Positions 1-64,000 of a stretch of 64,000 nucleotides of DNA are shown piece after piece. The stretch lies in the NCBI GenBank assembly GCA_003598975.1, contig QZIJ01000074.1:1-64000 (forward strand), read 5' to 3'. Both the position numbers and the translations under genes were made by a program. Source of the stretch: Anaerolineaceae bacterium. Lineage in GTDB: Bacteria; Chloroflexota; Anaerolineae; Anaerolineales; Villigracilaceae. Position 1 is the first letter of the stretch. Every line of letters begins with the position of its first letter. A model generated the notes under the pieces. That model was not told the origin of the DNA, did no database searches, and saw only the letters and a program-made list of their open reading frames with translations.

Positions 1-1
1 G

Positions 2-1180
2 TATCCCAACGGGGAAATCCCGGTACGCGGACAGATCGCGGTGGAAGCCCCGGGCGCGGAAGACGAGTGGTTCGTTGGCGTGTTCGGCGAGGTAATCACC
101 TTTGTGACCGGTGCGGCCCCGAAAACGGGATTCATCGGCGCGGAGTTCGGACAGGCAAACGATCTGTTCGTGCGCCAGAATAAGATGGTCTATCTAGATG
201 CGCCCAGCGGAAAGCAACCCCCGCAGATGGAATGGATCTTCACGCGCCTGGATAATGGCGCGAAAGTTGGCGTAAATTTCAATCTGGCGGTCATCACTCC
301 GGTGGCGACCCCTGAACGCCAGGAAATGGGCAAGAAGATGGCAGCCGGCACAGCCACAGAAGAAGAGGCGGTCGATTACTACGAGTACTGGAATGCCAGG
401 GCGAAGTTTGTCTTCGAAAACGCGGATACGCTGGAAGGCTTCTTCAACGTCAAAGTCTATCAGGAGGGCACCGCCACAACTGCCGACGCCATCGTGGAGG
501 AGTCTGAATCTATCGCGGCTGAGGATTTCGCCTGGGACCAGGCATACATCACCGAAGTGCCGCCGATCCTGATGAACGAACCTTACTTTGGCATCTTCGG
601 ACAGACCTCGGGGCCAGTCCCCTATTACTACGAAGAAGCCGTCAAACTGGCCGGACATTCCTGCGGCGCGACCACAGGCGCATGGACCATCACCAAGAAG
701 GCGCTTGAAGTGCTGTATCCCGATGGTGAAATCCCGGTGCGCGGCCAGATCGCAGTGGAGGCTCCGGGCGCGGAAGATGAATGGTTCGTCGGGGTGTTTG
801 GCGACATCATCACCTTTATCACCGGCGCGTCTCCCCACACCGGTTTCAATGGCTCGGAGTTCGGACAGGTAAATCCGCTCTTCGTGCGCCAAAACAAAAT
901 GGTCTACAGCGAAGAACCCACCGGTCAACTCCCCCCGATGCGGGAATGGATCTTTACTCGACTGGACACTGGCAAAAAAGTAGGCGTCAAGTTCAATCTT
1001 GTGATCATCCTGCCAATTCCCACCCCTGCGCGCACGGAAATGGGCAAGAAGATGGCGCTGGGACAGGCTACTCCCGAAGAGGCGGCTGATTATCAGAAAT
1101 ACTGGAATGATCGCGCTATCTTCGTCCTGGAGAACGCCGACCTTGACGGCTTCTTCACCGTGACCGTATACGAAGAGTAA
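2..1180 (+). CDS. FmdE-like protein with internal duplication (5' partial)
   Basis: The reading frame runs in from the left edge, so the N-terminus is missing; 392 residues are visible. It contains two copies of a ~200-residue unit. Both share YPxGEIPVRGQIAVEAPGAE, then GVFG, ITGA, EFGQ, LFVRQNKMVY and EWIFTRLD. The second copy is preceded by GHSCGATTGAW. This His/Cys box followed by a small-residue helix resembles the metal-binding start of FmdE-family domains (PF02663), whose usual box is GHxCPG. FmdE proteins accompany molybdenum or other redox enzymes, but their exact role is unclear. No membrane segment is visible. The FmdE assignment rests on motif resemblance only; the duplication is seen directly. 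Confidence 0.6.
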   Translation, partial: YPNGEIPVRGQIAVEAPGAEDEWFVGVFGEVITFVTGAAPKTGFIGAEFGQANDLFVRQNKMVYLDAPSGKQPPQMEWIFTRLDNGAKVGVNFNLAVITPVATPERQEMGKKMAAGTATEEEAVDYYEYWNARAKFVFENADTLEGFFNVKVYQEGTATTADAIVEESESIAAEDFAWDQAYITEVPPILMNEPYFGIFGQTSGPVPYYYEEAVKLAGHSCGATTGAWTITKKALEVLYPDGEIPVRGQIAVEAPGAEDEWFVGVFGDIITFITGASPHTGFNGSEFGQVNPLFVRQNKMVYSEEPTGQLPPMREWIFTRLDTGKKVGVKFNLVIILPIPTPARTEMGKKMALGQATPEEAADYQKYWNDRAIFVLENADLDGFFTVTVYEE

Positions 1181-1197
1181 GAACCGAAAATCAAACA

Positions 1198-1236
1198 AAT
1201 CAAGACGGGCAACCATGTGAGTTGCCCGTCTTGATT
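1198..1236 (+). terminator. Hairpin terminator after the FmdE-like gene
   Basis: A perfect 16-bp stem (AATCAAGACGGGCAAC with its complement) encloses a 7-nt loop and ends in a short T-rich stretch, 18 bases after the stop codon. It probably ends the upstream transcript and separates it from the Crp-controlled promoter that follows. Confidence 0.75.
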
Positions 1237-1298
1237 TACAAAGTGGATTTCAGCGGAAATAAAACATTTGCTTTAAGGCAAAGAATTCCAACTCAACT

Positions 1299-1314
1299 TG
1301 TGATACCTTTCACA
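1299..1314. promoter_or_regulatory. Crp-like operator TGTGA-N6-TCACA (site 1)
   Basis: The sequence is TGTGATACCTTTCACA, a perfect match to the symmetric Crp-family consensus. It lies 31 bases upstream of the ATG at 1346. The same palindrome type precedes 6133 and 6907, and a Crp/Fnr gene lies nearby at 3267. It sits so close to the start codon that it may act by repression or by activating a promoter with a very short leader. Confidence 0.7.
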
Positions 1315-1345
1315 CAGAATTCCCATCTTACACTTGGAGGATGTT

Positions 1346-2191
1346 ATGAAAGAAACTTCGCAAACCAACCGCAACATCATGGCCGTCATTGCCGCTGTGA
1401 TCGGGCTGGTGATGGCTTATGTCATCCCATTCCTGGTACAAACATCGCTGGAACGGGTGTTGGTCTATTTGTCCGCCCACATCAAGGCGGGGAACCCCGC
1501 CTTTTCGAGTGGGCTGCCGCTTTTTGACTTCTCCTATTCCATCTGGCGGGCGCTTATCTTCGCGGGCGGCGCAGGATTGGTGGTCATCGCGTGGGAGATC
1601 AAAAAAGGCAGTGAGTGGACTTTCCCTCTCGCGCTGACTCTTTTTGCCCTGCCCTCCGTTGGCGGCTTCTACATGTTCCTGCCCTACATTAGTTGGGTCC
1701 CTGGCTTTCCTCTGCCGATGGTCATTTCCTTTATCGGGCTGGCGGGCTACTGGAGTTTCATCTTCCTCCATCACGGCACAAAAATCCAAAAATGGGTCCG
1801 CTTTGCAGCGTTGACGTTCATTGGCATGTTGACCACGCACGCCTTCACCATCGGGATCGGCGCGCAGCGCACCATGGCAACCCGCCCGGGTCATCCCATG
1901 TATCCCGATTTCACCTGGTGGCTCTTCCGCTGGGCCGGCGAAGTGAACTGGGTGGCGGTCATCTTCCTGTTCATGTCCATTCCCCTGCTGGCAATGGGAA
2001 AGCGCCGCGGCTGGTGGATGGCGGTCATCTCATCCATCGCGATCCTGATGATCAACGTCCCGACACAATTCATTCGAACCAAAACGCTGGATTATTTATA
2101 TGGCGCGCTCCTGGCCGCTGGCGTGTTGGTCTTCACGCTGGTTCCATATTTCAAGAAGCACCTGTTGGAAGACAAATCACCAGAGGCCTGA
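1346..2191 (+). CDS. Uncharacterised multi-pass membrane protein (281 aa)
   Basis: ATG at 1346 is chosen because GGAGG lies 5 bases upstream; an in-frame TTG at 1334 overlaps that site. The protein has about seven or eight hydrophobic segments with several aromatic and histidine residues near the membrane (FLHHGT, THAF, RPGHPMYPDF). I recognise no family. It is the first gene of the Crp-controlled unit leading into the small membrane protein and the polyferredoxin, which suggests a structural or anchoring role in a membrane redox complex. That role is inference from position only. Confidence 0.7.
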   Translation: MKETSQTNRNIMAVIAAVIGLVMAYVIPFLVQTSLERVLVYLSAHIKAGNPAFSSGLPLFDFSYSIWRALIFAGGAGLVVIAWEIKKGSEWTFPLALTLFALPSVGGFYMFLPYISWVPGFPLPMVISFIGLAGYWSFIFLHHGTKIQKWVRFAALTFIGMLTTHAFTIGIGAQRTMATRPGHPMYPDFTWWLFRWAGEVNWVAVIFLFMSIPLLAMGKRRGWWMAVISSIAILMINVPTQFIRTKTLDYLYGALLAAGVLVFTLVPYFKKHLLEDKSPEA

Positions 2192-2218
2192 TTTCAGGCG
2201 CATTCTTCTTTGGGTCAT

Positions 2219-2239
2219 CCCCCTCTGTTTTGGAGGGGG
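2219..2239 (+). promoter_or_regulatory. Hairpin covering the ribosome binding site of the 46-aa gene
   Basis: CCCCCTC (2219-2225) can pair with GAGGGGG (2233-2239) around a 7-nt loop. The right arm overlaps the G-rich tract that leads into the AGGAAA ribosome-binding region of the ATG at 2254. It could limit translation of the downstream pair or act as a processing or attenuation site. No function is shown. Confidence 0.35.
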
Positions 2240-2253
2240 AGGAAACTCCCATT

Positions 2254-2394
2254 ATGAAAATCAACCCTCGCTACTACCCCTACATCATCCTCGCCGCATA
2301 TGTGATTTTCCTCCTGCTGGGCATTCTGCTTGGATTTGGCCCAGAACGCGGCGGCGAGCATGGTCTCCGGTTGTTGATGGAGGCCTGCGTATGA
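2254..2394 (+). CDS. Small single-span membrane protein (46 aa)
   Basis: The peptide starts MKINPRYYPY and has one strongly hydrophobic helix (residues ~10-28), followed by a short charged tail rich in Gly and Glu. Its stop overlaps the ATG of the polyferredoxin (ATGA at 2391-2394), so the two are probably translationally coupled. A G-rich ribosome-binding region lies ~11 bases upstream. No family is recognised; it may be an assembly or accessory peptide for the polyferredoxin. Confidence 0.55.
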   Translation: MKINPRYYPYIILAAYVIFLLLGILLGFGPERGGEHGLRLLMEACV

Positions 2395-3218
2395 CCGCAA
2401 AACCAACCTCACTTTCCAAAAGCCGCCGCATCATCCAATGGCTGGTCGTGATCGGCACCTTTGTGATCGGTCTGCGGCACATCATGCCAGGTGAAGCCTC
2501 GCGCGGCGGATCCTTTGACTCATTCTGCGCGTTCGGCGGAATCGAAACGCTTCTCCCCTACCTCTTTAGCGGACACCTGCTCAAGTCCACGAACCTGCTC
2601 AACTTCTCGGTTCTAATCGCCACACTGGGAGTCTCGCTTGTGGCAGGGCGGGCGTTTTGCGGCTGGCTATGCGGACTGGGCGCGATCCAGGATTTTGTTG
2701 CAGAGTGGACGCGGAAACTGCTCGGCGAGAAGCGGCACATACGCGGCAAAGCCAGCAAAACGATCCTGCCCCTGCGCCTGCCCGTCGCCGTGGACCGTCC
2801 GCTTCGTTACGCAAAATATCTGGTTCTGGCAATCATCCTGATTGCCAGCCTGTATGCGACATTTCCGCCTCTGCGTGAGTTCTGTCCTGTGCGTGCTGTC
2901 TTCGGCCTCAAGATGACCTCATTGTTGTGGCTGACACTCGGCATCTTCCTGGTGGGCTCAATTTTAGTGGAACGCTTCTGGTGCAAGTATCTCTGTCCGC
3001 TCGGAGCCGCGCTAGCCATCTTCAACAAGATCTCGCCTGTGCGCCTTGTCTCGGACAACGATCACTGCAACAACTGCGGGCGCTGTGACATCGAATGTTC
3101 GATGGACATCCAGGATGTGCCAAACAACCTGGCCGATGCTGAGTGCATCCGTTGCCTCGAATGTCTGGATACCTGCACGCGGGATGGATCGCTGGAACTG
3201 AAAGTAATCAAGCCCTGA
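2391..3218 (+). CDS. NapH/NosR/CcoG-type membrane polyferredoxin
   Basis: This 275-residue protein has about five membrane helices and the paired Fer4_5-type boxes FCGWLCGLGA (near residue 88) and FWCKYLCPLGA (near residue 195). A C-terminal soluble part carries two 4Fe-4S motifs, CNNCGRCDIEC and CIRCLECLDTC. Such proteins pass electrons across or along the membrane to periplasmic reductases (NapH, NosR) or help oxidase assembly (CcoG). The CxxxCP box of the first pair reads CGLG rather than CPLG. The neighbouring Crp/Fnr regulator and NirV-like gene favour an anaerobic respiratory role, which is inferred. Confidence 0.85.
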   Translation: MTAKPTSLSKSRRIIQWLVVIGTFVIGLRHIMPGEASRGGSFDSFCAFGGIETLLPYLFSGHLLKSTNLLNFSVLIATLGVSLVAGRAFCGWLCGLGAIQDFVAEWTRKLLGEKRHIRGKASKTILPLRLPVAVDRPLRYAKYLVLAIILIASLYATFPPLREFCPVRAVFGLKMTSLLWLTLGIFLVGSILVERFWCKYLCPLGAALAIFNKISPVRLVSDNDHCNNCGRCDIECSMDIQDVPNNLADAECIRCLECLDTCTRDGSLELKVIKP

Positions 3219-3266
3219 ACATTTCGAAGTAAAATGAAGATGCGCATCCGAAAGGGCGCATCTCTC

Positions 3267-3980
3267 ATGACCCTTGACACGCATCCCCCTCCCCAGCCTC
3301 TCGCTCGGCTGAAAGCGCTCCTCGCCAGAATCCGCCACTTTGATGGCCTCCCGCCCGAGGTCCAGGAACGAATCGCCGCGTCCGCCTCCCTGCGTCACTT
3401 CGAGGCGGGACAAGTCATCTACATCGAAGGCGAGCCTGCGGAGGAGTTCTATCTGCTCGAACGCGGCTGGATCAAAGCCACGCGCATGTCGCGTGATGGA
3501 CGCGAGCAGGCGATGTTGTTCCTTGAATCGGGGGAATTTTTTGGGGATATTGCCGTGTTCAGCGGTACAACTTATCCTGGCACGGTGGTGGCGCTCGAAA
3601 ATGTGGATGTGTGGGCGATTCCTGCCAGAGAATTTTTGGCAATAACTGAACAGTATCCCGCACTAGCGATGGCCGTCATCCATCACTTGAGTGACCGCGT
3701 GTTGCATTACATCAGTTTAGTGGAAGACCTGTCCCTGCGGAATGTGGAGGCGCGACTGGCAAATACTCTCCTGCAACATGCCGAAGCGCGCGACGGACAA
3801 TTGTTCGTACCGCGCCGCGATTGGACCACGTTCGATGAAATGGCTGTGCGGCTGGGAACCGTGCGGGATGTGTTGAGCCGCGCTCTGAAGACGCTCGAAG
3901 CAGATGGACTGCTCAAGGTTGAGAAACAGGCCATCATCCTGCTCGACCCGAAAGGTCTGAGGGAACGCGGTAATTTGTGA
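3267..3980 (+). CDS. Crp/Fnr-family transcription regulator without cysteines
   Basis: An N-terminal cyclic-nucleotide-binding beta-roll (to residue ~125) is followed by the dimer helix and a C-terminal helix-turn-helix (TTFDEMAVRLGTVRDVLSRA). The protein contains no cysteine, so it cannot carry an FNR-type Fe-S cluster; a DNR-like heme/NO sensor or a nucleotide sensor remain possible. The recognition helix has R-D-x-x-x-R where E. coli CRP has R-E-x-x-x-R, which fits the TGTGA-N6-TCACA sites seen at 1299, 6058 and, with one mismatch, 6856. ATG 3267 gives the usual family length (237 aa); starts at 3234 or 3240 would add 9-11 residues. Confidence 0.9.
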   Translation: MTLDTHPPPQPLARLKALLARIRHFDGLPPEVQERIAASASLRHFEAGQVIYIEGEPAEEFYLLERGWIKATRMSRDGREQAMLFLESGEFFGDIAVFSGTTYPGTVVALENVDVWAIPAREFLAITEQYPALAMAVIHHLSDRVLHYISLVEDLSLRNVEARLANTLLQHAEARDGQLFVPRRDWTTFDEMAVRLGTVRDVLSRALKTLEADGLLKVEKQAIILLDPKGLRERGNL

Positions 3981-4010
3981 AATTTAGCACGACAAAAGTC
4001 GTATGCAAAA

Positions 4011-4055
4011 AACGGGTCAGTCTGTACACTGGAGCAGATTGACCTGTTTTCTTTT
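4011..4055 (+). terminator. Hairpin with T-run between the crp-like and BON genes
   Basis: AACGGGTCAGTCT pairs with AGATTGACCTGTT (two or three G-T wobbles) around a ~12-nt loop, followed by TTTTCTTTT. It is a good intrinsic terminator for the regulator gene. It ends only 11 bases before the BON start codon, so it may also act as a leader attenuator for that gene. Confidence 0.65.
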
Positions 4056-4065
4056 GTGAGACGAT

Positions 4066-4347
4066 ATGAAAAGCATTCCTGTTCAAACCACCGACGAAAA
4101 ACTGCGCGCCGCCATCCTATCCCGTTTTGCGGCGGATGACCGCACCGCCTACGCCAACCTGCGCGTGGGCGTGTTGAACGGGATTGCTCACTTGGCAGGT
4201 GTGGTGGCATCCATCGAAACACGCATCCTCGCGGCGGAATTGGCAGAGGAGGTGCCAGGCATACGCGGAGTGGTCAACCGCATCGAGGCGCCAGACGCGC
4301 CCAGCCCGGCGAGAACGGTCAATCTAGACCTGGAAGAAAAACATTGA
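4066..4347 (+). CDS. BON-domain protein (93 aa)
   Basis: The sequence follows the BON pattern: an N-terminal helix (DEKLRAAILSRF), a strand-turn with VLNGIAHLAGVVASIETR, then AAELAEEVPGIRGVVNRI. BON domains bind phospholipids or act as accessory modules in envelope and stress proteins. No signal peptide or membrane helix is present, so it is probably cytoplasmic or membrane-associated. It is a single domain followed by a short acidic tail, and sits 30 bases upstream of the tandem membrane paralogues. Confidence 0.8.
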   Translation: MKSIPVQTTDEKLRAAILSRFAADDRTAYANLRVGVLNGIAHLAGVVASIETRILAAELAEEVPGIRGVVNRIEAPDAPSPARTVNLDLEEKH

Positions 4348-4377
4348 AACATCCAATATTAATCAAGGAGATGCGTT

Positions 4378-5193
4378 ATGAAAGGTAACAACAAATTAGG
4401 GGCCGCACTGGCGGTGCTTGGCATTCTGGCGGGTATCCTGTGCCTGTATTTCATTGCAAATACCTACAACGCGGTTATCCACACCCATTTCAACGCGGGT
4501 GATTGGGAAGAGAGCAATACCGTGCGCATCGTCTATGCGGTGCTTGGCTGGCTGGGAACCGCCGCAGGCGCGCTCTCTGCCGCGGTTTTGTGGGGCTTCC
4601 TGCATAAACAGGATTGGGCATGGTTCTGGGGCGCAGTTGCCGCGACCGTCCTCCTGCTGGCGGGATTCTTCCCGATGATCCCCGCCGCGGACAGCGGATT
4701 GCCCGTCCCCACGATGTGGGTATTCCTGCTGGGGGCGGTCATGTGGTTCGGGATGCTCTTCATCGGCGGCGTGAGTGGGAAGATCATCACGCTCACCTTC
4801 GTCGCAGGGCTGGCCTACGTGCTGACCTTCATTGACGGCGTCGCGCCGCTCTCCAAATTTCAGGGCACCTTCCAGACACCGACAACCTTTGTCGAGAATC
4901 CGAACACATTCTGGAATGGGATGTATGTCGTTTCTCAACAGGTTAATTGGTGGGGAGCGGCGGCCTGGGCGATCTTCATTTTCGCGGCTCTCAAGCAAAA
5001 ATCATGGGCGATTCCCGTTGGCATCTTTGCCGCGGTCATGTCCATGTTTGGCGGATACCCGATGGGCATCCACAACGTGGCGGAGGTACAGCGTTTTTCG
5101 ATGTTCCTGCCCGCGCCCATTCTAAGCACAATATTACTGATCGTACTCTTATTGCCCGGTACACAAAAACTACTGGGCATCAAACAATCGTAA
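4378..5193 (+). CDS. Uncharacterised 7-TM membrane protein, paralogue A
   Basis: 271 residues with about seven membrane helices, preceded by AAGGAG. It aligns along its full length with the next gene: shared stretches include KLGA.LAV.GIL.G, LGWLG.AAGAL, WAWFWG.VAAT, LAGFFP.IP, PTMWVFL, AYVLTFIDGV, VNWWGAA.WA and MSMFGG.P.G. An extra loop with QTPTTFVENPN lies before the fifth helix. No known family is recognised. Repeated Trp and aromatic residues near helix ends suggest an integral subunit of a complex rather than a typical transporter, but this is speculative. Confidence 0.7.
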   Translation: MKGNNKLGAALAVLGILAGILCLYFIANTYNAVIHTHFNAGDWEESNTVRIVYAVLGWLGTAAGALSAAVLWGFLHKQDWAWFWGAVAATVLLLAGFFPMIPAADSGLPVPTMWVFLLGAVMWFGMLFIGGVSGKIITLTFVAGLAYVLTFIDGVAPLSKFQGTFQTPTTFVENPNTFWNGMYVVSQQVNWWGAAAWAIFIFAALKQKSWAIPVGIFAAVMSMFGGYPMGIHNVAEVQRFSMFLPAPILSTILLIVLLLPGTQKLLGIKQS

Positions 5194-5214
5194 ACCAACA
5201 ACAAGGAGATATTC

Positions 5215-6006
5215 ATGAAAAACAACAACAAATTAGGCGCAACATTGGCGGTGGTCGGCATCCTGACCGGCCTGCTGGTTCTGTTCCTGATGGCAAGCAT
5301 TTACCAGGTCAACATTGACGGCAAAATCGCCGGGGAACGTCCCGACGAGGCCATCACAGTGCAGATTGTCTTTGCCCTGCTCGGCTGGCTGGGAGTGGCC
5401 GCTGGGGCCTTGTGGGTCATGGTTCTGTATGGCTTCCTGTACAACGCCAAATGGGCCTGGTTCTGGGGGACGGTGGCCGCGACGATCCAGATTTTGGCGG
5501 GATTCTTCCCGATCATCCCGCCGTCCAGCATTGGATTGCCCGCACCGACCATGTGGGTTTTCCTGATCGCATTCGCGCTGTGGTTTGGAATGCTCCTCAT
5601 CGGCGGCGTGGACAAGAAGATCATCGCGCTGGCCTTCGTCAGCGGACTGGCCTATGTGCTGACGTTTATTGACGGTGTGGGCGCGATCTCGCGTCACCAG
5701 ACCGAAGCGAAGGGTTTCATCAGTTCGATGTACGCCATGTCGCAGATGGTGAACTGGTGGGGCGCGGCGGTTTGGGCGGCATTCATCTTCGGACTGGTCA
5801 AAGGCAAATCGTGGACCTTGCCTGTCGGCGTTTTTGCGGCGGCCATGTCCATGTTTGGCGGGTTCCCAGTCGGTGTGACGGATGTGATCATTCAGGGACG
5901 CTTCTCCATGTTCCTGGTCGCGCCTGTGATGAGCACGGGATTGCTCGTCTACCTGTTGCTCCCGTCCACGCGGAGGATGCTCGAAGCGTGGAGCGCGAAA
6001 GAGTAG
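5215..6006 (+). CDS. Uncharacterised 7-TM membrane protein, paralogue B
   Basis: 263 residues, clearly a tandem duplicate of the preceding gene with the same helix order and conserved WAWFWGTVAAT, AYVLTFIDGVG, VNWWGAA and MSMFGGFPVG boxes. It has its own AAGGAG 21 bases after the previous stop, so both copies are likely made from one transcript, perhaps as a heterodimer. Loss of the acidic extracellular loop found in copy A and a charged C-terminal tail (EAWSAKE) distinguish it. The family is unknown to me. Confidence 0.7.
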   Translation: MKNNNKLGATLAVVGILTGLLVLFLMASIYQVNIDGKIAGERPDEAITVQIVFALLGWLGVAAGALWVMVLYGFLYNAKWAWFWGTVAATIQILAGFFPIIPPSSIGLPAPTMWVFLIAFALWFGMLLIGGVDKKIIALAFVSGLAYVLTFIDGVGAISRHQTEAKGFISSMYAMSQMVNWWGAAVWAAFIFGLVKGKSWTLPVGVFAAAMSMFGGFPVGVTDVIIQGRFSMFLVAPVMSTGLLVYLLLPSTRRMLEAWSAKE

Positions 6007-6057
6007 GAAACGCGCGTAAAGCGGCGCGCCGCCCTGAGGTCAGGTGTGAAGCGGAAG

Positions 6058-6073
6058 TGTGACCTATGTCACA
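6058..6073. promoter_or_regulatory. Crp-like operator TGTGAC-N4-GTCACA (site 2)
   Basis: TGTGACCTATGTCACA is a perfect palindrome with arms TGTGAC/GTCACA. If CATAAT at 6096-6101 is the -10 box, transcription would start near 6107 and the operator centre would lie at about -41.5, the classical class II activating position. The regulated gene would be the one at 6133. Confidence 0.75.
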
Positions 6074-6079
6074 GAAACT

Positions 6080-6097
6080 TGACATCGGCTTGTGTCA
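6080..6097. promoter_or_regulatory. Second inverted repeat TGACA-N8-TGTCA beside Crp site 2
   Basis: A 5-bp perfect inverted repeat with an 8-bp spacer lies 6 bases downstream of the Crp-like operator and overlaps the presumed -10 region. It has the half-site TGACA rather than TGTGA. It could bind a repressor or a second Crp dimer. Confidence 0.4.
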
Positions 6098-6132
6098 TAA
6101 TTCACTTAAATCCAAAAAAGGAGAATGCACAA

Positions 6133-6747
6133 ATGACACCAATCAAAGACATCGTCTTCCTGCTCTTGACGGGCGGCCTCGCCGCCTACCTTTGCTGGTA
6201 TTTCTGGCAAAGGTACAACCACGCTTCGCGCAAGGCACTGCACAACATCTACTATCTGATGGGGTTTGCAGTGCTTTTGGTTTCGGGCGTGTTGCTGATC
6301 TTCCTCGGCCTCGACATCCTGGCTTCGCCCTACGTGCTGACCGTGGCCAGCCTCATCCCGTTGGGAATTTCGATGGGATTGGCTGAAGAGTACTTCCCCT
6401 CCTGGAAGAAGTATTTCAAGTGGTTCGCGCTAGTCGGCTTCCTTGCCATCGCAATCACCAGCATTGGCGGGATGGACTCGCTGAAGAAGATCGCCGTGCC
6501 GCTCTTCCACGGCGTGGCGGGACTTGTGATCTTCCTCGGCCCATTCGTGGCAAAGGGCGCGCCGAAGGGATTCTGGTGGGTTGGCATCGGCGGACTGCTG
6601 ATCGGACTCGGTGGAATCGCGCTGGCGTTCATTTCGATGGGCGCGCAGTTACTGTTCTTCAGCCCCGCGTTCGTGATGTTGATCCTCACCCCGCTCCTGT
6701 TCCTGATGGCGGGCGCGTTCACGCTCGGTTTCACGAAAAAGGGATAA
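6133..6747 (+). CDS. Uncharacterised membrane protein, ~204 aa (paralogue of 10341-10946)
   Basis: ATG 6133 is preceded by AAAGGAG at the right distance. Six or so hydrophobic helices fill the protein, with a small charged segment (EEYFPSWKKYFK). It matches the 201-aa protein at 10341 in the last two-thirds: HG.AG..IFL, F.GVGGALIG-like GIGGLLIGLGG, and a final LL.LM.....GF.FG pattern. The pair flanks the His-rich protein, SUMF1-like and CtaB-like genes, so both may be subunits or chaperones of the same membrane assembly. Family unknown. Confidence 0.7.
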   Translation: MTPIKDIVFLLLTGGLAAYLCWYFWQRYNHASRKALHNIYYLMGFAVLLVSGVLLIFLGLDILASPYVLTVASLIPLGISMGLAEEYFPSWKKYFKWFALVGFLAIAITSIGGMDSLKKIAVPLFHGVAGLVIFLGPFVAKGAPKGFWWVGIGGLLIGLGGIALAFISMGAQLLFFSPAFVMLILTPLLFLMAGAFTLGFTKKG

Positions 6748-6749
6748 TC

Positions 6750-6811
6750 TGTAGGGGCGACCCGCCAAGATCGGCAAGAATCACCGCACACTCTGACGGG
6801 TCGCCCTACCT
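6750..6811. repeat. Dispersed palindromic repeat (TGTAGGGGCG type)
   Basis: GTAGGGGCGACCCG at 6751-6764 pairs with CGGGTCGCCCTAC at 6797-6809 (one bulge). A second member with the same ends lies at 52155-52204. It sits directly after the stop at 6747 and may also serve as a transcript end. Confidence 0.6.
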
Positions 6812-6855
6812 GTTTTGCAATTATTTGTCTTTTGTCAAAGACAGCCAGCCTGATT

Positions 6856-6871
6856 TGTGATATTTTTCTCA
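6856..6871. promoter_or_regulatory. Crp-like operator (site 3, one mismatch)
   Basis: TGTGA-TATTTT-TCTCA differs from TGTGA-N6-TCACA at one base. It lies 35 bases upstream of the ATG at 6907. Together with the sites at 1299 and 6058 it makes three related operators in front of three units of the same cluster. Confidence 0.55.
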
Positions 6872-6906
6872 TAGACTGGCAATAATCCAATTTAGGAGTA
6901 CATCCT

Positions 6907-8442
6907 ATGCAATTCGTCAAAGACCGTTTCGACTATCTCTTTCGTTCCACGCGCGGGCTGACTCTGGTCGCCATCGCGGTGGTTTCTGTCATCACTGCCA
7001 TCTTCGGCACGCTTTCGGGACCGATGGTGGAATGGGGCATCAAAGACATCACGGTGCGCGTGTTGGGAATGAAACTGGTGGAGGCGGAGCGTGAGGGCCG
7101 TATCATCATGCTCTACCACACCATTGCGATGACCGTCACTGCCATCGAAGTCTATTTCATGACCGAGATGCTGTCGATGAAACGCCATGAGCAGACCATC
7201 ATCAATGGCGTCATCACCACTGGCTACCTGACTGCTGTCATCTTTGGACTGCTTTTCGCCTACTGGGGACACAACTTCATCTTTCACGGGTTGTTCCTGG
7301 TCGGGCAGTCGCTGGTCTTCTTCGCGGGCATCCTGCTGGCAATCGCGCTCAACCCCTGGAAGAAAGAATACCTGCTGGACAAAGACTCGCCTCATGCCCG
7401 TTCCAAAGGCGGTCTTGACCTGGAACGTGTGGCCTTCTTTGTCATGGCCATCGCCATGCTCATCTCCGCCACCTTCGGCGCGGTGACAGGTTCATTCTGG
7501 GGCAACGGCCACGAAACCTTCCTCGGCGAAGATCTCATCCGCAACCCGCACAAGACCGAATTGCAGAAAGCCATCATCGGTCACCTGCACATCATGCTCA
7601 CCCTGCTGGCTGTGGGCATCACGCTCATCGTTGGGCGCTGGGTCAAATTCAAGGGTGTTCTGCACAAAATCGCCATGCCTTTGATGATCATTGGCATTAT
7701 CGGCACCACCACCGGCGCGCTGTCGGTTGTCTGGCTGGAATGGGCGCACACCATCATTTACGTTGGCTCCACCTTCATCATGCTAGCGGCACTGATGTGG
7801 GTCATCTACTCCTGGGATATGCTCATCAAGGAAGGCACGGCGGGCATCAAGAAACCCAACTTTTTCCAGAAGATGGGTGCGTTACTCAAAGATCCGCTCA
7901 AGTTCGGGCCTGGCTGGCAGATGGTCTTCATGAACTTCACGGTCAGCGGCGTGGGCATCTTCATGGCCGTCAAACTGGAGGAAATCTTCCGTGTCTGGCC
8001 GCACCGCGAGGAGCGCATCACCCTCACGGGACACTGGCACATCCTCTCGGCGCTGGTCGCCACCATCATCCTGATGTATTTCGCCGACCTTTCGGGATTG
8101 AAGGGCAAAGTCCGCAAGTGGTTCGGCTGGGCCATCATCATCCTCTCCGACGTCGCTTTCGGCTCGGCCACCGTCTTCTCGATGAAGCGCTTATTCGTGG
8201 ATGAAATCAACCAGCAAGGCGTGGTTAATACCACCATGCTGTTGATGGATTTGGGGCTGGGCATCGTCCTGGTCATCCTGGCAATGTTCATGGTCTGGAG
8301 GCTCTACGACTTGTTGCAAAAGAAAGGCCATTGGGCAAACGAATATGCGGCGGAACGCAGGCTCAACGCCGAGACGGAACTTGTGGAACAAAAGCGCAAG
8401 ATCGAAGAACTCAACGCCATCCTGAAGGAGGTGTCGAAATGA
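6907..8442 (+). CDS. His-rich multi-pass membrane protein, possible heme protein (511 aa)
   Basis: About 12 membrane helices followed by a short C-terminal coiled coil (RRLNAETELVEQKRKIEELN). Histidines fall inside or at the ends of helices: H71 (LYHTIAM), H226/H228 (GHLHIMLTLLA), H281 (EWAHTII) and H376/H378 (TGHWHILSALVATI). The two GHxH helices look like repeats of one another, each followed by a LKGK/FKG turn. The pattern recalls heme-ligating helices II and X of heme-copper oxidase subunit I, but I see no CuB His-His helix and no clear family match. A CtaB-like heme O synthase lies 1 kb downstream. Heme binding is inference; the membrane protein itself is certain. Confidence 0.7.
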   Translation: MQFVKDRFDYLFRSTRGLTLVAIAVVSVITAIFGTLSGPMVEWGIKDITVRVLGMKLVEAEREGRIIMLYHTIAMTVTAIEVYFMTEMLSMKRHEQTIINGVITTGYLTAVIFGLLFAYWGHNFIFHGLFLVGQSLVFFAGILLAIALNPWKKEYLLDKDSPHARSKGGLDLERVAFFVMAIAMLISATFGAVTGSFWGNGHETFLGEDLIRNPHKTELQKAIIGHLHIMLTLLAVGITLIVGRWVKFKGVLHKIAMPLMIIGIIGTTTGALSVVWLEWAHTIIYVGSTFIMLAALMWVIYSWDMLIKEGTAGIKKPNFFQKMGALLKDPLKFGPGWQMVFMNFTVSGVGIFMAVKLEEIFRVWPHREERITLTGHWHILSALVATIILMYFADLSGLKGKVRKWFGWAIIILSDVAFGSATVFSMKRLFVDEINQQGVVNTTMLLMDLGLGIVLVILAMFMVWRLYDLLQKKGHWANEYAAERRLNAETELVEQKRKIEELNAILKEVSK

Positions 8443-9386
8443 AACGGACACTCTTCATCCTGACCCTGCTTGCACTGACCCTTGCCGCCTGCGGCACCGC
8501 GCCCAGCATCGGCGCCATCACGCCTCCCTTCGTGGACCCTGGAATTGATCCCGAATCCTGGGCCGTTGTCCCCGCTGGGGTCTTCCCCTACGGCCAGCAC
8601 GATCACATGACCGAAGTGAACGGCTATGAAATCATGGTCACCGACGTGACCAACGAGCAATATGCCCGCTTCCTGAACGAAGCCCTTGCCGATGGAACGA
8701 TCCAAGTCGGCGAAGTGGAAGTGGAGGCAGGCGAACTGGTCTGGCGCGAAACGGGGGTGTACGGCGCGTACCCTGGCGACCCCTTCAACGGTTACGAACA
8801 TGAAGAAGAGATCAAGGCTGGCAACAAACTCTACATCGCGACCACGATTGAAGGTTTGCGCCTGACCTTCGATGGCACACAGTTTGCCGCCATCCATGAA
8901 TACAGCAACCACCCGATGACCATGGTCACATGGTTCGGCGCGAACGCCTACTGCCAGTATTACGGCTGGCGTCTGCCAACCGAAATCGAATGGGAAAAAG
9001 CCGCGCGCGGCACAGAATTGGTAAACGGCCACGGACTGCCCTATCCCTGGGGTGAGCATATCGAACGCAACAACGCCAACTACTACTCGTCCTTCGATCT
9101 GTTCGAGAAAATGTTTGGCAAACTAGGCAACACCACGCCCGTCGGCTTTTTCAACGGCAAGACCTACGACGGCTACGCCACCCTCGATTCCACCTCGCCC
9201 TACGGGCTGTACGACATGGCTGGAAACGTCTGGCAGTGGATGGGCGACGACTATCCCGACCAGCATTACCGTATGATGCGCGGCGGCAGTTTCTACACCT
9301 ACGAAGTGGATCTACGCGTCTGGAAGAACAACTCGGCAGGGCCGCAATATTACAGCCCCCAAGTCGGCTTCCGCTGTGCGCGATAG
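8439..9386 (+). CDS. NirV/SUMF1-like (FGE-sulfatase domain) lipoprotein
   Basis: 315 residues. A signal peptide ends in the lipobox TLAACG, so the protein is probably anchored outside the membrane. The formylglycine-generating-enzyme fold is shown by TNEQYARFLNEAL, RLPTEIEWEKAARG, YDMAGNVWQWMGDDY, MMRGGSF and the terminal GFRCAR. Non-catalytic members such as NirV accompany copper nitrite reductases; true FGE enzymes need a pair of active-site cysteines, which I do not see clearly here. Its ATG overlaps the stop of the His-rich membrane protein (ATGA), which implies coupled expression and a shared task. Confidence 0.85.
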   Translation: MKRTLFILTLLALTLAACGTAPSIGAITPPFVDPGIDPESWAVVPAGVFPYGQHDHMTEVNGYEIMVTDVTNEQYARFLNEALADGTIQVGEVEVEAGELVWRETGVYGAYPGDPFNGYEHEEEIKAGNKLYIATTIEGLRLTFDGTQFAAIHEYSNHPMTMVTWFGANAYCQYYGWRLPTEIEWEKAARGTELVNGHGLPYPWGEHIERNNANYYSSFDLFEKMFGKLGNTTPVGFFNGKTYDGYATLDSTSPYGLYDMAGNVWQWMGDDYPDQHYRMMRGGSFYTYEVDLRVWKNNSAGPQYYSPQVGFRCAR

Positions 9387-9407
9387 GAAATGAGCACGTA
9401 GACAGGT

Positions 9408-9433
9408 ACGCAAGTACACAGGTATACTTGCGT
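9408..9433. other. Hairpin ACGCAAGTA/TACTTGCGT between the NirV-like and CtaB-like genes
   Basis: A 9-bp perfect stem with an 8-nt loop, without a T-run. The surrounding GTACACAGGTATAC-like text resembles the short GGTAAT/GGTTAC repeats seen elsewhere in the flanks. It may be a dispersed repeat or a transcript-stabilising hairpin. Confidence 0.45.
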
Positions 9434-9477
9434 CTCCATTCCAAGCGTATTTACCTGTAATTCTCCGAGGAGACATC

Positions 9478-10341
9478 ATGTCCGTTCTTGCCACAAAATT
9501 CCGCCATTACTGGAGCCTCACCAAGCCGTTGCAGACAGGCTTGCTTCTTGCAACAGGTCTGGCGGGTTACATGAGCGCGCGCTGCCCCGTCATCAACATG
9601 GGAACGATTCTCGGAGCGGCAGGGAGTCTCTTCCTCGCCATCGCGGGGAGCACCGTGCTCAACATGTGGTGGGACCGCGATATCGACGCCAAAATGGGGC
9701 GCACCCAGCACCGCGCCACATCATCGGGACAGGTAACTGAAAACGAGGTCTTGCGAGTCGGCTTGCTCCTCTCGGTCGTCGGCGTTGGCATTGCAGTCGC
9801 GATGGATGCGCTCTTCGGTCTGATCGTCTTCGCAGGACTCTTCTTCGATGTGGTCGTTTACTCCATCTGGCTCAAGCGCCGCACCGCCTGGAGCATCGTC
9901 TGGGGCGGCGTTTCGGGCGCCATGCCCATCTTGGCAGGCCGCACCCTCGGTCTCGGCTCCATTGACTGGATCGGCCTGACCCTCGCGCTGGGAGTCCTCC
10001 TCTGGATCCCGACTCACACCCTCACCTTCAGCATGAAGTTCGCCAAAGACTACGCCGCGGCCTGCGTACCCACCTTCCCGTCCACGTATGGACTCGGATT
10101 CACTCGCGTCACCATCGCAATCTCCAGCGTCCTCGCCGCGCTGGCCATGGTCATTGCAGGCTACGGTCTCGGCATGGCATGGGGCTTCCTGCGCCTGCTC
10201 AGCGTGCTCTCGGTGGGCCTGCTCATGCTTGCCTTCGCCATCACATTCAAACCCTCCGAGCGCGTCAACTTCGGCCTCTTTAAATACGCATCCGTCTACA
10301 TGCTGGCGGCAATGATTTTGGTCGTAATCGAAGTGATGTAA
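9478..10341 (+). CDS. ctaB: CtaB-like heme O synthase (protoheme IX farnesyltransferase)
   Basis: 287 residues with about eight helices typical of UbiA prenyltransferases. The first Asp-rich motif NMWWDRDIDAKMGRT is the one that distinguishes CtaB (NxxxDxDIDxxMxRT). The second motif region is weaker (SMKFAKDYAAACVPTFPSTYG). CtaB adds a farnesyl group to heme B, making heme O for heme-copper oxidases. The start is supported by GAGGAGA. No oxidase subunit with recognisable CuA lies in the window, so the consumer of heme O may be the His-rich protein at 6907, or an oxidase elsewhere. Confidence 0.8.
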   Translation: MSVLATKFRHYWSLTKPLQTGLLLATGLAGYMSARCPVINMGTILGAAGSLFLAIAGSTVLNMWWDRDIDAKMGRTQHRATSSGQVTENEVLRVGLLLSVVGVGIAVAMDALFGLIVFAGLFFDVVVYSIWLKRRTAWSIVWGGVSGAMPILAGRTLGLGSIDWIGLTLALGVLLWIPTHTLTFSMKFAKDYAAACVPTFPSTYGLGFTRVTIAISSVLAALAMVIAGYGLGMAWGFLRLLSVLSVGLLMLAFAITFKPSERVNFGLFKYASVYMLAAMILVVIEVM

Positions 10342-10946
10342 TGAAAATGTCCCCCCTCGACCGCGTCCTGCTCCTCATCACTGGCATCCTCGCCGCATAT
10401 CAGGTCGCGGTCGGCATTGACGGTTTTGACACCGTCCCCATCATCGCTTACACCATCGCCTTCGGCGTCCTTCTTGTGGCGGGACTCCTGCTCATCATCT
10501 GGGGATTTGAAGTGTTGGACAGCCCGACGATCGTTGTTGTCTCGACGGCCATCCCGCTCTCACTTTCGCTTGGACTCGTCTGGCAACACCTCGCTTCATT
10601 TCGGACCTCGTACCTGATCTTCGCCATTCTGGGTTTCCTCGCTGTGACGTTGACCCGCTCGATTCCCGTTCCTGGCAAAATTCCCACCATCGTCCTTGCC
10701 CTCGTCCACGGCATCGCGGGCATGACGATCTTTCTGCTTCCGATCATCCTCTCGGTTCAAGGAAAGACTCCGCCGCTCTTCTCTTTCGTCGGTGTTGGCG
10801 GCGCGCTGATCGGCATCGGCGGCCTCCTGCTTTCGTTCCTGAAGGCAGGCCGTCCCATCCTCTCGCGTGGAACAATATTGAAAGTCCTGCCTGGCCTGCT
10901 CCTGCTCATGACAATTTGTTTTGTGGCAGGCTTCAAGTTCGGGTGA
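10341..10946 (+). CDS. Uncharacterised membrane protein (201 aa; paralogue of 6133-6747)
   Basis: The ATG shares its A with the preceding TAA stop, so translation is coupled to CtaB. About six helices; the sequence VHGIAGMTIFLLPII, VGVGGALIGIGGLLLSF and a terminal CFVAGFKFG matches the protein at 6133. The N-terminal half has diverged. It belongs to the ctaB-like operon and no family is recognised. Confidence 0.7.
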   Translation: MKMSPLDRVLLLITGILAAYQVAVGIDGFDTVPIIAYTIAFGVLLVAGLLLIIWGFEVLDSPTIVVVSTAIPLSLSLGLVWQHLASFRTSYLIFAILGFLAVTLTRSIPVPGKIPTIVLALVHGIAGMTIFLLPIILSVQGKTPPLFSFVGVGGALIGIGGLLLSFLKAGRPILSRGTILKVLPGLLLLMTICFVAGFKFG

Positions 10947-10948
10947 AC

Positions 10949-11419
10949 ATGGAATTGCTTTCCAACCTCAAATCTATGCGCGGGGAAATGAAAAAGAGCC
11001 GTTACAAAATCTGGCTTCGCGCCTTCCTGCTGATTCAATTCTCGATTCTGTTCTCCTTGTACTTCTTCCGCGACATCGGCAACGGATATTTCAGTTGGAA
11101 AAGCGTGGTGCTGGTATTCGCGTCCTTCGTTCCAATCGGCTTTCTTCTGAGTCTCATCGTCCCCATGAAAGCGGATATGGAACTTAGGACCGTGACACTC
11201 TCACTGGACCGCGTCTATCTTTTCCTGATCTGGCTACTGGTCATTGCCAAAGTCATCATTGGACACATCCCACCGTTCACCCCTGAAGCCGATTTCATCA
11301 TGTCCGCCATTCTCGGCATCATGTTCGGGCGGCTGGGCGGGATTGGTTTGCGGGTTCGCCAGCTCAAAGTGCAGAATGGATTTATTGGAGAGCAAACAAA
11401 AATCACAGGTCACGCATGA
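10949..11419 (+). CDS. Small 4-TM membrane protein (156 aa)
   Basis: ATG 10949 follows the previous stop by 2 bases. A basic N-terminus (MRGEMKKSRYK) precedes about four helices and a short polar tail. An upstream in-frame TTG (10916) lies inside the preceding gene and is less likely. The family is unknown. The stop codon lies within the loop of the downstream terminator. Confidence 0.6.
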   Translation: MELLSNLKSMRGEMKKSRYKIWLRAFLLIQFSILFSLYFFRDIGNGYFSWKSVVLVFASFVPIGFLLSLIVPMKADMELRTVTLSLDRVYLFLIWLLVIAKVIIGHIPPFTPEADFIMSAILGIMFGRLGGIGLRVRQLKVQNGFIGEQTKITGHA

Positions 11420-11438
11420 CGCGTGACCTGATTTTTTT
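11406..11438 (+). terminator. Intrinsic terminator of the ctaB-like operon
   Basis: CAGGTCACGC and GCGTGACCTG form a perfect 10-bp stem around ATGAC, followed by TTTTTTT. The stop codon of the preceding gene (11417-11419) is inside the loop, so the coding region runs into the terminator. Confidence 0.9.
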
Positions 11439-11456
11439 CTACAAAAGGAGTATGCA

Positions 11457-12140
11457 ATGTCCACGAATAGTTTCCTCGCAAAATCCCTGCGCTTCATCGG
11501 CATCCTGCTGATGGCGCTCACGGGCGGACTTACCCTGCTGGGCGGCATCGGTACATCATGCGTTGCCATCAATCCCACTGGTTTTGGTGATAGCATGGCC
11601 CCGCTGGCAAAACTCCAGTGGTTGTACATCCTCTTCGTGCTGGCGGGAATCGTCATTGGTGTGCTGGGCATCCGCGCCACCATCACGCTCATCAAAGGGG
11701 CGGACAAGTCCTACCGTGATGCGTTGTACGCCTTGATCGCGGGCGCGGTGGTCGGTTTCCTACACATCTTCGTCTCGCGTGCCCTGCGTGGCAATTCCAT
11801 GCCCGTGGACGCGGTGGTATACACGACCATCCTCACGCTGATCATTTTCCTGCTCTTCAAAATTCCCACCATCTGGCAGGGAGTGGACTTCGCCAAGGCC
11901 AAAGCCGCTAACAACAAACCTGCGGGCGGCGCGGCGGCCATCCTGCTCGGCATCCTGACGCTGACCATCCAATACACGATGGGCCCCACCCACACCTGGG
12001 ACAATGTCAACTACGCCAACGCCTTCAACCTGTCCATGGCAGGGATTGGGCTTGGACTATTCATCCTCGGTGCGACGTTGTTTACTCCGTGGGGAATATT
12101 GAAAAAATCCCGAAGGGATGAAATGATTGTAAAGGCATAA
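11457..12140 (+). CDS. Uncharacterised membrane protein (227 aa)
   Basis: AAAGGAG supports the ATG. About six helices; a conserved-looking extracellular segment IGTSCVAINPTGFGDSM follows the first helix and a GPTHTWDNVNYANAFN loop precedes the last. It has its own promoter region because a strong terminator lies just upstream. It is the last gene of the + strand cluster. No family is recognised. Confidence 0.65.
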   Translation: MSTNSFLAKSLRFIGILLMALTGGLTLLGGIGTSCVAINPTGFGDSMAPLAKLQWLYILFVLAGIVIGVLGIRATITLIKGADKSYRDALYALIAGAVVGFLHIFVSRALRGNSMPVDAVVYTTILTLIIFLLFKIPTIWQGVDFAKAKAANNKPAGGAAAILLGILTLTIQYTMGPTHTWDNVNYANAFNLSMAGIGLGLFILGATLFTPWGILKKSRRDEMIVKA

Positions 12141-12153
12141 CATCCTGATATCA

Positions 12154-12201
12154 AATCTCGAAGGGATGGCATAGAATGAACTATGTCATCCCTTCGAGAT
12201 T
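12154..12201. terminator. Long 21-bp hairpin between convergent genes
   Basis: Bases 12154-12174 pair with 12181-12201, with one G-T wobble, around the 6-nt loop AATGAA. It lies between a + gene ending at 12140 and a - gene ending at 12282, so it is likely a two-way terminator. It marks the boundary between the + strand cluster and the all-minus block. Confidence 0.8.
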
Positions 12202-12281
12202 ATTGATTCGCTTTCTCCGTCAATTCCACAACCCGATTCTGTTGCTCATGTGATTCACACATTCCTAATTTTTCGATCTCG

Positions 12282-12935
12282 TTAGGATTGACTATTTTGC
12301 GGCGCCGCGCTTCCTCTAAACAAAAAGGCGAACACAAGTCCCGCGATAAATCCGCCGACATGTGCCATGTAGGCCACGCCGCCTGTGTCCGCTGTACTGG
12401 CAATGGAACCAACGCTGCTAAATAACTGCAGGACGATCCAAAGCCCAATGACGATCAGCGCGGATACTTGAACCACCTGTTGGCCTTGCAGCACTCTGAC
12501 CCTTCCCTGCGGGAACAGTAGAATGTAAGCGCCAAGCACACCAGCAATCGCTCCCGAGGCTCCCAAATTCGGAATATTTGAACTCATGCTAAACGCCAGC
12601 TGGGCAAACGTAGCTGCAAGTCCGCAGAGCAGATAGAAGACTATGAACTTGACGTGCCCGAAGCGGTCTTCCACGTTGTCGCCGAAAATCCACAAGTAAA
12701 GCATATTGCCTCCCAGGTGGAACCACCCGGCATGCATGAACAGGGAAGTGAATAGGGTCAGGAAATCAGCGGCCGGATTTGCAAGGAAGCGACTGGGGAC
12801 GAAAGCCCACTGCTCAATAAAAGCATCGCCGCCGCCCAATTCCACAAAGAAGAACAGGACATTCAGGGCAATCAAAGCATAAGTAACCAGTGGAAATGTT
12901 CTGCGAGCGCTATTATCATCACCAATTGGTAACAT
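12282..12935 (-). CDS. Rhomboid-family intramembrane serine protease
   Basis: 217 residues, six or seven helices. The rhomboid landmarks are present in order: HAGWFHLGGNMLYLWIFG, the catalytic serine in GASGAIAGVLGAY and the catalytic histidine in AHVGGFIAGL. Rhomboids cleave single-span membrane proteins within the bilayer. GAGGAGA precedes the ATG. The substrate is unknown. Its 165-bp upstream region holds a weak inverted repeat (CGTTGG/CCAACG, 12964-12985) but nothing else I recognise. Confidence 0.9.
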   Translation of the reverse strand: MLPIGDDNSARRTFPLVTYALIALNVLFFFVELGGGDAFIEQWAFVPSRFLANPAADFLTLFTSLFMHAGWFHLGGNMLYLWIFGDNVEDRFGHVKFIVFYLLCGLAATFAQLAFSMSSNIPNLGASGAIAGVLGAYILLFPQGRVRVLQGQQVVQVSALIVIGLWIVLQLFSSVGSIASTADTGGVAYMAHVGGFIAGLVFAFLFRGSAAPQNSQS

Positions 12936-13100
12936 GGAATTTATCTCCTCGTATTACATGATTCGTTGGCGCCAGCTCACCAACGGTTGACAAATGACAA
13001 CTTTCTGGGCATCCTAGACACAGCAAGGCAACGGTCAGCAGCAAGCATAATGATACTACCCTGGAGCATCATCGCTTTGTCACGCGATCACGCGAATACC

Positions 13101-14549
13101 CTATACCGCGATGAACGTGCCTCGTAGTTCTGCATGCAGCGGGCGGTGCCGGGTCAGATATGCCTTCAGCGCCTCGATACTTCGCTCCGTGTGCTGTTGG
13201 CGATTGCGACCGTACTTGTGCGCAACGCCTTGTTCGGTGACAAAGGCCGTAGGGTAGTGGTGTCCGGGTTGTAGCGGACCGTCGCCTGCAAACACTTGCT
13301 GGACGCGCTGTCCGGGTGGATTCTCGATTTTGATATAGGCGTTGAAACCGAGACCACGCTTGACGTACCCACCCATCTGGTTGTACGGGTCGCGCGCAAA
13401 CGTTCGCTCCAGATTTTCTTCCAGCAGCGCGACAATTTCCTCGCCCGTCAGTTCGACCGTTGAGATTGGCGGATTCATCGGAATCATGTTGTAGAGGTCA
13501 TTCATCGTCACCTCTCCGGAAATGATTGGTGCGCCAAAGCGCCAGCCGTTCGAGAATGCCAATTGCGCGCCCGTGCTTTCCAGTAATGCTTGCAGTAGGA
13601 AATTGTCCATCGTCGTTTCCAGCATGGTGGCCCGGTTGAGCGCAGTCGCCGTTTCACCCACAACCGTTGATAATTCTTTTTGATAAGGCGCGAGCGCTTG
13701 GCGGATAAGGTCATCTACTGCGGGATCGGGGTCTATGTTGGCTTCTACCTCGATGAGCTGGTGTCGGTAGTCAGCGACACGTCCTCCCTCGATTTCCAGA
13801 TCCAGGCGGCCCAGGAAAGAACCATGGCAGCCGGACTGTATTATCAACGTTTTCCCTTGGAGGACCGGTTTGTGCAGGCGGTTATGGGTGTGGCCGCTCA
13901 GGCAAACATCGATACCGTGCACCTCCGACAAGAGCTTCATGTCCTGGGGAAACCCGAGATGGGAGATCAGGACGACCAGGTCTACCTTCTCCTGGGTGCG
14001 CAGAACATTGATGATGGAAGGGAGTTCTTCTCGAACCAGGGTGAAGTGGAGCCCTGCGCTGAAGGAAGGTGGCATGGTTTTGTCTACAATATTGGAGGCA
14101 ATGCCCACGAGACCGATCCGTAACCCGCCGATCTCCTTCACGCTGTATGGTGGAAAGAGCCGCTGGTTGGTTGCCTGATCGTAGACATTGATTGCTAGCA
14201 TCGGATAGTTGAGTTGTGTTGCGCGTTGCTTGAAGGTCTTGGGACCATAAGCAAATTCCCAATGGGCAGTCATGGCATCGAGACCCAATGCATTCAAGAC
14301 AGGGATCAAAGCCTCTCCCTGCGTCTTCTGGGCGGGATGGGTGCCGTGGAGGGTATCGCCGCAGTCGCAAAAGAGCGTGCACCCCTGGTTTGCGGCGCGA
14401 ATCTTTTTTACGATTGTAGCAATGCGGGCATACCCTCCCGCGGGACGATAGACTGTCTGACCACCTTGCCAGAACATCTCCTGGTGCAGGTCACAATAGG
14501 CATGGCTATCGTTCATTTGAAGGATAGTCAGCGATATTCTATTTGCCAT
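13101..14549 (-). CDS. 5'-nucleotidase/2',3'-cyclic phosphodiesterase family protein
   Basis: 482 residues with the N-terminal metallophosphatase domain (LQMNDSHAYCD, CDCGDTLHG, ISHLGFPQD, LSGHTHN) and the C-terminal nucleotidase substrate-binding domain (FSNGWRFGAP, NDLYNMIPMNPP). These enzymes usually act outside the membrane, yet this protein starts directly at MANRISLT with no signal peptide. A short membrane-segment frame overlaps its start (14528-14620) and could once have supplied an anchor. It may act in the cytoplasm, or the upstream part may have been lost. Confidence 0.85.
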   Translation of the reverse strand: MANRISLTILQMNDSHAYCDLHQEMFWQGGQTVYRPAGGYARIATIVKKIRAANQGCTLFCDCGDTLHGTHPAQKTQGEALIPVLNALGLDAMTAHWEFAYGPKTFKQRATQLNYPMLAINVYDQATNQRLFPPYSVKEIGGLRIGLVGIASNIVDKTMPPSFSAGLHFTLVREELPSIINVLRTQEKVDLVVLISHLGFPQDMKLLSEVHGIDVCLSGHTHNRLHKPVLQGKTLIIQSGCHGSFLGRLDLEIEGGRVADYRHQLIEVEANIDPDPAVDDLIRQALAPYQKELSTVVGETATALNRATMLETTMDNFLLQALLESTGAQLAFSNGWRFGAPIISGEVTMNDLYNMIPMNPPISTVELTGEEIVALLEENLERTFARDPYNQMGGYVKRGLGFNAYIKIENPPGQRVQQVFAGDGPLQPGHHYPTAFVTEQGVAHKYGRNRQQHTERSIEALKAYLTRHRPLHAELRGTFIAV

Positions 14550-14620
14550 TTTCTATACTCTTTCCATTGCAGCGTATTCCAAAATGCCAGCGCGGCAACA
14601 ATCAATAGCGCCGCCGTCAT
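14528..14620 (-). CDS. Candidate 30-aa membrane peptide overlapping the nucleotidase start
   Basis: In a different frame from the nucleotidase, ATG at 14620 (or a TTG just upstream) encodes MTAALLIVAALAFWNTLQ followed by WKEYRKWQIEYR, a convincing single membrane helix with a basic cytoplasmic-type tail. The stop falls 20 bases inside the nucleotidase gene. It may be a coupled small membrane protein, or the frameshifted signal anchor of the nucleotidase. Confidence 0.4.
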   Translation of the reverse strand: MTAALLIVAALAFWNTLQWKEYRKWQIEYR

Positions 14621-14690
14621 GAGCAACAAGGCACGAAGCGAATTCTTCGAGGGACCTTCTTACTTCAGTCTCGCGCATGTGCGCCGGTAG

Positions 14691-14940
14691 TCAATGATTG
14701 TAAGCCTCGCCATTCAACGTTATGTAAGATGCATCGCCATGAAATACGCCGACAATCTGTCCTTTGGTATTCATTTCCCAAACTCGGTTAGTCAGGAGAG
14801 GCATGTAGCTTCTACCCACAGGCACGTCACCAGCAAATGCCAGATGATCCATGTTAAATACGACATCTGCCTTTTCCAGTGCCACTGGAATCCCGACTAC
14901 AAGTTTATGCTCGCCTTTCTTGTCTATGATTTTTTTTCAT
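14691..14940 (-). pseudogene. Broken DsrE-like gene (frameshift in an A8 tract, C-terminus missing)
   Basis: After AGGAGATG-type signal and ATG (14938-14940) comes a run of eight A. With eight A the frame stops after 11 codons. With seven A the frame continues through KKGEHKLVVGIPVALEKADV to FHGDASYITLNGEAYN, which resembles the N-terminal half of DsrE-fold sulfur-relay-like proteins. The frame then ends at 14691, where I would expect a C-terminal half. It is a decayed gene, a phase-variable tract or a sequence error; truncation favours decay. Confidence 0.5.
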
Positions 14941-15006
14941 AACCGCATCTCCTTATTTAAGAGCGCGTTGCACGATGCAAGTTTAGGCTGAACGCGAGTG
15001 GTTAAG

Positions 15007-15031
15007 GCGGTGACCTAAATACGGTCACCGC
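15007..15031 (-). terminator. Hairpin downstream of the cupin gene
   Basis: GCGGTGACC and GGTCACCGC form a perfect 9-bp stem around a 7-nt loop, about 40 bases past the cupin stop. Only a weak T-rich tail follows, so it may be a terminator or a protein-binding palindrome. Confidence 0.5.
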
Positions 15032-15068
15032 AAAGAGGTACACTCGCCCCCAGCATTCAGTCAGATCT

Positions 15069-15461
15069 CTATTCCGTCGTTTTGCCGTCGAAGTGTTCGT
15101 TGTCCTTTTCCGCTTCGGCACGTGTATGGTGGACAACGCCGTCACGATGATTCGGCGGTGCATATAGCGTATAGAGTTTGAGTGGGACATTGCCGGTATT
15201 GATGATGTTGTGATTTGCTCCGGCAGGCACGAGCACGGCGAATCCCGCGCTGATCGCTGTGCGAACACCATCGAGAACGGCCTCTCCCGTACCTTCCTCC
15301 ACCCTAAAGAACTGATCGAGTTCATGCACCTCCATCCCGATCTCCTCTTTGGGCTTCAACGCCATGACAACCAGCTGACAGTTCCTGGCCGTGTAAAGCA
15401 CATGGCGAAAATCTTCATTCTTGACAGCGATTTCTTCGATGTTTTGTACAAAACCTTTCAT
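15069..15461 (-). CDS. Single-domain cupin protein
   Basis: 130 residues from the ATG at 15461 (GGAGTTACC upstream). The metal-binding cupin box 1 reads IGMEVHELDQFFRVEEGTGE and box 2 reads VPAGANHNIINTG. This is the small cupin type related to mannose-6-phosphate isomerase C-termini; many members have unknown substrates. It lies next to superoxide dismutase and may belong to the same oxidative-stress group, which is only inference. Confidence 0.85.
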   Translation of the reverse strand: MKGFVQNIEEIAVKNEDFRHVLYTARNCQLVVMALKPKEEIGMEVHELDQFFRVEEGTGEAVLDGVRTAISAGFAVLVPAGANHNIINTGNVPLKLYTLYAPPNHRDGVVHHTRAEAEKDNEHFDGKTTE

Positions 15462-15631
15462 GGTAACTCCTCCAGTTGACGACTTTAACATCGTCATTTG
15501 TTAATTTGCCTCACAGAAGAGGCATCTTTTTTCTGACGTCCAACACAAACCTTCATCGGTGCGCCGCTTGCGGACCAGCCGTTGAAGCAACATGTTATAC
15601 GGTGAATTCCGCAATCCTTTACGTGCCGTCA

Positions 15632-16273
15632 TCAGCTGACGTTCTGTAATGCAAATTCCCAGTTGATCAACTTGTCGAGCACGGCATTGGCATAGTCGGC
15701 ACGTCGGTTCTGATAATCCAGGTAGTAAGCATGCTCCCACACGTCAATAGTAAGTATTGGCGTGAAGCCCATTGTCATAGGGATATCGGCATTGGCGGTT
15801 TTCACCACCTTGAGCACGCCACTCGCGAGAACAAGCCAGGCCCAACCGCTCCCGAACTGTGATAGAGCTGTGCTGGCAAGCTCTTTCTTGCAGGCGTCAA
15901 CGCTTCCGAAAGATGCCTCGATTTTCTGCTTGAGCGCAGCAGGCGGTTCGCCACCTCCCCTGGGTGTAAGACTGTTCCAGTAGAACGTGTGGTTCCAGGT
16001 TTGTGCCGCGTTGTTGAAGATGGCAGTTTTTTCCGGCTTTCCTGCGGTACTGGTGATGATCTTCTCCAGGGTCAGGTCGGCATATTCTGTTCCAGCGATC
16101 AGCTTGTTCAGGTTGTCCACATAGCCTTTGTGGTGTTTCCCGAAATGAAAACTCATCGTTTTGGCTGTTATCACTGGCTCCAATGCGTTTTCCGCATACG
16201 GAAGGGGGAATAAGACGTGGGGCGAGGCTACGACTGGCGCGCTCGGGGAACTGTTATTATCTATCTTGTTCAT
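15632..16273 (-). CDS. Superoxide dismutase, Fe/Mn family
   Basis: 213 residues. The metal ligands are visible in [29 protein letters not shown] and [13 protein letters not shown] (Asp and His). The GGGGEPP-like segment and QFGSGWAWL are typical of Fe- or cambialistic enzymes. The N-terminus carries a ~20-residue Ser/Pro-rich extension before [10 protein letters not shown], without a clear signal peptide. It removes superoxide and probably acts in the cytoplasm. The 158 bases between it and the cupin gene show no feature. Confidence 0.93.
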
Positions 16274-16358
16274 TTTGGTCTCCTTATGGTTCGTGGGTTT
16301 TCACGTGAATCCATTACTTCATTTTCTTGATCTCTGCTTCTGAAAAGGGTGATCTGTA

Positions 16359-17852
16359 TCAATTTTTGAATGAACCAACTTTCTTGAAATCAATAAACCC
16401 TTGCTGAACGTCAACGGATGTTAACTGCACCTGCACCCGTTCACCGACATCCATGCCTTCAAATCCCTTCACGAGTTTGCCTTCCACAGGGATTGTTAAG
16501 AGCCGAACCCATGTCCCCTTTTCGGAGGCGCCTGTGACGATCGAATCGAACTGTTCACCGACCCTGGATTCGAGCAGGAGCGCGGCTGCGGATTTTTCGA
16601 CGCGTCGCTCCACTTTGGTGGCCGCGTCTTCCGCCTCGGTGCAATGGGTGGCCAGATCATCCAACTCATTTTTGCTGTACGGCGAAGGCTCACCATTCAG
16701 AGCCGCTTTCAGCAAACGCTGGGTAAGCAGGTCGGGATAGCGGCGGTTTGGGGCAGTGGAGTGGGAATAATCCTTGACCGCTAGACCAAAATGGCCTGGG
16801 GCATCTCCATCAGGGAGTTCGGCGACGTACTCACCATTTCCTAAAAGTTTGATCACCGCCAGGGATAGATCGGGGAAGCGAAGCGGATCCGCGACCTTTT
16901 GCTTCACAAGAAACTCTTCCAATGCTTTTGAATCCGGGTCAGGCGGAAGATAAAATTTGTGATCCGCGGCAACTGCAACAATCCGTTCCCAGCGTTTCGG
17001 CGTTTGCACCACGCGGCGGATAGAGGGGAATTTCATTGCTGATAGGTAGCGTGCAGTCACACCGTTTGCCGCGATCATAAAATCCTCGATGATCTCCTTG
17101 GCGCGGTTCTTTTCCTCGATCTCGAGTAACTGAATTTGATCGCCGTCGAAGACCGGCTTGGCCTCAATGGTTTCCAAACTCAGCGCTCCGTTAACATGGC
17201 GAAGTTTCTTCATACTTTGGGCGGTTTTATCCTGCAATCGCAGATTTTCCTCGAGTCCGGGGGTGGAAGATACGGCTTCGGGTATTTCTTCATTTCCATC
17301 CAACCATGCGGCGATACTGTTGTAGGCTAACTTGGCATGATTGCGGACTCGCGCCCTATAAATCTGAGAATCCAGAAGAGACCCGTCTGTGTCAATTTCC
17401 ATTTCCATTACAAGGGCCAGGCGATCCTCGTTGAGATTTAGTGAAGTCAAGTCTGTGGAAAGTTTTTCGGGAAGCATCGGGAATATCTCGGCGGCAGTAT
17501 AGACCGAGGTGGTATTATTCCGGGCGTGATCATCAATTGCGGAGCCTTTTTTGACGAAAGAATCCACATCCGCGATCGCAACCATCACCATGACCTTACC
17601 ATTGGGCATGGCCTCGGCAACGGTGAGCTGGTCCAGGTCGCGCGAGTCATCGTTGTCAATGGAAGCCCACAGCAGGTCTCGCAGGTCGCGAAGCGGCTTG
17701 CCATCCGATGCCGCTGAACCTGAAAGCCGTTCAAGTTCGTCGAGCGCTTTGGCGGAAAAATCGGGGTGCAAACCGCGTTCGAGCATGGCCCGCCGCGCGA
17801 TGCTCTGCAACAGCCCGCGATGGTGTTGGTTATTGGGTTGCAACTTGTTCAT
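16359..17852 (-). CDS. RNB-domain 3'-5' exoribonuclease (RNase II family)
   Basis: 497 residues. The catalytic acidic cluster is SIDNDDSRDLDQL followed by AIADVDSFV; downstream NRRYPDLLTQR is the usual RNB box, and the C-terminus ends in an S1-like strand set (GTWVRLLTIPVEGKLVKG). It degrades single-stranded RNA. It lacks the N-terminal cold-shock domains of RNase R, so it is a short form common outside Proteobacteria. It stands alone between the dismutase and a diguanylate cyclase. Confidence 0.9.
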   Translation of the reverse strand: MNKLQPNNQHHRGLLQSIARRAMLERGLHPDFSAKALDELERLSGSAASDGKPLRDLRDLLWASIDNDDSRDLDQLTVAEAMPNGKVMVMVAIADVDSFVKKGSAIDDHARNNTTSVYTAAEIFPMLPEKLSTDLTSLNLNEDRLALVMEMEIDTDGSLLDSQIYRARVRNHAKLAYNSIAAWLDGNEEIPEAVSSTPGLEENLRLQDKTAQSMKKLRHVNGALSLETIEAKPVFDGDQIQLLEIEEKNRAKEIIEDFMIAANGVTARYLSAMKFPSIRRVVQTPKRWERIVAVAADHKFYLPPDPDSKALEEFLVKQKVADPLRFPDLSLAVIKLLGNGEYVAELPDGDAPGHFGLAVKDYSHSTAPNRRYPDLLTQRLLKAALNGEPSPYSKNELDDLATHCTEAEDAATKVERRVEKSAAALLLESRVGEQFDSIVTGASEKGTWVRLLTIPVEGKLVKGFEGMDVGERVQVQLTSVDVQQGFIDFKKVGSFKN

Positions 17853-17890
17853 GTACTGTTCCTCTTACGCCACTTTGATCTCATTGCCGG

Positions 17891-19636
17891 TTATAACTTG
17901 ATAATCAGTCCGTCTGTCTCTGCTTGTTCTTCCCTACCCATCTCTATCCGGTTACGCCCGGTCTGCTTAGCGCGGTACAGCGCCATATCCGCCGAGCGGA
18001 TTACTGCCATGCCCGTTGAGCCATGATCCGGGTACAGCGCCACGCCGAACGACAGGGTGAGGCCCTCCAGCAGTTGACCGTTATGCTGGATGCGCAGTTG
18101 TTTGAGCCCATCCTGTAATAATTCAGCGCGAGTGCGCGTTGTCAGCAGTGTTGCCCCTGGAAGGATGAGAATAAACTCTTCCCCGCCGAATCGGCAGGCA
18201 ATATCTTCACGGCGTATGTGTGCAAGCAGAAAGCTGCCCAATTCACTCAGCGCCGCGTCCCCCGCCTCGTGGCCATAGTTATCATTGATTGCTTTGAAGA
18301 AATCAATGTCAATCATGATGATCCCCACCGGTTGATGGTTACGCTGCGCCCGTTGAACTTCCCGTTCCAATGTTTCTTCGAGGTACCGCCGGTTGAACAG
18401 TCCGGTGAGCGGGTCGCGGATCGCTTGCTGGCGCAGTGTTTCGCTCAAATTCAGGTTGGCCAATGCCAACGCGGTGGTGTCAGCCACGGTGAGCGCCAAT
18501 TGCTGTTTGGCCAGGGTCATGTGGAGGTCGCTTTTGTCCTCGTTCTGCAAAGACAAAACACCGACTGTTTTTCCATGGGCTATCAAAGGTATGCACATGT
18601 GGGCGGCGGCGAGGCCGTCAACTGAATGAGAACAATGGCTGGGATATCCCACTTCAGCCAAATGTGCCTGACCGTTCTGCAGAACCGGGCAATCGTTCGG
18701 CAAGAATGCAGTCAGGGTGTTTTGGGCTGGAGAGATTCCCCAAACAACCACGGGTTCGCAAATATCCTGCGAAGGGTTGAGCCTGAATAACGTGCCTGCT
18801 TCCTCGGGGAATAACTGGGCGCAGGCTTGCTCGGCGATGGCATAGACTTCTTCAGTCGTGAGGCTGGCCTGGAACGACGCAACCATCTTGTTGAGCAGGG
18901 AAATTTCGAGGTTGCGCTGTTCCAGTTCCGTCAGATTGCGCACTAATATTTCGCTGGCATCCAGTAATGCATCTTCCGTACTCTTGCGGTCGGTAACATC
19001 ACGCGCCACCCATAGCGTGCTGTTCTCAGTCATGGAAGAGATGAAAGTCTCAAACCAGAGCGGATGTTCGCCAATGGTCAGTTTATATTCAACCTTGAGA
19101 GTCTGTTGCGTCTCCAACACTTTTTGGACGCTGGAAAGAAGTGTTTCGGCCTCTTCCGGCGGGAAGACATCCCGCAAGGTTTTGCCCAGCAGTTCCTTGG
19201 GCGGTTTGTAGAGCAAGCCGGGGTCGGTGGGGGCGATCTTGCGATAGACGCCGTCGCGGTCTATCACCAACACCACATCATGCATGGAGGCAAACAGAGC
19301 GCGCAGTTCGATCTCGGAGTCGGCCAATTGTTGTTCCGCCTGTTTGCGCTCGGCGAGTTCGGTATTCAATTGACTATTTACAGAATATAGTTGATTCGCG
19401 ATATATCGGGCATATATTGTATTAGCCAGGATTATCACAACGATGATTGTTCGCACATAGATTTCATATGGCTCAGGATCTAACAGTTGACTGAGGAATG
19501 TTCCCTCACGAAACAAGTAAGCATCTATGAGGATGTCCACACACCAAAAAAGCAGGATGAAACCAACCCCGACAAAAACTATCCTCCTACCAGTGGTTTT
19601 GAAGATTTTTTCTTGCATTATCTTTTCTTCTCGCAT
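17891..19636 (-). CDS. Membrane diguanylate cyclase with PAS and GAF domains
   Basis: 581 residues: two N-terminal membrane helices (residues ~18-38 and 60-80), a short coiled coil, a PAS domain (EIELRALFASMHDVVLVID), a GAF domain (VYAIAEQACAQLFPEEAGTL) and a C-terminal GGDEF domain with the intact active-site motif FGGEEF. It makes cyclic di-GMP in response to an unknown signal. A start at 19618 (MQEKIFK) is also possible. It fits with the second GGDEF protein and the HD-GYP protein at 43-47 kb. Confidence 0.9.
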   Translation of the reverse strand: MREEKIMQEKIFKTTGRRIVFVGVGFILLFWCVDILIDAYLFREGTFLSQLLDPEPYEIYVRTIIVVIILANTIYARYIANQLYSVNSQLNTELAERKQAEQQLADSEIELRALFASMHDVVLVIDRDGVYRKIAPTDPGLLYKPPKELLGKTLRDVFPPEEAETLLSSVQKVLETQQTLKVEYKLTIGEHPLWFETFISSMTENSTLWVARDVTDRKSTEDALLDASEILVRNLTELEQRNLEISLLNKMVASFQASLTTEEVYAIAEQACAQLFPEEAGTLFRLNPSQDICEPVVVWGISPAQNTLTAFLPNDCPVLQNGQAHLAEVGYPSHCSHSVDGLAAAHMCIPLIAHGKTVGVLSLQNEDKSDLHMTLAKQQLALTVADTTALALANLNLSETLRQQAIRDPLTGLFNRRYLEETLEREVQRAQRNHQPVGIIMIDIDFFKAINDNYGHEAGDAALSELGSFLLAHIRREDIACRFGGEEFILILPGATLLTTRTRAELLQDGLKQLRIQHNGQLLEGLTLSFGVALYPDHGSTGMAVIRSADMALYRAKQTGRNRIEMGREEQAETDGLIIKL

Positions 19637-19852
19637 TATTTTGTAAACAGTTCACAGCATTCGAAGACACGATGGGTAATGGATAGTTACAATTACAATT
19701 CACATCTTCCGACTGTCTTCAAGAGCCGCGAGACGCGAGGCGTATCATAACGTGCCATAGGCGCAAACGGCTTTGTCAAACGCTAGTACCGGCGTATCTT
19801 GGGGATGTAAAAATAAAGCTTGTTAATTGTCAATCATTTAAACCTTTCACGC

Positions 19853-21331
19853 TCAACCAACATGCAGTTCGGCCACCTGGCGGAAATGGAAACCGTAGAT
19901 TGCAAACGTGATCGCTAGGGGAAACAGACGCGGACGCCGGAACAGGGTCCAGAAAAAGAGCCGCCAGTAGTGGGCGCGTTCGACGCCGCGGATACCCAAT
20001 TCGTAAATGGACCGCCACAGCGCCAGGATATATTGCGGATCCCATTGTGCTCTGATCCTGTGCGGCTGGTATTCGCGAAGGAAGGTCAAAACACGCTCAT
20101 AATAAAATTTAGGCGCGTAGAGATGGTGCAGAACCTTACGATAACCTTCCCGGAGTGGTTCCAGCCCCATCTTGGGAATGATGTTGGTCGAGCCATCCAC
20201 GTTATCGCCTGAAAATTCTTTGACCAGGCGGCCCTCCTTTTGCATACGCTCGTACAGCCGCGTTCCCAAAGGAGCCTGCAATAACCCGACCATGGCTGTC
20301 ACAATGCCGCTTTTTTGAATGAAGTCAATTTGCTGTTGGAAAATCGAAGGGGAATCATTGTCAAATCCAACGATGAAACCACCCTGTACTTGAAGACCGG
20401 CGCGCTGGAGTTGTTTGACGCTCTCCACCAGGTCGCGTCCCTTGTTTTGACTCTTACTGCACTCGGTCAGACTATCTACATTGGGCGTTTCAATCCCGAC
20501 AAATATCGTATCGAACCCAGCCTCCACCATCAACTGCATCAGTTGCGGGTCATCCGCCAGGTTAATGGAGGCTTCCGTGCTGAACGGCATGCCGGTTTTT
20601 CCCTTGCGCCATTCGATCAACGCTGGAAGCAATTCGGTCTTGATCTGCTTTTTGTTTCCGATAAAGTTGTCATCCACGAAAAAAATGCTCTTGCGCCAGC
20701 CAAGCGCATAGATGGTATTCAACTCGGCAATGATCTGTGCGGCGGTCTTGGTGCGCGGGCGATGCCCCAGCAACGCAGTCACATTGCAAAAGTCACAGTT
20801 GAAAGGACAGCCGCGCGAAAACTGAATACTGATCGTCTCGTAATGTCTGAGATCCGCCAGTTCCCAAAGCGGGATGGGGGTTTGGTGGATATCGGGGAAT
20901 TCCTCGGACGAGTAAACGCGTCGAGCCTGACCCGCTAACAGGTCCCGCACAAACGGCGCTAACGTCTCCTCAGCTTCGTTCAAGACAAAATGATCCACGT
21001 CTGGGAATTGCTCGTGTTCCATTGTGAAAAGTGGTCCCCCTGCTACCACTTGCACGCTGGCTGATTTACAGCGGTGGATTACAGCGCGCGCTGATTCGCG
21101 CTGTACTATCATAGCGCTGATGAAAACATAATCAGCCCATGCCAAATCTTCATTCGTGAGGCTGGATACATTGAGGTCAACAAGCCGTTTTTCCCACTCA
21201 GCAGGCAGCATGGCTGCAACGGTCAACAGACCCAGAGGGGGCGCGCCGGCCTTTTTTCGAATAAATTTGAGCGCGTGTTTGAAACTCCAAAAAGTGTCTG
21301 GAAATTCGGGATAAACGAGTAGGATTTTCAT
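19853..21331 (-). CDS. B12-binding-domain radical SAM protein (DUF4070 type)
   Basis: 492 residues. An N-terminal cobalamin-binding-like domain (MKILLVYPEFPDTFWSFK, VVAGGPLFT) precedes the radical SAM cluster motif CPFNCDFC and a C-terminal DUF4070-like part (PLREGYRKVLHHLYAPKFYYER). Members include HpnP hopanoid methylases and uncharacterised proteins. The classical B12 DxHxxG motif is not evident, so cobalamin may not be bound in the base-off manner. The substrate is unknown; a lipid is possible. Confidence 0.85.
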   Translation of the reverse strand: MKILLVYPEFPDTFWSFKHALKFIRKKAGAPPLGLLTVAAMLPAEWEKRLVDLNVSSLTNEDLAWADYVFISAMIVQRESARAVIHRCKSASVQVVAGGPLFTMEHEQFPDVDHFVLNEAEETLAPFVRDLLAGQARRVYSSEEFPDIHQTPIPLWELADLRHYETISIQFSRGCPFNCDFCNVTALLGHRPRTKTAAQIIAELNTIYALGWRKSIFFVDDNFIGNKKQIKTELLPALIEWRKGKTGMPFSTEASINLADDPQLMQLMVEAGFDTIFVGIETPNVDSLTECSKSQNKGRDLVESVKQLQRAGLQVQGGFIVGFDNDSPSIFQQQIDFIQKSGIVTAMVGLLQAPLGTRLYERMQKEGRLVKEFSGDNVDGSTNIIPKMGLEPLREGYRKVLHHLYAPKFYYERVLTFLREYQPHRIRAQWDPQYILALWRSIYELGIRGVERAHYWRLFFWTLFRRPRLFPLAITFAIYGFHFRQVAELHVG

Positions 21332-21350
21332 ACCTACCTCCTTTCAAAGT

Positions 21351-21551
21351 CTAATCTCCCTTTTTACGTTTTTTATTCGATTCGGCCGGGGGATTCGTCC
21401 CTCCCCTGTTGGGTGCGCCGCTCTTGTCTTTCACGAGCGAATGTACAGGCGAGCTGTCACCAGTGCGGGTATTGGAATATCCGCCAATGCTGTCTGTGGA
21501 AATTGGTCTTGATTTTTTAGGCTTGCGTATGCTGACACCTTTGCGTCCCAT
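21351..21551 (-). CDS. Small basic protein (66 aa), unknown
   Basis: AGGAG lies ahead of the ATG. The peptide is Lys/Arg/Ser/Gly-rich and looks disordered (MGRKGVSIRKPKKSRPISTD, with a KKRKKGD tail). It could bind nucleic acid. It lies between the radical SAM gene and the lipoprotein pair. Confidence 0.5.
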   Translation of the reverse strand: MGRKGVSIRKPKKSRPISTDSIGGYSNTRTGDSSPVHSLVKDKSGAPNRGGTNPPAESNKKRKKGD

Positions 21552-21610
21552 GTTTTCTCCTAAATCGATAATTTTTTAAATCTCTGGTTGGGTCATGCCG
21601 ATACTTGAAA

Positions 21611-22315
21611 CTAACCATCCGTCTTTTCGAATAACTCCCTGATGTGTTTGATTCTCCGCCGAAATACTTCGTGTTCCTCGACGACCCGTTTATTGAATTT
21701 ATCTTCATCGATAATCACGATGTCGGGCAGATCTTGCGCAGAGAGCCGTGAGGCGACATCGTCTCTAAGTTTTATATCGTCAAATATTTTCAAGAAAGCT
21801 CCGACACCCTGGCGCACCAGCAGTTGATCATCAACCATTGCAGTGTTGACAGGCGGGGCAGGCGTGACTTGCTGGTTTATCCATCCTGGTGCGGGCTCCT
21901 CTTTGTAGACGACACCAACCAACAGCCTGTCGCCATCCAGGAAAGGGAAGTCGATATGCGTCGGTAGTTTGCCGAGCGAGCCGCGGTCCAGGACAAAGGC
22001 ATAGCGCAGATCATCACTGTTGCAGGATACTATTTGCACTTGCAGTTCGTTTGCGAGATCATGTAATACGCGTGGATCGAAGTAGTCTTTGAAGGGGATG
22101 GATGTATGCGCAGCAATATGTTTTTTGTTAAGTACGCCAAATAGCACGATCATGTTGGTGTCCGGATCTTGCGTTAATCGCCAGCGTTTAAATCGCGGCA
22201 ACAACCCCCATTTTGTCATAACGGTTGCTACTTGAGTTCTGATGCGCCGAACTTTTTGATCGAAATATCGCGGATCAATTATTTGTGTCATCATTTTCAT
22301 TATCTTTCTCATCAT
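21611..22315 (-). CDS. Uncharacterised cytoplasmic protein (~234 aa)
   Basis: The gene starts inside the 3' end of the lipoprotein gene (ends 22275), with several possible ATGs between 22315 and 22291; MTQIIDPRYF at 22291 is a plausible start. There is no signal or membrane segment. The sequence mixes a strand-rich part (NMIVLFGVLNKKHIAAHTS, LRYAFVLDRGSLGKLP) and a charged helical C-terminus (FNKRVVEEHEVFRRRIKHIR). The overlap suggests it works with the membrane lipoprotein. No family is recognised. Confidence 0.65.
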   Translation of the reverse strand: MMRKIMKMMTQIIDPRYFDQKVRRIRTQVATVMTKWGLLPRFKRWRLTQDPDTNMIVLFGVLNKKHIAAHTSIPFKDYFDPRVLHDLANELQVQIVSCNSDDLRYAFVLDRGSLGKLPTHIDFPFLDGDRLLVGVVYKEEPAPGWINQQVTPAPPVNTAMVDDQLLVRQGVGAFLKIFDDIKLRDDVASRLSAQDLPDIVIIDEDKFNKRVVEEHEVFRRRIKHIRELFEKTDG

Positions 22316-23225
22316 TTATCTGCAATTGATCTTTGACTTCATCCAGCCATTGGCGCACCTGATCATCCGGCTTCGTGACCTGATAACCGTCATCGATAAT
22401 TACACTTTCAAGATAGGGTGGCTCATGGTGATGATGAGGTAGGACTTCAACCGCGGGTGCCGGCAACTTTTCAATCGGTTCTTCGAGAATCCGCTGGTTG
22501 GCTTGTTTGATTTTTAGCCAGCGCCAGAACCCCCAGATGGTCAGACCCGCCAACAGGATAAGGAAGATCGGAAAGCACCACGTCCAGAGAAAAGCAATCG
22601 GTCCGCGTTGTTGTTCATCGCGCTGTCGTTCTTGGTCAGCATACCATTGTGATGTTGCGGCGGCGGACTGGGTTTGAGTGGCGATATTATTGGCAATGGC
22701 AGTCTGAGTACTTGCAGCAAGTTCGTCTTTATTTTGTTGATTCACCAGGGCTTGCGCGTTAGTAGTCGCCAGGTCAGCCATTTGAGTCTGGCGAATCGCA
22801 TCCTGGGTCAGCGCGGCGCTCTGGGTTGCCCCGGCCGAATCCAGAGTTGCCTGTGCATTGGCGCGCTCGATTGCCGCGGTGGCCGCGATCTGAGCTGCAA
22901 TAATATTGGCATTGTTTTGCTCCTGGGTTTGGGCGGCACTCAAGGTTGCGTTGGCTGAATTTATGGTTGCCTGTGCGTTGGCACGCATAATTTCAGCAGT
23001 GGCCGCCGCCTGAGCATCAGCACCACTTTTTTCCTGGGTCAGCAAGGCCGCCAGGGTTGCTTGTGCGCATGCCTCGCAGGGGACATCTGTTTGTAACGGC
23101 GTAGCCAACAACATCCTGTCCGCGGACGGAGTATCTGGCTGCGTTCCACAGGCGGCCAGGGTGAGTGACATTAATAACAATGCCCAAATAATTGCAATAT
23201 GTAGATCGCGGTGCAAAGTATGCAT
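22275..23225 (-). CDS. Ala-rich coiled-coil lipoprotein with second membrane helix
   Basis: 316 residues. A signal peptide ends in the lipobox LTLAACG. Residues ~50-190 are a long Ala/Gln/Thr-rich helix with repeated RANAQAT and TQxQN-like units, likely an extracytoplasmic coiled coil. A strong membrane helix follows (~residues 210-232: FLWTWCFPIFLILLAGLTIW), then a charged tail with a HHHH tract. It would be tethered at the N-terminus by lipid and span the membrane once. Function unknown; the overlapping downstream gene may encode a cytoplasmic partner. Confidence 0.75.
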   Translation of the reverse strand: MHTLHRDLHIAIIWALLLMSLTLAACGTQPDTPSADRMLLATPLQTDVPCEACAQATLAALLTQEKSGADAQAAATAEIMRANAQATINSANATLSAAQTQEQNNANIIAAQIAATAAIERANAQATLDSAGATQSAALTQDAIRQTQMADLATTNAQALVNQQNKDELAASTQTAIANNIATQTQSAAATSQWYADQERQRDEQQRGPIAFLWTWCFPIFLILLAGLTIWGFWRWLKIKQANQRILEEPIEKLPAPAVEVLPHHHHEPPYLESVIIDDGYQVTKPDDQVRQWLDEVKDQLQINDEKDNENDDTNN

Positions 23226-23301
23226 GTTATTACTTCAATCCGGCAACAAGAAGAAGGTACCAGCTGTTATCAGCAGGACCACCTGATTAGTTGACGGGAA
23301 C

Positions 23302-23610
23302 TTATACGGCATCTTTCAGGGTTTTGAGAATCATCACTCTTATCACCTTGTGAGCCGGTTTGGCCTTGTAGATCATTGGCTCCTTGGTAAATGGGTTAAC
23401 GCCCTCGTGCTGGGGCGTGGCAGGCTTATCAACAACTTTCAGCCTAAGCAGGCCAGGGATAAGAACCTCGCCCGGCCCCCCCTTGCCAAGTTGCTCGGCA
23501 ACCATTGCGTTGATCGTATCGAGCGCTGACGTGGCTTGATTCTTGTTGAGGCCGCTTTTCTCGGCCAGGATAGTCACGAATTGTGACTTGCTCATTCTTT
23601 TTTCAGTCAT
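23302..23610 (-). CDS. HU-family DNA-binding protein
   Basis: 102 residues, close to the usual HU length. The order SKSQFVTILAEKSGLNKNQA, the saddle segment PGLLRLKVVDKPA, the arm-tip GVNPFTKEPM and the terminal LKDAV match HU/IHF proteins. It bends DNA and shapes the nucleoid. The arm differs from standard HU (NPFTKEP in place of NPQTGE), so it is probably a specialised stress-linked copy. GGAG precedes the ATG. Confidence 0.85.
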   Translation of the reverse strand: MTEKRMSKSQFVTILAEKSGLNKNQATSALDTINAMVAEQLGKGGPGEVLIPGLLRLKVVDKPATPQHEGVNPFTKEPMIYKAKPAHKVIRVMILKTLKDAV

Positions 23611-23660
23611 TCCGTATCTCCTTTGTTTCTCAATCGTTCTTTTGATGGTAAGGAAAATTT

Positions 23661-24200
23661 TTATTTCGCGTCGGATCGCGAAATTTCCTTCACCATGGTA
23701 GCGGTTTTTTCAGGCTGATTAACGCGCGTTGCCACATCTGCCTGGGCAATAATTCCCAGGATCTTGTTATCATTGTCCACGACAGGGATGCGGCGTAATT
23801 GATGCTCGGACATTGCATCCAGTGCTTTCTGCAGAACATCGTCAGCATGGCAAGCCACCACTTTACGCGTCATCACTGCATCCACTTTTGTGGATTTGGC
23901 ATCGCGCCCTTCAGCCACGATCATCAAGGCCAGGTCGCGATCGGTCACGATACCGACCAATTTTCGAGTCTGCTCGTTGTCAATCACAGGGATCGAACCG
24001 ACGTTCCCGCTCTTCATCAGTTCCGCTGCTTTCGCCACCGTATCATTGGGCAGGCAACAGACTGGGGTTTTCGTCATTACTTCATTACACGTTTTCATAA
24101 AGGATACTTCTGCGAAACGGAATTTTTTATGCTTTTGGTTATATAACAAAACGCCGATCGAAAGTAGGAATACTAGAGTTACAACAATGACGTATAACAT
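23661..24200 (-). CDS. Membrane-anchored CBS-pair protein
   Basis: 179 residues: one N-terminal helix (MLYVIVVTLVFLLSIGVLLY), then two CBS motifs (MTKTPVCCLPNDTVAKAAEL and the second at VMTRKVVACHADDVLQKALD). The AAAGGAG at 24207-24213 supports the upstream start rather than the internal MKTCNEVMT. CBS pairs bind adenosine nucleotides and regulate partners; here no catalytic domain is attached. It resembles stress-linked CBS proteins. Confidence 0.85.
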   Translation of the reverse strand: MLYVIVVTLVFLLSIGVLLYNQKHKKFRFAEVSFMKTCNEVMTKTPVCCLPNDTVAKAAELMKSGNVGSIPVIDNEQTRKLVGIVTDRDLALMIVAEGRDAKSTKVDAVMTRKVVACHADDVLQKALDAMSEHQLRRIPVVDNDNKILGIIAQADVATRVNQPEKTATMVKEISRSDAK

Positions 24201-24229
24201 TGGAAAACTCCTTTCCCGTATAGCATACG

Positions 24230-24256
24230 AAGGGGCAGCCGGACCGGCTGTCCCTT
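24230..24256 (-). other. GC-rich hairpin between the lmo0937-like and CBS genes
   Basis: AAGGGGCAGCC can pair with GGCTGTCCCTT across a small loop. No T-run follows, and the ribosome-binding site of the CBS gene lies 17 bases away, so it may attenuate or stabilise the transcript. Confidence 0.4.
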
Positions 24257-24282
24257 CACTTTCAACTACACGCTCAGCGGAT

Positions 24283-24441
24283 CTAGATGACCCCTAACAG
24301 ATTTAATACGACGAGGATGATCGCGATGACAATCAGAGTATGAATCCAACTGCCCGTTTTCGGGAAGCTGGGACTGATATTGCTGCCCAAAAAGCCGAGC
24401 AGCCACAGAATGACCAGAATTACGATGATAGTCCACAACAT
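24283..24441 (-). CDS. Lmo0937-type small membrane protein (52 aa)
   Basis: Strong AAAGGAG ahead of ATG 24441. The peptide is MLWTIIVILVILWLLGFLG, a short polar turn (SNISPSFPKTG), then IHTLIVIAIILVVLNLLG: two helices as in the lmo0937 family, which is common in stress loci. Its promoter is the first copy of the shared bipartite palindrome, giving a leader of about 30 nt. Confidence 0.75.
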   Translation of the reverse strand: MLWTIIVILVILWLLGFLGSNISPSFPKTGSWIHTLIVIAIILVVLNLLGVI

Positions 24442-24477
24442 GTTATTTCTCCTTTTTGAGCTCTTTGCTCAATATTC

Positions 24478-24546
24478 ATTCTACAACAACCACTCCCCAG
24501 TCACATCCATCGGCTGGGGAGTGTTGTTCTCCGCCACTTGGGGGAG
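24478..24546 (-). promoter_or_regulatory. Shared bipartite promoter element, copy 1
   Basis: Read on the - strand: box P1 CTCCCCCAAGTGGCGGAG, 6 bases, box P2 with arms ACTCCCCAG and CTGGGGAGT around GATGGATG, then -10 TAGAAT (24478-24483). GGATG to -10 is exactly 20 bases. It precedes the 52-aa membrane gene. Confidence 0.75.
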
Positions 24547-24583
24547 AAGATCAGAAGCAGGTATTGGCTGATTCGAAAACCTA

Positions 24584-25525
24584 CTAATCTCCAGATGCAA
24601 TAAAGCTGGCAGGGACGCAAGTAAAGCCCAGACCGACCGAATATGAGTCTGTCACGCCATCCTGGCCCGGACTGAATTTGCCGGAAGCATCTAGCAGGTC
24701 CAGGTCAGGGGAGACCGCAATCATCAACAGGGGATTGTTCTCAAGCTCCTGCGTGACAATTACCCCGTCATGGTCGGCATCGAAAATTGGCAGGAGGGCG
24801 TTTGCCGCATCCTGATTGTTTGTGATGATTTGATTGAGTCCGCTGGCAATCGCTGGGAGAAGATTGTCGCGGAAATCGTCGACTGTCACGCCGCCGCCCA
24901 GTTTTCCGTTCGAACAACCCTTCGCGCTGGTATCGGCTTCGAGACGCACCCCGATCAAATTCACCTCAATCGGCTGGCCTAGTAAAAACATCTGGATGCG
25001 TGCCGCTCCCTGACCGCCTGTAAAGTGGCCGTTCGTAAGGGAACCAATAATCGGCGAGTTGGCAGGCACAGCGGAATCGACCGTGAAATTGTCCGCGCCA
25101 TCGAAGCGGGGTGCCGACTGGGCCTTTTGGCCCAGGAATATGGACCACGAAACACTCGAGTCGTTCAAGGGATCATCCGCCTTCACCACGTGAAGCGAAA
25201 CCAGATGACCGGAGCTAACTTCCTGATCGAGGGTCGATTGCAAATTAAGGTTTGGGGCTGCAGAGGTGAGCAAGGTGAGCAGCTCTCCAAACTTATTATC
25301 GGGTTTCTGTTGTGAATCTTCGTCTATGTTCAAGGCAAAATCCTGTGTTTGCGCCTGAGTTGTCGGTATCAGCAGTTTGTTGGTGACAAAATGATATTGT
25401 ACGCCTGTGGCAGGGGGAACCGCCGGGGTTTGTGTCGGCGCGGGCGTTGGTTTGATCACATTGCAGGCAACCAGCAACAAAATCAGGCTGGTACTTGCAA
25501 CAACAAAAACATTATTCTTTTTCAT
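24584..25525 (-). CDS. Lipoprotein with EF-hand-like calcium loop (313 aa)
   Basis: The signal peptide ends in LLLVACN, a lipobox, followed by a Pro/Thr linker (PTPAPTQTPAVPP). Near residue 250 DADHDGVIVTQEL fits the EF-hand DxDxDGxIxxxE loop. The rest is strand-rich without a recognised family. It is probably exported and lipid-anchored. Transcription probably ends before the copy 1 promoter element. Confidence 0.75.
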   Translation of the reverse strand: MKKNNVFVVASTSLILLLVACNVIKPTPAPTQTPAVPPATGVQYHFVTNKLLIPTTQAQTQDFALNIDEDSQQKPDNKFGELLTLLTSAAPNLNLQSTLDQEVSSGHLVSLHVVKADDPLNDSSVSWSIFLGQKAQSAPRFDGADNFTVDSAVPANSPIIGSLTNGHFTGGQGAARIQMFLLGQPIEVNLIGVRLEADTSAKGCSNGKLGGGVTVDDFRDNLLPAIASGLNQIITNNQDAANALLPIFDADHDGVIVTQELENNPLLMIAVSPDLDLLDASGKFSPGQDGVTDSYSVGLGFTCVPASFIASGD

Positions 25526-25618
25526 GCTTGATCTCCTGTTTTGGATCGTGGGTTGCTCATGATGATTTCTGTGCCCTCATCAATAAGCAGGAAGCATACA
25601 ACCGTCAATGTTATTCCG

Positions 25619-26122
25619 TCACTGACAGCCATAGGTGATCGTGCTGGAACTTGCCCGCCATTCCGTGTTGAAGGCTTCAACGAAATAACTCAATGCTTTT
25701 CCCTTGGCAACGAAAGCGACATCAACATAATATGTGGAATTTGGCGCCAAGGTCGCAATGGCCTGCTCATCCCGATAGACTGTATAGCCTTCTTCGTTTT
25801 CGGAGCGATCATCCCAAGTCAGTTCCATTGTCATGGTGCCACCGCCAGCAGAAAATTCGCAGGTGTAGGTATAAATCGACCAGACCGGAGTATTGGGTGG
25901 AAAAGGCGTGGATATTGGCAGGGCAGGCCCCGTCGGCGTGTCATATGTTGGCATGACGGCGGCTGTTTGGGTCCGGGCGTTACCATCTTGTAAGGTTTTC
26001 ACAACAACGAAGCCAGTTAGGTTCTGGCTGATTGTTTGGGTTGACATGCCTGATTCAACTGACAGGTTGCAGGCTGAAAGAGCAGTCATAAGCGAAAGAA
26101 ATATGGAGAGAAACTTGAACAT
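25619..26122 (-). CDS. Lipoprotein with fibronectin type III-like domain (167 aa)
   Basis: ATG 26122 gives a clean signal peptide with lipobox ALSACN; longer upstream frames cross the promoter element. The C-terminal ~85 residues fit an Fn3 fold (LTWDDRSENEEGYTVYRDEQ, NSTYYVDV, YFVEAFNTEWRASSS). It is likely an exported surface protein. The 5' leader from the copy 2 promoter is about 90 nt. Confidence 0.75.
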   Translation of the reverse strand: MFKFLSIFLSLMTALSACNLSVESGMSTQTISQNLTGFVVVKTLQDGNARTQTAAVMPTYDTPTGPALPISTPFPPNTPVWSIYTYTCEFSAGGGTMTMELTWDDRSENEEGYTVYRDEQAIATLAPNSTYYVDVAFVAKGKALSYFVEAFNTEWRASSSTITYGCQ

Positions 26123-26219
26123 TTTCAATCTTGCCTTTGTAATTGCAACGAAGGTAAATTCAGTACAATTCAATTCACACGAATCTGTTGAAATACGGTG
26201 ACTCGTGTTGGTTACTATA

Positions 26220-26288
26220 ATCATAAACACAACAAGTCCCAACCGCATCCATCGGTCGGGGTGTGTTGTTCTCCGCCACTTGGGGGAG
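26220..26288 (-). promoter_or_regulatory. Shared bipartite promoter element, copy 2
   Basis: P1 (CTCCCCCAAGTGGCGGAG) is perfect; P2 arms are degenerate (CACCCCGACC/GGTTGGGACT). -10 is TATGAT (26220-26225). The spacings 25 and 20 are kept. Precedes the Fn3 lipoprotein. Confidence 0.7.
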
Positions 26289-26326
26289 AACCCTGATGTT
26301 GCCGCCGCATATATCCAATTAATTTT

Positions 26327-27232
26327 TTATTGACGTATTTTGGCTGCCGTTTCTTTTGGAGACTGTTTGAGTTGGAAATAAGCAACGCTTAGGTAAGCGC
26401 CAAAGAGAAAAATGAGACCGCTCAAATATGCCCAGGCGAGAAAGGCGATAATAGTTGCCACTGAGCCATAGATCAAATTCGAGATGGAGAGGTAGGTGGA
26501 AACAAAAGATAGGAAGGCTTTCTTGGCCAACTCCCATAGAAGCCCAGCCCCGATCGCGCCGGGTAATATCTCTCGCCAGGTGGAGACCCCGTGCGGGAGC
26601 AGCATATAAAGTGCCATGAACATGATAACATCGAGTAAGACAGCCAGCACCAGACTGACACCTCCCGTCATCGAGATGATCGAGTCTGGTAACAGGGTGC
26701 GAAGATGGGCAAACATACTCCCGGCAAAGGAAGCCAGGAAAAGAATCGGTCCCACGAAGGTCAGGACGAATAATATGGCTAGGCCGCGCCGCTTCCAGAC
26801 GGCACGTCGTTGTTTAGCACCCCAGATTTGATTCAAGGTGTGAGTAAAAGTATAAAAAACTGTTGAGGCGGACCAGATCAGACCGAGCAAAGCCACGCCG
26901 GCAACTGGTCCGCGCGCCTCGATAATTTCATCAATATTTTGCCCCAACAACTGGCCCATAGCCGGTGCAATAAACTCCAGCCTTTGAATGATGATTTGCC
27001 GGTCTACGGCCGGGCCAAGGATATAGCTGGCAATGGAAATACTTAGAAGGGTAATGGGAAAGAGGGAGAAGAGTGCGAAATAGGCAATCGCCGCGGCAGT
27101 AATCGCAGTATCAGGCTTCAGGGCTTCATTTGTCGCGCTCGCCAACATTCCTAACCACCCGCGAGTGCGTGCATTGATCTTATTTCCAATGCGGACAATC
27201 TGTTGTCCAAGTTGTGCAAAATACTTATCCAT
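26327..27232 (-). CDS. YihY/BrkB-family membrane protein
   Basis: 301 residues with six helices and the family signatures IAYFALFSLFPITLLSISIA near the N-terminus and LLWELAKKAFLSFVSTY with YGSVATIIAFLAWAYLSG later. YihY proteins were once called RNase BN but are membrane proteins of uncertain, possibly transport, function. It stands alone between the Fn3 lipoprotein and the AI-2E pair. Confidence 0.9.
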   Translation of the reverse strand: MDKYFAQLGQQIVRIGNKINARTRGWLGMLASATNEALKPDTAITAAAIAYFALFSLFPITLLSISIASYILGPAVDRQIIIQRLEFIAPAMGQLLGQNIDEIIEARGPVAGVALLGLIWSASTVFYTFTHTLNQIWGAKQRRAVWKRRGLAILFVLTFVGPILFLASFAGSMFAHLRTLLPDSIISMTGGVSLVLAVLLDVIMFMALYMLLPHGVSTWREILPGAIGAGLLWELAKKAFLSFVSTYLSISNLIYGSVATIIAFLAWAYLSGLIFLFGAYLSVAYFQLKQSPKETAAKIRQ

Positions 27233-27288
27233 TTTGGGTTAGGTCATTCTATATTTGTTCATAGTTGCAGATTACCCATTTTCGCTTG

Positions 27289-28503
27289 TTAAGGCTGGGG
27301 CAGGTGAAATGGATTGGACGGTTCAGCAGGATGGGTCAATTGTAGTATTGGTTCAGCTTTTTCAATCAGATGGGTAAGCCGCTCCATGCTGCTGGTCACC
27401 AACCGCGGAGGCTTTTCCTTCATCTCCCGGATGGCAACCTCCAGTTGCGCCTGCCGTTCTTTGAGATCCGAAACCTGGGTAGCAACTCCGACGGCCAGAC
27501 GGTTGCTGACCAAAAGATTCCACAGGATTTGACTCACAACAGACAGAGGCGGCGCTACGAGGATGCCGACAAGACCAAAAGCATCCGCCATGGCCAGGAT
27601 TATGATCAGGGTCAGGATCGGATTATTCCATTTGCGCCTGTAAAGGCGCGGCTCTACCCATACTTGCAGGGCAATTAGGACAACGAGTGTATATAGAACG
27701 GTAAACAGACTGAGTTGTACACTGGTCAACAGTCCAATGGTCAGTGGCAGAATAATCGCCAGAGGTGCCCCTATTACGGGAATCAACCACGCCAGCGAGC
27801 CAATCAGCGCCAGAAGCGTTGGATAGGATGACCCGAACAGCCAATAACCGAGACCTAATAGCAATCCTGCCAGAAGGCTTTGGATGATTTCGCTGCGTAT
27901 GTAGGCCCCAAGATCAGCCTCGATGGTGCGCCAGATACTCCGCGCTCGTTTGCGCTGTCCAGAGGGCAGCAACGAGAGCCAGAGTCTTTCAAAATGAATT
28001 TGGTTGATACTCCAATAGATGCTCAAGAACAAAATGACGAGCGCACCTGCCACAACACCGCCAAAATCCTGCGTAAAGCCTAACACAGCGGGCAGCACAA
28101 GCTGACCCTGTTCGCCGGTTACTGCTTCAAAGAGTTTATCCGGCGTAGGCAGCCATGTTGCCAGCGTTAGTTGGAACGAACCGCCTTCCAGCCAGGGCGG
28201 CAAGTTCCAGGCATTTTGCACCGAAAGGGTTTGACTTAATTGTTGAATATCACCGATCAAAAACCTGCCGACCAGATATGGTGCGAAACTAAAACCACCA
28301 AGGCCAACCAGACACAACAAAACCAAGGCTAGGCGCGTTACCAGGTTGCGTCTGGCCCAGCCTTTAAAAAACGGGCGAACCGTTGCCGCAAGTGCGAGTG
28401 AGATTAGAACGTAAACAACCACAATGTGAAACTGCCACAGCACCACCAGCACCAGCAGGGTGGTCATAACCGCCGCAACAGAAACCACCAATTGCTTTGT
28501 CAT
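27289..28503 (-). CDS. AI-2E-family transporter, copy 2
   Basis: 404 residues; eight helices with the AI-2E (PF01594) features: N-terminal pair of helices, a long soluble loop, then LLLGLGYWLFGSSYPTLLALIG and a PVIGAPLAIILPLTIGLL box. Family members export signals, act in Na+/H+ exchange or are uncharacterised. Its ATG overlaps the stop of the preceding copy (ATGA), and a C-terminal amphipathic tail follows the last helix. Confidence 0.88.
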   Translation of the reverse strand: MTKQLVVSVAAVMTTLLVLVVLWQFHIVVVYVLISLALAATVRPFFKGWARRNLVTRLALVLLCLVGLGGFSFAPYLVGRFLIGDIQQLSQTLSVQNAWNLPPWLEGGSFQLTLATWLPTPDKLFEAVTGEQGQLVLPAVLGFTQDFGGVVAGALVILFLSIYWSINQIHFERLWLSLLPSGQRKRARSIWRTIEADLGAYIRSEIIQSLLAGLLLGLGYWLFGSSYPTLLALIGSLAWLIPVIGAPLAIILPLTIGLLTSVQLSLFTVLYTLVVLIALQVWVEPRLYRRKWNNPILTLIIILAMADAFGLVGILVAPPLSVVSQILWNLLVSNRLAVGVATQVSDLKERQAQLEVAIREMKEKPPRLVTSSMERLTHLIEKAEPILQLTHPAEPSNPFHLPQP

Positions 28504-29774
28504 GGCGTATCCGTAGTACTGGCTTGAGCTAAAAGCATATCAAGGTCGGTTGTGATGGCTTCGATCTCATCCATTACCTGATCGATCTGCTTAACCCTTA
28601 AGTCTGAGCCCCCTTTCTTAAGACGCGCCTGTTTGCGCAGATCCTGCGCCAGATCCTGTGCTTCATAGCGCAGGCGACTGGAATAATCGCGTCCGGCTGA
28701 GGCTTCCGGTTCCATTGCTTCCGGGTGAAAGACGAAGCGATCTAGTAAGAGTTGAATGATCGCCGCCATGGGAATTGCCATGAGCGCTCCGGCAAGACCG
28801 AAAAAAGAGCTAAAAGCAAAGATCGCTAGGAGCGTGACGAATGGATTGACGCCCACTGCCTTGCGCATAACGCGCGGCACCAGCAGGTTGTTTTCCAGCT
28901 GCTGAATAACGATCGTCACAATGATGACCCAAATCAACTTGTCAGACCCGATGGACAGTCCAACAAGCGCCGCGGGAATGGCGCCAAGCAACGGGCCGAT
29001 CATTGGGACAGCTTCCAGCACACCTGCGATAAGCGCCAACGCCAGGGCATTGGGCAAGCCGATGAGCAGATAAGCGATTAGCGCCATGATACCTATGACC
29101 AGGCAAAGGATGCCTTGTCCAGCTATGTAGAAACCAACCTTGGTCTCCATGGCTGATATCAGTTCGTGAACACTTTCCCGCTTTTGTTGTGGGACCAGCA
29201 ACAACAACGATTGGATCGTTCGCGGTCCATCAAGTGTCCAGTAAAAAGTTAGTACCAGAATAACGACAGCGGTAAAACTTCCCTTTGCTGCCAATGTTAT
29301 GTAGTCCAGAACCTGCTCCGCCGAAGCCAGCATCTCTTCTCCCGTTTGTGGCACGGGTTGTAAGCCGGGTAATGTTGCGGGGAGAAACTCACTTAGACGC
29401 AGGATCAACGGATCGGGATAATTAACCATCCACTCGCGCAGGTTTTGATAGTAATCCGGTATCACGGCTGAAATTGTTATTCCCTGCTCGATGATCAATG
29501 GGAATAACAACAGAATGAAACCGATCAATAAGACCAGCAGCAGAATGTAGACCAAAAGAACGCCCACGATCCTGGGTAATCCACGCTGATGCAGCCAGGC
29601 TACGGCCGGCCTGATAACTGTGCCCATCACAATGGCGATGAATAATATGAAAACCACCTGGTAGAACCGATAGAGAAGCCAAAATCCAAGGACAACGGAA
29701 GCGAGCACCAGAGTCGCCCACACGACCCGCTGGAATGTCCATTCATATGCTGGCAAAGGTGAATGAAGCGTCAT
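28500..29774 (-). CDS. AI-2E-family transporter, copy 1
   Basis: 424 residues from ATG 29774, one base after the PAP2 stop. It has the same eight-helix plan as the next gene (VLLVYILLLVLLIGFILLLF, EAVPMIGPLLGAIPAALVGL, QQLENNLLVPRVM). A C-terminal charged tail carries a helical region (EIEAITTDLDMLLAQAS). It belongs to an operon DAG-kinase-like, PAP2, AI-2E, AI-2E, suggesting an envelope-lipid or stress role. Confidence 0.88.
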   Translation of the reverse strand: MTLHSPLPAYEWTFQRVVWATLVLASVVLGFWLLYRFYQVVFILFIAIVMGTVIRPAVAWLHQRGLPRIVGVLLVYILLLVLLIGFILLLFPLIIEQGITISAVIPDYYQNLREWMVNYPDPLILRLSEFLPATLPGLQPVPQTGEEMLASAEQVLDYITLAAKGSFTAVVILVLTFYWTLDGPRTIQSLLLLVPQQKRESVHELISAMETKVGFYIAGQGILCLVIGIMALIAYLLIGLPNALALALIAGVLEAVPMIGPLLGAIPAALVGLSIGSDKLIWVIIVTIVIQQLENNLLVPRVMRKAVGVNPFVTLLAIFAFSSFFGLAGALMAIPMAAIIQLLLDRFVFHPEAMEPEASAGRDYSSRLRYEAQDLAQDLRKQARLKKGGSDLRVKQIDQVMDEIEAITTDLDMLLAQASTTDTP

Positions 29775-29775
29775 C

Positions 29776-30531
29776 TTATGAACCTGCAGAATCCAACAAG
29801 GCCGCGAGAATTCCCCACACTGATCCAAGTACAACACCTGCAATGACATCTCTTGGATAGTGCGCGCCGACGTAGATGCGCGTAAAACCGACCAGGGCGG
29901 CTACTGCATAAAGAACAATAATGGCTGGCATTCCAGGCTGGAAGTGATGGATGAACAGCGTCATCAGGAAAAATATCTGGCTTGTATGACCGCTGGGAAA
30001 GGAATCACCTTTTTCCCGCCAACCGATCACGCGTGCTTTATCGAGAGAACGAAATGGACGGTCGCGTTTGGATAACGCCTTGATAATTTCAACCAGCAAC
30101 CAAAGTGTGAGGGTGCCGAAGATGATCATAATGGCGAGGCGGCGATCGTTCAGGATAAAAAAAAGGAATGCGGTCATAAATGCGGTCAGCATATTGCCAA
30201 GCTGTGTTACAAGCCACATGATGCGATCCAGCCATCCAGGATAGCCCCACATATTGAGGATCATAAAAACCCGGGTGTCCAGGCGGTGACCGGCGCTCCA
30301 AATCAAGGACAACGTGATCATGGCAAAAAGTAAAAGCAAAACGAACAACCCGCGTTGGGCGCTCAATGCCGCCCAAAGTGACGCCCGTGTCTCGTCCGGC
30401 AGCCAGACGAGGAACAACATCAGCCCCGTTACCAGGATGATCAGGAAGACAGGGCGTCGTCTGTTGGCAGACCAAAAAGAAGCCTCGTGTACCTGCACCG
30501 GTAAAGGCGTCTGCTCGGAACCGCTAGCCAT
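29776..30531 (-). CDS. PAP2-family membrane phosphatase
   Basis: 251 residues with about six helices. All three PAP2 motifs are present: KALSKRDRP, FPSGHTS and TRIYVGAHYPRDV (His and Asp catalytic). Such enzymes dephosphorylate phosphatidate, undecaprenyl pyrophosphate or similar lipids. It overlaps the lipid-kinase-like gene by 8 bases, so kinase and phosphatase are co-expressed and could act on the same lipid. Confidence 0.92.
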   Translation of the reverse strand: MASGSEQTPLPVQVHEASFWSANRRRPVFLIILVTGLMLFLVWLPDETRASLWAALSAQRGLFVLLLLFAMITLSLIWSAGHRLDTRVFMILNMWGYPGWLDRIMWLVTQLGNMLTAFMTAFLFFILNDRRLAIMIIFGTLTLWLLVEIIKALSKRDRPFRSLDKARVIGWREKGDSFPSGHTSQIFFLMTLFIHHFQPGMPAIIVLYAVAALVGFTRIYVGAHYPRDVIAGVVLGSVWGILAALLDSAGS

Positions 30532-31513
30532 TGACTGCCGCCTTTGAATCCGTCAACTTGGCGGTGTCCCGCTGTCCAGTAAGCGCGGAACCGGCCATCA
30601 CCGTCAGGGCGCGCGGATGGACATGAACGGACAATGTCCCCTGACCTAACGGATTACCGTCGGCAAGGATGGGCATTTGCGGCTTGGAAACGATCCTCAC
30701 ATGCTTGGCGCGGTAATGCTTGATACCGGAATCTCCCGCCGGGCCGCCGCGCGAAGACACTGCATAAGAAAGCATGTTCAGTTTGCTCATGTCTGAAAAA
30801 GTGAATACGTCGAGACGGCCATCCTTGAAGGATACTTTGGATGAAATCTGGAAGTGTGGTCCAAGAAAGGGCATATTTGTGATTAACATCATGTGCGCCG
30901 TGGTAGTGAGGTGTTTATGCCCGTCCAGAATCATGCGCAGCCGCGAGGGTGTTGCGGAGATAAATGTTGATAATAATTCCCCGATCTTTGCCAGATCGCC
31001 GTGTTGGAGATCGTCGGCCATGGGATATAGGTCCGACAAGAGGCCGAGCGCCGCGACTTCCAGAAACCAATGACGGGAATGTCCACAGTGGACTCGCCCT
31101 ACATCGATCTTCAACCGCCGTCCGTGACGCAATAGGGAAACAGAATTGACGATATCTCCGGTGATCCCCAGATTGAAAGCGACATTATTTCGCGTGCCGG
31201 TCGGGATGATGCCGAGGATCGCATCACTTTCAACCATGGCGCCCACGACGCTGTCGATCGTCCCGTCGCCGCCCGCCACGACGATCAGTTTGATGCCCGT
31301 CTTAATGGCGTCTTGCACAACCCTTTCCAGATCGCTGTCCGGGCGCACGGTATGAACCTCGGGCAAAATCTGCTGATCCTGCATCTCTGAAAGGATGCTG
31401 ACAAGTTGCTGAGGCGAGTCTTCCGGCCGACCGGAGCCTGCATTAAAGATCAATTTTGCCCGCAGTGGGCGGCGGGAGGTTGATTTGAACTTGCTTGACA
31501 TGGATGCCTGCAT
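30524..31513 (-). CDS. Diacylglycerol kinase-like lipid kinase (DAGK_cat)
   Basis: 329 residues. KLIFNAGSG begins the domain; the nucleotide-binding motif is VVAGGDGTIDSVVGAM, followed by LGIIPTGTRNNVAFNLGI. Members (DgkB, YegS, sphingosine-kinase-like) phosphorylate diacylglycerol or similar lipids on the cytoplasmic face. It is the first gene of a four-gene lipid/permease operon. Confidence 0.9.
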   Translation of the reverse strand: MQASMSSKFKSTSRRPLRAKLIFNAGSGRPEDSPQQLVSILSEMQDQQILPEVHTVRPDSDLERVVQDAIKTGIKLIVVAGGDGTIDSVVGAMVESDAILGIIPTGTRNNVAFNLGITGDIVNSVSLLRHGRRLKIDVGRVHCGHSRHWFLEVAALGLLSDLYPMADDLQHGDLAKIGELLSTFISATPSRLRMILDGHKHLTTTAHMMLITNMPFLGPHFQISSKVSFKDGRLDVFTFSDMSKLNMLSYAVSSRGGPAGDSGIKHYRAKHVRIVSKPQMPILADGNPLGQGTLSVHVHPRALTVMAGSALTGQRDTAKLTDSKAAVNG

Positions 31514-31562
31514 TTCAAATCCTGATTTTGCCCAAAAAATTCATCCGGGCAGAATCTCATAA

Positions 31563-31595
31563 GGAGCACAGCCTCACGCTGAGAGGCTGTGCTCC
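31563..31595 (-). terminator. Hairpin after the 50-aa membrane gene
   Basis: GGAGCACAGCCTC pairs perfectly with GAGGCTGTGCTCC (13 bp) around a 7-nt loop. On the - strand a short T-containing tail follows. It lies between the small gene at 31616 and the lipid-kinase gene and probably ends the former's transcript. Confidence 0.65.
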
Positions 31596-31615
31596 AGACG
31601 AACATCGACGCAGGG

Positions 31616-31768
31616 TTAGCGGTTGATGATGAACAAAACACCTGCGATCAGCGCGCAGATTCCCGCGATGACATTGACTATTGCGCCAAGACCTACACCA
31701 AGAAGACTCAGGCCGGTGACGATTAGGAAGATTCCGAGCAAGATCCATTTCGCTTGATTCAAATGCAT
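31616..31768 (-). CDS. Small two-helix membrane protein (50 aa)
   Basis: AAAGGAG precedes ATG 31768. The peptide MHLNQAKWILLGIFLIVTGL continues into a second helix (IVNVIAGICALIAGVLFIINR). It resembles the many small hydrophobic stress-locus proteins of this block. No specific family is claimed. Confidence 0.65.
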   Translation of the reverse strand: MHLNQAKWILLGIFLIVTGLSLLGVGLGAIVNVIAGICALIAGVLFIINR

Positions 31769-31843
31769 TTTATTTCTCCTTTGGGTTAATGTTGACTGGG
31801 TGATTTAACTTTCACAACACGTCGACACAGATGGGTGTCAGCC

Positions 31844-32197
31844 CTAGGAACTTTGGATCGCCTTTTTCCCGGCTTGCGCGGCTTCGGAGACGTGCTCCAA
31901 TTGCTCGACCACCAGCGCCTGGCCTTGATGCAATAATTCTTGGGCCTTCCGGCGCCCACCCATGGTGATTTTGTCCCGGTTCGCGCGTACTTGCGCCATC
32001 GTATCTTCGATCATTTCGGTCGTCCGGTCACGCAATTCGATGCTTTTTTCCTTGATTTGCGTTCTGGTATCTTCTCCAGATTGCGGCGCCAGCAACAGCA
32101 TTGTCAGTGCGCCAGCCAGGGCGCCGACCAGCAGTCCTACCAAAACGGACAGAATATTGGTGTTGTGGTATTCCGGTTCTTGATTCTCGTGGGACAT
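31844..32197 (-). CDS. YtxH-domain protein
   Basis: 117 residues: one N-terminal helix (VLVGLLVGALAGALTMLLLAP) followed directly by the YtxH-type QSGEDTRTQIKEKSIELRD amphipathic helix and a long charged helical tail. YtxH proteins are general-stress proteins of unknown mechanism in Firmicutes and elsewhere. It lies next to other stress-type genes (YggT-like, GlsB, CsbD). Confidence 0.85.
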   Translation of the reverse strand: MSHENQEPEYHNTNILSVLVGLLVGALAGALTMLLLAPQSGEDTRTQIKEKSIELRDRTTEMIEDTMAQVRANRDKITMGGRRKAQELLHQGQALVVEQLEHVSEAAQAGKKAIQSS

Positions 32198-32283
32198 TAT
32201 GTTTTCTCCTTTTCGTCTGAGGGCGGTATGTGTTTGTTACGATGGCCGGGTTGAATACGCAGGTCAAACCACCTGGCCAGAGT

Positions 32284-32460
32284 TCACTTGTAATGTTGAT
32301 TCCGAAGGTAGATACCGGCATCCTGTTGCTCCTCTTCCGTAAATCGAGTAAGAGCGGCCAGCCAATTTAGGATGCCATGAAAGATCTGCATGACGGCAAA
32401 CACGCGGGGTGCCTGCTGTGCGTCGTCTGATCCTTGTTTACGGAAGAAGAACCTGTCCAT
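32284..32460 (-). CDS. Small protein of unknown function (58 aa)
   Basis: The ATG at 32460 opens a frame MDRFFFRKQGSDDAQQAPRV followed by FHGILNWLAALTRFTEEEQQ. A weak AGAGG lies upstream. Composition is normal for a soluble or peripheral protein, with an amphipathic middle. It follows the YggT-like gene by 16 bases and is likely in the same transcript. Confidence 0.45.
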   Translation of the reverse strand: MDRFFFRKQGSDDAQQAPRVFAVMQIFHGILNWLAALTRFTEEEQQDAGIYLRNQHYK

Positions 32461-32476
32461 GCGTGCCTCTTTGTAT

Positions 32477-32890
32477 TTATCGGGAAGTATGGCTCTCGCT
32501 GGTGCTGGTTTCAGTCACTGCCACCACCGGACCGCGCGGGCGGTAAAAGATTACCCAAACTATTCTTTCGATCACCCATGCGATCAAGGCATAGACTGCC
32601 ATGGCAAAGAATGAGGAAAGTTCCAGCACCATGCCGCCGGCAGAAGGTGTTGCCGTCATTCCTGCAAAGGGCCAAAGGAACAGGTTGGTAAATCCATAGA
32701 TCAAGGCAACAATCGGACTGTCCGGATTAGCCGCGATCAACTTCAGCCCGATACGGAGCGCGATGAGGCCTTCGAGAATGCCTAGGAACAGCCAGATCAA
32801 TTGCGTGGCCTTAAAAGAGAAGATGCGTTGCTCTCGTTCCGGTTCGTTTTGTGTTGTTCTTACTTCGGATACTCTATTTTCGCTTGACAT
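32477..32890 (-). CDS. YggT-family membrane protein
   Basis: 137 residues from ATG 32890 (GAAAGG upstream). A polar N-terminus is followed by TQLIWLFLGILEGLIALRIG, IYGFTNLFLWPFAGM and a third helix, matching YggT. YggT proteins are implicated in osmotic stress and division in other bacteria. The long upstream extension to 33010 lacks a ribosome-binding site. Confidence 0.75.
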   Translation of the reverse strand: MSSENRVSEVRTTQNEPEREQRIFSFKATQLIWLFLGILEGLIALRIGLKLIAANPDSPIVALIYGFTNLFLWPFAGMTATPSAGGMVLELSSFFAMAVYALIAWVIERIVWVIFYRPRGPVVAVTETSTSESHTSR

Positions 32891-33035
32891 GTTAACCTTT
32901 CTTTCTGAGGCCGGTTCCGATAAACAATGGGAAAACCATCCTCGCTGATGGATACGTTTTTTGTCATGAATAAATTTTACAGGCAGGGGTTGACGCTCCT
33001 GCCTGTTCAAAGAGCAAATTCAACCGCAATCAGCG

Positions 33036-33290
33036 TTAGCGGCGGACCATCTTAAAGATCCACAGCAGAACAACGGAGCCCAGCAGTGTTACCAGCATGG
33101 TTGGGATGGTGATGGCATCGTTGATCGTCCCGATTCCCAATAGTGGGCTGATGAAGTAACCAGCCAGGAAGGCGCCAATGACACCGACCACGATGTCGAG
33201 TATCAGGCCTTGTTGCGAATTCGTCCGCATGATCCTGCTGGCAATGTAGCCGACGATCGCTCCAGCAATGAGATAGATGATGATGTTCAT
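33036..33290 (-). CDS. GlsB/YeaQ/YmgE-family membrane protein
   Basis: 84 residues, three helices, with the family core AGAIVGYIASRIMRTNSQQG and VGVIGAFLAGYFISPLLG. These transglycosylase-associated-like proteins are induced by envelope and acid stress in other bacteria. Its leader contains two hairpins (33313-33337 and 33349-33374). A paralogue and a decayed copy occur at 40 kb. Confidence 0.88.
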   Translation of the reverse strand: MNIIIYLIAGAIVGYIASRIMRTNSQQGLILDIVVGVIGAFLAGYFISPLLGIGTINDAITIPTMLVTLLGSVVLLWIFKMVRR

Positions 33291-33348
33291 TTGTTTTTCC
33301 TTTTTTTGAGAGGACACACAGTTGCCCGTGTGTGTGATTTTCGATCGC

Positions 33349-33374
33349 AATCCCTTCTTATGAGAAAAGGGATT
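33349..33374 (-). other. Hairpin AATCCCTT/AAGGGATT between csbD-like and glsB-like genes
   Basis: An 8-bp perfect stem with a 10-nt loop, without a T-run, 20 bases after the CsbD-like stop. A second hairpin with ACACAC/GTGTGT arms follows at 33313-33337. They may attenuate or stabilise the transcript. Confidence 0.4.
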
Positions 33375-33392
33375 AGAGTTCTTCCGCCGCGA

Positions 33393-33632
33393 TCATTTCG
33401 CGGGGGTGGGTTGAGTTTTACTTTTCAGGGTGGCCTCATACTCCGTTACACGCTTGTCGATTTCATCGGCTGCTTTCTCACGTGTATAGCCATATTTCTC
33501 CTGAAGTATCCCGGTTAAGACCTCGAATTTGCCGGCGGCCCGATCCAGGTCATCGTCGGTAAGTTTGCCCCACCAGGCTTTGGCCTCGCCCCGGATTTGT
33601 TTCCACTTGCCTTCGAATACATCTTTGTTCAT
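33393..33632 (-). CDS. CsbD-family stress protein
   Basis: 79 residues starting MNKDVFEGKWKQIRGEAKAW, the classic CsbD start, followed by WWGKLTDDDLDRAAGKFE and QEKYGYTREKAADEIDKRV. CsbD is a sigma-B-type general-stress protein in Bacillus; its molecular role is unknown. The gene sits next to GlsB and YtxH, the same combination seen in many stress loci. Confidence 0.95.
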   Translation of the reverse strand: MNKDVFEGKWKQIRGEAKAWWGKLTDDDLDRAAGKFEVLTGILQEKYGYTREKAADEIDKRVTEYEATLKSKTQPTPAK

Positions 33633-33691
33633 GGTTGATCCTCCTTTGGATCATTTGAAAACTTACATGTTTGCATTGGCACTTTTGCCCG

Positions 33692-33967
33692 TTACCTTCT
33701 CCTGGTCTGGTCTGACTCAACTTCTGCTTTTAATTTTGCCAGCCGGGTGAAATAATCCGGGAATTCCTGCATATGCGCCAGGACAAGCTTTCCAGTATGC
33801 AGCACGCCTTCGTATAAGAGTTCTGTTTCAGGGTCAATGGCACCTGGCTTATGATTCCCCATCAGGCCTTGGTGAAATTGCTCGAGATTAACCTGATCCC
33901 AATCAATGTAGAGGGATTCTCCGATGTGTCTGGCTTCATCCAAACTAATTTGCTTTCGCTTTTTCAT
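33692..33967 (-). CDS. DUF5661-like small protein (91 aa)
   Basis: The sequence SLDEARHIGESLYIDWDQVN LEQFHQGLMGNHK resembles DUF5661 proteins (LDEARxIGxxLxIDWxxxxLEQFxxGLxxELEHG), with the usual EHG replaced by NHK. A C-terminal helix ends in basic residues. Function unknown. It lies upstream of CsbD with a 60-base gap. Confidence 0.6.
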   Translation of the reverse strand: MKKRKQISLDEARHIGESLYIDWDQVNLEQFHQGLMGNHKPGAIDPETELLYEGVLHTGKLVLAHMQEFPDYFTRLAKLKAEVESDQTRRR

Positions 33968-34109
33968 CTGGCGGGTCCTCCAAATCCTTCAATCAGAGGC
34001 GGTTGGAACTGATTACATCCAACCGATGGAAAAGCTGTCCCAGTTTACGCCGGCGCTCGGGACAGCGATGGTGCGCCGGATTTCCAGTCTCTCATTTAGC
34101 CATCTGGCA

Positions 34110-34481
34110 TCAGACTGTACGAACGCTCGCGGCGGCGAGGCGCAGACGTTCGGCCACACGGTCGGGCGTCTCATCTTTACTGATAAACGCATCCGCGCCC
34201 GCGGATAGAGCGGCTTGCTGACGGGCGTCCAGATGGCTGATGAGGATAATGACCAGCGCGGCCGGGCACGCCTTTCGGAGTTCGTTCAAAGCCGCAGTAG
34301 GCGAGTTGGGAAGCAGATCCCAATCAATCAACAACATATCTGTACGATTGACTGGCGCTTCAGCTAACGTGGTAGGCCAATCAGCCGCCTCGCCTACTAC
34401 TTCCATCTTCAAGTCAAGTAATAGCACGCGCAGGGCGGAGCGTTCTTCAAGTTTTGCATCGGCTAAATATACGCGGGTCAT
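34110..34481 (-). CDS. Stand-alone response-regulator receiver domain
   Basis: 123 residues, a single REC domain: MTRVYLADAKLEERSALRVL, the phosphoacceptor region LLIDWDLLP, and the conserved Lys in FISKDETPDRV. It lacks an output domain, so it would act through protein contact. The -10 box of promoter copy 3 lies 6 bases upstream of the ATG, so the mRNA is probably leaderless or nearly so. Confidence 0.85.
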   Translation of the reverse strand: MTRVYLADAKLEERSALRVLLLDLKMEVVGEAADWPTTLAEAPVNRTDMLLIDWDLLPNSPTAALNELRKACPAALVIILISHLDARQQAALSAGADAFISKDETPDRVAERLRLAAASVRTV

Positions 34482-34487
34482 ACTATC

Positions 34488-34556
34488 ATCCTACAATGGA
34501 ACATCCCCGGCCGCATCCATCAGCCGGGGAGTATTTGTCTCCGCCACTTGGGGGAG
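34488..34556 (-). promoter_or_regulatory. Shared bipartite promoter element, copy 3
   Basis: P1 is perfect; P2 arms are ACTCCCCGGC and GCCGGGGATG around GATGGATG. -10 is TAGGAT (34488-34493), exactly 20 bases from GGATG and 6 bases from the receiver gene start. Confidence 0.75.
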
Positions 34557-34684
34557 ATAACGAGTTCTGTAGGTTTACTACTTCTTGCAAAAATACGTAA
34601 ATTTTGAGCGATAAAGCACGGGTATATTACAGCAATAGGGGGGCAGGTTTTTATTCAGCATACAGTGATTTACTGAGATGTCTT

Positions 34685-35932
34685 TTATTTACCCGCTTCA
34701 CTGTCGAGCACTGAGCGGCTTTCGGCCAGTGGTGAGTTTTCCAACGCCTGAGTAATCTGCTCTCGTAATCCTTTTTCGTCCGGCTTGCGTTTTCCGAAAT
34801 TTTTGAGGGTATCCAGCAAGTAAGTGGTCATCCCCTGGGTGAGTTTTTTGAGCGCCTCCGCCGAAAGTTTCTCGCCTTTTTCGAACCAGCGCACGGCCGC
34901 GTAACCCATGACTACGGTTGTCGAAGAAGCAATCGCCGCGCTCAACAGCCAGCCCGGCAACCCACCCAGCTTGCTAAGCTCCTGAAAGAGAGACCGTCCC
35001 AGGAAGCCCAGTCCAAAGGTGGCGACCAGTTCAGATGCGCGCTGTGGGGTGATTTTGTAGTTATAAATGCGGGCGATACTGACCACCATAATTGACTGCG
35101 TAACCACCAGCGGGACAAAATCAATGACCGGCAACGGCACCAATGCAATGGCCGCCGAGATCGAAGCCGACCTGACAATAGTTTGCCAGGCGAGTTGCCA
35201 GCGGTATTCTGGTAATGCCTGTCCCAGGGCAGCGACCATCTCAGGTTCAGTGGCGGCGATTGCCAACAACACTTTGCCGATATTCTTGCCGTCTTTGGCA
35301 ACGATTGGCACGATTTGATCGGGCGCCAGTCCCAGGTTCAGGGCAGCATTCGAAATGACGGCTTGCAAGACCTTGCGCGGCACCAGGTCAATCTTATTCA
35401 ACGCCACCACGAAAGGCTTTTTCAGGGCAGATAGCTCGTTGAATAATTCCTGCTCGGTCTTTTTAATCCCTTGGATGGCGTCGAAAACCAGCACCAGAAA
35501 ATCAGCATCCATGGATGCCGACAGAGCCTGGTTTTTTTCCTGCTCGCCCACGCTCCCCACTGCATCCGCGCCGGGTGTGTCGACCACGGTAAACAGAGCC
35601 GCATCGGCCTGTTGATTTTCCCTTGTTGTGCCTGGCAAGGGGCCTACAACGGCCTGGTCTCTTTTGTTCTGCACCAGTTGATTGTACAGGGTAGATTTGC
35701 CGACGTTGGTCGGACCAACAATGACTACCCGGTGCTTGCGGCCAAAAGCTTGCCGGATCTGGGCGGTGGATAACTTGACCAGCAGTTTTACCAAATTCGT
35801 ATCCGCTGGGAAACCAGTTAATAGTGACAGGAAACCGGCCTTTTCATTGGGTCCCAATGCATCCCAGATATTGCGTACTGTCGCCTGAACATCGGGGGGA
35901 AATTGTCCGAGAATATCATCAAATAGCGTCAT
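34685..35932 (-). CDS. Era-like membrane-associated GTPase
   Basis: 415 residues. G1 is GPTNVGKSTLY, G3 is VVDTPGADA and G4 is ALNKIDLV. The C-terminal half holds hydrophobic segments (SISAAIALVPLPVIDFVPLV, LLSAAIASSTTVVMGYAAV) as in DUF697-type GTPases that bind membranes. The N-terminus is a short helical domain. Role unknown; the neighbours suggest envelope stress. Confidence 0.85.
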   Translation of the reverse strand: MTLFDDILGQFPPDVQATVRNIWDALGPNEKAGFLSLLTGFPADTNLVKLLVKLSTAQIRQAFGRKHRVVIVGPTNVGKSTLYNQLVQNKRDQAVVGPLPGTTRENQQADAALFTVVDTPGADAVGSVGEQEKNQALSASMDADFLVLVFDAIQGIKKTEQELFNELSALKKPFVVALNKIDLVPRKVLQAVISNAALNLGLAPDQIVPIVAKDGKNIGKVLLAIAATEPEMVAALGQALPEYRWQLAWQTIVRSASISAAIALVPLPVIDFVPLVVTQSIMVVSIARIYNYKITPQRASELVATFGLGFLGRSLFQELSKLGGLPGWLLSAAIASSTTVVMGYAAVRWFEKGEKLSAEALKKLTQGMTTYLLDTLKNFGKRKPDEKGLREQITQALENSPLAESRSVLDSEAGK

Positions 35933-36030
35933 GTGTCACATCCAACGAATTATGCTCTTCTGTCCAGACGATGCGGTAAGGCAGTTTTTTGTCATAACAC
36001 AACCCATCGGTGGACAACCCTTTTTTCACT

Positions 36031-36669
36031 TCATGGTTTCGGCACACCTGCCCTGGCGGGCGGTGCCAGGGAAAACACTCGAATGCCGTCGCGTTCATCC
36101 ATTACACAAGCCGTGGCTGCGTAGCGGAGCACGATCATTGTTATCCACATATCGCCTATAGCTCCACTCGCGTTGACAATTCCGCAAATAGCCAATAAAG
36201 CCACCCATGCTGTCCCTTGCAATATCCACATGCCCAAAATGACCAACGCACTGATGAAAACAAACGGCGCAAGTGAAATGACTACATAGTTGTTTCGACG
36301 ATAGGCATATCCAGGAGACGTGGCATAAAACATCAGTCCTTTCCAGATAATGCCATACTTGGGGCTTGCCCCAAACATTTGCATGACCAACCCGTGCGTC
36401 AACTCATGCAAAACGAATGTCGCCACAATCCCTGCGATAGCCAAACTGATTTCGCCCAGCCCTAATCGAAAGTTACCGTCCGATGGAAGTTTTCCCACGC
36501 TGATCGCCGCGCCGGAAAAAATCATCCCAAAGATGACAAAAAGGATTATTCCAAGGATATTTAAAGCGATCACTCGCATGGGCTTTCCTGTCACTTTCCA
36601 CGAAAGGACTTCCTGATAATCATCAGGTAAAGACCCCGAAGCGGGAGTGTGGTCATTTGTTATTTGCAC
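36031..36669 (-). CDS. DUF3267 putative membrane metalloprotease
   Basis: 212 residues, GTG start with AAGGAA upstream. About five helices; the zinc motif HELTHG follows IAGIVATFVL and NASGAIGDMW appears near the end, as in DUF3267 proteins related to site-2-type metallopeptidases. The last ~14 codons (to VFSLAPPARAGVPKP) are made by a dispersed repeat also found at 54149-54182, so the original C-terminus has probably been replaced. Confidence 0.8.
   Translation of the reverse strand: MQITNDHTPASGSLPDDYQEVLSWKVTGKPMRVIALNILGIILFVIFGMIFSGAAISVGKLPSDGNFRLGLGEISLAIAGIVATFVLHELTHGLVMQMFGASPKYGIIWKGLMFYATSPGYAYRRNNYVVISLAPFVFISALVILGMWILQGTAWVALLAICGIVNASGAIGDMWITMIVLRYAATACVMDERDGIRVFSLAPPARAGVPKP
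36043..36076. repeat. Dispersed repeat inside the DUF3267 gene
   Basis: ACACCTGCCCTG, then CGGGCGGTG and CAGGGAAAAC here match the unit at 54149-54182 (ACACCTGCCCTG, CGGGCGGTG, TAGGGAGAAC). It can fold into a hairpin and forms the gene's final codons. Confidence 0.6.
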
Positions 36670-36690
36670 GGAGTTCCTTAATTCGTTTTT

Positions 36691-36927
36691 CTAGCTTTCT
36701 ACATTTTGAGACTTCCATCTTTTATACGCCCCAATTTCCTCTGCTGTGTGGGAATCACAGGCGACCAGCGGTCGTCTTTCATCGGATACGATATGTCCGC
36801 CGGGGCTGGTCACTGTGCAATCCAGCAACTTGCCGTCCGGGGTGTACACAGCCAGAACATTGAATAGTATGGCGCATACGATACAACCATGAATCTCATC
36901 TACATTTTTATTTTTGGAAGTGCTCAT
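36691..36927 (-). CDS. Uncharacterised small protein (78 aa)
   Basis: ATG 36927 follows GGAG. The sequence has CIVCAILFNVLAVYTPDG and SDERRPLVACDSHTAEEIGA. The two Cys pairs are not in a clear zinc-ribbon arrangement. The ATG overlaps the stop of the zinc-ribbon protein gene upstream (ATGA), so the two are coupled. Confidence 0.55.
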   Translation of the reverse strand: MSTSKNKNVDEIHGCIVCAILFNVLAVYTPDGKLLDCTVTSPGGHIVSDERRPLVACDSHTAEEIGAYKRWKSQNVES

Positions 36928-37406
36928 GATCGCCTTTCTCCTTTTGGGAGCCAACCCTTCCTTTGCCAGGAATCCAAATATCTGGGCTCGGGCCAATATT
37001 TCCCGGGAATGAAGTCGGAACATTCGACAGGAAAAATGCCCCCGCCACGATTGGATTCTGACCAGCCAAACTCTATCTCGCGGTCACAGCCTGCGCAATT
37101 CACGTAAAACTTGTCGTTACCCGGGTTCTCTTCTGACTCGAAAACCTCATAATCTTCCGGCTTGGAAGAAGAGTCGTCTTCTGCGAAATCATCGAAGTCC
37201 CCCCGCTCAACTTCGGCGTCTTGGTCTTTCTCAACTTTTTCCTTGAATTTAAAGGCCCATGTATGATCCGCTTCGAGCGGTCCCCATTCCTGCCAGGTTT
37301 CACTATCAGGTCCAGCGAGAATGTTCCAAATGCGATAAACGGTCAACTTGTGACCTCCGCAGGTTGCACAGGTAAACTCCCAGGGTTGATCGTCATTCAT
37401 AGCCAT
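36924..37406 (-). CDS. Zinc-ribbon-type protein of unknown function (160 aa)
   Basis: CATCGGHK near the N-terminus and CAGCDREIEFGW near residue 115 supply two CxxC pairs, suggesting one zinc site across the protein. The middle is acidic (FDDFAEDDSSSKPEDYEVFE). A conserved-looking SNRGGGIFPVECSDFIPGKY follows. No membrane segment. Function unknown. Confidence 0.6.
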   Translation of the reverse strand: MAMNDDQPWEFTCATCGGHKLTVYRIWNILAGPDSETWQEWGPLEADHTWAFKFKEKVEKDQDAEVERGDFDDFAEDDSSSKPEDYEVFESEENPGNDKFYVNCAGCDREIEFGWSESNRGGGIFPVECSDFIPGKYWPEPRYLDSWQRKGWLPKGERRS

Positions 37407-37438
37407 ACTCCTTTCATAACGATGTCAATCACGCGAGT

Positions 37439-37768
37439 TTAATGGTTTCGCTGTTGTTTACGGCGTTCACGAACCTGCCGTTCAACAGCATCCAAGGCGC
37501 CATCCAGCGTGAATTGAAAACGCTCGCCCTTTTCTGTTGCTGCGATATGATCTGCCCCCATATAAACGACAATCGTCACTTCGTTTATATACGACGTCTG
37601 ATGCTCCTTTGCAGGCTGCTTGAAGTTAACAGCCGCGCCCGATATATCCGTGTGACCTTCCGCCAGTTTGCTAAGCCGGTCTACGGCAAGGGTATAGTAT
37701 TCGTTCTCGTTTTTCTTTACGTCGTCAATTTCGTTATTAAACTCAACCGGGAAATTTGCTTTGTCCAT
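37439..37768 (-). CDS. HPF/RaiA-type ribosome-hibernation-like protein (short)
   Basis: 109 residues with the beta-alpha-beta-beta-beta-alpha pattern: FPVEFNNEI, YYTLAVDRLSKLAE, ISGAAVNFKQP, NEVTIVVYMG, ERFQFTLDGALDAVERQVRE. It resembles the sigma-54 modulation/S30AE group that binds ribosomes in stationary phase, but several core residues differ, so it may have another RNA target. Confidence 0.65.
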   Translation of the reverse strand: MDKANFPVEFNNEIDDVKKNENEYYTLAVDRLSKLAEGHTDISGAAVNFKQPAKEHQTSYINEVTIVVYMGADHIAATEKGERFQFTLDGALDAVERQVRERRKQQRNH

Positions 37769-37784
37769 TTTGTACTCTCCTTAT

Positions 37785-38927
37785 CTAATAGCGGAAAACA
37801 GCAGCGATGGGCGAATCGGTTGGCATTTCATTCTGGGGAAGGGTGCAGACTGTTCCGCCATTTTGCAGGGTATTCATCGCCGTGAAATCCAGCAGCGCGA
37901 GATTGTGTTTTTTACTCTGCCCATTTGAACTGCGAGTCACTTTTCCGTCTTTGGGATTGAACGCGCCCCAAATCTGATGCTCGACGGATACGATGAGTTT
38001 GTCCACGCGCCCATTGAACGCGGCGGCGACAATTTCTTCGACGTTATCTGTCGCTTTGTCTGTACTGGCGAGTTGTTGATATTGTTCCACAGTCTTTTTC
38101 GTCTCTTGCTGGAAATGGGTTTCTACAATGCGCCAGGCCTGTTCCTGTAATTCTTCAGGGCGCAAACGCTCAGGGTTTCCGGTGATCCCTTCTTCCATGA
38201 TGTTTTGATATCCGCTGACCTTGCGGTACATCGGCAACAAATAGTCAACGCCCGCCAAAACAAGCGGCGCGTTTTGTTCGCGGAGAATTTCTTTAAGGCT
38301 GGTATCCACCAGGTTGAGATATTGCTCGATCCAGACCTTCTGTTCCTCATCGCCGGGTCCCTGCCCGTGGAACATACCGCCTCCGCCGCCGGGATGCATC
38401 TGCAACGTTTTTTGTGGGTCATCCAGCCTGAGGGCTTCTTCCATATTTGCGGGTATTCCATCAGGCAGAGCGATTTGACCCACGCCGTAGCGCGTTCCTT
38501 CAAACAGTCGAACTTCATTCTGGCTGATTGCTAAAATATAATAATGCCCATTATTCGTGAACAAAGGCAAAACAGGCTTGACGTAATAGGATTGCGCAAC
38601 GACGAGTAGTTCTTCAACGCGAAATGGAAGGGGATAATAATGGAAATCATCTGCTGCCATAAATACAGCCAGTCCATCGTGCTGATGATTCCAAAATTTG
38701 GAATCATCCAACAATGCCTGCGCCGGCTGGAGTAACGCGCTCGCTTCACGCGGTCCCATCCCGCCGTCCAGAAGTTGCTTTTCCGCGTCTCGAAGAAGAT
38801 TCTTGAAGCGGATGGGATCCTGCTGCGTTTCCCGTCCAGCGCGATGTGTCGGCAGGAAAATAGATATGCCTGGACTTGCCGTTTGCTGCGCGAGTTCCTT
38901 GATCTGGTCCAAAGTAAGGTTTTTCAT
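37785..38927 (-). CDS. baeRF-family protein (eRF1-like fold)
   Basis: 380 residues. The start MKNLTLDQIKELAQQTASPG with ISIFLPTHRAG and the end LALLDFTAMNTLQNGGTV, with LPQNEMPTDSPIAAVFRY, are characteristic of bacterial archaeo-eukaryotic release-factor-like proteins. These are predicted ribosome-associated stress proteins; peptide-release activity is not shown. GGAG precedes the ATG. Its position beside the HPF-like gene supports a ribosome-stress role. Confidence 0.85.
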   Translation of the reverse strand: MKNLTLDQIKELAQQTASPGISIFLPTHRAGRETQQDPIRFKNLLRDAEKQLLDGGMGPREASALLQPAQALLDDSKFWNHQHDGLAVFMAADDFHYYPLPFRVEELLVVAQSYYVKPVLPLFTNNGHYYILAISQNEVRLFEGTRYGVGQIALPDGIPANMEEALRLDDPQKTLQMHPGGGGGMFHGQGPGDEEQKVWIEQYLNLVDTSLKEILREQNAPLVLAGVDYLLPMYRKVSGYQNIMEEGITGNPERLRPEELQEQAWRIVETHFQQETKKTVEQYQQLASTDKATDNVEEIVAAAFNGRVDKLIVSVEHQIWGAFNPKDGKVTRSSNGQSKKHNLALLDFTAMNTLQNGGTVCTLPQNEMPTDSPIAAVFRY

Positions 38928-38974
38928 TAGCTGCTCCTTTTTTATTTACACCATGGTTAATCTCAAAACGGTCA

Positions 38975-39736
38975 TTACTTCGCGATGATATAAACGTAAC
39001 AGTCGTAAAGCAATATGGATATTAAACTCAAGTAATCCCGCGCATCAATGCGATCCCGGCTTTTCCAAATATCGCTGATTAATCTTTTCTCTTTTGGCGT
39101 ATGGAAAACTTTTAGATAATTTTCCAACATTTGATCTCCTAAACGGACGAACCTCTCGTTGTCATACACTTCCGCGCTTGCCTCGAATTTGGATTTAATC
39201 TCGCTCAACAGCGCTTCGCCTTTTAGCACTCCGCCGATTTTTCTTTTTCCCGGTTCCAATATACCAAAATGTGAGTTGTGTTTATATGAAAGCGTGTTTC
39301 TTTCCGCTTGCGACAGGGAGCCAATCTGCCTCGGTGACCAAAATGTGGAATGGGTCAACAAAACACTTTGCATCAGGGACTCGTATAATCCGCTTTTGGT
39401 ATGGAACTCTGGCGCGACGTAATACGCCAGACAATTCATATCCTCCAGATGCAGCAATACTTCGTGCCTTTTGTTTTTATTTTTTGGATGGATGAGGAAA
39501 CGGTAATATGGAACTCCCCAATCATCCTGCAATGAAGAGGCAGTACCAATAATATGTTCGCTCAATTTGTACTGAAAGAACGTCAATACGCTTTTGGCAT
39601 TCGTGTCGGTTTGGTAGATTGATTCTTTCCGCAACGAGGGAAATACGGGCGCTCCCAGCGTCAGGAAACCGTATTGGGTAACCAACTCGAAGGTGAGCGC
39701 CGTGCTGTAGGAAATATCCGTTATTTCTGGTTTCAT
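38975..39736 (-). CDS. Unknown protein (253 aa) with AT-richer codons
   Basis: No motif or membrane segment is recognised. The sequence is mixed alpha/beta with many Tyr, Lys and Ser residues and a long helical C-terminus (RLISDIWKSRDRIDARDYLS). GAAAGGAG precedes the ATG. Codon choice looks more AT-rich than in neighbours. It is driven by promoter copy 4, with a leader of about 75 nt. It could be a recent acquisition. Confidence 0.6.
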   Translation of the reverse strand: MKPEITDISYSTALTFELVTQYGFLTLGAPVFPSLRKESIYQTDTNAKSVLTFFQYKLSEHIIGTASSLQDDWGVPYYRFLIHPKNKNKRHEVLLHLEDMNCLAYYVAPEFHTKSGLYESLMQSVLLTHSTFWSPRQIGSLSQAERNTLSYKHNSHFGILEPGKRKIGGVLKGEALLSEIKSKFEASAEVYDNERFVRLGDQMLENYLKVFHTPKEKRLISDIWKSRDRIDARDYLSLISILLYDCYVYIIAK

Positions 39737-39817
39737 AATTTTCTCCTTTCACAAATGGAATAGGGACTGAAACAGCGTAAAGTTTGGCTTTCTACCCCAC
39801 AGCCATCCTTCGAATCT

Positions 39818-39885
39818 ATCATATAACAAACTCTCCCAGGTCACATCCACCGGCTGGGGATCGTTCGTCTCTGCCACTTGGAGGA
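39818..39885 (-). promoter_or_regulatory. Shared bipartite promoter element, copy 4
   Basis: P1 is slightly degenerate (CTCCAAGTGGCAGAG). P2 arms GATCCCCAGC and CCTGGGAGAG flank GGTGGATG. -10 is TATGAT (39818-39823) at the standard 20-base spacing. Precedes the unknown 253-aa gene. Confidence 0.7.
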
Positions 39886-39927
39886 TACTAAAAAACGGGG
39901 GACAAGTAAAATACTACATCCCCTGCA

Positions 39928-40196
39928 CTATTGCTTGAAATACATGAATATAATTAGCGCAACAATGAGGGCTACCAGGGTTCCGCCTATATTACGAAAC
40001 AACTTGGAAATTACCAGCAGGGTAAGGGTGCCTCCCAGCAACACCAACAGGAAGTAAGCCCTCGCGAATCGGAACAGTAGACCTGAAACCATATCAGATA
40101 CCAAACCCTGCCTGCTATTTGCCTGCATGATGCCGCCAGCTATCTCCCCCTATTGATTAAATTTTCAATTATGATCCGCACAAGGAAGTTGATCAT
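39928..40196 (-). pseudogene. Decayed GlsB-family gene
   Basis: From ATG 40196 (GGAGAAG upstream) the sequence matches the start of the intact copy at 40732 (ATGATCAA, TTGATC, CATCATGC, GGCAGGGT) but is broken by an early TAG and frameshifts. The 3' part still encodes LVISKLFRNIGGTLVALIVA, parallel to LLAISKLFRNVGGFLLVLII of the intact gene. A 66-aa frame (from 40128) survives. Promoter copy 5 still lies upstream. Confidence 0.75.
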
Positions 40197-40267
40197 TTTC
40201 TTCTCCAAGACGAATGGCAGGGACGCAAGTCCGTCATATAATCGAGATTTACACGGAACATGAATTC

Positions 40268-40336
40268 ATATTACGACGGGTACTCCCCAGCCACATCCAT
40301 CGACCAGGGAGGTTTCATCTCCGCCACTTGAGGGAG
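40268..40336 (-). promoter_or_regulatory. Shared bipartite promoter element, copy 5
   Basis: P1 reads CTCCCTCAAGTGGCGGAG; P2 arms CCTCCCTGG and CTGGGGAGT flank GATGGATG. -10 is TAATAT (40268-40273). It precedes the decayed GlsB copy. Confidence 0.7.
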
Positions 40337-40351
40337 GCAGGTGGGGCGGAG

Positions 40352-40732
40352 TTATTTCAGGAATGGCAATGCTCTGACCGCGACGCAATACGCGGATGTT
40401 GATTCTTGAGGCCAGCAGGTGAAATAGGTGTAGATGATCAGTATGATGATGAGCACCAACAGGAATCCGCCGACATTGCGAAACAACTTGGAGATTGCCA
40501 GCAGGATGATGGCGCCTCCCAGTGACACCAATAGGGCAGGGATGCTAAAGTTACCCTCGTTAATCGTGCTGACACCGAAGAGAGGACTCAGGAAGTAGCC
40601 TGCCAAAAACGCGCCTACGATGCCTACAACAATATCGGCGATCAGACCCTGCCGTTTATTTGTCCGCATGATGAGGCTGGCTACCCAGCCGATCAATGCC
40701 CCTGCAATGATCCAGACGATGAAATTGATCAT
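40352..40732 (-). CDS. GlsB/YeaQ/YmgE-family membrane protein with C-terminal extension
   Basis: 126 residues from ATG 40732. MINFIVWIIAGALIGWVASL and DIVVGIVGAFLAGYFLSPLFG are the family core. A further helix (LLVLIIILIIYTYF) and a Cys-containing tail of ~20 residues (CWPQESTSAYCVAVRALPFLK) extend it beyond the usual ~85 residues; the tail may be read-through into former intergenic DNA. It probably follows the dodecin gene in one transcript. Confidence 0.85.
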   Translation of the reverse strand: MINFIVWIIAGALIGWVASLIMRTNKRQGLIADIVVGIVGAFLAGYFLSPLFGVSTINEGNFSIPALLVSLGGAIILLAISKLFRNVGGFLLVLIIILIIYTYFTCWPQESTSAYCVAVRALPFLK

Positions 40733-40814
40733 TTTCTTCTCCTGATAACGACAGAAAATCTCGAGTCGGCCGCTTGATCCAGCCAAATCACTACCTGGCG
40801 GGGATTATTTTGGA

Positions 40815-41021
40815 TCACTCTTCGAGAACGAACGTGATCTTCAACTGGACCCGGTATTCCGTGATTTGTCCTTTGTCGTCCAGTTTGACCTGTTGATTCT
40901 CGATCCATGCAGACTTGAGATTCTTGAGCGTTTTCTGGGCGCGCACGATACCTTGCTTAATGGCATCCTCAAAACTCTTGGGGGAAGACGCTATGATTTC
41001 AGATACTTTGGCGACAGACAT
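40815..41021 (-). CDS. Dodecin-family flavin-binding protein
   Basis: 68 residues starting MSVAKVSEIIASSPKSFEDA with SAWIENQQVKLDDKGQITEY and LKITFVLEE, the dodecin pattern. Dodecins form hollow dodecamers that store flavin or bind other ligands; the flavin-stacking Trp is present in SAWIEN. GGAG precedes the ATG. Confidence 0.93.
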   Translation of the reverse strand: MSVAKVSEIIASSPKSFEDAIKQGIVRAQKTLKNLKSAWIENQQVKLDDKGQITEYRVQLKITFVLEE

Positions 41022-41064
41022 GGTGGGACTCCTTTTGTTTGATTTGTGATTGATGCAGATTGTT

Positions 41065-41295
41065 CTATAATCCGAGAATCAGGTATGCACCTACAGTGAT
41101 GAACGGCACGACCAACATAAACAATTTCGGGAGACACCCATTCTTTTTACTGCCTCTAGCCACCTTATTTGCCCGAATTCTTTGCCGGTAATCGCTTCCG
41201 TTGCCGGCCCCCTCTTCTCGACTTGCTCTTAGAGCGCGGCGACGCTTTAATAACCCTCCCTTGTTTGCCTTATGGGACTCCAGTTTTTTTGGCAT
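41065..41295 (-). CDS. MPKK-family small membrane-tail protein, short copy (76 aa)
   Basis: MPKK start, a Lys/Arg/Gly-rich middle (KANKGGLLKRRRALRASREE), then a single C-terminal membrane helix KKNGCLPKLFMLVVPFITVG. The same end occurs in the 117-aa protein at 41548. AAAGGAG precedes the ATG; promoter copy 6 gives a leader of ~20 nt. It is likely tail-anchored with a basic, disordered cytoplasmic part. No known family. Confidence 0.65.
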   Translation of the reverse strand: MPKKLESHKANKGGLLKRRRALRASREEGAGNGSDYRQRIRANKVARGSKKNGCLPKLFMLVVPFITVGAYLILGL

Positions 41296-41320
41296 TGGTT
41301 CTCCTTTTCTTTACTTTTTT

Positions 41321-41389
41321 ATTATACGGTTCTCACCACCTGCCTGCATCCATCGAATGGGGAGTTTTGTTCTCCGCCATATGGGGGAT
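41321..41389 (-). promoter_or_regulatory. Shared bipartite promoter element, copy 6
   Basis: P1 reads ATCCCCCATATGGCGGAG. The P2 left arm ACTCCCCA is intact, the right arm is degenerate. -10 is a perfect TATAAT (41321-41326). Spacings 25 and 20 are conserved. Confidence 0.7.
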
Positions 41390-41450
41390 GAATCAAGGTT
41401 CATTCAGGAAAGGAGGGACACATTTGGATACTTGATCACAGGTCGAGGCA

Positions 41451-41490
41451 AGAAAAAAGGAAGCGGCGGACCACGCGTCCGCAGCTTCCT
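41451..41490 (-). terminator. Intrinsic terminator after the long MPKK-family gene
   Basis: AGGAAGC and GCGGAC arms pair with GTCCGC and GCTTCCT; on the - strand TTTTTT follows directly. It ends the transcript of 41548-41901 before promoter copy 6. Confidence 0.85.
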
Positions 41491-41547
41491 TTACATGGGC
41501 AAATCCCGATTAACCAATGTCGGGTTTACACTGGGTTTCAAGTTGTT

Positions 41548-41901
41548 TTATGAACCGAGCAGCAAGAATGCCCCGATAGTGATGAGCGGCAGAGCCAGCA
41601 TAAACAACTTCGGGAGGCACCCGTTTTTCTTATTGCCTTCGCCCAGTCCTCTTGCTCGAAACGGCCTCCGGTTTTCTCGAAGCAATTTCCGGTAACCGCC
41701 TAACCCACCCGCGTTGCCGGGGCCCTCTTCTCGATTCTGCTGTTGAAAATCTTCCAACTTGGCGGATTCCTCTCGTCGACCCGGTTGTTTGGAATCGTTC
41801 AATTTGCCACCGCCCTTCTGTTCTCGACCTCCTTTTTGACCGCCATGTTCCATCGAAGACTTTCCCCGGTTTTCGTGCTGGAAATCTGATTTTTTAGGCA
41901 T
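41548..41901 (-). CDS. MPKK-family small membrane-tail protein, long copy (117 aa)
   Basis: MPKKSDFQHENRGKSSMEHG start, a long Gly/Arg/Glu/Gln-rich disordered segment, and a C-terminal KKNGCLPKLFMLALPLITIG helix nearly identical to the short copy. The middle regions do not align, so selection seems to act on the tail and the charge. Promoter copy 7 lies 27 bases upstream. Confidence 0.65.
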   Translation of the reverse strand: MPKKSDFQHENRGKSSMEHGGQKGGREQKGGGKLNDSKQPGRREESAKLEDFQQQNREEGPGNAGGLGGYRKLLRENRRPFRARGLGEGNKKNGCLPKLFMLALPLITIGAFLLLGS

Positions 41902-41927
41902 CGTAATCTCCTTTTCTTTACTTTCTC

Positions 41928-41996
41928 ATTGTATGGTACTTACTGTTTGTGCCGCATCCATCGACCAGGGAGGATTTGCATCCACCATTGGGGGAG
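41928..41996 (-). promoter_or_regulatory. Shared bipartite promoter element, copy 7
   Basis: P1 reads CTCCCCCAATGGTGGATG; the P2 left arm is CCTCCCTGG and the right arm is lost. -10 is TACAAT (41928-41933), here 21 rather than 20 bases from GGATG. Confidence 0.65.
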
Positions 41997-42045
41997 TGGA
42001 AGGAAGCATGAAGCGCCTCTTCCTTGACATGAATCTTTCGCCTGT

Positions 42046-42204
42046 TTAGCGATCCAACGGTCCCAGATTGGCTGTTGTGGAAATCGCCAACGATTTTCCT
42101 TCCATGATTTTTGAAAACTGGCGCAATTTCCCCAACGTATACACCACAGGAATGGCCGCAAGTGTGGCCAGGTCCATCAGGAGAAAGAGAAAATGCAATT
42201 TCAT
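42046..42204 (-). CDS. Small membrane protein (52 aa)
   Basis: ATG 42204 opens MKLHFLFLLMDLATLAAIPV followed by VYTLGKLRQFSKIMEGKSLA and a polar end. One membrane helix is likely at the N-terminus. It lies under promoter copy 8 with a leader of ~60 nt, which supports it being a real gene although the ribosome-binding site is weak. Confidence 0.5.
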   Translation of the reverse strand: MKLHFLFLLMDLATLAAIPVVYTLGKLRQFSKIMEGKSLAISTTANLGPLDR

Positions 42205-42270
42205 GGTTTGTTTTCCAGATCAGGAAATAATCTCATGCGGATCCAAAACATTTCGAAATCTCCATTCTTG

Positions 42271-42337
42271 ATACTTCGATTCAACCTCCCCGACCACGAT
42301 CATTGGCCGGGGAGGTTGTGCCGTGTCCACGTGGGAG
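42271..42337 (-). promoter_or_regulatory. Shared bipartite promoter element, copy 8
   Basis: The most diverged copy: P1 is TCCCACGTGGACACG, P2 has strong arms CCTCCCCGGCC/GGTCGGGGAGG, the GGATG box reads GATCG and -10 reads AAGTAT (42271-42276). Spacing still fits. The rest of 42205-42397 shows nothing else. Confidence 0.55.
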
Positions 42338-42397
42338 AGATTACGCTAACCTCCTAGAGGGAAGAACAGAAGGGTCTCCCAGATCTGTGATCGGCCT

Positions 42398-42946
42398 TTA
42401 TTTTGATGTTGGGCAGCCGTCCTCCGGCATCGGGATGATATCGTCTGCATGGTCGCCATGACCATTCAAGCCATTCACGCTGACAGTGATCTCGTTATAT
42501 GGATTGGTTGCGCTGCTGGTGGCATGGCAGATCGTGATCTTGTCGTCAACCGCCAGGCTGGAGGGGCAATCGCCCTCTGAGTTCGGGAAGACATCGCCTT
42601 CATGCGTGCCGTGACCATTTAAACCGTTAACGCTGATCTCGATCTCGTTATAAGGATTTGTTTCACTGCTGGTGGCATGACAGAACGTGATCCTGCCATT
42701 GACGATGTCCGCGGCGCTGGTGGGACAGCCATTTGCTGGCACCGGGTTGATATCGTTGGGATGCCCGCGATGCTCATTCAGTGAAGCGCTGTCGACGGCA
42801 ATTTCCACATACGGATTCGCAGGGTCGCCAGTGGCATGGCAGACGGTTGTCGGGGCGCTCACCGCGCTGCAGGCCGCGAGCAGGGTAAGCGCAAGGATCT
42901 GCGCAACCGCTGCCAGCCTGCCCGTTATTTTGCCAAATTTATTCAT
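42398..42946 (-). CDS. Lipoprotein with three CHAT repeats (182 aa)
   Basis: The signal peptide ends in LTLLAACS. Three ~43-residue repeats follow, each with CHAT-G/S-x-x-x-NPY-x-EI at the start, GH-x-x-H in the middle and P-x-x-GDCP/GCP at the end. The regular Cys and His positions could form disulphides or bind metal. I recognise no named domain. Promoter copy 9 lies upstream. Confidence 0.7.
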   Translation of the reverse strand: MNKFGKITGRLAAVAQILALTLLAACSAVSAPTTVCHATGDPANPYVEIAVDSASLNEHRGHPNDINPVPANGCPTSAADIVNGRITFCHATSSETNPYNEIEISVNGLNGHGTHEGDVFPNSEGDCPSSLAVDDKITICHATSSATNPYNEITVSVNGLNGHGDHADDIIPMPEDGCPTSK

Positions 42947-43028
42947 TTGATATTCCTTTGAAAATGGGCTGAAATTTGGAATCCAGTTTTTCACTGTCTT
43001 CTATGGCACGTTGTAGTAATACAGGTTC

Positions 43029-43097
43029 ATCTTACAATGAACACTCCCCAGTCGCATCCATCGGTTGGGGAGTGTTGTTCTCCGCCACTTGGGGGAG
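43029..43097 (-). promoter_or_regulatory. Shared bipartite promoter element, copy 9
   Basis: One of the best copies: P1 perfect, P2 arms ACTCCCCAAC and GACTGGGGAGT around GATGGATG, -10 TAAGAT (43029-43034), spacings 25 and 20. Precedes the CHAT-repeat lipoprotein. Confidence 0.75.
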
Positions 43098-43200
43098 TGG
43101 AGGAGACCATGGATCATTTCGGCCACGATCGGGCTCTCTTTGCATGCATGGCAGGATGAGCCTGCGCCTCGAATTTAACGCGGAACCCGCGTCGACAAAA

Positions 43201-44124
43201 TTACTGGTTTGACACAGCCACCCGGTTGCGCCCTTCGTGCTTGGCGCGATATAAAGCAGTATCAACAGATTTCAACAATGCCGCACTTGTGATGCCCTCC
43301 TTTGGAAAGATTGCGACGCCGATCGAAAGCGTGATTTCAAGCGCCTGGCCTTCGAATTGACTGTTGAGGTGCCGGGCATGCTCGCATAATCGTTCGGCGC
43401 GCTCGATGGTCACTTCCAGTGACGCATCGGGCAGGGCGATGATGAACTCATCGCCGCCATAACGGCAGGGAATATCCTGTACGCGGAAATGTCCCAGTAG
43501 CAGCTCTCCCAATTTGCTCAGAACCACATCGCCCGCAGCGTGGCCGTGGATGTCGTTGAAGCGCTTGAAGTCGTCCACATCCAGCATTATTATGCCCAGC
43601 GAATTGTGATTACGGGTGGCGCGATCTAATTCACGTTCCAGGGTCTCTTCCAAATAGCGACGGTTGAATAAACCGGTAAGATAGTCGCGAGCAGACTGCT
43701 CGCGCAGAAGAAGTGTTTCATTTTTGAGCAGGGCCTCCTGTGCTTGTTTACGTTCTGTGATGTCGCGGATATTGCATTGGATGACCTTTTCTTCTCCTAC
43801 CATATATACATTGCTGACGAATTCCACTTGAACGAGCCGCCCGTCTTTCGCTCGTAGCGGCAGATCTTCATAGCGAATGTATTCATTCCTCTGCAATGCC
43901 TCGAAGGCTTCCCGGCTGGCCTCAATATCCTTGAACGCGCCCATTTCCCATAACTTTTTTTCCATGAACTCTTCACGCGAGTATCCCAGCATATCGATCA
44001 GAAAAGGATTGACATCCGCGATCGCCCCCGTCTCGGCATTCAGAATTAAAATACCATCCTGAGCCGCTTCAAATAACCGGCGATAGCGGACTTCTGAAGT
44101 TTTTAGTTTTTGCAAATCATCCAT
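43201..44124 (-). CDS. PAS-GGDEF diguanylate cyclase
   Basis: 307 residues: one PAS domain (RRLFEAAQDGILILNAETGA, WEMGAFKDIEASREAFEALQ) and a GGDEF domain with intact YGGDEF and a RxxD-free I-site region. It is soluble. The PAS domain is nearly the same as the first PAS of the HD-GYP protein upstream, so the pair probably senses the same signal with opposite outputs. It is under promoter copy 10. Confidence 0.9.
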   Translation of the reverse strand: MDDLQKLKTSEVRYRRLFEAAQDGILILNAETGAIADVNPFLIDMLGYSREEFMEKKLWEMGAFKDIEASREAFEALQRNEYIRYEDLPLRAKDGRLVQVEFVSNVYMVGEEKVIQCNIRDITERKQAQEALLKNETLLLREQSARDYLTGLFNRRYLEETLERELDRATRNHNSLGIIMLDVDDFKRFNDIHGHAAGDVVLSKLGELLLGHFRVQDIPCRYGGDEFIIALPDASLEVTIERAERLCEHARHLNSQFEGQALEITLSIGVAIFPKEGITSAALLKSVDTALYRAKHEGRNRVAVSNQ

Positions 44125-44218
44125 ATCCGTATACCCGATCTACGATGTGTGGCTGGTTGTTGGGATCCTTTCTCTGCTGAATTTAAGCATCTAGACGCGC
44201 GAAGAGATGCTGTCATTA

Positions 44219-44286
44219 AACTTATAACAAATATTTCCTGGCATCATCCCCCAACCGGGGAGAGTTTGACTCCCCCAAGTGGGGGA
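44219..44286 (-). promoter_or_regulatory. Shared bipartite promoter element, copy 10
   Basis: P1 reads ATCCCCCACTTGGGGGAG, a more perfect palindrome than elsewhere. P2 is reduced to CTCCCCGG plus GGGGATG. -10 is TAAGTT (44219-44224) at 20 bases. Precedes the PAS-GGDEF gene. Confidence 0.6.
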
Positions 44287-44295
44287 TGCCTGAAT

Positions 44296-46938
44296 TCAAT
44301 TGAGAAACTGCATGAACGCATCCACCACCTGCGGGTCAAAATGCGTTCCGACAGAGGCGCGGAGATGCTCGCGCGCTTTTTCTTCTGTCCAGGCGGCGCG
44401 GTAGGGGCGCTCTGAGATCAACGCATCCCATACATCCACCACTGCAAAGATGCGCGCTGCTATCGGGATCTGGTCGCCTTTTAATCCGCGTGGATACCCA
44501 CTGCCGTCCCATTTTTCGTGATGGCAGTAGGGGATGTCGAGCGCCTTGTGCAGGTAAGCAATATGTGAAAGCAAGTCATAGGCATAGATCGGGTGCATGC
44601 GCATCTGTTGCCACTCATCGTCTGTAAGCTGGCCGGGTTTGAGCAGGATGTGATCCGGCACACCCATTTTGCCGATATCATGCAGGAGTCCGCCGCGGCG
44701 TACATTCACCAGTTCCGCCTCGCTCAAGCCAAAGGCGCGCGCCAGTTTCACCGTCATCTCTGTGACCCGCTGCGTGTGCCCTTCGGTTTCCTTGTCGCGC
44801 AAGTCGAGGGCGTGCGACCAACCCTCCAGCGTGGTCTCGTAAGCCAGCATCAACTCGGAATTACTGCGCTGCAAGTCATCGAACAATGTAAGATTGTCTA
44901 TCGCAATGGCGGCTTGCTCGGCCAGAGTATGCAGAAAATCCAGCCAGTCCCTATCAGGGTTGAGCGGGCTGCGTTGGAAGATTTCCAACACACCCTTGAT
45001 CTTTCCTTTCGCGATCAATGGCACCCCGTAATAGCTGGTGAAGGCCTCGCCTTTCAAGGCGCTCGCGATACGAGGGTTGTCGTCTCGCGCGGCTAGGTCT
45101 GGGATGTGGACGACAGCGCGCTTAAGCGCGGCGCTGCCGGCATATCCTTCTCCCAAACGCAGGGAATGAGCGCGCTCGAAGGCTTTGGTGCGGAAGCCGC
45201 GCCCCGTGGAAAATGTCAACAGATGCGAATCGGGATGGAAGAGCAGGATGTCGGCGGCGTCCACGCCTAACTGTGTGATGACTTGAGCGAGCACTGCCCC
45301 CAAGGTGAAGCGCAAGTCGGAACTGGAAGAAATAGCCTGGTCGATCTCACCCAGGGCAGTGAGATGCTCAAGTTGGCGTTGAATCTTTTCCTCCGCCCGT
45401 TTGCGATCGGTGATGTCGCGGATGGTGGAGAGCATCGCAATGCGCTGCCCGGTCGCGGTCAGGAAGGAAACGCTAGATTCGACGACGCGCTCGGAGCCAT
45501 CTGCACGGCGGATCGTGGATTCAAAGGTCGCAGGGATCACCTCGCTGGCAAAAACAGTCTTGTACTGTTCGACAGCTTGTGCCTGAATTTCTTCTGGGAA
45601 AATAATGGCGAAACTCCTGCCGACTACCTGTTCCAGTTTATAACCGTAGAGATCAAGATAGGCCGGGTTGGCTTCAAGCACGATCCCATCCGGGTCAGAC
45701 AGCGCCATTGCGTCTGAGGTCGCCTCCCAGACTTGACTGAAACGCTGTTGACCTTCGCGGGCCGCGGCTTCGGCCTGTTTGCGCTCGGTGATGTCGCGCG
45801 AATTGATCAGCCCAGTCATCTGGCCCTGCTCATTCAGATAGCTCTTCCCCAGGCCTTCGAATTGCCGCCATGAACCGTCGCGGTGGCGAAGCCTGAACTC
45901 GGCGCTGGTCGCGTTCCCGGCCTGTTGGGTGTTTTGCGCAAAGAGTTCCATAACCCGTTGGTGGTCGTCAGGATGCATCAGATCAAACGCGTTTGTGCCG
46001 ATCAATTCCTCTGGCTTGTATCCCAGCAGATGTTCAATGGATGGACTCTCATATTGAATGGTGCCATCTAATACGACTACGGTGATAAGATCCGATGAGT
46101 TTTCAGTCCAGGCGCGGAATCGTTCCTCGCTCTCGGCCAGAGCGGCTTCTGCCCGCTTGCGCGCGCTGACGTCTCGGGCGATTCCCTGAAAACCGATAAC
46201 TTCCCCGCCGCTGTAACGAGGGGCTGATAGAACTTCTACATAGTGTATTTTTCCATTTTTTCCGCGTATCTCATATTCTGCCGCATCCTTCAAATTCTTC
46301 CCTGCAAGAATTTTCGTCAGCCTTTCCCTGTATTGATCCAAAAATTGTTCCGGGATAATATCCCAAATGTGCATGGCAAGGAATTCTTCTTCGCTGAATT
46401 CAAGCTCCTTGCACATGGCCTTATTGACGGTTAATATATTCCCTGACAATTCAAGGATGAAATAACCGTCCGGGCTTTGATTGATCAAGTCGCGATATGT
46501 TTTTTCATTGTCCTGCAAGGCAGCGACGAGTCGCCTATGCTCGGTGATGTCACGGATATCGCATTGGATCACTTTCTCGTCGCTCACCAAATAAACGCTA
46601 CTGACGAACTCCACCTGGATCAGCCGCCCGTCTTTTGTCTTGAGCGGCAGGTCTTCGTAACGAATGTATTCCTTCTCCTGCAAGACTTCGAAGGCATCCT
46701 TGCTGGCTTCAATATCCTTGAATGCGCCAACTTCCCAGAGCCTCTTTTTCAAAAATTCTTCGCGTGAATACCCCAGCATTTTTATTAAATAGGGGTTGAC
46801 ATCCTCGATCATTCCTGTGCTGGCATCCAGAATCAAAATACCATCCTGGGCTGTTTCAAACAGGCGGCGATAACGAATCTCTGAATTTTTCAGGGATCCC
46901 CCAATTAACGGATCAACTTTTCTGGATGTATCTTTCAT
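44296..46938 (-). CDS. Multi-PAS/GAF HD-GYP phosphodiesterase
   Basis: 880 residues from ATG 46938 (a GTG at 46986 would add 16). Four PAS domains in series are followed by a GAF domain (LVNVR is preceded by EQAAIAIDNLTLFDDLQRS) and a C-terminal HD-GYP domain with LLHDIGKMGVPDHILLKPG and HHEKWDGSGYPRGLKGDQIP. HD-GYP proteins hydrolyse cyclic di-GMP or cyclic GMP-AMP. It opposes the GGDEF protein encoded downstream. Promoter copy 11 lies upstream. Confidence 0.92.
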   Translation of the reverse strand: MKDTSRKVDPLIGGSLKNSEIRYRRLFETAQDGILILDASTGMIEDVNPYLIKMLGYSREEFLKKRLWEVGAFKDIEASKDAFEVLQEKEYIRYEDLPLKTKDGRLIQVEFVSSVYLVSDEKVIQCDIRDITEHRRLVAALQDNEKTYRDLINQSPDGYFILELSGNILTVNKAMCKELEFSEEEFLAMHIWDIIPEQFLDQYRERLTKILAGKNLKDAAEYEIRGKNGKIHYVEVLSAPRYSGGEVIGFQGIARDVSARKRAEAALAESEERFRAWTENSSDLITVVVLDGTIQYESPSIEHLLGYKPEELIGTNAFDLMHPDDHQRVMELFAQNTQQAGNATSAEFRLRHRDGSWRQFEGLGKSYLNEQGQMTGLINSRDITERKQAEAAAREGQQRFSQVWEATSDAMALSDPDGIVLEANPAYLDLYGYKLEQVVGRSFAIIFPEEIQAQAVEQYKTVFASEVIPATFESTIRRADGSERVVESSVSFLTATGQRIAMLSTIRDITDRKRAEEKIQRQLEHLTALGEIDQAISSSSDLRFTLGAVLAQVITQLGVDAADILLFHPDSHLLTFSTGRGFRTKAFERAHSLRLGEGYAGSAALKRAVVHIPDLAARDDNPRIASALKGEAFTSYYGVPLIAKGKIKGVLEIFQRSPLNPDRDWLDFLHTLAEQAAIAIDNLTLFDDLQRSNSELMLAYETTLEGWSHALDLRDKETEGHTQRVTEMTVKLARAFGLSEAELVNVRRGGLLHDIGKMGVPDHILLKPGQLTDDEWQQMRMHPIYAYDLLSHIAYLHKALDIPYCHHEKWDGSGYPRGLKGDQIPIAARIFAVVDVWDALISERPYRAAWTEEKAREHLRASVGTHFDPQVVDAFMQFLN

Positions 46939-47009
46939 GTCTGCCGGGCCCCTTTCTTGTACGAAGCGGTTGAGTAATTCGAACACGCGAATAAATATAC
47001 CGGCACTTA

Positions 47010-47078
47010 ATTCTATGATACAAACTCCCCAGCCGCCTCCGTCAACTGGGGAGTTTGTAACTAGTCCATTTGGGGGAG
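47010..47078 (-). promoter_or_regulatory. Shared bipartite promoter element, copy 11
   Basis: P1 reads CTCCCCCAAATGGACTAG, P2 arms ACTCCCCAG and CTGGGGAGT are perfect, the middle box is GGAGG, and -10 is TAGAAT (47010-47015). It lies between the NarL-type regulator gene and the HD-GYP gene and drives the latter. Confidence 0.7.
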
Positions 47079-47084
47079 ATACGT

Positions 47085-47744
47085 TTACATCACCACGGGG
47101 GGGACAATCCCATTGCGCAACGCGAGGGATACTGCTTCTGTGCGGCTGGTAACCCCTAATTTGGACAGGATGTTACTGACATGGGATTTGATCGTGGACG
47201 GACTTACAGTTAAGCGTCCGGCGATCTGCGTATTGTTCAATCCTTCGATCATCAAACTTAGTACTTCGCGCTCACGCTCCGTCAGATCGAGGCCGGGCGC
47301 GGGCGGTTGGTTGGCTATTTCAACAAGAGATTGAGCCACCTCAGGGGAGAGCGTGGTGCGACCGGCGTGCGCAGCGCGGATCGCCCAGGCAAGGTCATCC
47401 GCAGTGACATCCTTGAGGAGATAACCGATCGCTCCGGCTTCCAGCGCGCTCTTGATGATCTTCCCCTCTTTGAAACTGGTCAGCGCAATGATCTGCACGT
47501 GTGGAAATTTCTGGCGGATGGCGCGCGTGGTTGCGGCTCCATCCATGACCGGCATGACCATATCCATCAGGATCACGTCTGGCAAAACCTCGGCGCAAAG
47601 TTCAATGGCGGCCTCGCCGTTTTCAGCTTCGCCCACCAGTTGCATGTCACTAAACACCTTTAAGAAAGTCGCCAGTCCGCGGCGGACCATGGTGTGATCG
47701 TCAACGAGCATGATGCGAATGGGTTTGGAGGGGGAGATTGTCAT
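47085..47744 (-). CDS. NarL/FixJ-type response regulator
   Basis: 219 residues: receiver domain with VDDHTMVRRGL, phosphoacceptor LMDMVMPVMDG and conserved Lys in YLLKDVT; then a LuxR-type helix-turn-helix (LTEREREVLSLMIEGLNNTQ, STIKSHVSNILSKLG). Its ATG overlaps the kinase gene (4 bases), so they are a pair. NarL-type dimers bind palindromes, so this protein is a fair candidate for binding the shared promoter element. That link is inference. Confidence 0.93.
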   Translation of the reverse strand: MTISPSKPIRIMLVDDHTMVRRGLATFLKVFSDMQLVGEAENGEAAIELCAEVLPDVILMDMVMPVMDGAATTRAIRQKFPHVQIIALTSFKEGKIIKSALEAGAIGYLLKDVTADDLAWAIRAAHAGRTTLSPEVAQSLVEIANQPPAPGLDLTEREREVLSLMIEGLNNTQIAGRLTVSPSTIKSHVSNILSKLGVTSRTEAVSLALRNGIVPPVVM

Positions 47745-49312
47745 GGGGCCTCCTTTTGCGGGTCTTTCGTCCAGTGCATGACGAGTTCGGTGCCGTGACC
47801 CGGCTGGCTTGTGACGGTCAATACCGCCCCCACGGCTTCTGCGCGTTCGCGCATCATGCTCAAGCCATAATGACCCGGGGCGACTTGTTCAGAGTCAAAG
47901 CCTTTGCCATTGTCGTGAATGTGCAATTCTACGGATGTCCCCTCCTGTTTTAGATTGACATCCACCCGGCTGGCTTTGGAATGTTTGGCAACGTTATTCA
48001 ACGCTTCCTGACAGACGCGATAGAAGGCCACCTGTACTTCGGCAGGCAGGATGACTTCCTTTGCAACTGTAACTTTGACTGGGATATTGATCCGCCCTGA
48101 GAGGGCATTTCCCAACAGGGTCAACAGATCGCCGAGGTCCGTATCGGTCAATGCGGACGGCCGCAGTTCAGCCAACAGCGCGCGCATTTCCGCCTGCGCG
48201 GCGCGCGTCAATCGCCGCAGATCAATCAGCGATTTGCGCGCCTCGGCCTGATCACGATCCCACAAGCGCGGCAGGACGTCCGCGATCAAACCGGCCGAGA
48301 AGAGCGATTGATTGACGGCATCGTGCAGGTTCTGCGCCAAACGCTGGCGTTCCTGCATCGCGGCCAGCGCTTGTGCGTGTTCATACAGTTCCGCGTTGAT
48401 CAGAGTGATCGCGGCTTGATTTGCCACGGTCAGGGCTAAATCGGCGTGATGAGCCGTAAAATAATCCCGCTCGACATGCGCGACGCCCACACTGCCGATG
48501 ACGCGGTTCTTGACCGCCACGGGAACCCACATCCACGCATGCACGCCTGTCAAAAGCAGATCCGCCTGATCGTCCAGAAGGGACCGCAGAAATTGCGCGG
48601 ACGGGTCGGAACTCCATACATCGGCGATCCGGTCCGGCTGATGTTGATTGAATAGCCGCATCAGAGTTTCTGGACCCTCCAGCCGGATGCGGAAAGGCAC
48701 GGTTTCCTCCAATTGCTGTGACCCGCGCACAGCCAGGGCAACCATGGCGGCTCCCTCGAGCACGAACAACTCGGCATGGGTGTACTCGATCAGCACACGC
48801 AATTGATCGAGGATCAAACCCGGCTTGAGTTCCAGCGCGGAGGCCAGAGTCTGGGAGATTTCCAACAGCGTTGCCTGTTCGCGGGTATGGAGTTCCACCC
48901 GCTGATGAAGCAGGCGCTCGGCACTGATCCGCTCGCTGACATCTCGAACGATGCTCAGTACGCAAGGTCGGAATTGAAACGGGATGGCAGTCCTGCGCGC
49001 GTCCACGTAGAACGATGAGCCGTCTTTGTGCAAATGAACCGCCGGCACATCGAATACGCCTCCCGGCTGAATCTCATTGGCGGCTTCGGTGAACAACCGC
49101 TGGCTGTCGGGGTGAACGTATACCGTGTAGTGCAAGCCAATGAACTCGTCGCGGGTATAGCCGTGCATCGCAATTGCGGCCGGGTTGGCGTCCACTATGC
49201 GACCGGTCCCAATATCGCTGATGATCATTCCGTCACTGGCGGCTTCAAAGATGATGCGATATTGTTGTTCTTTATCTTCGACGCTTAACTGTGAGGGAGG
49301 ATTTTTTTTCAT
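47741..49312 (-). CDS. PAS-GAF sensor histidine kinase (HisKA_3)
   Basis: 523 residues, soluble: PAS domain (YRIIFEAASDGMIISDIGTG), a GAF domain (LEISQTLASALELKPGLILD) and the NarX-type dimer/phosphoacceptor RLAQNLHDAVNQSLFSAGLI followed by an HATPase with HIHDNGKGF. It would phosphorylate the adjacent NarL-type regulator. It is the outermost intact gene of the all-minus block, 0.5 kb from the tRNA gene. Confidence 0.93.
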   Translation of the reverse strand: MKKNPPSQLSVEDKEQQYRIIFEAASDGMIISDIGTGRIVDANPAAIAMHGYTRDEFIGLHYTVYVHPDSQRLFTEAANEIQPGGVFDVPAVHLHKDGSSFYVDARRTAIPFQFRPCVLSIVRDVSERISAERLLHQRVELHTREQATLLEISQTLASALELKPGLILDQLRVLIEYTHAELFVLEGAAMVALAVRGSQQLEETVPFRIRLEGPETLMRLFNQHQPDRIADVWSSDPSAQFLRSLLDDQADLLLTGVHAWMWVPVAVKNRVIGSVGVAHVERDYFTAHHADLALTVANQAAITLINAELYEHAQALAAMQERQRLAQNLHDAVNQSLFSAGLIADVLPRLWDRDQAEARKSLIDLRRLTRAAQAEMRALLAELRPSALTDTDLGDLLTLLGNALSGRINIPVKVTVAKEVILPAEVQVAFYRVCQEALNNVAKHSKASRVDVNLKQEGTSVELHIHDNGKGFDSEQVAPGHYGLSMMRERAEAVGAVLTVTSQPGHGTELVMHWTKDPQKEAP

Positions 49313-49317
49313 ACTGG

Positions 49318-49647
49318 TTACCTTATATTGTACTCTTTCTGTTGAAGACAGACGAGTTCAGCCGGCGCACCTGCTTCCGAAAAGGCTTGAACTTGATTAA
49401 CCTGGCTCTGTCCACAGAGACGAAGAGACATGTCCAATCTCACCCCCCAGATTACCAGAACAATTCGTTCCAAGCAAGTGTTGAACGCCTTTTTCCAAGT
49501 GGTTCGCAAGAACCTGCCGCTGGATTTGAAGAAGACCCGCATTACAGCGAATGACATTCTGTACGGCCTGGTATACAGTTCGATGGTTTCGGGGGATAGA
49601 CCCTGCAACTTGCGGTCGAACAGAAAGGACTCGACCATGATGAGCAA
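49318..49647 (-). pseudogene. Remnant of a tyrosine recombinase (integrase) N-terminus
   Basis: MVESFLFDRKLQGLSPETIE with LYTRPYR is the SAM-like DNA-binding start of XerC/D-type integrases. After about 30 residues the frame loses resemblance, and no catalytic RHRY region remains. It lies 120 bases from a tRNA-Met gene, the usual place for an integrase of an inserted element. Confidence 0.55.
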
Positions 49648-49765
49648 ATAATCCTGCTGGGAAAGTGTGATAAGCCCCTGGTCTTGTGGTTTTAAAGAAT
49701 ATATGGTGATCTCCTTCGTTCAGAGACCACCATATATAAGAAGAGTGTTTCACTTGGAAACAGTG

Positions 49766-49837
49766 TGCCGAGGGGGAGATTTGGACTCCCGACCAAGGGC
49801 TTATGAGTCCCCTGCTCTACCACTGAGCTACCTCGGC
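49766..49837 (-). tRNA. tRNA-Met (CAT)
   Basis: All four arms fold: acceptor GCCGAGG/CCTCGGC, D-arm GCTC/GAGC, anticodon arm GGGGA-CTCATAA-GCCCT with anticodon CAT, and T-arm GGGAG/CTCCC. The loop CTCATAA with flanking A/G is of elongator tRNA-Met type (or tRNA-Ile2 if C34 is modified); it lacks the initiator GGG/CCC stem set. CCA is not encoded. Confidence 0.92.
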
Positions 49838-49883
49838 ATTTTGGGTGGAGCGGGCAGAATATTACTACGTGAAAATGGATTTG

Positions 49884-50207
49884 TCAACGAGCGATGGCGA
49901 GCGTCTCCAAAATGAGCAGGGCGATAAAACCCGCAAGGATCGTCAGCAGGCTGTTCTTTGTCCACGCGGCGACGACAATGGCGACCAAACCAGCCAGCAA
50001 ACGCGCGTTGCCGAGGCTGAGGTCGAGATGATTTTCCGACAGAAACAACTCGGGGAAGACGATGGCAGACAGCACCGCAGGCGGGACGTAATGCAGGGCG
50101 CGGCGCATCGTTTCTGGGACCTCGAAGCGGCCCAGCAACCAGACGAAGGAGAAGCGCATCCCAAAGGTGATGAGTCCGCCCGCGAGCATGATGAGCCAGA
50201 TGGTCAT
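49884..50207 (-). CDS. azlD: AzlD-family branched-chain amino acid export subunit
   Basis: 107 residues, four helices, with ITFGMRFSFVWLLGRFEVPE and RRALHYVPPAVLSAIVFPEL typical of AzlD. AzlD works with AzlC to export branched-chain amino acids and analogues. Its ATG overlaps the AzlC stop (ATGA at 50204-50207). Confidence 0.9.
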   Translation of the reverse strand: MTIWLIMLAGGLITFGMRFSFVWLLGRFEVPETMRRALHYVPPAVLSAIVFPELFLSENHLDLSLGNARLLAGLVAIVVAAWTKNSLLTILAGFIALLILETLAIAR

Positions 50208-50950
50208 TTGTCCTCCTTCGGGTGGGGCGGACTGGCAATCCGCCTTTCGCCTAGGGGGATGCCATCCCGCTCCACGCGAGACTCTAAAATTGTCCCCACC
50301 ACAATCCCCGTCAACGCGGCGAGGATGAGGCCGAGTTTATAGGGCAGGGAAAATGTCAGCAAGGCAACCAGTCCCGCGGAGAGGGCCGCCACTACGGCAG
50401 GGCGGTTTCTCAACGCAGGGACAACCATCGCGATGAAGGTCAGTGGCAGGGCAAAGTCGAGGGACAGAGTCGCTGGGAGGGACGCGCCCGCCCAAAGTCC
50501 AAGCGCGGTGCTGATTTGCCAGGATGTCCAGAGAGCGAGTCCCGCGCCGAGGAAATAGTAATGTGCGCCAGCCGTCCCGCCTACGCGTTCGTAATTCAAG
50601 ACGGCGACCGCATAGGCTTCGTCGGTCATTAAATAGGAGAGCAGAATTTTCCAGCGCATGGACAGGTCATGCATATGCGGCGCGAGGGAGGCGGAATAAA
50701 GCACGTGGCGCAGGTTGATGACCGCGATGGTGAGGACGATGACGAGCGCGGGCGTGGATTCGTGGACAAGTTGTGCGAAGGCGAATTGCGATGACCCCGC
50801 GAACAAAATGGAAGACATGGCCTGCGCCGCGGCCAACGGAATGCCCGCGTCGATAGACAGCGTTCCATAGATCATGCCAAAGGGGAAAACACCAATAAGA
50901 AGCGGGAGTTCAGCGCGAACTCCCGCCCAGAAATGAGAGGAAGGTTTCAT
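50204..50950 (-). CDS. azlC: AzlC-family branched-chain amino acid export permease
   Basis: 248 residues with about seven helices: LPLLIGVFPFGMIYGTLSID, AGSSQFAFAQL and NLRHVLYSASLAPHM, then LMTDEAYAVA, all AzlC signatures. It forms an export system with the AzlD protein encoded immediately downstream. Confidence 0.92.
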   Translation of the reverse strand: MKPSSHFWAGVRAELPLLIGVFPFGMIYGTLSIDAGIPLAAAQAMSSILFAGSSQFAFAQLVHESTPALVIVLTIAVINLRHVLYSASLAPHMHDLSMRWKILLSYLMTDEAYAVAVLNYERVGGTAGAHYYFLGAGLALWTSWQISTALGLWAGASLPATLSLDFALPLTFIAMVVPALRNRPAVVAALSAGLVALLTFSLPYKLGLILAALTGIVVGTILESRVERDGIPLGERRIASPPHPKEDK

Positions 50951-50951
50951 T

Positions 50952-51671
50952 TTAGTTTGGTAAAGGCAATTGAACGATCACGGCTTCCGAAGCCTGCAAA
51001 ATCATTTCGTGGATGCTTCGCTCCAGCAGGTTTTTGATGCGGACGCGTTCGGTGATAGGATTGCCGAGCGGATTATAACGGATCGGCTTGCCAGCGCGCA
51101 CGGTCAGCGATTCGGCATGAACAGCCAGCGGATAGAACGAAAGGATTTGCTTCGTACGCTCGTAAAAAAGTTCGCCAAGATGCGCGAATCCTTTTTTGAA
51201 GGGCGTCATTTTGTAACACGGGTCGGCGGACAAGTCGGGGTCTTCGGGGAAGACGAGGATGCATTCGCCCTGCGCGAGCAAATCCACGCTGAGGCGGAAG
51301 GTTTCGAGCAGGCCGTCGGGCATGTGGTAGACGGGAACGCATCCGACCGCGCGCAAGAGGGGAACATGGATTCGGGAGATTGCACGCGCCAGCCACTCAC
51401 TAAGTGGACGCGTCAGGTGGAGTTGACCCTCCAGGAAATCGCGGCGCAGGTAGTCGGCCGCGAGAAGCGGATCGAGCATATCGGCGTGAGTCCAGGCATG
51501 GAGTCGAAGCGGGACGGACGCGCCCACCGCGATCGGTCCGAGCGCGCCGAGGTGGTTGGAGACGAAGACTGCGGGGCCGCGTTCGGGCAGTTCATCCGCG
51601 CCCAGCAGGTCACCGCCCCAGATCAATTCCTGAAATCCCCATGAAACGAACCGATAAAGTGTCTCGTTCAT
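50952..51671 (-). CDS. PlsC-like acyltransferase lacking the HX4D aspartate
   Basis: 239 residues. The fold is recognisable from VFVSNHLGALGPIAVG, the FPEDPDLSADPCYKMTPFKK block and LAVHAESLTVRAGKP. In active acyltransferases the first motif is NHxxxxD; here the position of the catalytic Asp is Gly (NHLGALG), so activity may be lost or altered. It is divergent from the oxidoreductase operon across a 241-base gap. Confidence 0.7.
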   Translation of the reverse strand: MNETLYRFVSWGFQELIWGGDLLGADELPERGPAVFVSNHLGALGPIAVGASVPLRLHAWTHADMLDPLLAADYLRRDFLEGQLHLTRPLSEWLARAISRIHVPLLRAVGCVPVYHMPDGLLETFRLSVDLLAQGECILVFPEDPDLSADPCYKMTPFKKGFAHLGELFYERTKQILSFYPLAVHAESLTVRAGKPIRYNPLGNPITERVRIKNLLERSIHEMILQASEAVIVQLPLPN

Positions 51672-51912
51672 GGCAACGACTCCTTTGGCGAGGAAGCATT
51701 AATCTCCTTCAATTAAAGTGTATAACCCAAATGTCTGAATCGGGTTTGAAAATAGGCCGTATAATGCCATTGGAAACGGATGATGTTTGACATGCCCCTT
51801 TATGACGCATGGCACTACTCGCCTTTTGTTGAAACGGACATAATCAGGCTGGACGATACTTCACTAATCATGTCCGACTTCTCGAATAAATTAAACCTGA
51901 CAAGGAGAACCA
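51672..51912. other. Divergent intergenic region
   Basis: The 241 bases between the - strand acyltransferase and the + strand ferredoxin gene are AT-richer than either side. They contain TATAAT-like boxes (51759-51764) but no -35 at a good distance, and no clear palindrome. A divergent promoter pair is expected; I cannot place it. AAGGAG precedes the ferredoxin start. Confidence 0.4.
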
Positions 51913-52152
51913 ATGGCTGTTAAAGGCTGGATCGAGGTCAGCGATACCTACTGCAAAGGATGTGAACTTTGCATTAATGCCTGTCCACAGGGGGTGATGG
52001 AACTGGACATGTCTCGTCTTACCCCCAAGGGATACCACCCCGCGCACACGTTCAAGGAAGGTTGCACGGGGTGTGCAGTCTGTGCGCTGGTCTGCCCCGA
52101 CGCGGCGATCACGGTGTATCGTGAGGTAACAAAGGCAGCGGTGCCTGCATAA
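51913..52152 (+). CDS. 2-oxoacid:ferredoxin oxidoreductase delta (ferredoxin) subunit
   Basis: 79 residues with two 4Fe-4S motifs, CKGCELCINACP and CTGCAVCALVCP, the standard layout of the delta subunit of KorABCD/VorABCD enzymes. It passes electrons from the catalytic subunits to soluble ferredoxin. It is the first gene of the operon delta-alpha-beta-gamma. Confidence 0.9.
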   Translation: MAVKGWIEVSDTYCKGCELCINACPQGVMELDMSRLTPKGYHPAHTFKEGCTGCAVCALVCPDAAITVYREVTKAAVPA

Positions 52153-52154
52153 AT

Positions 52155-52204
52155 TGTAGGGGCGGGGTCACCCCGCCTTGGGCGAGACAACTTCGCCCCT
52201 ACCC
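52155..52204. repeat. Dispersed palindromic repeat (TGTAGGGGCG type), second copy
   Basis: Starts TGTAGGGGCGGGGTC and ends TTCGCCCCTACC, with an inner GGCGGGG/CCCCGCC palindrome (52161-52177). Ends match the element at 6750-6811. It lies between the delta and alpha genes; the transcript must read through it or restart. Confidence 0.6.
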
Positions 52205-52219
52205 CCAACGGAGAAACAA

Positions 52220-53338
52220 ATGCCCAAAGAATTATGGAAAGGCAACGAGGCCATTGCCGAGGCGGCAGTGCGCGCGGGTTTGCAGGCTTATTTTGGCTAC
52301 CCGATCACGCCCCAGACCGAAATCCTTGAATATCTCTCGCGGCGCATGCCCGAACTGGGACGCGCCTTCGTGCAGGCCGAGTCTGAACTCGGCGCGATCA
52401 ATATGGTCTATGGCGCGGCATGCACGGGCGCGCGGGTCATGTCCACTTCATCCAGCCCAGGTGTCAGCCTGATGATGGAGGGACTTTCGTACATTGCAGG
52501 AACCGAAGTCCCTGCAGTGCTGGTCAACGTGATGCGCGGAGGACCAGGTCTCGGCAACATCGCGCCCGCGCAATCGGACTACAACCAGGCCGTCCACGGC
52601 GGCGGACATGGCGATTATCCGCGCATCGTACTCGCGCCCTCGTCCGTGCAGGAGGCGATTGACCTGATGGGGTTGTCGTTCGATCTCGCCGAAAAATATC
52701 GAATGATCTGCATGGTCATCCTCGACGGCTCCATCGGCCAAATGATGGAACCTGCCGAGATGCCAGAGATGAAACCGATCACAGAGCGAAAATTCGATTG
52801 GAACACGGACGGCGCGATCAACCGCGAGCGGCGCATCCTCTCCTCGATTTACATTGACCCGCCCGCCGAAGAAGTTGCCAACTTCCGCCTCGCCAAACGC
52901 TGGCAGGAAGTGCAGGCCAATGAAGTGCGCTACAAGGAATATTTCCTCGACGACGCCGAATTCGTTATCGTCGGCTTCGGGACGGCTGGACGCGTGGCTT
53001 TGTCCGCTGTGCGCGCGGCGCGCGCCGAAGGCATCAAGGTCGGGCTGTTGCGCCCGATCACCGTCAGCCCGTATCCGTATGAGGTGATAGACCAATTGGC
53101 GGGTCGCGTGAGCGCTTTCCTCGTTACCGAGATGAATATGGGGCAGATGTTCGATGACGTCCGCCTCGCGGTGCGCGGACGAGTCCCCGTTGAATTTTAC
53201 GGACGGACGGGCGGCGTGGTCCCCTTCCCCGATGAGATCCTGGCGGAGATTCACCGCATCGCCGCGGGACAATGGTCGGTTGACCGCGACCCGCGCGATT
53301 CCTGGCAGACGCGCATGGCGTCCGTCATTGAGAGGTAA
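52220..53338 (+). CDS. 2-oxoacid:ferredoxin oxidoreductase alpha subunit
   Basis: 372 residues from ATG 52220 (GGAG upstream). [42 protein letters not shown] and [20 protein letters not shown] are the pyrimidine-side signatures of VorB/KorA. The C-terminal part ([20 protein letters not shown]) is also typical. The enzyme oxidises a 2-oxoacid, probably 2-oxoglutarate or branched-chain, to an acyl-CoA with ferredoxin; the exact substrate cannot be told from sequence. Confidence 0.93.
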
Positions 53339-53340
53339 AC

Positions 53341-54111
53341 ATGGTTGCCCCAAATAATTTGGTTTACGACCGACCCGAAGGTTTTACCGATACGCCAACG
53401 CATTATTGCCCAGGTTGCACGCACGGCGTGGCGCATCGTTTGATCGCCGAAGTTTTGGAAGAAATGAATATAATTCCCAGAACCATCGGCGTCGCGCCAG
53501 TGGGATGCTCAGTGTTCGCTTACAACTATTTCGATACCGATTTTGTGGAAGCCCCGCACGGACGCGCGCCCGCCATGGCGACGGGCATCAAGCGCGTCCT
53601 GCCTGACCGAATCGTTTTCACCTATCAGGGCGACGGTGATCTGGCTTCGATCGGCATGGGCGAGATCGTCCATGCGGCGGCGCGCGGCGAGAACATCACA
53701 GTTGTCTTCATCAATAACGCCAACTACGGCATGACGGGCGGACAGATGGCTCCCACCACCCTGCCTGGCATGAAGACGACTTCATCCCCAAACGGCCGCG
53801 ATGTGGAGACGCAGGGCTATCCCATCAAGATGGCCGAGATGCTGTCCACACTGGATGGAGTCGGCTACTGCGTGCGGCGCTCCCTGCATGACCCAAAAAA
53901 TATCCGCCTCGCCAAGAAAGCCATCCGCACTGCTTTTGAAACACAAGCGCGCGGTTTGGGCTTTTCGATGGTGGAACTGCTTTCCACCTGCCCCACCAAC
54001 TGGGGCATGACGCCCGTCAACGCGTTGAAGTTCGTGGAAGAGCACATGGTTCCCGCCTTCCCGCTTGGCGATTACAAGGTCGCGGCGAGTGTGGCGCAGA
54101 TCAAAGTTTAG
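53341..54111 (+). CDS. 2-oxoacid:ferredoxin oxidoreductase beta subunit (TPP-binding)
   Basis: 256 residues. [20 protein letters not shown], the TPP motif [20 protein letters not shown] with [16 protein letters not shown]. It binds thiamine pyrophosphate and magnesium. It starts 3 bases after the alpha stop. Confidence 0.95.
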
Positions 54112-54241
54112 TGCGTGTTGAGTAGAAAAGTTTTACCGCCAAGCACGCTACACCTGCCCTGACGGGCGGTGCTAGGGAGAACGCGAAGAAATTCAAAAGT
54201 TTTTCTTAGCGACCTTTGCGTACTTCGCAGTTCAAAAAGGA
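54112..54241. repeat. Repeat-containing gap between beta and gamma subunit genes
   Basis: The 130-base gap contains ACACCTGCCCTGACGGGCGG at 54150-54169, part of the 54149-54182 unit shared with 36043-36076, and a wider ACCGCCAAGCACGC ... GCGACCTTTGCGTACTTCGC palindrome-like repeat. No gene is visible. Its position inside an operon suggests insertion of a repeat, not an operon end. Confidence 0.5.
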
Positions 54242-54247
54242 ATGATT

Positions 54248-54808
54248 ATGCAAAAAGAAATTCTCATCGCTGGTTTTGGCGGACAGGGTGTTTTGTTCGC
54301 GGGACAGGTCCTCGCCTACGCGGCCATGGACTCAGGCAAGATCGTGACGTGGATTCCGTCCTACGGTCCCGAAATGCGCGGCGGGACAGCGAACTGTACC
54401 GTCGTCGTTGCGGACGAGGAGATCGGCTCGCCGCTGGTCAAGAATCCGCCCGCGGTCATCGCGCTGAACCTGCCGTCGTTTGACAAGTACGAAGACCTCG
54501 TCCAGCCTGGCGGCGTTTTGATCGTTAATCAAAGCATGGTGGACCGCACCGCCAAGCGGACAGACATCACCACGATCTTCGTCCCTGGCAACGAGGTTGC
54601 CGAAGAGACAGGCGACCGCCGCCTGCTCAACATGGTGATGGTCGGCGCGCTGCTGGCCGCGTACCCAATCCTTTCGCTCGATGAAGCCAAGGCCGCACTC
54701 AAGGCGCACCTGCCCGCAAAACACCAGAAGTTGATCCCCAACAATTATGCCGCGATGGACAAGGGGTACGCGCACGCCAAGGCGCAAATGGAGAAAGTGG
54801 CGGCGTAG
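54248..54808 (+). CDS. 2-oxoacid:ferredoxin oxidoreductase gamma subunit
   Basis: 186 residues from ATG 54248 (spacing from AAAAAGGA fits this ATG better than the one at 54242). [20 protein letters not shown] and [20 protein letters not shown] are the gamma signatures. It completes the four-subunit enzyme. Confidence 0.95.
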
Positions 54809-54811
54809 GTT

Positions 54812-54834
54812 GGTAATTGGTAAATGGTAATTGG
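54812..54834. repeat. GGTAATTGGTAAATGG repeat, copy 1
   Basis: GGTAATTGG-TAAATGG-TAATTGG, just after the gamma stop. The same text occurs inside a gene at 57397-57427 and in reverse orientation at 62029-62053. Confidence 0.6.
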
Positions 54835-54839
54835 AGAAG

Positions 54840-54866
54840 CCCGTCTCGCGAGAGGCGGGTTTTTTC
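54840..54866 (+). terminator. Intrinsic terminator of the oxidoreductase operon
   Basis: CCCGTCTC pairs with GAGGCGGG (one wobble, one bulge) and TTTTTT follows. It ends the operon 31 bases after the gamma stop. Confidence 0.85.
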
Positions 54867-54908
54867 TTGCTATAATCCTGCCACGCCTGTCTACATTAGA
54901 CCTATCTC

Positions 54909-55202
54909 ATGCTCCCCTCCATCGAAATCACCCCCGGCCAGCAGACTGAACTCGAGCCGCTTTACCGCGTCCTCATCCACAACGATGACGTCACGCCGAT
55001 GGACTTCGTGACTCACATCCTCGTCAGCATTTTCTTCCTCGGCTACCCCGAAGCAGTGAACATCATGCTCAACGCGCATCGCAATGGCATGTCGGTTGTA
55101 CAGATTTTGCCAAAAGCCGAAGCAGAGAAACGCATCAACAAAGCCCATTTCGCGGCGGGGCTGGAAGGTTATCCGCTCCAATTTTCGATGGAGCCTGAAT
55201 AA
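54909..55202 (+). CDS. clpS: ClpS-like adaptor protein
   Basis: 97 residues with LYRVLIHNDDVTPMDFVTHI, the ClpS N-degron-binding region, and AVNIMLNAHRNGMSVVQILP then AGLEGYPLQFSMEPE. ClpS delivers N-end-rule substrates to ClpAP/ClpCP. The usual KEVAE-like tract is altered (PKAEAEKRINKAH). No Clp gene is in the window. Confidence 0.88.
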   Translation: MLPSIEITPGQQTELEPLYRVLIHNDDVTPMDFVTHILVSIFFLGYPEAVNIMLNAHRNGMSVVQILPKAEAEKRINKAHFAAGLEGYPLQFSMEPE

Positions 55203-55207
55203 ATTCG

Positions 55208-55289
55208 GTACGCGGATTTCACGGATTACACGGACGGACACGGATTTTTTCTTTTCCGTGAATTCCATCAAATCTGCGTAATCCGTGTG
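55208..55289. repeat. CGGATT/AATCCG palindromic repeat
   Basis: Repeated CACGGATT units (ACGCGGATTTCACGGATTAC) followed, after a TTTTTTC stretch, by TCTGCGTAATCCGTGTG. The two halves are largely complementary, forming a long imperfect hairpin between ClpS and the next gene. It is a dispersed-repeat type common in such genomes. Confidence 0.6.
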
Positions 55290-55299
55290 CAAAAGAGTC

Positions 55300-56169
55300 A
55301 TGACAAGCCAACTCGACCTCCTCACGCAAATCAACCTCGACGACCTCGTGACTGCCTTCGGCTGGACGAATCGTCCGCTTCTCGCGCGGACCCTGCGCCG
55401 ACTCTTCCTCCGCCCCGCGCGGGACTTTGCGCGGGACATGCTCGACTTCGACAACTCAGTCGGGACGCGCGGCCTGCCCGAAGCCTCGCGCGGTATGCTG
55501 GAAAAATATGTCTCCTCCCTGCACGTCTTCGGGAGAGAGAACCTTCCCGCGTCCGCCTTCCTCGCCCTCTCCAACCACCCAGGCATGACCGACACCCTCT
55601 CCCTCTTCGCCGCGTTGAATCGTCCCAACTTGAAGATCATCGCGTTGGATCGTCCCTTTCTCAACGCGCTCCCCAACACCGAAAAACGTCTCTTCTACGT
55701 AAAAGATGACTCCGCCTCGCGCATGACCCTTGTGCGACAAGTCTCCGCGCACCTGCGCTCGGGCGGCGCGGCACTGACTTTCCCCGCGGGTCACATCGAA
55801 CCCGATCCAGATATATACCCTGGCGCGGTCGCATCGCTGGACGATTGGACCAACTCCGTCGGCGTCTTCCTCCGCATGGCACCAGAGACTCCCATCGTCC
55901 CTGTTTTGGTGCGTGGAGTTGTGAGAAAAAATTCTGCGCGGCATCTGTTGCTCGCGACAAAAAAGACGAAGGAAGAAAGAGAAAAACTCACCGCCGCGTT
56001 GCAATTGCTGGCACACGTGGTTTTCAAGCAAAAAAATGTTCACGTCCGCGTGCAGATTGGGAAGCCGATCTATGCGCGAGATTTGGATTCAACAGAGACA
56101 CAAGTCATCCATCAGGCTATGCTGGCAGAGATGAAACGGTTGATCAAAGATGAGCCTGAGGGAGATTAG
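55300..56169 (+). CDS. 1-acyl-glycerol-3-phosphate acyltransferase-like protein
   Basis: 289 residues. Unlike the homologue at 50952, the catalytic motif NHPGMTD is intact (HX4D), and TFPAGHIEPDPDIYPGA supplies the second block. No membrane helix is evident. It would transfer acyl chains to a glycerol-phosphate or other lipid acceptor. It opens a string of genes with lipid or surface themes. Confidence 0.8.
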   Translation: MTSQLDLLTQINLDDLVTAFGWTNRPLLARTLRRLFLRPARDFARDMLDFDNSVGTRGLPEASRGMLEKYVSSLHVFGRENLPASAFLALSNHPGMTDTLSLFAALNRPNLKIIALDRPFLNALPNTEKRLFYVKDDSASRMTLVRQVSAHLRSGGAALTFPAGHIEPDPDIYPGAVASLDDWTNSVGVFLRMAPETPIVPVLVRGVVRKNSARHLLLATKKTKEEREKLTAALQLLAHVVFKQKNVHVRVQIGKPIYARDLDSTETQVIHQAMLAEMKRLIKDEPEGD

Positions 56170-56199
56170 CCCGCAGACCTTTTTCGCATTTCCTTATCC

Positions 56200-57156
56200 A
56201 TGCAAAAAACCTTCCTCCACATCCTCTGGCTTCTCCTCCTCGCGGCTTTGCTTTATTGGGCATTGAAAAACGCGCCATTGATCGAAATCTGGTCAACCCT
56301 GCGCCAATTGCGACTTTGGCAAATCGCCGCGCTGATGGGAATCAACGCGGGCATCTACGCGCTGGTCACGTTGCGCTGGTGGATCATTACGCGTGCGGAA
56401 GCAAGACAAGTTCCCTATTTTCCATTGCTGGCGGTGCGCGTCGCCGTTTTCGGTGTCAGTTACTTCACGCTGGGGCCGCAGGTAGGCGGAGAACCATTAC
56501 AGGTGCTGGCGCTCCGTCATCGTTACGGGTTGACGTACACGCGCGCAACCGCAACCGTCGTCATGGATAAGTTACTGGAGTTCCTCGCTAATTTTGTTTT
56601 GCTCGCCATCGGGCTGGTGTCCGTCTTACAGGCGGGAATATTTTCCAGAAATGAAAATCTCTCCGTTGCGGGTTTAATTGGAATCATCATCGTGGTGACA
56701 TGGCCTCCCGCTCACATCCTTCTGCTCAAGCGCGGTAAATATCCCATCGCATCCATCCTTCAAATCTTCCCAAGAACAAAACTCTCGCGCTTTGTCATCG
56801 CATCCGAGCGACTGGCGGGCAAATTTTGTCAGCGGCATTTCAAAGAATTGCTTGCGGCCGCTTCTGTTTCCCTGCTCGCCGCGCTTGGAATGGTTGGCGA
56901 ATATTTCATGGTCACATCGTTTCTGCAAATCGAACTCGACGCGGCACAGACCATCGCGGCATGGACAGCAGGCTGGCTGGCATTCCTCGTCCCCTGGCCT
57001 GGCGGACTGGGCGCGCTGGAGGCCAGCCAGGTGTTTGTACTCGGTGCATTTGGCGTGGCGGCCTCAAGCGCGATCGGCGTCACGCTCATTATCCGCGCCC
57101 GCGACCTGCTCATCGGCGGGATCGGGCTTTTACTCGCAGGTCGCGGTGTAAAATAG
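56200..57156 (+). CDS. Lysylphosphatidylglycerol synthase TM/flippase-like protein
   Basis: 318 residues, eight helices, with GVSYFTLGPQVGGEPLQVLA and a FLVPWPGGLGALEASQVFVL segment typical of the UPF0104/AglD family. Members move or modify lipids and polyprenyl sugars. It lacks the MprF aminoacyl domain. It starts 30 bases after the acyltransferase stop. Confidence 0.88.
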   Translation: MQKTFLHILWLLLLAALLYWALKNAPLIEIWSTLRQLRLWQIAALMGINAGIYALVTLRWWIITRAEARQVPYFPLLAVRVAVFGVSYFTLGPQVGGEPLQVLALRHRYGLTYTRATATVVMDKLLEFLANFVLLAIGLVSVLQAGIFSRNENLSVAGLIGIIIVVTWPPAHILLLKRGKYPIASILQIFPRTKLSRFVIASERLAGKFCQRHFKELLAAASVSLLAALGMVGEYFMVTSFLQIELDAAQTIAAWTAGWLAFLVPWPGGLGALEASQVFVLGAFGVAASSAIGVTLIIRARDLLIGGIGLLLAGRGVK

Positions 57157-57160
57157 ACTC

Positions 57161-58180
57161 ATGCGACGTACGCTGGTTTTCACCGCTCCACGACAAATCG
57201 AAATCCGCGAAGAGCCCCTGCCCAACCCACGCGATGACGAAGTCCTCGTCGAGACTCTCTGCTCCGCCGTCAGCGCGGGGACGGAGGCGCTCGTCTATCG
57301 CGGCGAATTTCCGCAATTGAAGGACGCGCACGATGCGTTGAGCAGTGATTTAAAATACCCGCTGGCATATGGATATGCGGCGGTGGGACGAGTGAAGGTA
57401 ATTGGTAAATTGGTACATGGTAATTGGCAGGATCGGCTTGTTTTCGCGTTTCAGCCGCACACATCACATTTCATCATCAGGCCTGAATTACTAATTCCCA
57501 TTCCCCAATCACTCTCCCCCGAATCCGCCTGCTTCCTCCCCAACATGGAAACAGCCGTCAACCTCATCCAGGATGGCGCGCCGATCTTGGGCGAACGCGT
57601 TTTAGTTTTCGGACAGGGAGTCGTTGGTCTGCTCACTGCTTCGCTCCTCGCAGAATTTCCGTTGGAGTGTTTGGTGACGGCGGATTACTTCCCATCACGG
57701 AGGAGCGCCCTGAAAAATTCGGGTTACAGGTTACGAGTTACAAGTTACGCCTCGCTTGATTCCAATGCTCCAGATTTCCACACTCTCTTATCTGGCTACG
57801 CGCACGACGGATTCGACCTGACCTACGAACTGAGCGGCAATCCCTCCGCGCTGAACGACGCCGTCGCCGCAACGCGCTTTTCGGGACGTGTCGTCATCGG
57901 TTCGTGGTACGGACAGAAGCGCGTCCCCATTGACCTCGGCGGAACGTTCCATCGTTCGCGCATCAAGTTAATTTCGTCGCAGGTCAGCACGATCGCCCCA
58001 GAGTTGTCCGCGCGCTGGGACAAGTCACGCCGCTTCGGGGTCGCGTGGGACGCGTTGAGTCGCATCCAGCCAGAGAAGTGGATCACGCATCGCTTCCCGC
58101 TCGGTCAGGCCGCGGCCGCCTATCGCCTGCTGGACGAACGTCCGCAGGAGACCATTCAAGTAGTGATTACCTATCCATAA
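57161..58180 (+). CDS. MDR-family zinc-type dehydrogenase with in-frame repeat insertions
   Basis: 339 residues. N-terminal GroES-like domain (PLPNPRDDEVLVETLCSAVS) and a Rossmann fold (ILGERVLVFGQGVVGLLTAS). The family resembles BchC and related uncharacterised dehydrogenases found with pterin synthase and glycosyltransferases. Two short dispersed repeats lie in frame: residues VIGKLVHGNW (57397-57427) and YRLRVTSY (57722-57748). They add loops outside the core. Starts 5 bases after the flippase-like stop. Confidence 0.8.
   Translation: MRRTLVFTAPRQIEIREEPLPNPRDDEVLVETLCSAVSAGTEALVYRGEFPQLKDAHDALSSDLKYPLAYGYAAVGRVKVIGKLVHGNWQDRLVFAFQPHTSHFIIRPELLIPIPQSLSPESACFLPNMETAVNLIQDGAPILGERVLVFGQGVVGLLTASLLAEFPLECLVTADYFPSRRSALKNSGYRLRVTSYASLDSNAPDFHTLLSGYAHDGFDLTYELSGNPSALNDAVAATRFSGRVVIGSWYGQKRVPIDLGGTFHRSRIKLISSQVSTIAPELSARWDKSRRFGVAWDALSRIQPEKWITHRFPLGQAAAAYRLLDERPQETIQVVITYP
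57397..57427. repeat. GGTAATTGGTAAAT repeat inside a coding region, copy 2
   Basis: GGTAATTGGTAAATTGGTAC continuing ATGGTAATTGG; matches 54812-54834 with a small insertion and keeps the reading frame of the dehydrogenase. Confidence 0.65.
57722..57748. repeat. GGTTACAGGTTACGAGTTAC repeat inside the same gene
   Basis: Three to four 8-9 base units of the form G-x-GTTAC follow each other and are translated as GYRLRVTSY. It is a different repeat type from the one at 57397 but of similar style. Confidence 0.55.
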
Positions 58181-58231
58181 AATTTCGGGATGCCATGCAA
58201 TATTTAATTATGCTTTGTGTGAAGGAGAAGG

Positions 58232-59698
58232 ATGTCATTTGAGTTCATCCTGATCATTGCTGCAGGCCTTGTGCTTGTCAGCATATTGGCGAGCAAAATA
58301 TCAGATCGCTTCGGGATTCCCACACTTCTGCTCTTTCTTGGTATTGGAATGCTGGCGGGTGCAGACGGTTTTGGCGGTATCTATTTTGACGATCCAGCAT
58401 TGGCACAATTCATTGGCATTGTCGCGCTTAACCTAATCCTGTTTGCAGGCGGCCTGGATACGGAGTGGAAAGATGTGCGCTCCATATTGAAATACGGTGC
58501 GGCGCTTTCCACGCTTGGCGTTGTTCTCACCGCCCTGATTGTGGGAATCGCGGCCCAATTCTTATTGGGATTCACTCTCATCCAGGGGTTATTGCTCGGC
58601 GCTATTGTTTCCTCCACCGACGCGGCGGCGGTTTTTTCCATTTTACGAGCCAAAAATCTTGGGCTGAGGGGTAAGTTGCGCCCACTACTCGAACTCGAAT
58701 CTGGCAGCAACGATCCGATGGCAGTGTTTTTGACCATTGGGATGATTCAGTTGTTGACGCAACCCAATGCACACATCACTGATTTGTTGGGCGCCTTCTT
58801 TTTGCAAATGATTATGGGAATCCTTTGCGGCTTGTTCTTTGGAAAATTATTGGTCTTTCTTGCCAATCGAATCCAACTTGGTTTTGATGGACTTTATCCT
58901 GTGTTGACACTTTCGATTGTTTTTCTGGCTTACAGCCTCACCAGTGTCTTGCATGGAAACGGGTTTTTGGCCGTATACATCGCGGGAATCGTGGCAGGGC
59001 ATCAGGATTTCGTCCACCGCCGAAGCGTCATCAGTTTCCACGATGGCATGGCATGGCTGATGCAGATCACCATGTTTTTGACACTGGGCCTGCTGGTCTT
59101 TCCAAGCGAGATTCCACCAATCATTACCACGGGACTGTTGATCGCGGTTTCGTTGATTTTTGTTGCCCGCCCGATCAGCATCTTTATCACTCTTCTGCCG
59201 ACAAAATTCACATTCAAGGAAAAACTCTTCATTTCATGGGTGGGATTGCGCGGTGCTGTCCCTATCATTCTCGCAACCTATCCACTTCTCGCAGGGTTGG
59301 CGCAAGCGGATGCCATTTTCAATATCGTCTTCTTTGTTGTCCTGGCTTCTGCCTTATTACAAGGCACAACCATTCCTTACGCGGCCAAATGGCTGGGTGT
59401 AAATACAGCCGTTACCAGAAAACCAAACTATCCAATAGAGTTCACTCCCATCAGCGGATTCAAAAGCGAGTTAAAAGAACTCACCATTCCAGCGGATTCC
59501 TTCGCGAATGGAAAGACCATCGTGGAGTTGTACCTGCCGCAAGAATTTCTGATCATCTTGATCGTGCGCCAGAATAAATTTATCATCCCCAGCGGCGGAA
59601 TCACACTGTACACTGACGATACTTTGATTGTGCTATCAGATAAAGAGACATTTGCAATGGTAAAAAAGCAATTCGGGTCAATGGGCAATAACCAATAG
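58232..59698 (+). CDS. K+/H+ antiporter, NhaP2/CPA1 type with TrkA_C domain
   Basis: 488 residues: ~13 helices with the CPA1 core GLLLGAIVSSTDAAAVFSIL and LELESGSNDPMAVFL (ND motif), then WVGLRGAVPIILAT, and a C-terminal RCK/TrkA_C domain (LKELTIPADSFANGKTIVEL). It exports K+ or Na+ in exchange for H+. GAAGGAG precedes the ATG. Confidence 0.93.
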   Translation: MSFEFILIIAAGLVLVSILASKISDRFGIPTLLLFLGIGMLAGADGFGGIYFDDPALAQFIGIVALNLILFAGGLDTEWKDVRSILKYGAALSTLGVVLTALIVGIAAQFLLGFTLIQGLLLGAIVSSTDAAAVFSILRAKNLGLRGKLRPLLELESGSNDPMAVFLTIGMIQLLTQPNAHITDLLGAFFLQMIMGILCGLFFGKLLVFLANRIQLGFDGLYPVLTLSIVFLAYSLTSVLHGNGFLAVYIAGIVAGHQDFVHRRSVISFHDGMAWLMQITMFLTLGLLVFPSEIPPIITTGLLIAVSLIFVARPISIFITLLPTKFTFKEKLFISWVGLRGAVPIILATYPLLAGLAQADAIFNIVFFVVLASALLQGTTIPYAAKWLGVNTAVTRKPNYPIEFTPISGFKSELKELTIPADSFANGKTIVELYLPQEFLIILIVRQNKFIIPSGGITLYTDDTLIVLSDKETFAMVKKQFGSMGNNQ

Positions 59699-59707
59699 GA
59701 GCGCTTT

Positions 59708-60085
59708 ATGTACACCCTTGCCGTCCGCCGCGAATTCATCGCCCGTCACTTCCTGATCGGAGGCGACTGGGGCGCGGAGAATTTTCCCAACTCGCATCAC
59801 TACGTGTTGGAATTGCAACTGACTGGAAACGAACTCGACCAGCATGGCTACCTCGTGGACATCGTGGACGTGGAAAAGCATCTTGACGAAATCGTCGGCT
59901 ATTATCAGGAGCAGATGCTGAACGACAAGTCAGAATTCGCGGGATTAAATCCATCCATTGAACATTTCGCGCGGATTCTTTGCACGACTCTAAACGAGCG
60001 AATTAAAGCCCGAAATATTACCGCACTAAAAGTCGTTCTGTGGGAACATGAAAACGCGTGGGCGGCATTTTCGATAAATCGTTAG
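59708..60085 (+). CDS. 6-pyruvoyl-tetrahydropterin/6-carboxy-tetrahydropterin synthase-like protein
   Basis: 125 residues, QueD-like: ARHFLIGGDWGAENFPNSHH gives the zinc His set (HF...NSHHY), and PSIEHFARILCTTL and VVLWEHENAWAAF match the C-terminal half with the catalytic Glu. The first Cys of QueD (C-x3-HGH) is not seen, so substrate and chemistry may differ. A GGAG lies upstream. Such paralogues often sit beside BchC-like dehydrogenases and glycosyltransferases. Confidence 0.85.
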   Translation: MYTLAVRREFIARHFLIGGDWGAENFPNSHHYVLELQLTGNELDQHGYLVDIVDVEKHLDEIVGYYQEQMLNDKSEFAGLNPSIEHFARILCTTLNERIKARNITALKVVLWEHENAWAAFSINR

Positions 60086-60093
60086 GAGGATTT

Positions 60094-60267
60094 ATGGACA
60101 AGTTGTGGAATAAAAACAGAGGTCTCTTTTGGATAGTCTTCAGTATTTTTGCGGGGATAATCTGGGGGCTTTGGAAAGCAAGCTTCTGGGCAGGTTTCTT
60201 TTATGCAAGCATGATCTTGGTTGGAGCAACAATTTTGGAGTTGTATCGTAATCAAGACAAAAAATAA
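60094..60267 (+). CDS. Small two-helix membrane protein (57 aa)
   Basis: AGGAGGA precedes ATG 60094. The peptide has two hydrophobic helices (GLFWIVFSIFAGIIWGLW and FFYASMILVGATILELY) and a charged tail. It lies 8 bases after the pterin-synthase-like gene and 1 base before the glycosyltransferase start, so it is within the operon. Function unknown. Confidence 0.6.
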   Translation: MDKLWNKNRGLFWIVFSIFAGIIWGLWKASFWAGFFYASMILVGATILELYRNQDKK

Positions 60268-60268
60268 A

Positions 60269-61351
60269 ATGAGCACATCCAACAATGTTAAGATCGGCCT
60301 CGTCATTTATGGTTCCCTCGACACCCTCAGCGGCGGATACCTTTATGACCGCATGCTCGTGGACTATCTCCGCGCGCAGGGTGATACTGTCGAGATCATC
60401 AGTCTCCCCTGGCGGAATTACGCCGCGCACCTCATTGACAATTTTTGGTTTCGGCTTCCGCACGATTTGGACATCCTCATCCAGGACGAACTCAATCACC
60501 CATCACTGATTGCGGCCAACGTGGGGAAGCACCCTTATCCCGTCATTTCCCTTGTCCATCATTTGCGTTGCTCCGAGCTGAGACCAAAATGGCGAAACAA
60601 TTTTTATCGCGTCATCGAAAAGAAATATCTGCAAAGTGTGGATGGGTTCATTTTCAATTCTGAAACCACGCGGGAAGTGGTTAATGGAATCGTGGATCAC
60701 GGAAAACCATCCATCGTCGCCTATCCACCCACAGACAGATTCAGCGATGTGATCTCAGAAAGCGAAATCATCGAACGCGCCAACCGCGAAGAATTTCGCA
60801 TTCTCTTTCTCGGCAATATCATCGAGCGCAAAGGTCTACATACCCTCCTCGATGCTCTCTTCATCCTTCTTCCTTCATCATTCATCCTTGATGTTGTTGG
60901 TTCGCTCACCGCCGATTCAGTCTTCGTCAAAACCATGCGAGAAAAAGTTACCGTCCATGGGCTATCGTCCACCGTCCACTTTCACGACTCCCTCAACAAC
61001 GAACCTCTCACGCAACTCCTCCGCCAAGCCCATGTTCTCTGCGTCCCCTCCTCCTACGAAGGCTTTGGCATCGTCTACCTCGAAGGGATGGGATTCGGCC
61101 TCCCCGCCATCGGGACAACGTCAGGCGCGGCGGGCGAAATCATCGAAGACGGGGTGACGGGATTCCTCATCCAACCGAACGACGCGGCCGCCCTCGCATC
61201 GCGTCTCGCGGACCTCGCGCGGGATCGCGGCTTACTGACGCGTCTTTCCCTCGCCGCGCGGACCCGTTACCTCCGCCAGCCAAAATGGGAACAAACGGCA
61301 GGCCAAATTCGGGATTTTCTGCTGAAACAAATCGAGTCGTTCTCCGTATAA
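60269..61351 (+). CDS. Family 4 glycosyltransferase
   Basis: 360 residues with the GT-B fold: N-terminal GSLDTLSGGYLYDRMLVDYL and C-terminal nucleotide-sugar region VPSSYEGFGIVYLEGMGFGL followed by GTTSGAAGEIIEDGVTGFLI (EX7E pattern). It adds a sugar to a lipid or cell-surface acceptor. In context it may act on the product of the dehydrogenase or pterin-synthase-like enzyme; this is inference. Confidence 0.9.
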   Translation: MSTSNNVKIGLVIYGSLDTLSGGYLYDRMLVDYLRAQGDTVEIISLPWRNYAAHLIDNFWFRLPHDLDILIQDELNHPSLIAANVGKHPYPVISLVHHLRCSELRPKWRNNFYRVIEKKYLQSVDGFIFNSETTREVVNGIVDHGKPSIVAYPPTDRFSDVISESEIIERANREEFRILFLGNIIERKGLHTLLDALFILLPSSFILDVVGSLTADSVFVKTMREKVTVHGLSSTVHFHDSLNNEPLTQLLRQAHVLCVPSSYEGFGIVYLEGMGFGLPAIGTTSGAAGEIIEDGVTGFLIQPNDAAALASRLADLARDRGLLTRLSLAARTRYLRQPKWEQTAGQIRDFLLKQIESFSV

Positions 61352-61367
61352 TAAAAACGGAGCAAGC

Positions 61368-61955
61368 ATGATCCACACTCATCAAATCAACGGCCTGACG
61401 GTGCAGACAGGCGATGTCATCTGCACAATGAACGGCAAACCCGACATCCTTCCAGGCGAATTTTGGCGTCTGGTTGGACGCCTCGTCCCTGGGGATGTGG
61501 ATCACGTCGCGATGTACCTCGGTCCTGAAGGTCGCTGCATCGAATCGGGCGCGAAGGGCGTAGTCACGTTTGAAGCGAAGGGCGGTCATTGGGTAGCCGA
61601 AAAGATGATGCGCAAGCGCGGCCATCTCGTGGACACGTTCTACGGTGTGGCCTATCCCCTCGTGGGGCGCGGACTGTCGTCCGAACTCGAGGAGCAGGTC
61701 CGCCAGGATGTGGCTACGTTTGCGCTGGCGCAAGTCGGCAAGCCGTATAACCTGAACTTCCTCAACGCCAACACCGAGGACGCCTTCTATTGCAGTCAAC
61801 TTATCTACCGCGCCTACCTGCGTTGTGGCATTGACCTGAACACAGGCCTCGCCATGGAAGGCCTGCCTGGGACGAATATGATCGTCTACCCGCAGGAAAT
61901 TTGGAGCGGGTGTATCCATCGGATGGCGGAAGTACCAGTGAGTAGTAACCAGTAA
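61368..61955 (+). CDS. YiiX/YebB-like permuted NlpC/P60 cysteine hydrolase
   Basis: 195 residues. The permuted papain-like order is visible: GDVDHVAMYLG (His) then YNLNFLNANTEDAFYCSQLI (Cys). Members (PF05708) cleave lipid or peptide amides. No signal peptide. The last codons (SSNQ) are formed by a repeat-like AGTAGTAACCAGTAATC stretch. Confidence 0.82.
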   Translation: MIHTHQINGLTVQTGDVICTMNGKPDILPGEFWRLVGRLVPGDVDHVAMYLGPEGRCIESGAKGVVTFEAKGGHWVAEKMMRKRGHLVDTFYGVAYPLVGRGLSSELEEQVRQDVATFALAQVGKPYNLNFLNANTEDAFYCSQLIYRAYLRCGIDLNTGLAMEGLPGTNMIVYPQEIWSGCIHRMAEVPVSSNQ

Positions 61956-61970
61956 TCGGTGTTCAGAAAA

Positions 61971-61998
61971 AAACCGTCTCAGTTTGAGACGGTTTTTT
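61971..61998 (+). terminator. Intrinsic terminator after the YiiX-like gene
   Basis: AACCGTCTCA and TGAGACGGTT form a perfect 10-bp stem with a 3-nt loop (GTT), followed by TTTTTT. The A-run on the left may allow two-way use. Confidence 0.9.
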
Positions 61999-62028
61999 CC
62001 CATAACACAGGGTATAATCCCGTTCGCT

Positions 62029-62053
62029 AATTACCATTTACCAATTACCATTT
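62029..62053. repeat. GGTAATTGGTAAATGG repeat, copy 3 (reverse)
   Basis: AATTACCATTTACCAATTACC here is the reverse complement of the unit at 54812-54834. It lies in the 133-base gap ahead of the helicase gene, which otherwise shows no clear feature. Confidence 0.6.
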
Positions 62054-62131
62054 CAGCAGTCTTTCGCTGTTTTCGTTTGAGGGAAATCTCAACTGTAAGG
62101 CAATGCTCGACTTCTGAAGAACAGGAACCTC

Positions 62132-63388
62132 GTGAACTTCGAACAATTCAATCTCGATTCCCGCTTAATGGTCGGAATCAAAAAGGCGGGCTACGAAACT
62201 GCCACGCCCATCCAGGAAGCGGCCATTCCCGCCGCCCTGCGCGGACGCGACATCATCGGCACCGCGCAGACGGGCACAGGCAAGACTGCCGCGTTCGTCC
62301 TCCCCATCCTCAATAAACTACTCAACGGATCACGCAATGTGGCGCGCGCCCTCATCGTCACGCCGACGCGCGAACTGGCTGACCAGATCCACGATGTGAT
62401 CCGCGTCCTGTCAGCGGGGACAAAGTTGAGGAGCGCAACCATCTACGGCGGAGTCGGAGCCGCTCCCCAGGTCCAGGCGTTGCGCAACGGCGCAGAGATC
62501 CTCGTCGCCTGTCCGGGCCGCCTGCTCGACCTCATCGCGCAGGGTCATGCGAAGATGGGTCAAATCGAAATCCTCGTCCTCGATGAAGGCGACCGCATGT
62601 TCGACATGGGCTTCCTGCCCGACGTGAAGCGCATCATCGCGGCCGTGCCGAAGCAGCGCCAGACGATGCTCTTCTCGGCCACCTTCCCGATGGAAGTGGA
62701 GCAACTCGCGGCGCAGTCGCTCATGCACCCGCAAAAAATCGCGATGGGACTCAGCCGCCCCGCGTACACCGTGACGCACGCGCTCTACCCCGTGCCACAA
62801 CATCTCAAATCCGCGCTGTTGATCGAACTACTCAAACACACCGACACCAACTCGGTGCTGGTCTTCACGCGCACACGCCGCCGCGCCGAAAAAGTGCAGA
62901 AGCAGATCAAAGCCGCGGGATTCAACGTCACCAGCCTGCACAGCGACCGCACGCAGGGTCAGCGCCAGGCCGCGCTCAAAGGTTTCAAGGAAGGCCGCCA
63001 CGACATCATGGTCGCCACCGACATCGCCGCCCGCGGCCTCGACGTGGAAAATATTTCGCACGTTATCAACTACGACATGCCCGACACCGCCGACGCGTAT
63101 ATCCACCGCATTGGCCGCACGGGACGCGCGCAGAAAACAGGCGACGCTTTCACGCTCGTCACGAGCGACGATGAAGACCTGATCAAAAAACTGGAACGCA
63201 TCATGGGCGCGCCGCTCCAGCGCGAGACCATCGAAGGATTCGACTACACAGTCCCCGCGCCACCGCGGCCCGCTGGCGCGATTCGCGGCCGCGGCATCTC
63301 ACGCGTCGAAGGTCGCCGCGAGCGTCCCGCGCCCACGCCAAAGAGTTATGGGAAGAATCGACTCGGCCCTCGCCGCCCCAAACGTTGA
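62132..63388 (+). CDS. DEAD-box ATP-dependent RNA helicase (RhlE-like) with DEGD motif
   Basis: 418 residues, GTG start. Motifs in order: Q motif (GYETATPIQEAAIP), AQTGTGKTAAF, PTRELADQ, VLDEGDRMFDMGF (DEGD instead of DEAD), FSATFP, TDIAARGLD and HRIGRTGR, then a basic tail. It unwinds RNA duplexes in decay or ribosome assembly. The A-to-G change in motif II is unusual but small, and ATPase residues Asp-Glu remain. Confidence 0.93.
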   Translation: MNFEQFNLDSRLMVGIKKAGYETATPIQEAAIPAALRGRDIIGTAQTGTGKTAAFVLPILNKLLNGSRNVARALIVTPTRELADQIHDVIRVLSAGTKLRSATIYGGVGAAPQVQALRNGAEILVACPGRLLDLIAQGHAKMGQIEILVLDEGDRMFDMGFLPDVKRIIAAVPKQRQTMLFSATFPMEVEQLAAQSLMHPQKIAMGLSRPAYTVTHALYPVPQHLKSALLIELLKHTDTNSVLVFTRTRRRAEKVQKQIKAAGFNVTSLHSDRTQGQRQAALKGFKEGRHDIMVATDIAARGLDVENISHVINYDMPDTADAYIHRIGRTGRAQKTGDAFTLVTSDDEDLIKKLERIMGAPLQRETIEGFDYTVPAPPRPAGAIRGRGISRVEGRRERPAPTPKSYGKNRLGPRRPKR

Positions 63389-63394
63389 TATTTC

Positions 63395-63427
63395 AGAAGC
63401 CAGGTTTCTTCGAGAAACCTGGCTTCT
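63395..63427. repeat. AGAAGCCAGGTTTC palindromic repeat
   Basis: A perfect 14-bp stem (AGAAGCCAGGTTTC) with loop TTCGA, 6 bases past the helicase stop. There is no T-run. It looks like a dispersed palindrome that may also act as a transcript end. Confidence 0.65.
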
Positions 63428-63441
63428 GCATCAGAACAACC

Positions 63442-64000
63442 ATGAAACGACTCACTGGCATCCTCCTCATCGCCATCTCCGCCGCTTCGTTTGGGACGCT
63501 GGCGATCTTCGGCAAATTCCTCTATGCTGACGGGCTGGACACCTTCACCCTGCTCTTCCTACGTTTCGCCTTCGCCGCCTCGGTCATGACCTTCATTCTG
63601 ATCCTGCGGCGCGAGCCTCTCCCCCGCGGACGCGTCCTCGCGCAACTCATCGGCATGGGCGCGCTGGGCTACGCGGGACAATCGTTTTCCTATCTTTCCG
63701 CCATCAAATACGCCTCGGCTGGATTGGTCGCTCTGCTCCTCTATCTCTACCCGATGTTCGTCTTCGTCCTCTCGGTCATCTTCCTCCGCGAAAAAGTGAC
63801 CTGGCCAAAGGCCCTTGCATTGACCCTCGCCCTCACTGGCGCGGCGCTGACAGCCAATCCTGAGGGCGGGCAAATGCTTGGCGTTTTCTACGCAGTTTTG
63901 GCCGCGGCGATCTACTCGCTCTACATCATCGTTGGTGCGGGCGTGATGAAGCAAGTCTCGGCGATGCAATCCTCGCTGGTTATTTTTGCATCCGCGGCCG
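63442..64000 (+). CDS. EamA-family (DMT) transporter, 3' partial
   Basis: ATG 63442 opens MKRLTGILLIAISAASFGTL and at least six helices follow, with the EamA pattern (LFLRFAFAASVMTFILIL, FSYLSAIKYASAGLVALLLY, SVIFLREKVTWPKALALTLA). The gene runs past the right edge, so its end and second half are missing. It is a drug/metabolite exporter by family. Confidence 0.85.
   Translation, partial: MKRLTGILLIAISAASFGTLAIFGKFLYADGLDTFTLLFLRFAFAASVMTFILILRREPLPRGRVLAQLIGMGALGYAGQSFSYLSAIKYASAGLVALLLYLYPMFVFVLSVIFLREKVTWPKALALTLALTGAALTANPEGGQMLGVFYAVLAAAIYSLYIIVGAGVMKQVSAMQSSLVIFASAA

Follow-up and report, generated by a model that had tools for sequence, protein, structure and literature searches.

The window, that is the whole 64,000-nucleotide stretch of DNA analysed, encodes a 511-aa membrane protein, M511, which we propose to be a divergent heme O-containing membrane oxidoreductase with the fold of heme-copper oxidase (HCO) subunit I, most likely a NO reductase. 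We place the probability of this reading a little short of even, the fold being a prediction and the function being suggested by genomic association. The more far-reaching version, to which we give a somewhat lower probability, is that M511 represents an HCO-fold branch invisible at the sequence level, in which the metal site is remodelled and which is served by a heme O synthase of its own, and that it is an un-annotated NO reductase of NirS-type Chloroflexota. If true, NO reduction, or another respiratory reaction, would have escaped homology searches in a widespread bacterial class, estimates of N2O producers would be biased, and there would be a second way of building a binuclear site within the HCO fold.

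Organization and conserved core of the cluster

Re-examination of the locus confirmed the gene positions of the original prediction and the overlapping starts at 2391, 8439 and 10341, and profile matches verified the NapH-type polyferredoxin, the Crp/Fnr regulator, the SUMF1 lipoprotein and the heme O synthase CtaB. The cluster begins earlier than the assumed position 1299 and includes the FmdE-like gene at 41–1180, which is cut because the window begins at contig base 1. The membrane proteins of unknown family, put at ten or more, are indeed without a family, but they number nine and several of them form paralogue pairs. The genes are as follows:

41–1180, + strand: FmdE-like repeat protein, truncated at its 5' end, where the contig begins (the frame stays open as far as base 2; weak match to PF02663, E 0.0076, below cut-off)
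1334–2191, + strand: M285, 7-TM membrane protein of no family, with homologues in other loci
2254–2394, + strand: small protein of 46 aa with one TM, its gene running into the start of the polyferredoxin gene
2391–3218, + strand: NapH/MauN-like membrane polyferredoxin, candidate quinol-side electron donor (Fer4_5 PF12801, 1.3e-17; TIGR02163, 98 bits, below its cut-off)
3234–3980, + strand: Crp/Fnr-type regulator (PF00027 and PF13545)
4066–4347, + strand: BON-domain protein (PF04972, 1.6e-12)
4378–5193, + strand: M271, 7-TM membrane protein of no family, paralogue of M263 (57% identity)
5215–6006, + strand: M263, 7-TM membrane protein of no family, paralogue of M271
6133–6747, + strand: M204, 7-TM membrane protein with invariant H126, paralogue of M201 (39% identical)
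6907–8442, + strand: M511, 12-TM protein of predicted HCO fold, proposed heme-O oxidoreductase (AlphaFold2 model, VIA comparison, His invariance)
8439–9386, + strand: SUMF1/FGE-domain lipoprotein, NirV-like (PF03781, 2.4e-39, 136 bits)
9478–10341, + strand: CtaB, heme O synthase of the M511-linked lineage (TIGR01473 over cut-off; tree)
10341–10946, + strand: M201, 7-TM membrane protein, paralogue of M204 (sequence comparison)
10916–11419, + strand: M163, small membrane protein, start approximate (ORF, sequence comparison)
11457–12140, + strand: M227, membrane protein with conserved C35, H103 and H179 (residue conservation)

Comparison with the loci of relatives showed the core to be a conserved unit, with M511 and CtaB as its invariant part and a SUMF1-like lipoprotein between them in most relatives. 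The smallest conserved unit, M511-CtaB, was seen in family f91, where the two genes overlap and the lipoprotein is missing. The lack of a terminal oxidase noted earlier holds for the cluster but not for the genome (G000), which has an HCO elsewhere and also a NirS.

Sequence searches and predicted fold of M511

M511 was found in 66 of 396 Anaerolineae genomes and in one Chlorobiota MAG, the scan on the Chlorobiota side yielding G400 alone, while a scan of viral contigs gave no homologues. No match was obtained in Pfam at E up to 1, in NCBIfam, or among PDB sequences by either phmmer or profile hmmsearch, and the M511 locus was never among the matches when M511-positive genomes were scanned with PF00115. 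Shallow and deep M511 profiles, aligned by hhalign with several HCO subtypes, did not rise above decoys, the best E with the deep profile being 0.013 (eNOR) as against 0.041 for the best decoy. A weak hhalign match (E 0.0016, prob 16%) that laid helices V–VIII of M511 on oxidase helices IX–XII disappeared with a deeper profile and was discarded. As the PDB profile search was empty and the profile-profile comparison not above decoys, the kinship of M511 with HCOs rests on one AlphaFold2 model.

This model was computed from 15 similar sequences, the homologues of families f11, f91, f97 and f111 (33–43%) staying outside its alignment, and is of middling confidence (pLDDT 70.5, pTM 0.76). When compared with the PDB (VIA), it matched the cbb3 oxidase 8smr_E with a Z of 19.8 over 399 residues at 4.2 A, and all 50 PDB entries listed were HCO subunit I (Z 15.7–19.8 over about 370–430 residues), the match spanning all 12 helices. 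Likewise, the best six Foldseek matches were HCOs, the first non-HCO appearing at prob 0.21. M511 is thus predicted to share with HCO subunit I (cbb3 CcoN, ba3, aa3, cNOR NorB) a 12-helix fold over ~400 residues, whereas sequence identity is only 8–14% and PF00115 is not matched.

Histidines and putative metal sites of M511

Seven His residues (H71, H127, H226, H228, H281, H376 and H378) were invariant among 30 M511 sequences down to 33% identity. H71 in helix II and the HxH of helix X (H376/H378) follow the order and spacing of HCO subunit I, which has His and HxH in the same helices, and the His spacings of 155/53–55/95 compare with 143–208/49–50/86–105 in real HCOs. M511 differs from HCO subunit I in an extra invariant His in helix IV, in an HxH (H226, H228) instead of HPxVY in helix VI and in a single His (H281) instead of HH in helix VII, and the three-His CuB/FeB site, composed of one His of helix VI and the HH of helix VII, is incomplete. 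In helix VI (GHLHIMLTL), the Tyr that lies four residues past the helix-VI His in O2-reducing HCOs (HPxVY) is missing, and GHLHIML also has none of the residues E, Q, N and D found at the helix-VI active-site position of NO reductases (Table A4 of PMC8756737). The alternative NO reductases eNOR, sNOR and gNOR (PMC8756737) have in common with M511 the HCO fold (predicted for M511), the lack of the active-site Tyr and their occurrence in Chloroflexi, whereas PF00115 recognises the HCOs of these types that were encountered, which also retain the HH of helix VII; neither is true of M511.

Judging from helix order, a low-spin heme would be held by H71 and H378 and a high-spin heme by H376, while H226/H228 and H281 could hold an adjacent non-heme metal. 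Such a metal site would be a remodelled CuB/FeB site that lacks both the second His of helix VII and the Tyr of O2 reductases.

Co-inheritance of M511 and heme O synthase

CtaB scored 215.9 bits against TIGR01473 (cut-off 210.3) and conserves N62, D66 and D70; its linkage to M511 recalls HCO systems. In the CtaB tree, the M511-linked proteins formed a separate lineage (branch 100/100), and G046 has a CtaB of this type even though the ctaB gene has moved away from M511 there. Among HCO-free genomes (no PF00115), CtaB was present in 12 of 13 with M511 and in 21 of 104 without it (Fisher p 4.9e-7, a value that ignores phylogeny and MAG incompleteness). The 99% complete G072 carries M511, one CtaB and no PF00115; both there and in G367 the sole CtaB is the cluster copy, and no PF00115 protein was found.

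M511 would be the central subunit, and the adjoining CtaB would supply the heme O that it uses, either by itself or together with heme B. The suggestion of a new type of membrane oxidoreductase based on M511 has withstood the two refuting conditions attached to it: the core is conserved, and neither Pfam nor sequence comparison linked M511 closely with any non-heme family. It can also be narrowed, given the match to the HCO fold, the invariance of seven His and the inheritance of M511 together with CtaB; that M511 is an enzyme we infer.

Denitrification context and the proposed function of M511

In the complete genome G005, some 10 kb separate nirS from M511, an interval occupied by cluster genes and regulators. 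NirS was present in 6 of 14 family members with M511 and in none of 11 without it (p 0.02, again ignoring phylogeny and MAG incompleteness). No such association was seen for NirK, which was over cut-off in 8/14 and 7/11, respectively. The G112 nirS locus and the G064 M511 locus have Crp, cupin, cyt b561 and M392 genes in common. The neighbours of distant M511 homologues also speak for the NO reading: a gNOR-like HCO in four loci (in two of them together with an NDH-2 gene), and elsewhere a flavodiiron protein plus a hemerythrin/DUF438 protein. Against it, an eNOR-type HCO also occurs in four of the six NirS-positive genomes. A search for the NosZ domain was silent in the genomes and in controls alike. 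Most Chloroflexi with C1-C2-NirS are reported to have no recognized nor gene (PMC8756737), a puzzle for which M511 provides a concrete candidate. The likeliest reaction would be the reduction of NO, supplied by the NirS that is encoded beside the cluster in a relative, and electrons may flow from the quinol pool to M511 by way of the NapH-like polyferredoxin or a cytochrome.

Rather unlikely, in our estimate, is a non-catalytic HCO-fold heme-O protein, acting as an electron-transfer or quinol-oxidising partner, as an NO sensor, or as an NnrS-like assembly or nitrosative-stress factor. In the four loci with a gNOR-like HCO, this complete HCO lies directly beside the divergent M511 homologue, as would befit a partner. 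Yet M511 is not only an HCO partner, since 13 genomes carry it without a recognized HCO, 12 of them with CtaB. The incomplete set of canonical binuclear-site ligands favours a non-catalytic role over the preferred reading, as does the lack of a known NO source in the clearest HCO-free carriers, G072 and G367, where neither NirS nor NirK was found at the thresholds used, but seven invariant His exceed the needs of a simple electron carrier. NnrS, which contains heme and copper and belongs to nitrosative stress, resembles M511 in its 12 TM, its His residues and its nitrogen-oxide context; M511 differs in that, having no Pfam match at E up to 1, it has none to the NnrS model (PF05940).

More improbable still is an HCO-fold reductase of another substrate (O2 at very low levels, or N2O), tied to denitrification by shared regulation only: O2 reductases are the best-known users of heme O and HCO-free anaerobes could employ M511 against O2, but helix VI has no Tyr at the HPxVY place and the named neighbours indicate nitrogen oxides. 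That M511 is unrelated to HCOs, its likeness being wrong or a generic 12-helix arrangement and CtaB serving another client, would agree with the pLDDT, the shallow alignment and the lack of sequence-profile support, but is the least probable reading given a 12-helix match reaching Z 19.8 with HCOs exclusively among the listed entries (13.5 for the unrelated 7-helix M204), the HCO-like His spacing, and the cluster CtaB standing alone in G072 and G367.

Other genes of the cluster

Conserved His-richness within the cluster is confined to M511: its seven invariant His compare with one conserved His each in M204 and M201, two in M227 and none in M285, M271 and M263. M271, M263, M285 and M204 were also considered as heme proteins but, having one conserved His or none, were set aside. 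The AlphaFold2 model of M204 (pLDDT 92.9) matched only generic 7-helix receptors (Z up to 13.5); no COX III-like match was seen, which does not exclude COX III kinship.

The SUMF1 lipoprotein gene and M511 share 4 bases at the start of the former and the stop of the latter, an overlap kept in relatives. The catalytic Cys pair of FGE is located near the C-terminus, and it appears to be absent here, as the only Cys are C18 (lipobox), C172 and C313. Like NirV, the lipoprotein has an FGE/SUMF1 domain and an N-oxide gene neighbourhood, but NirV is encoded beside nirK, whereas the lipoprotein is translationally coupled to M511. The FmdE-like gene also lies upstream of the cluster in L018 and G005 (87–88%), and the 46-aa small ORF is kept in other M511 loci at 55–87% identity.

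Organization and conservation of the gene cluster

The original prediction of a membrane gene cluster between positions 1299 and 12140 proved sound, with corrections: 15 genes, all on the + strand and several of them overlapping, run from the contig start to position 12140. Base 1 of the window is base 1 of the contig, and the source MAG, whose nearest named relatives are Anaerolineales MAGs, is 84% complete. Only the polyferredoxin, regulator, BON, FGE and CtaB genes were named by Pfam or NCBIfam, apart from a weak FmdE match. The gene order is as follows (M-numbers approximate lengths in residues):

1, FmdE-like (truncated)
2, M285
3, 2254-2394, +, unannotated peptide (46 aa, one TM) whose gene overlaps the start of the polyferredoxin gene; conserved in other M511 loci
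4, NapH-like polyferredoxin
5, Crp/Fnr regulator
6, BON protein
7, M271
8, M263 (M271 paralogue)
9, M204
10, 6907-8442, +, M511 (511 residues, 12 TM)
11, FGE-domain (SUMF1-like) lipoprotein
12, CtaB (heme O synthase)
13, M201 (M204 paralogue)
14, M163
15, M227

When every cluster gene was compared with relatives by tblastn, the block M204-M511-FGE-CtaB-M201 was found in most of the Anaerolineae loci compared, the remaining membrane genes being more variable. M511, FGE and CtaB also occur together in a Chlorobiota MAG, with M511 67% identical. The M511 profile matched 66 of the 396 Anaerolineae genomes and one of 296 on the Chlorobiota side. In a far branch (family f91, two loci), where M511 is 34% identical, the lipoprotein is missing and M511 overlaps CtaB directly; M511 and CtaB thus constitute the irreducible unit. 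The cluster is a real, conserved system that has so far gone unannotated.

Comparison of loci L072 (G224) and L070 (G005) showed the upstream part (FmdE, M285, polyferredoxin, Crp, BON) to be dispensable among relatives, with M511-FGE-CtaB kept. Three M285-like 7-TM genes with Crp-type regulators among them (L022:1835-6298) repeat the pairing of membrane protein and regulator. Upstream of M511 in G964 lies a multihaem cytochrome gene with MtrC/MtrF-like and c7-like matches (L093:6992-9083), a possible electron donor.

Association of M511 with heme O synthase

M511 was present in 13 of the 117 class genomes without any match to the heme-copper oxidase (HCO) family PF00115. Among these 117, CtaB occurred in 12/13 M511-positive versus 21/104 M511-negative genomes (Fisher p 4.9e-7, uncorrected for phylogeny or incompleteness). 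Two of them, G072 (completeness 99%, contamination 1%) and G367 (completeness 94%), have beside M511 a single CtaB, the cluster's own, and no PF00115 protein; genomes with both an oxidase and M511 usually possess two CtaB paralogues. In the CtaB tree, a branch with 100/100 support parts M511-linked CtaBs from those of oxidase operons. On the M511 side also fall the unlinked CtaBs of two M511-positive genomes, being the sole CtaB in G192 and, in G046, separated from M511 by ∼150 kb within one contig. Co-occurrence and tree are the strongest evidence, and they point to M511, or a constant companion of it, as the client of CtaB.

Predicted fold and histidines of M511

No relatives of M511 were recognisable by sequence in the libraries searched. 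An AF2 model built from 15 sequences of 67-87% identity (pLDDT 70.5, pTM 0.76) placed six HCO chains on top in Foldseek (E 0.012-0.075, prob 0.99-1.00), the next match being unrelated (prob 0.21). In VIA-align all 50 listed entries were HCOs, with Z 19.8 against cbb3 oxidase (4.2 Å, 399 residues) and 17.9 against both cNOR (an NO reductase of HCO fold) and aa3. As the 7-helix neighbour M204 reached at most Z 13.5 against unrelated 7-helix proteins, the value of 19.8 over 12 helices exceeds the generic level.

Seven of the 15 histidines are invariant among 30 sequences down to 33% identity, namely H71, H127, H226/H228, H281 and H376/H378, which helix order assigns to helices II, IV, VI, VII/VIII and X; order, spacing and invariance suggest that they may serve as metal or heme ligands. 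The spacings are 155/53-55/95, compared with 143-208/49-50/86-105 in real HCOs. In M511 the helix-VI motif is GHLHIML, against HPxVY, HPAQQ (eNOR-like) or HSIAN (sNOR-like) in the genuine HCOs encoded by the same genomes; where those show HH at helix VII, M511 shows only one His, in WAH. Since profile-profile comparison with HCOs did not support homology above decoys, we call M511 an HCO-fold protein and not a PF00115 member; it is probably an HCO-fold heme protein. Together with the associations, this one structure model of middling quality suggests that the cluster most likely encodes a new variant of the HCO-fold oxidoreductases, in keeping with the membrane oxidoreductase originally proposed.

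Link to nitrogen oxides

After the cluster in G005, a complete genome, come three divergent Crp-type genes and then the genes for a 675-aa NirS of C1-C2-NirS layout (two CXXCH and a cytochrome D1 domain) and for M392. A Crp gene, a cupin, cytochrome b561 and M392 are found both at nirS in G112 and at the M511 locus of G064, and the small gene M121 is common to nirS loci and other M511 loci. M392, a 12-TM protein lacking any Pfam match, turns up repeatedly next to nirS as well as next to M511 clusters:

L104:7573-8751, M392
L108:5732-6910, M392
L112:1095-2327, M392
L024:6907-8130, M392

Within the window's family, NirS occurred in 6/14 M511-positive versus 0/11 M511-negative genomes (p 0.02), and four of the six NirS-positive genomes also have an eNOR-like HCO; NirK showed no association with M511. 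In the window's genome NirS lies on another contig (C148), and the assembled part contains one HCO, which scores with the HPxVY-type group; G055 (97% complete) shows the same pattern, NirS included. A published survey found the nor gene absent from most C1-C2-NirS genomes and called this counterintuitive (PMC8756737); M511 is a testable candidate for this gap. It may well be an NO reductase, a reading we favour tentatively.

In the proposed mechanism, CtaB, assigned by a family match over the cut-off, would supply heme O, which M511 would take up with or without heme B, as co-inheritance, fold and histidines suggest. From gene content, quinol electrons might travel through the NapH-like polyferredoxin or through a cytochrome from outside, the cluster proteins containing no CXXCH. 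A heme/non-heme metal pair would then reduce NO, in line with fold and neighbours. The FGE-like lipoprotein, which appears to lack the catalytic Cys pair, could, given its conserved coupling, help in maturation or stabilisation on the outer side.

In four loci a far M511 homologue is encoded immediately downstream of a gNOR-like HCO that has Asp at both the helix-VI His and active-site Tyr positions, preceded in L064 and L097 by an NDH-2 type NADH dehydrogenase gene:

L064:8824-11943, gNOR-like HCO and M511 homologue
L097:1599-5421, gNOR-like HCO and M511 homologue
L098:7073-10114, gNOR-like HCO and M511 homologue
L099:2606-5221, gNOR-like HCO and M511 homologue

Each pair is possibly a two-protein reductase. 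Other far homologues are immediately preceded by genes for a flavodiiron protein and a hemerythrin/DUF438/PAS protein. The neighbourhoods with a gNOR-like HCO would also suit M511 as a non-catalytic partner or stress factor, which we consider rather unlikely, M511 being found in PF00115-free genomes as well. Neither NirS nor NirK was found in G072 and G367 at the thresholds used, and M511 there would therefore have to detoxify NO from outside or serve some other role. Action on a different substrate is improbable, the neighbouring genes pointing to nitrogen oxides. That M511 is not HCO-like at all would agree with the profile comparison and has only a slight chance given the structural matches.

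Elsewhere in the window, at 43201-49312 on the - strand, translations indicate a row of PAS, GGDEF and HD-GYP type signalling proteins together with a histidine kinase.
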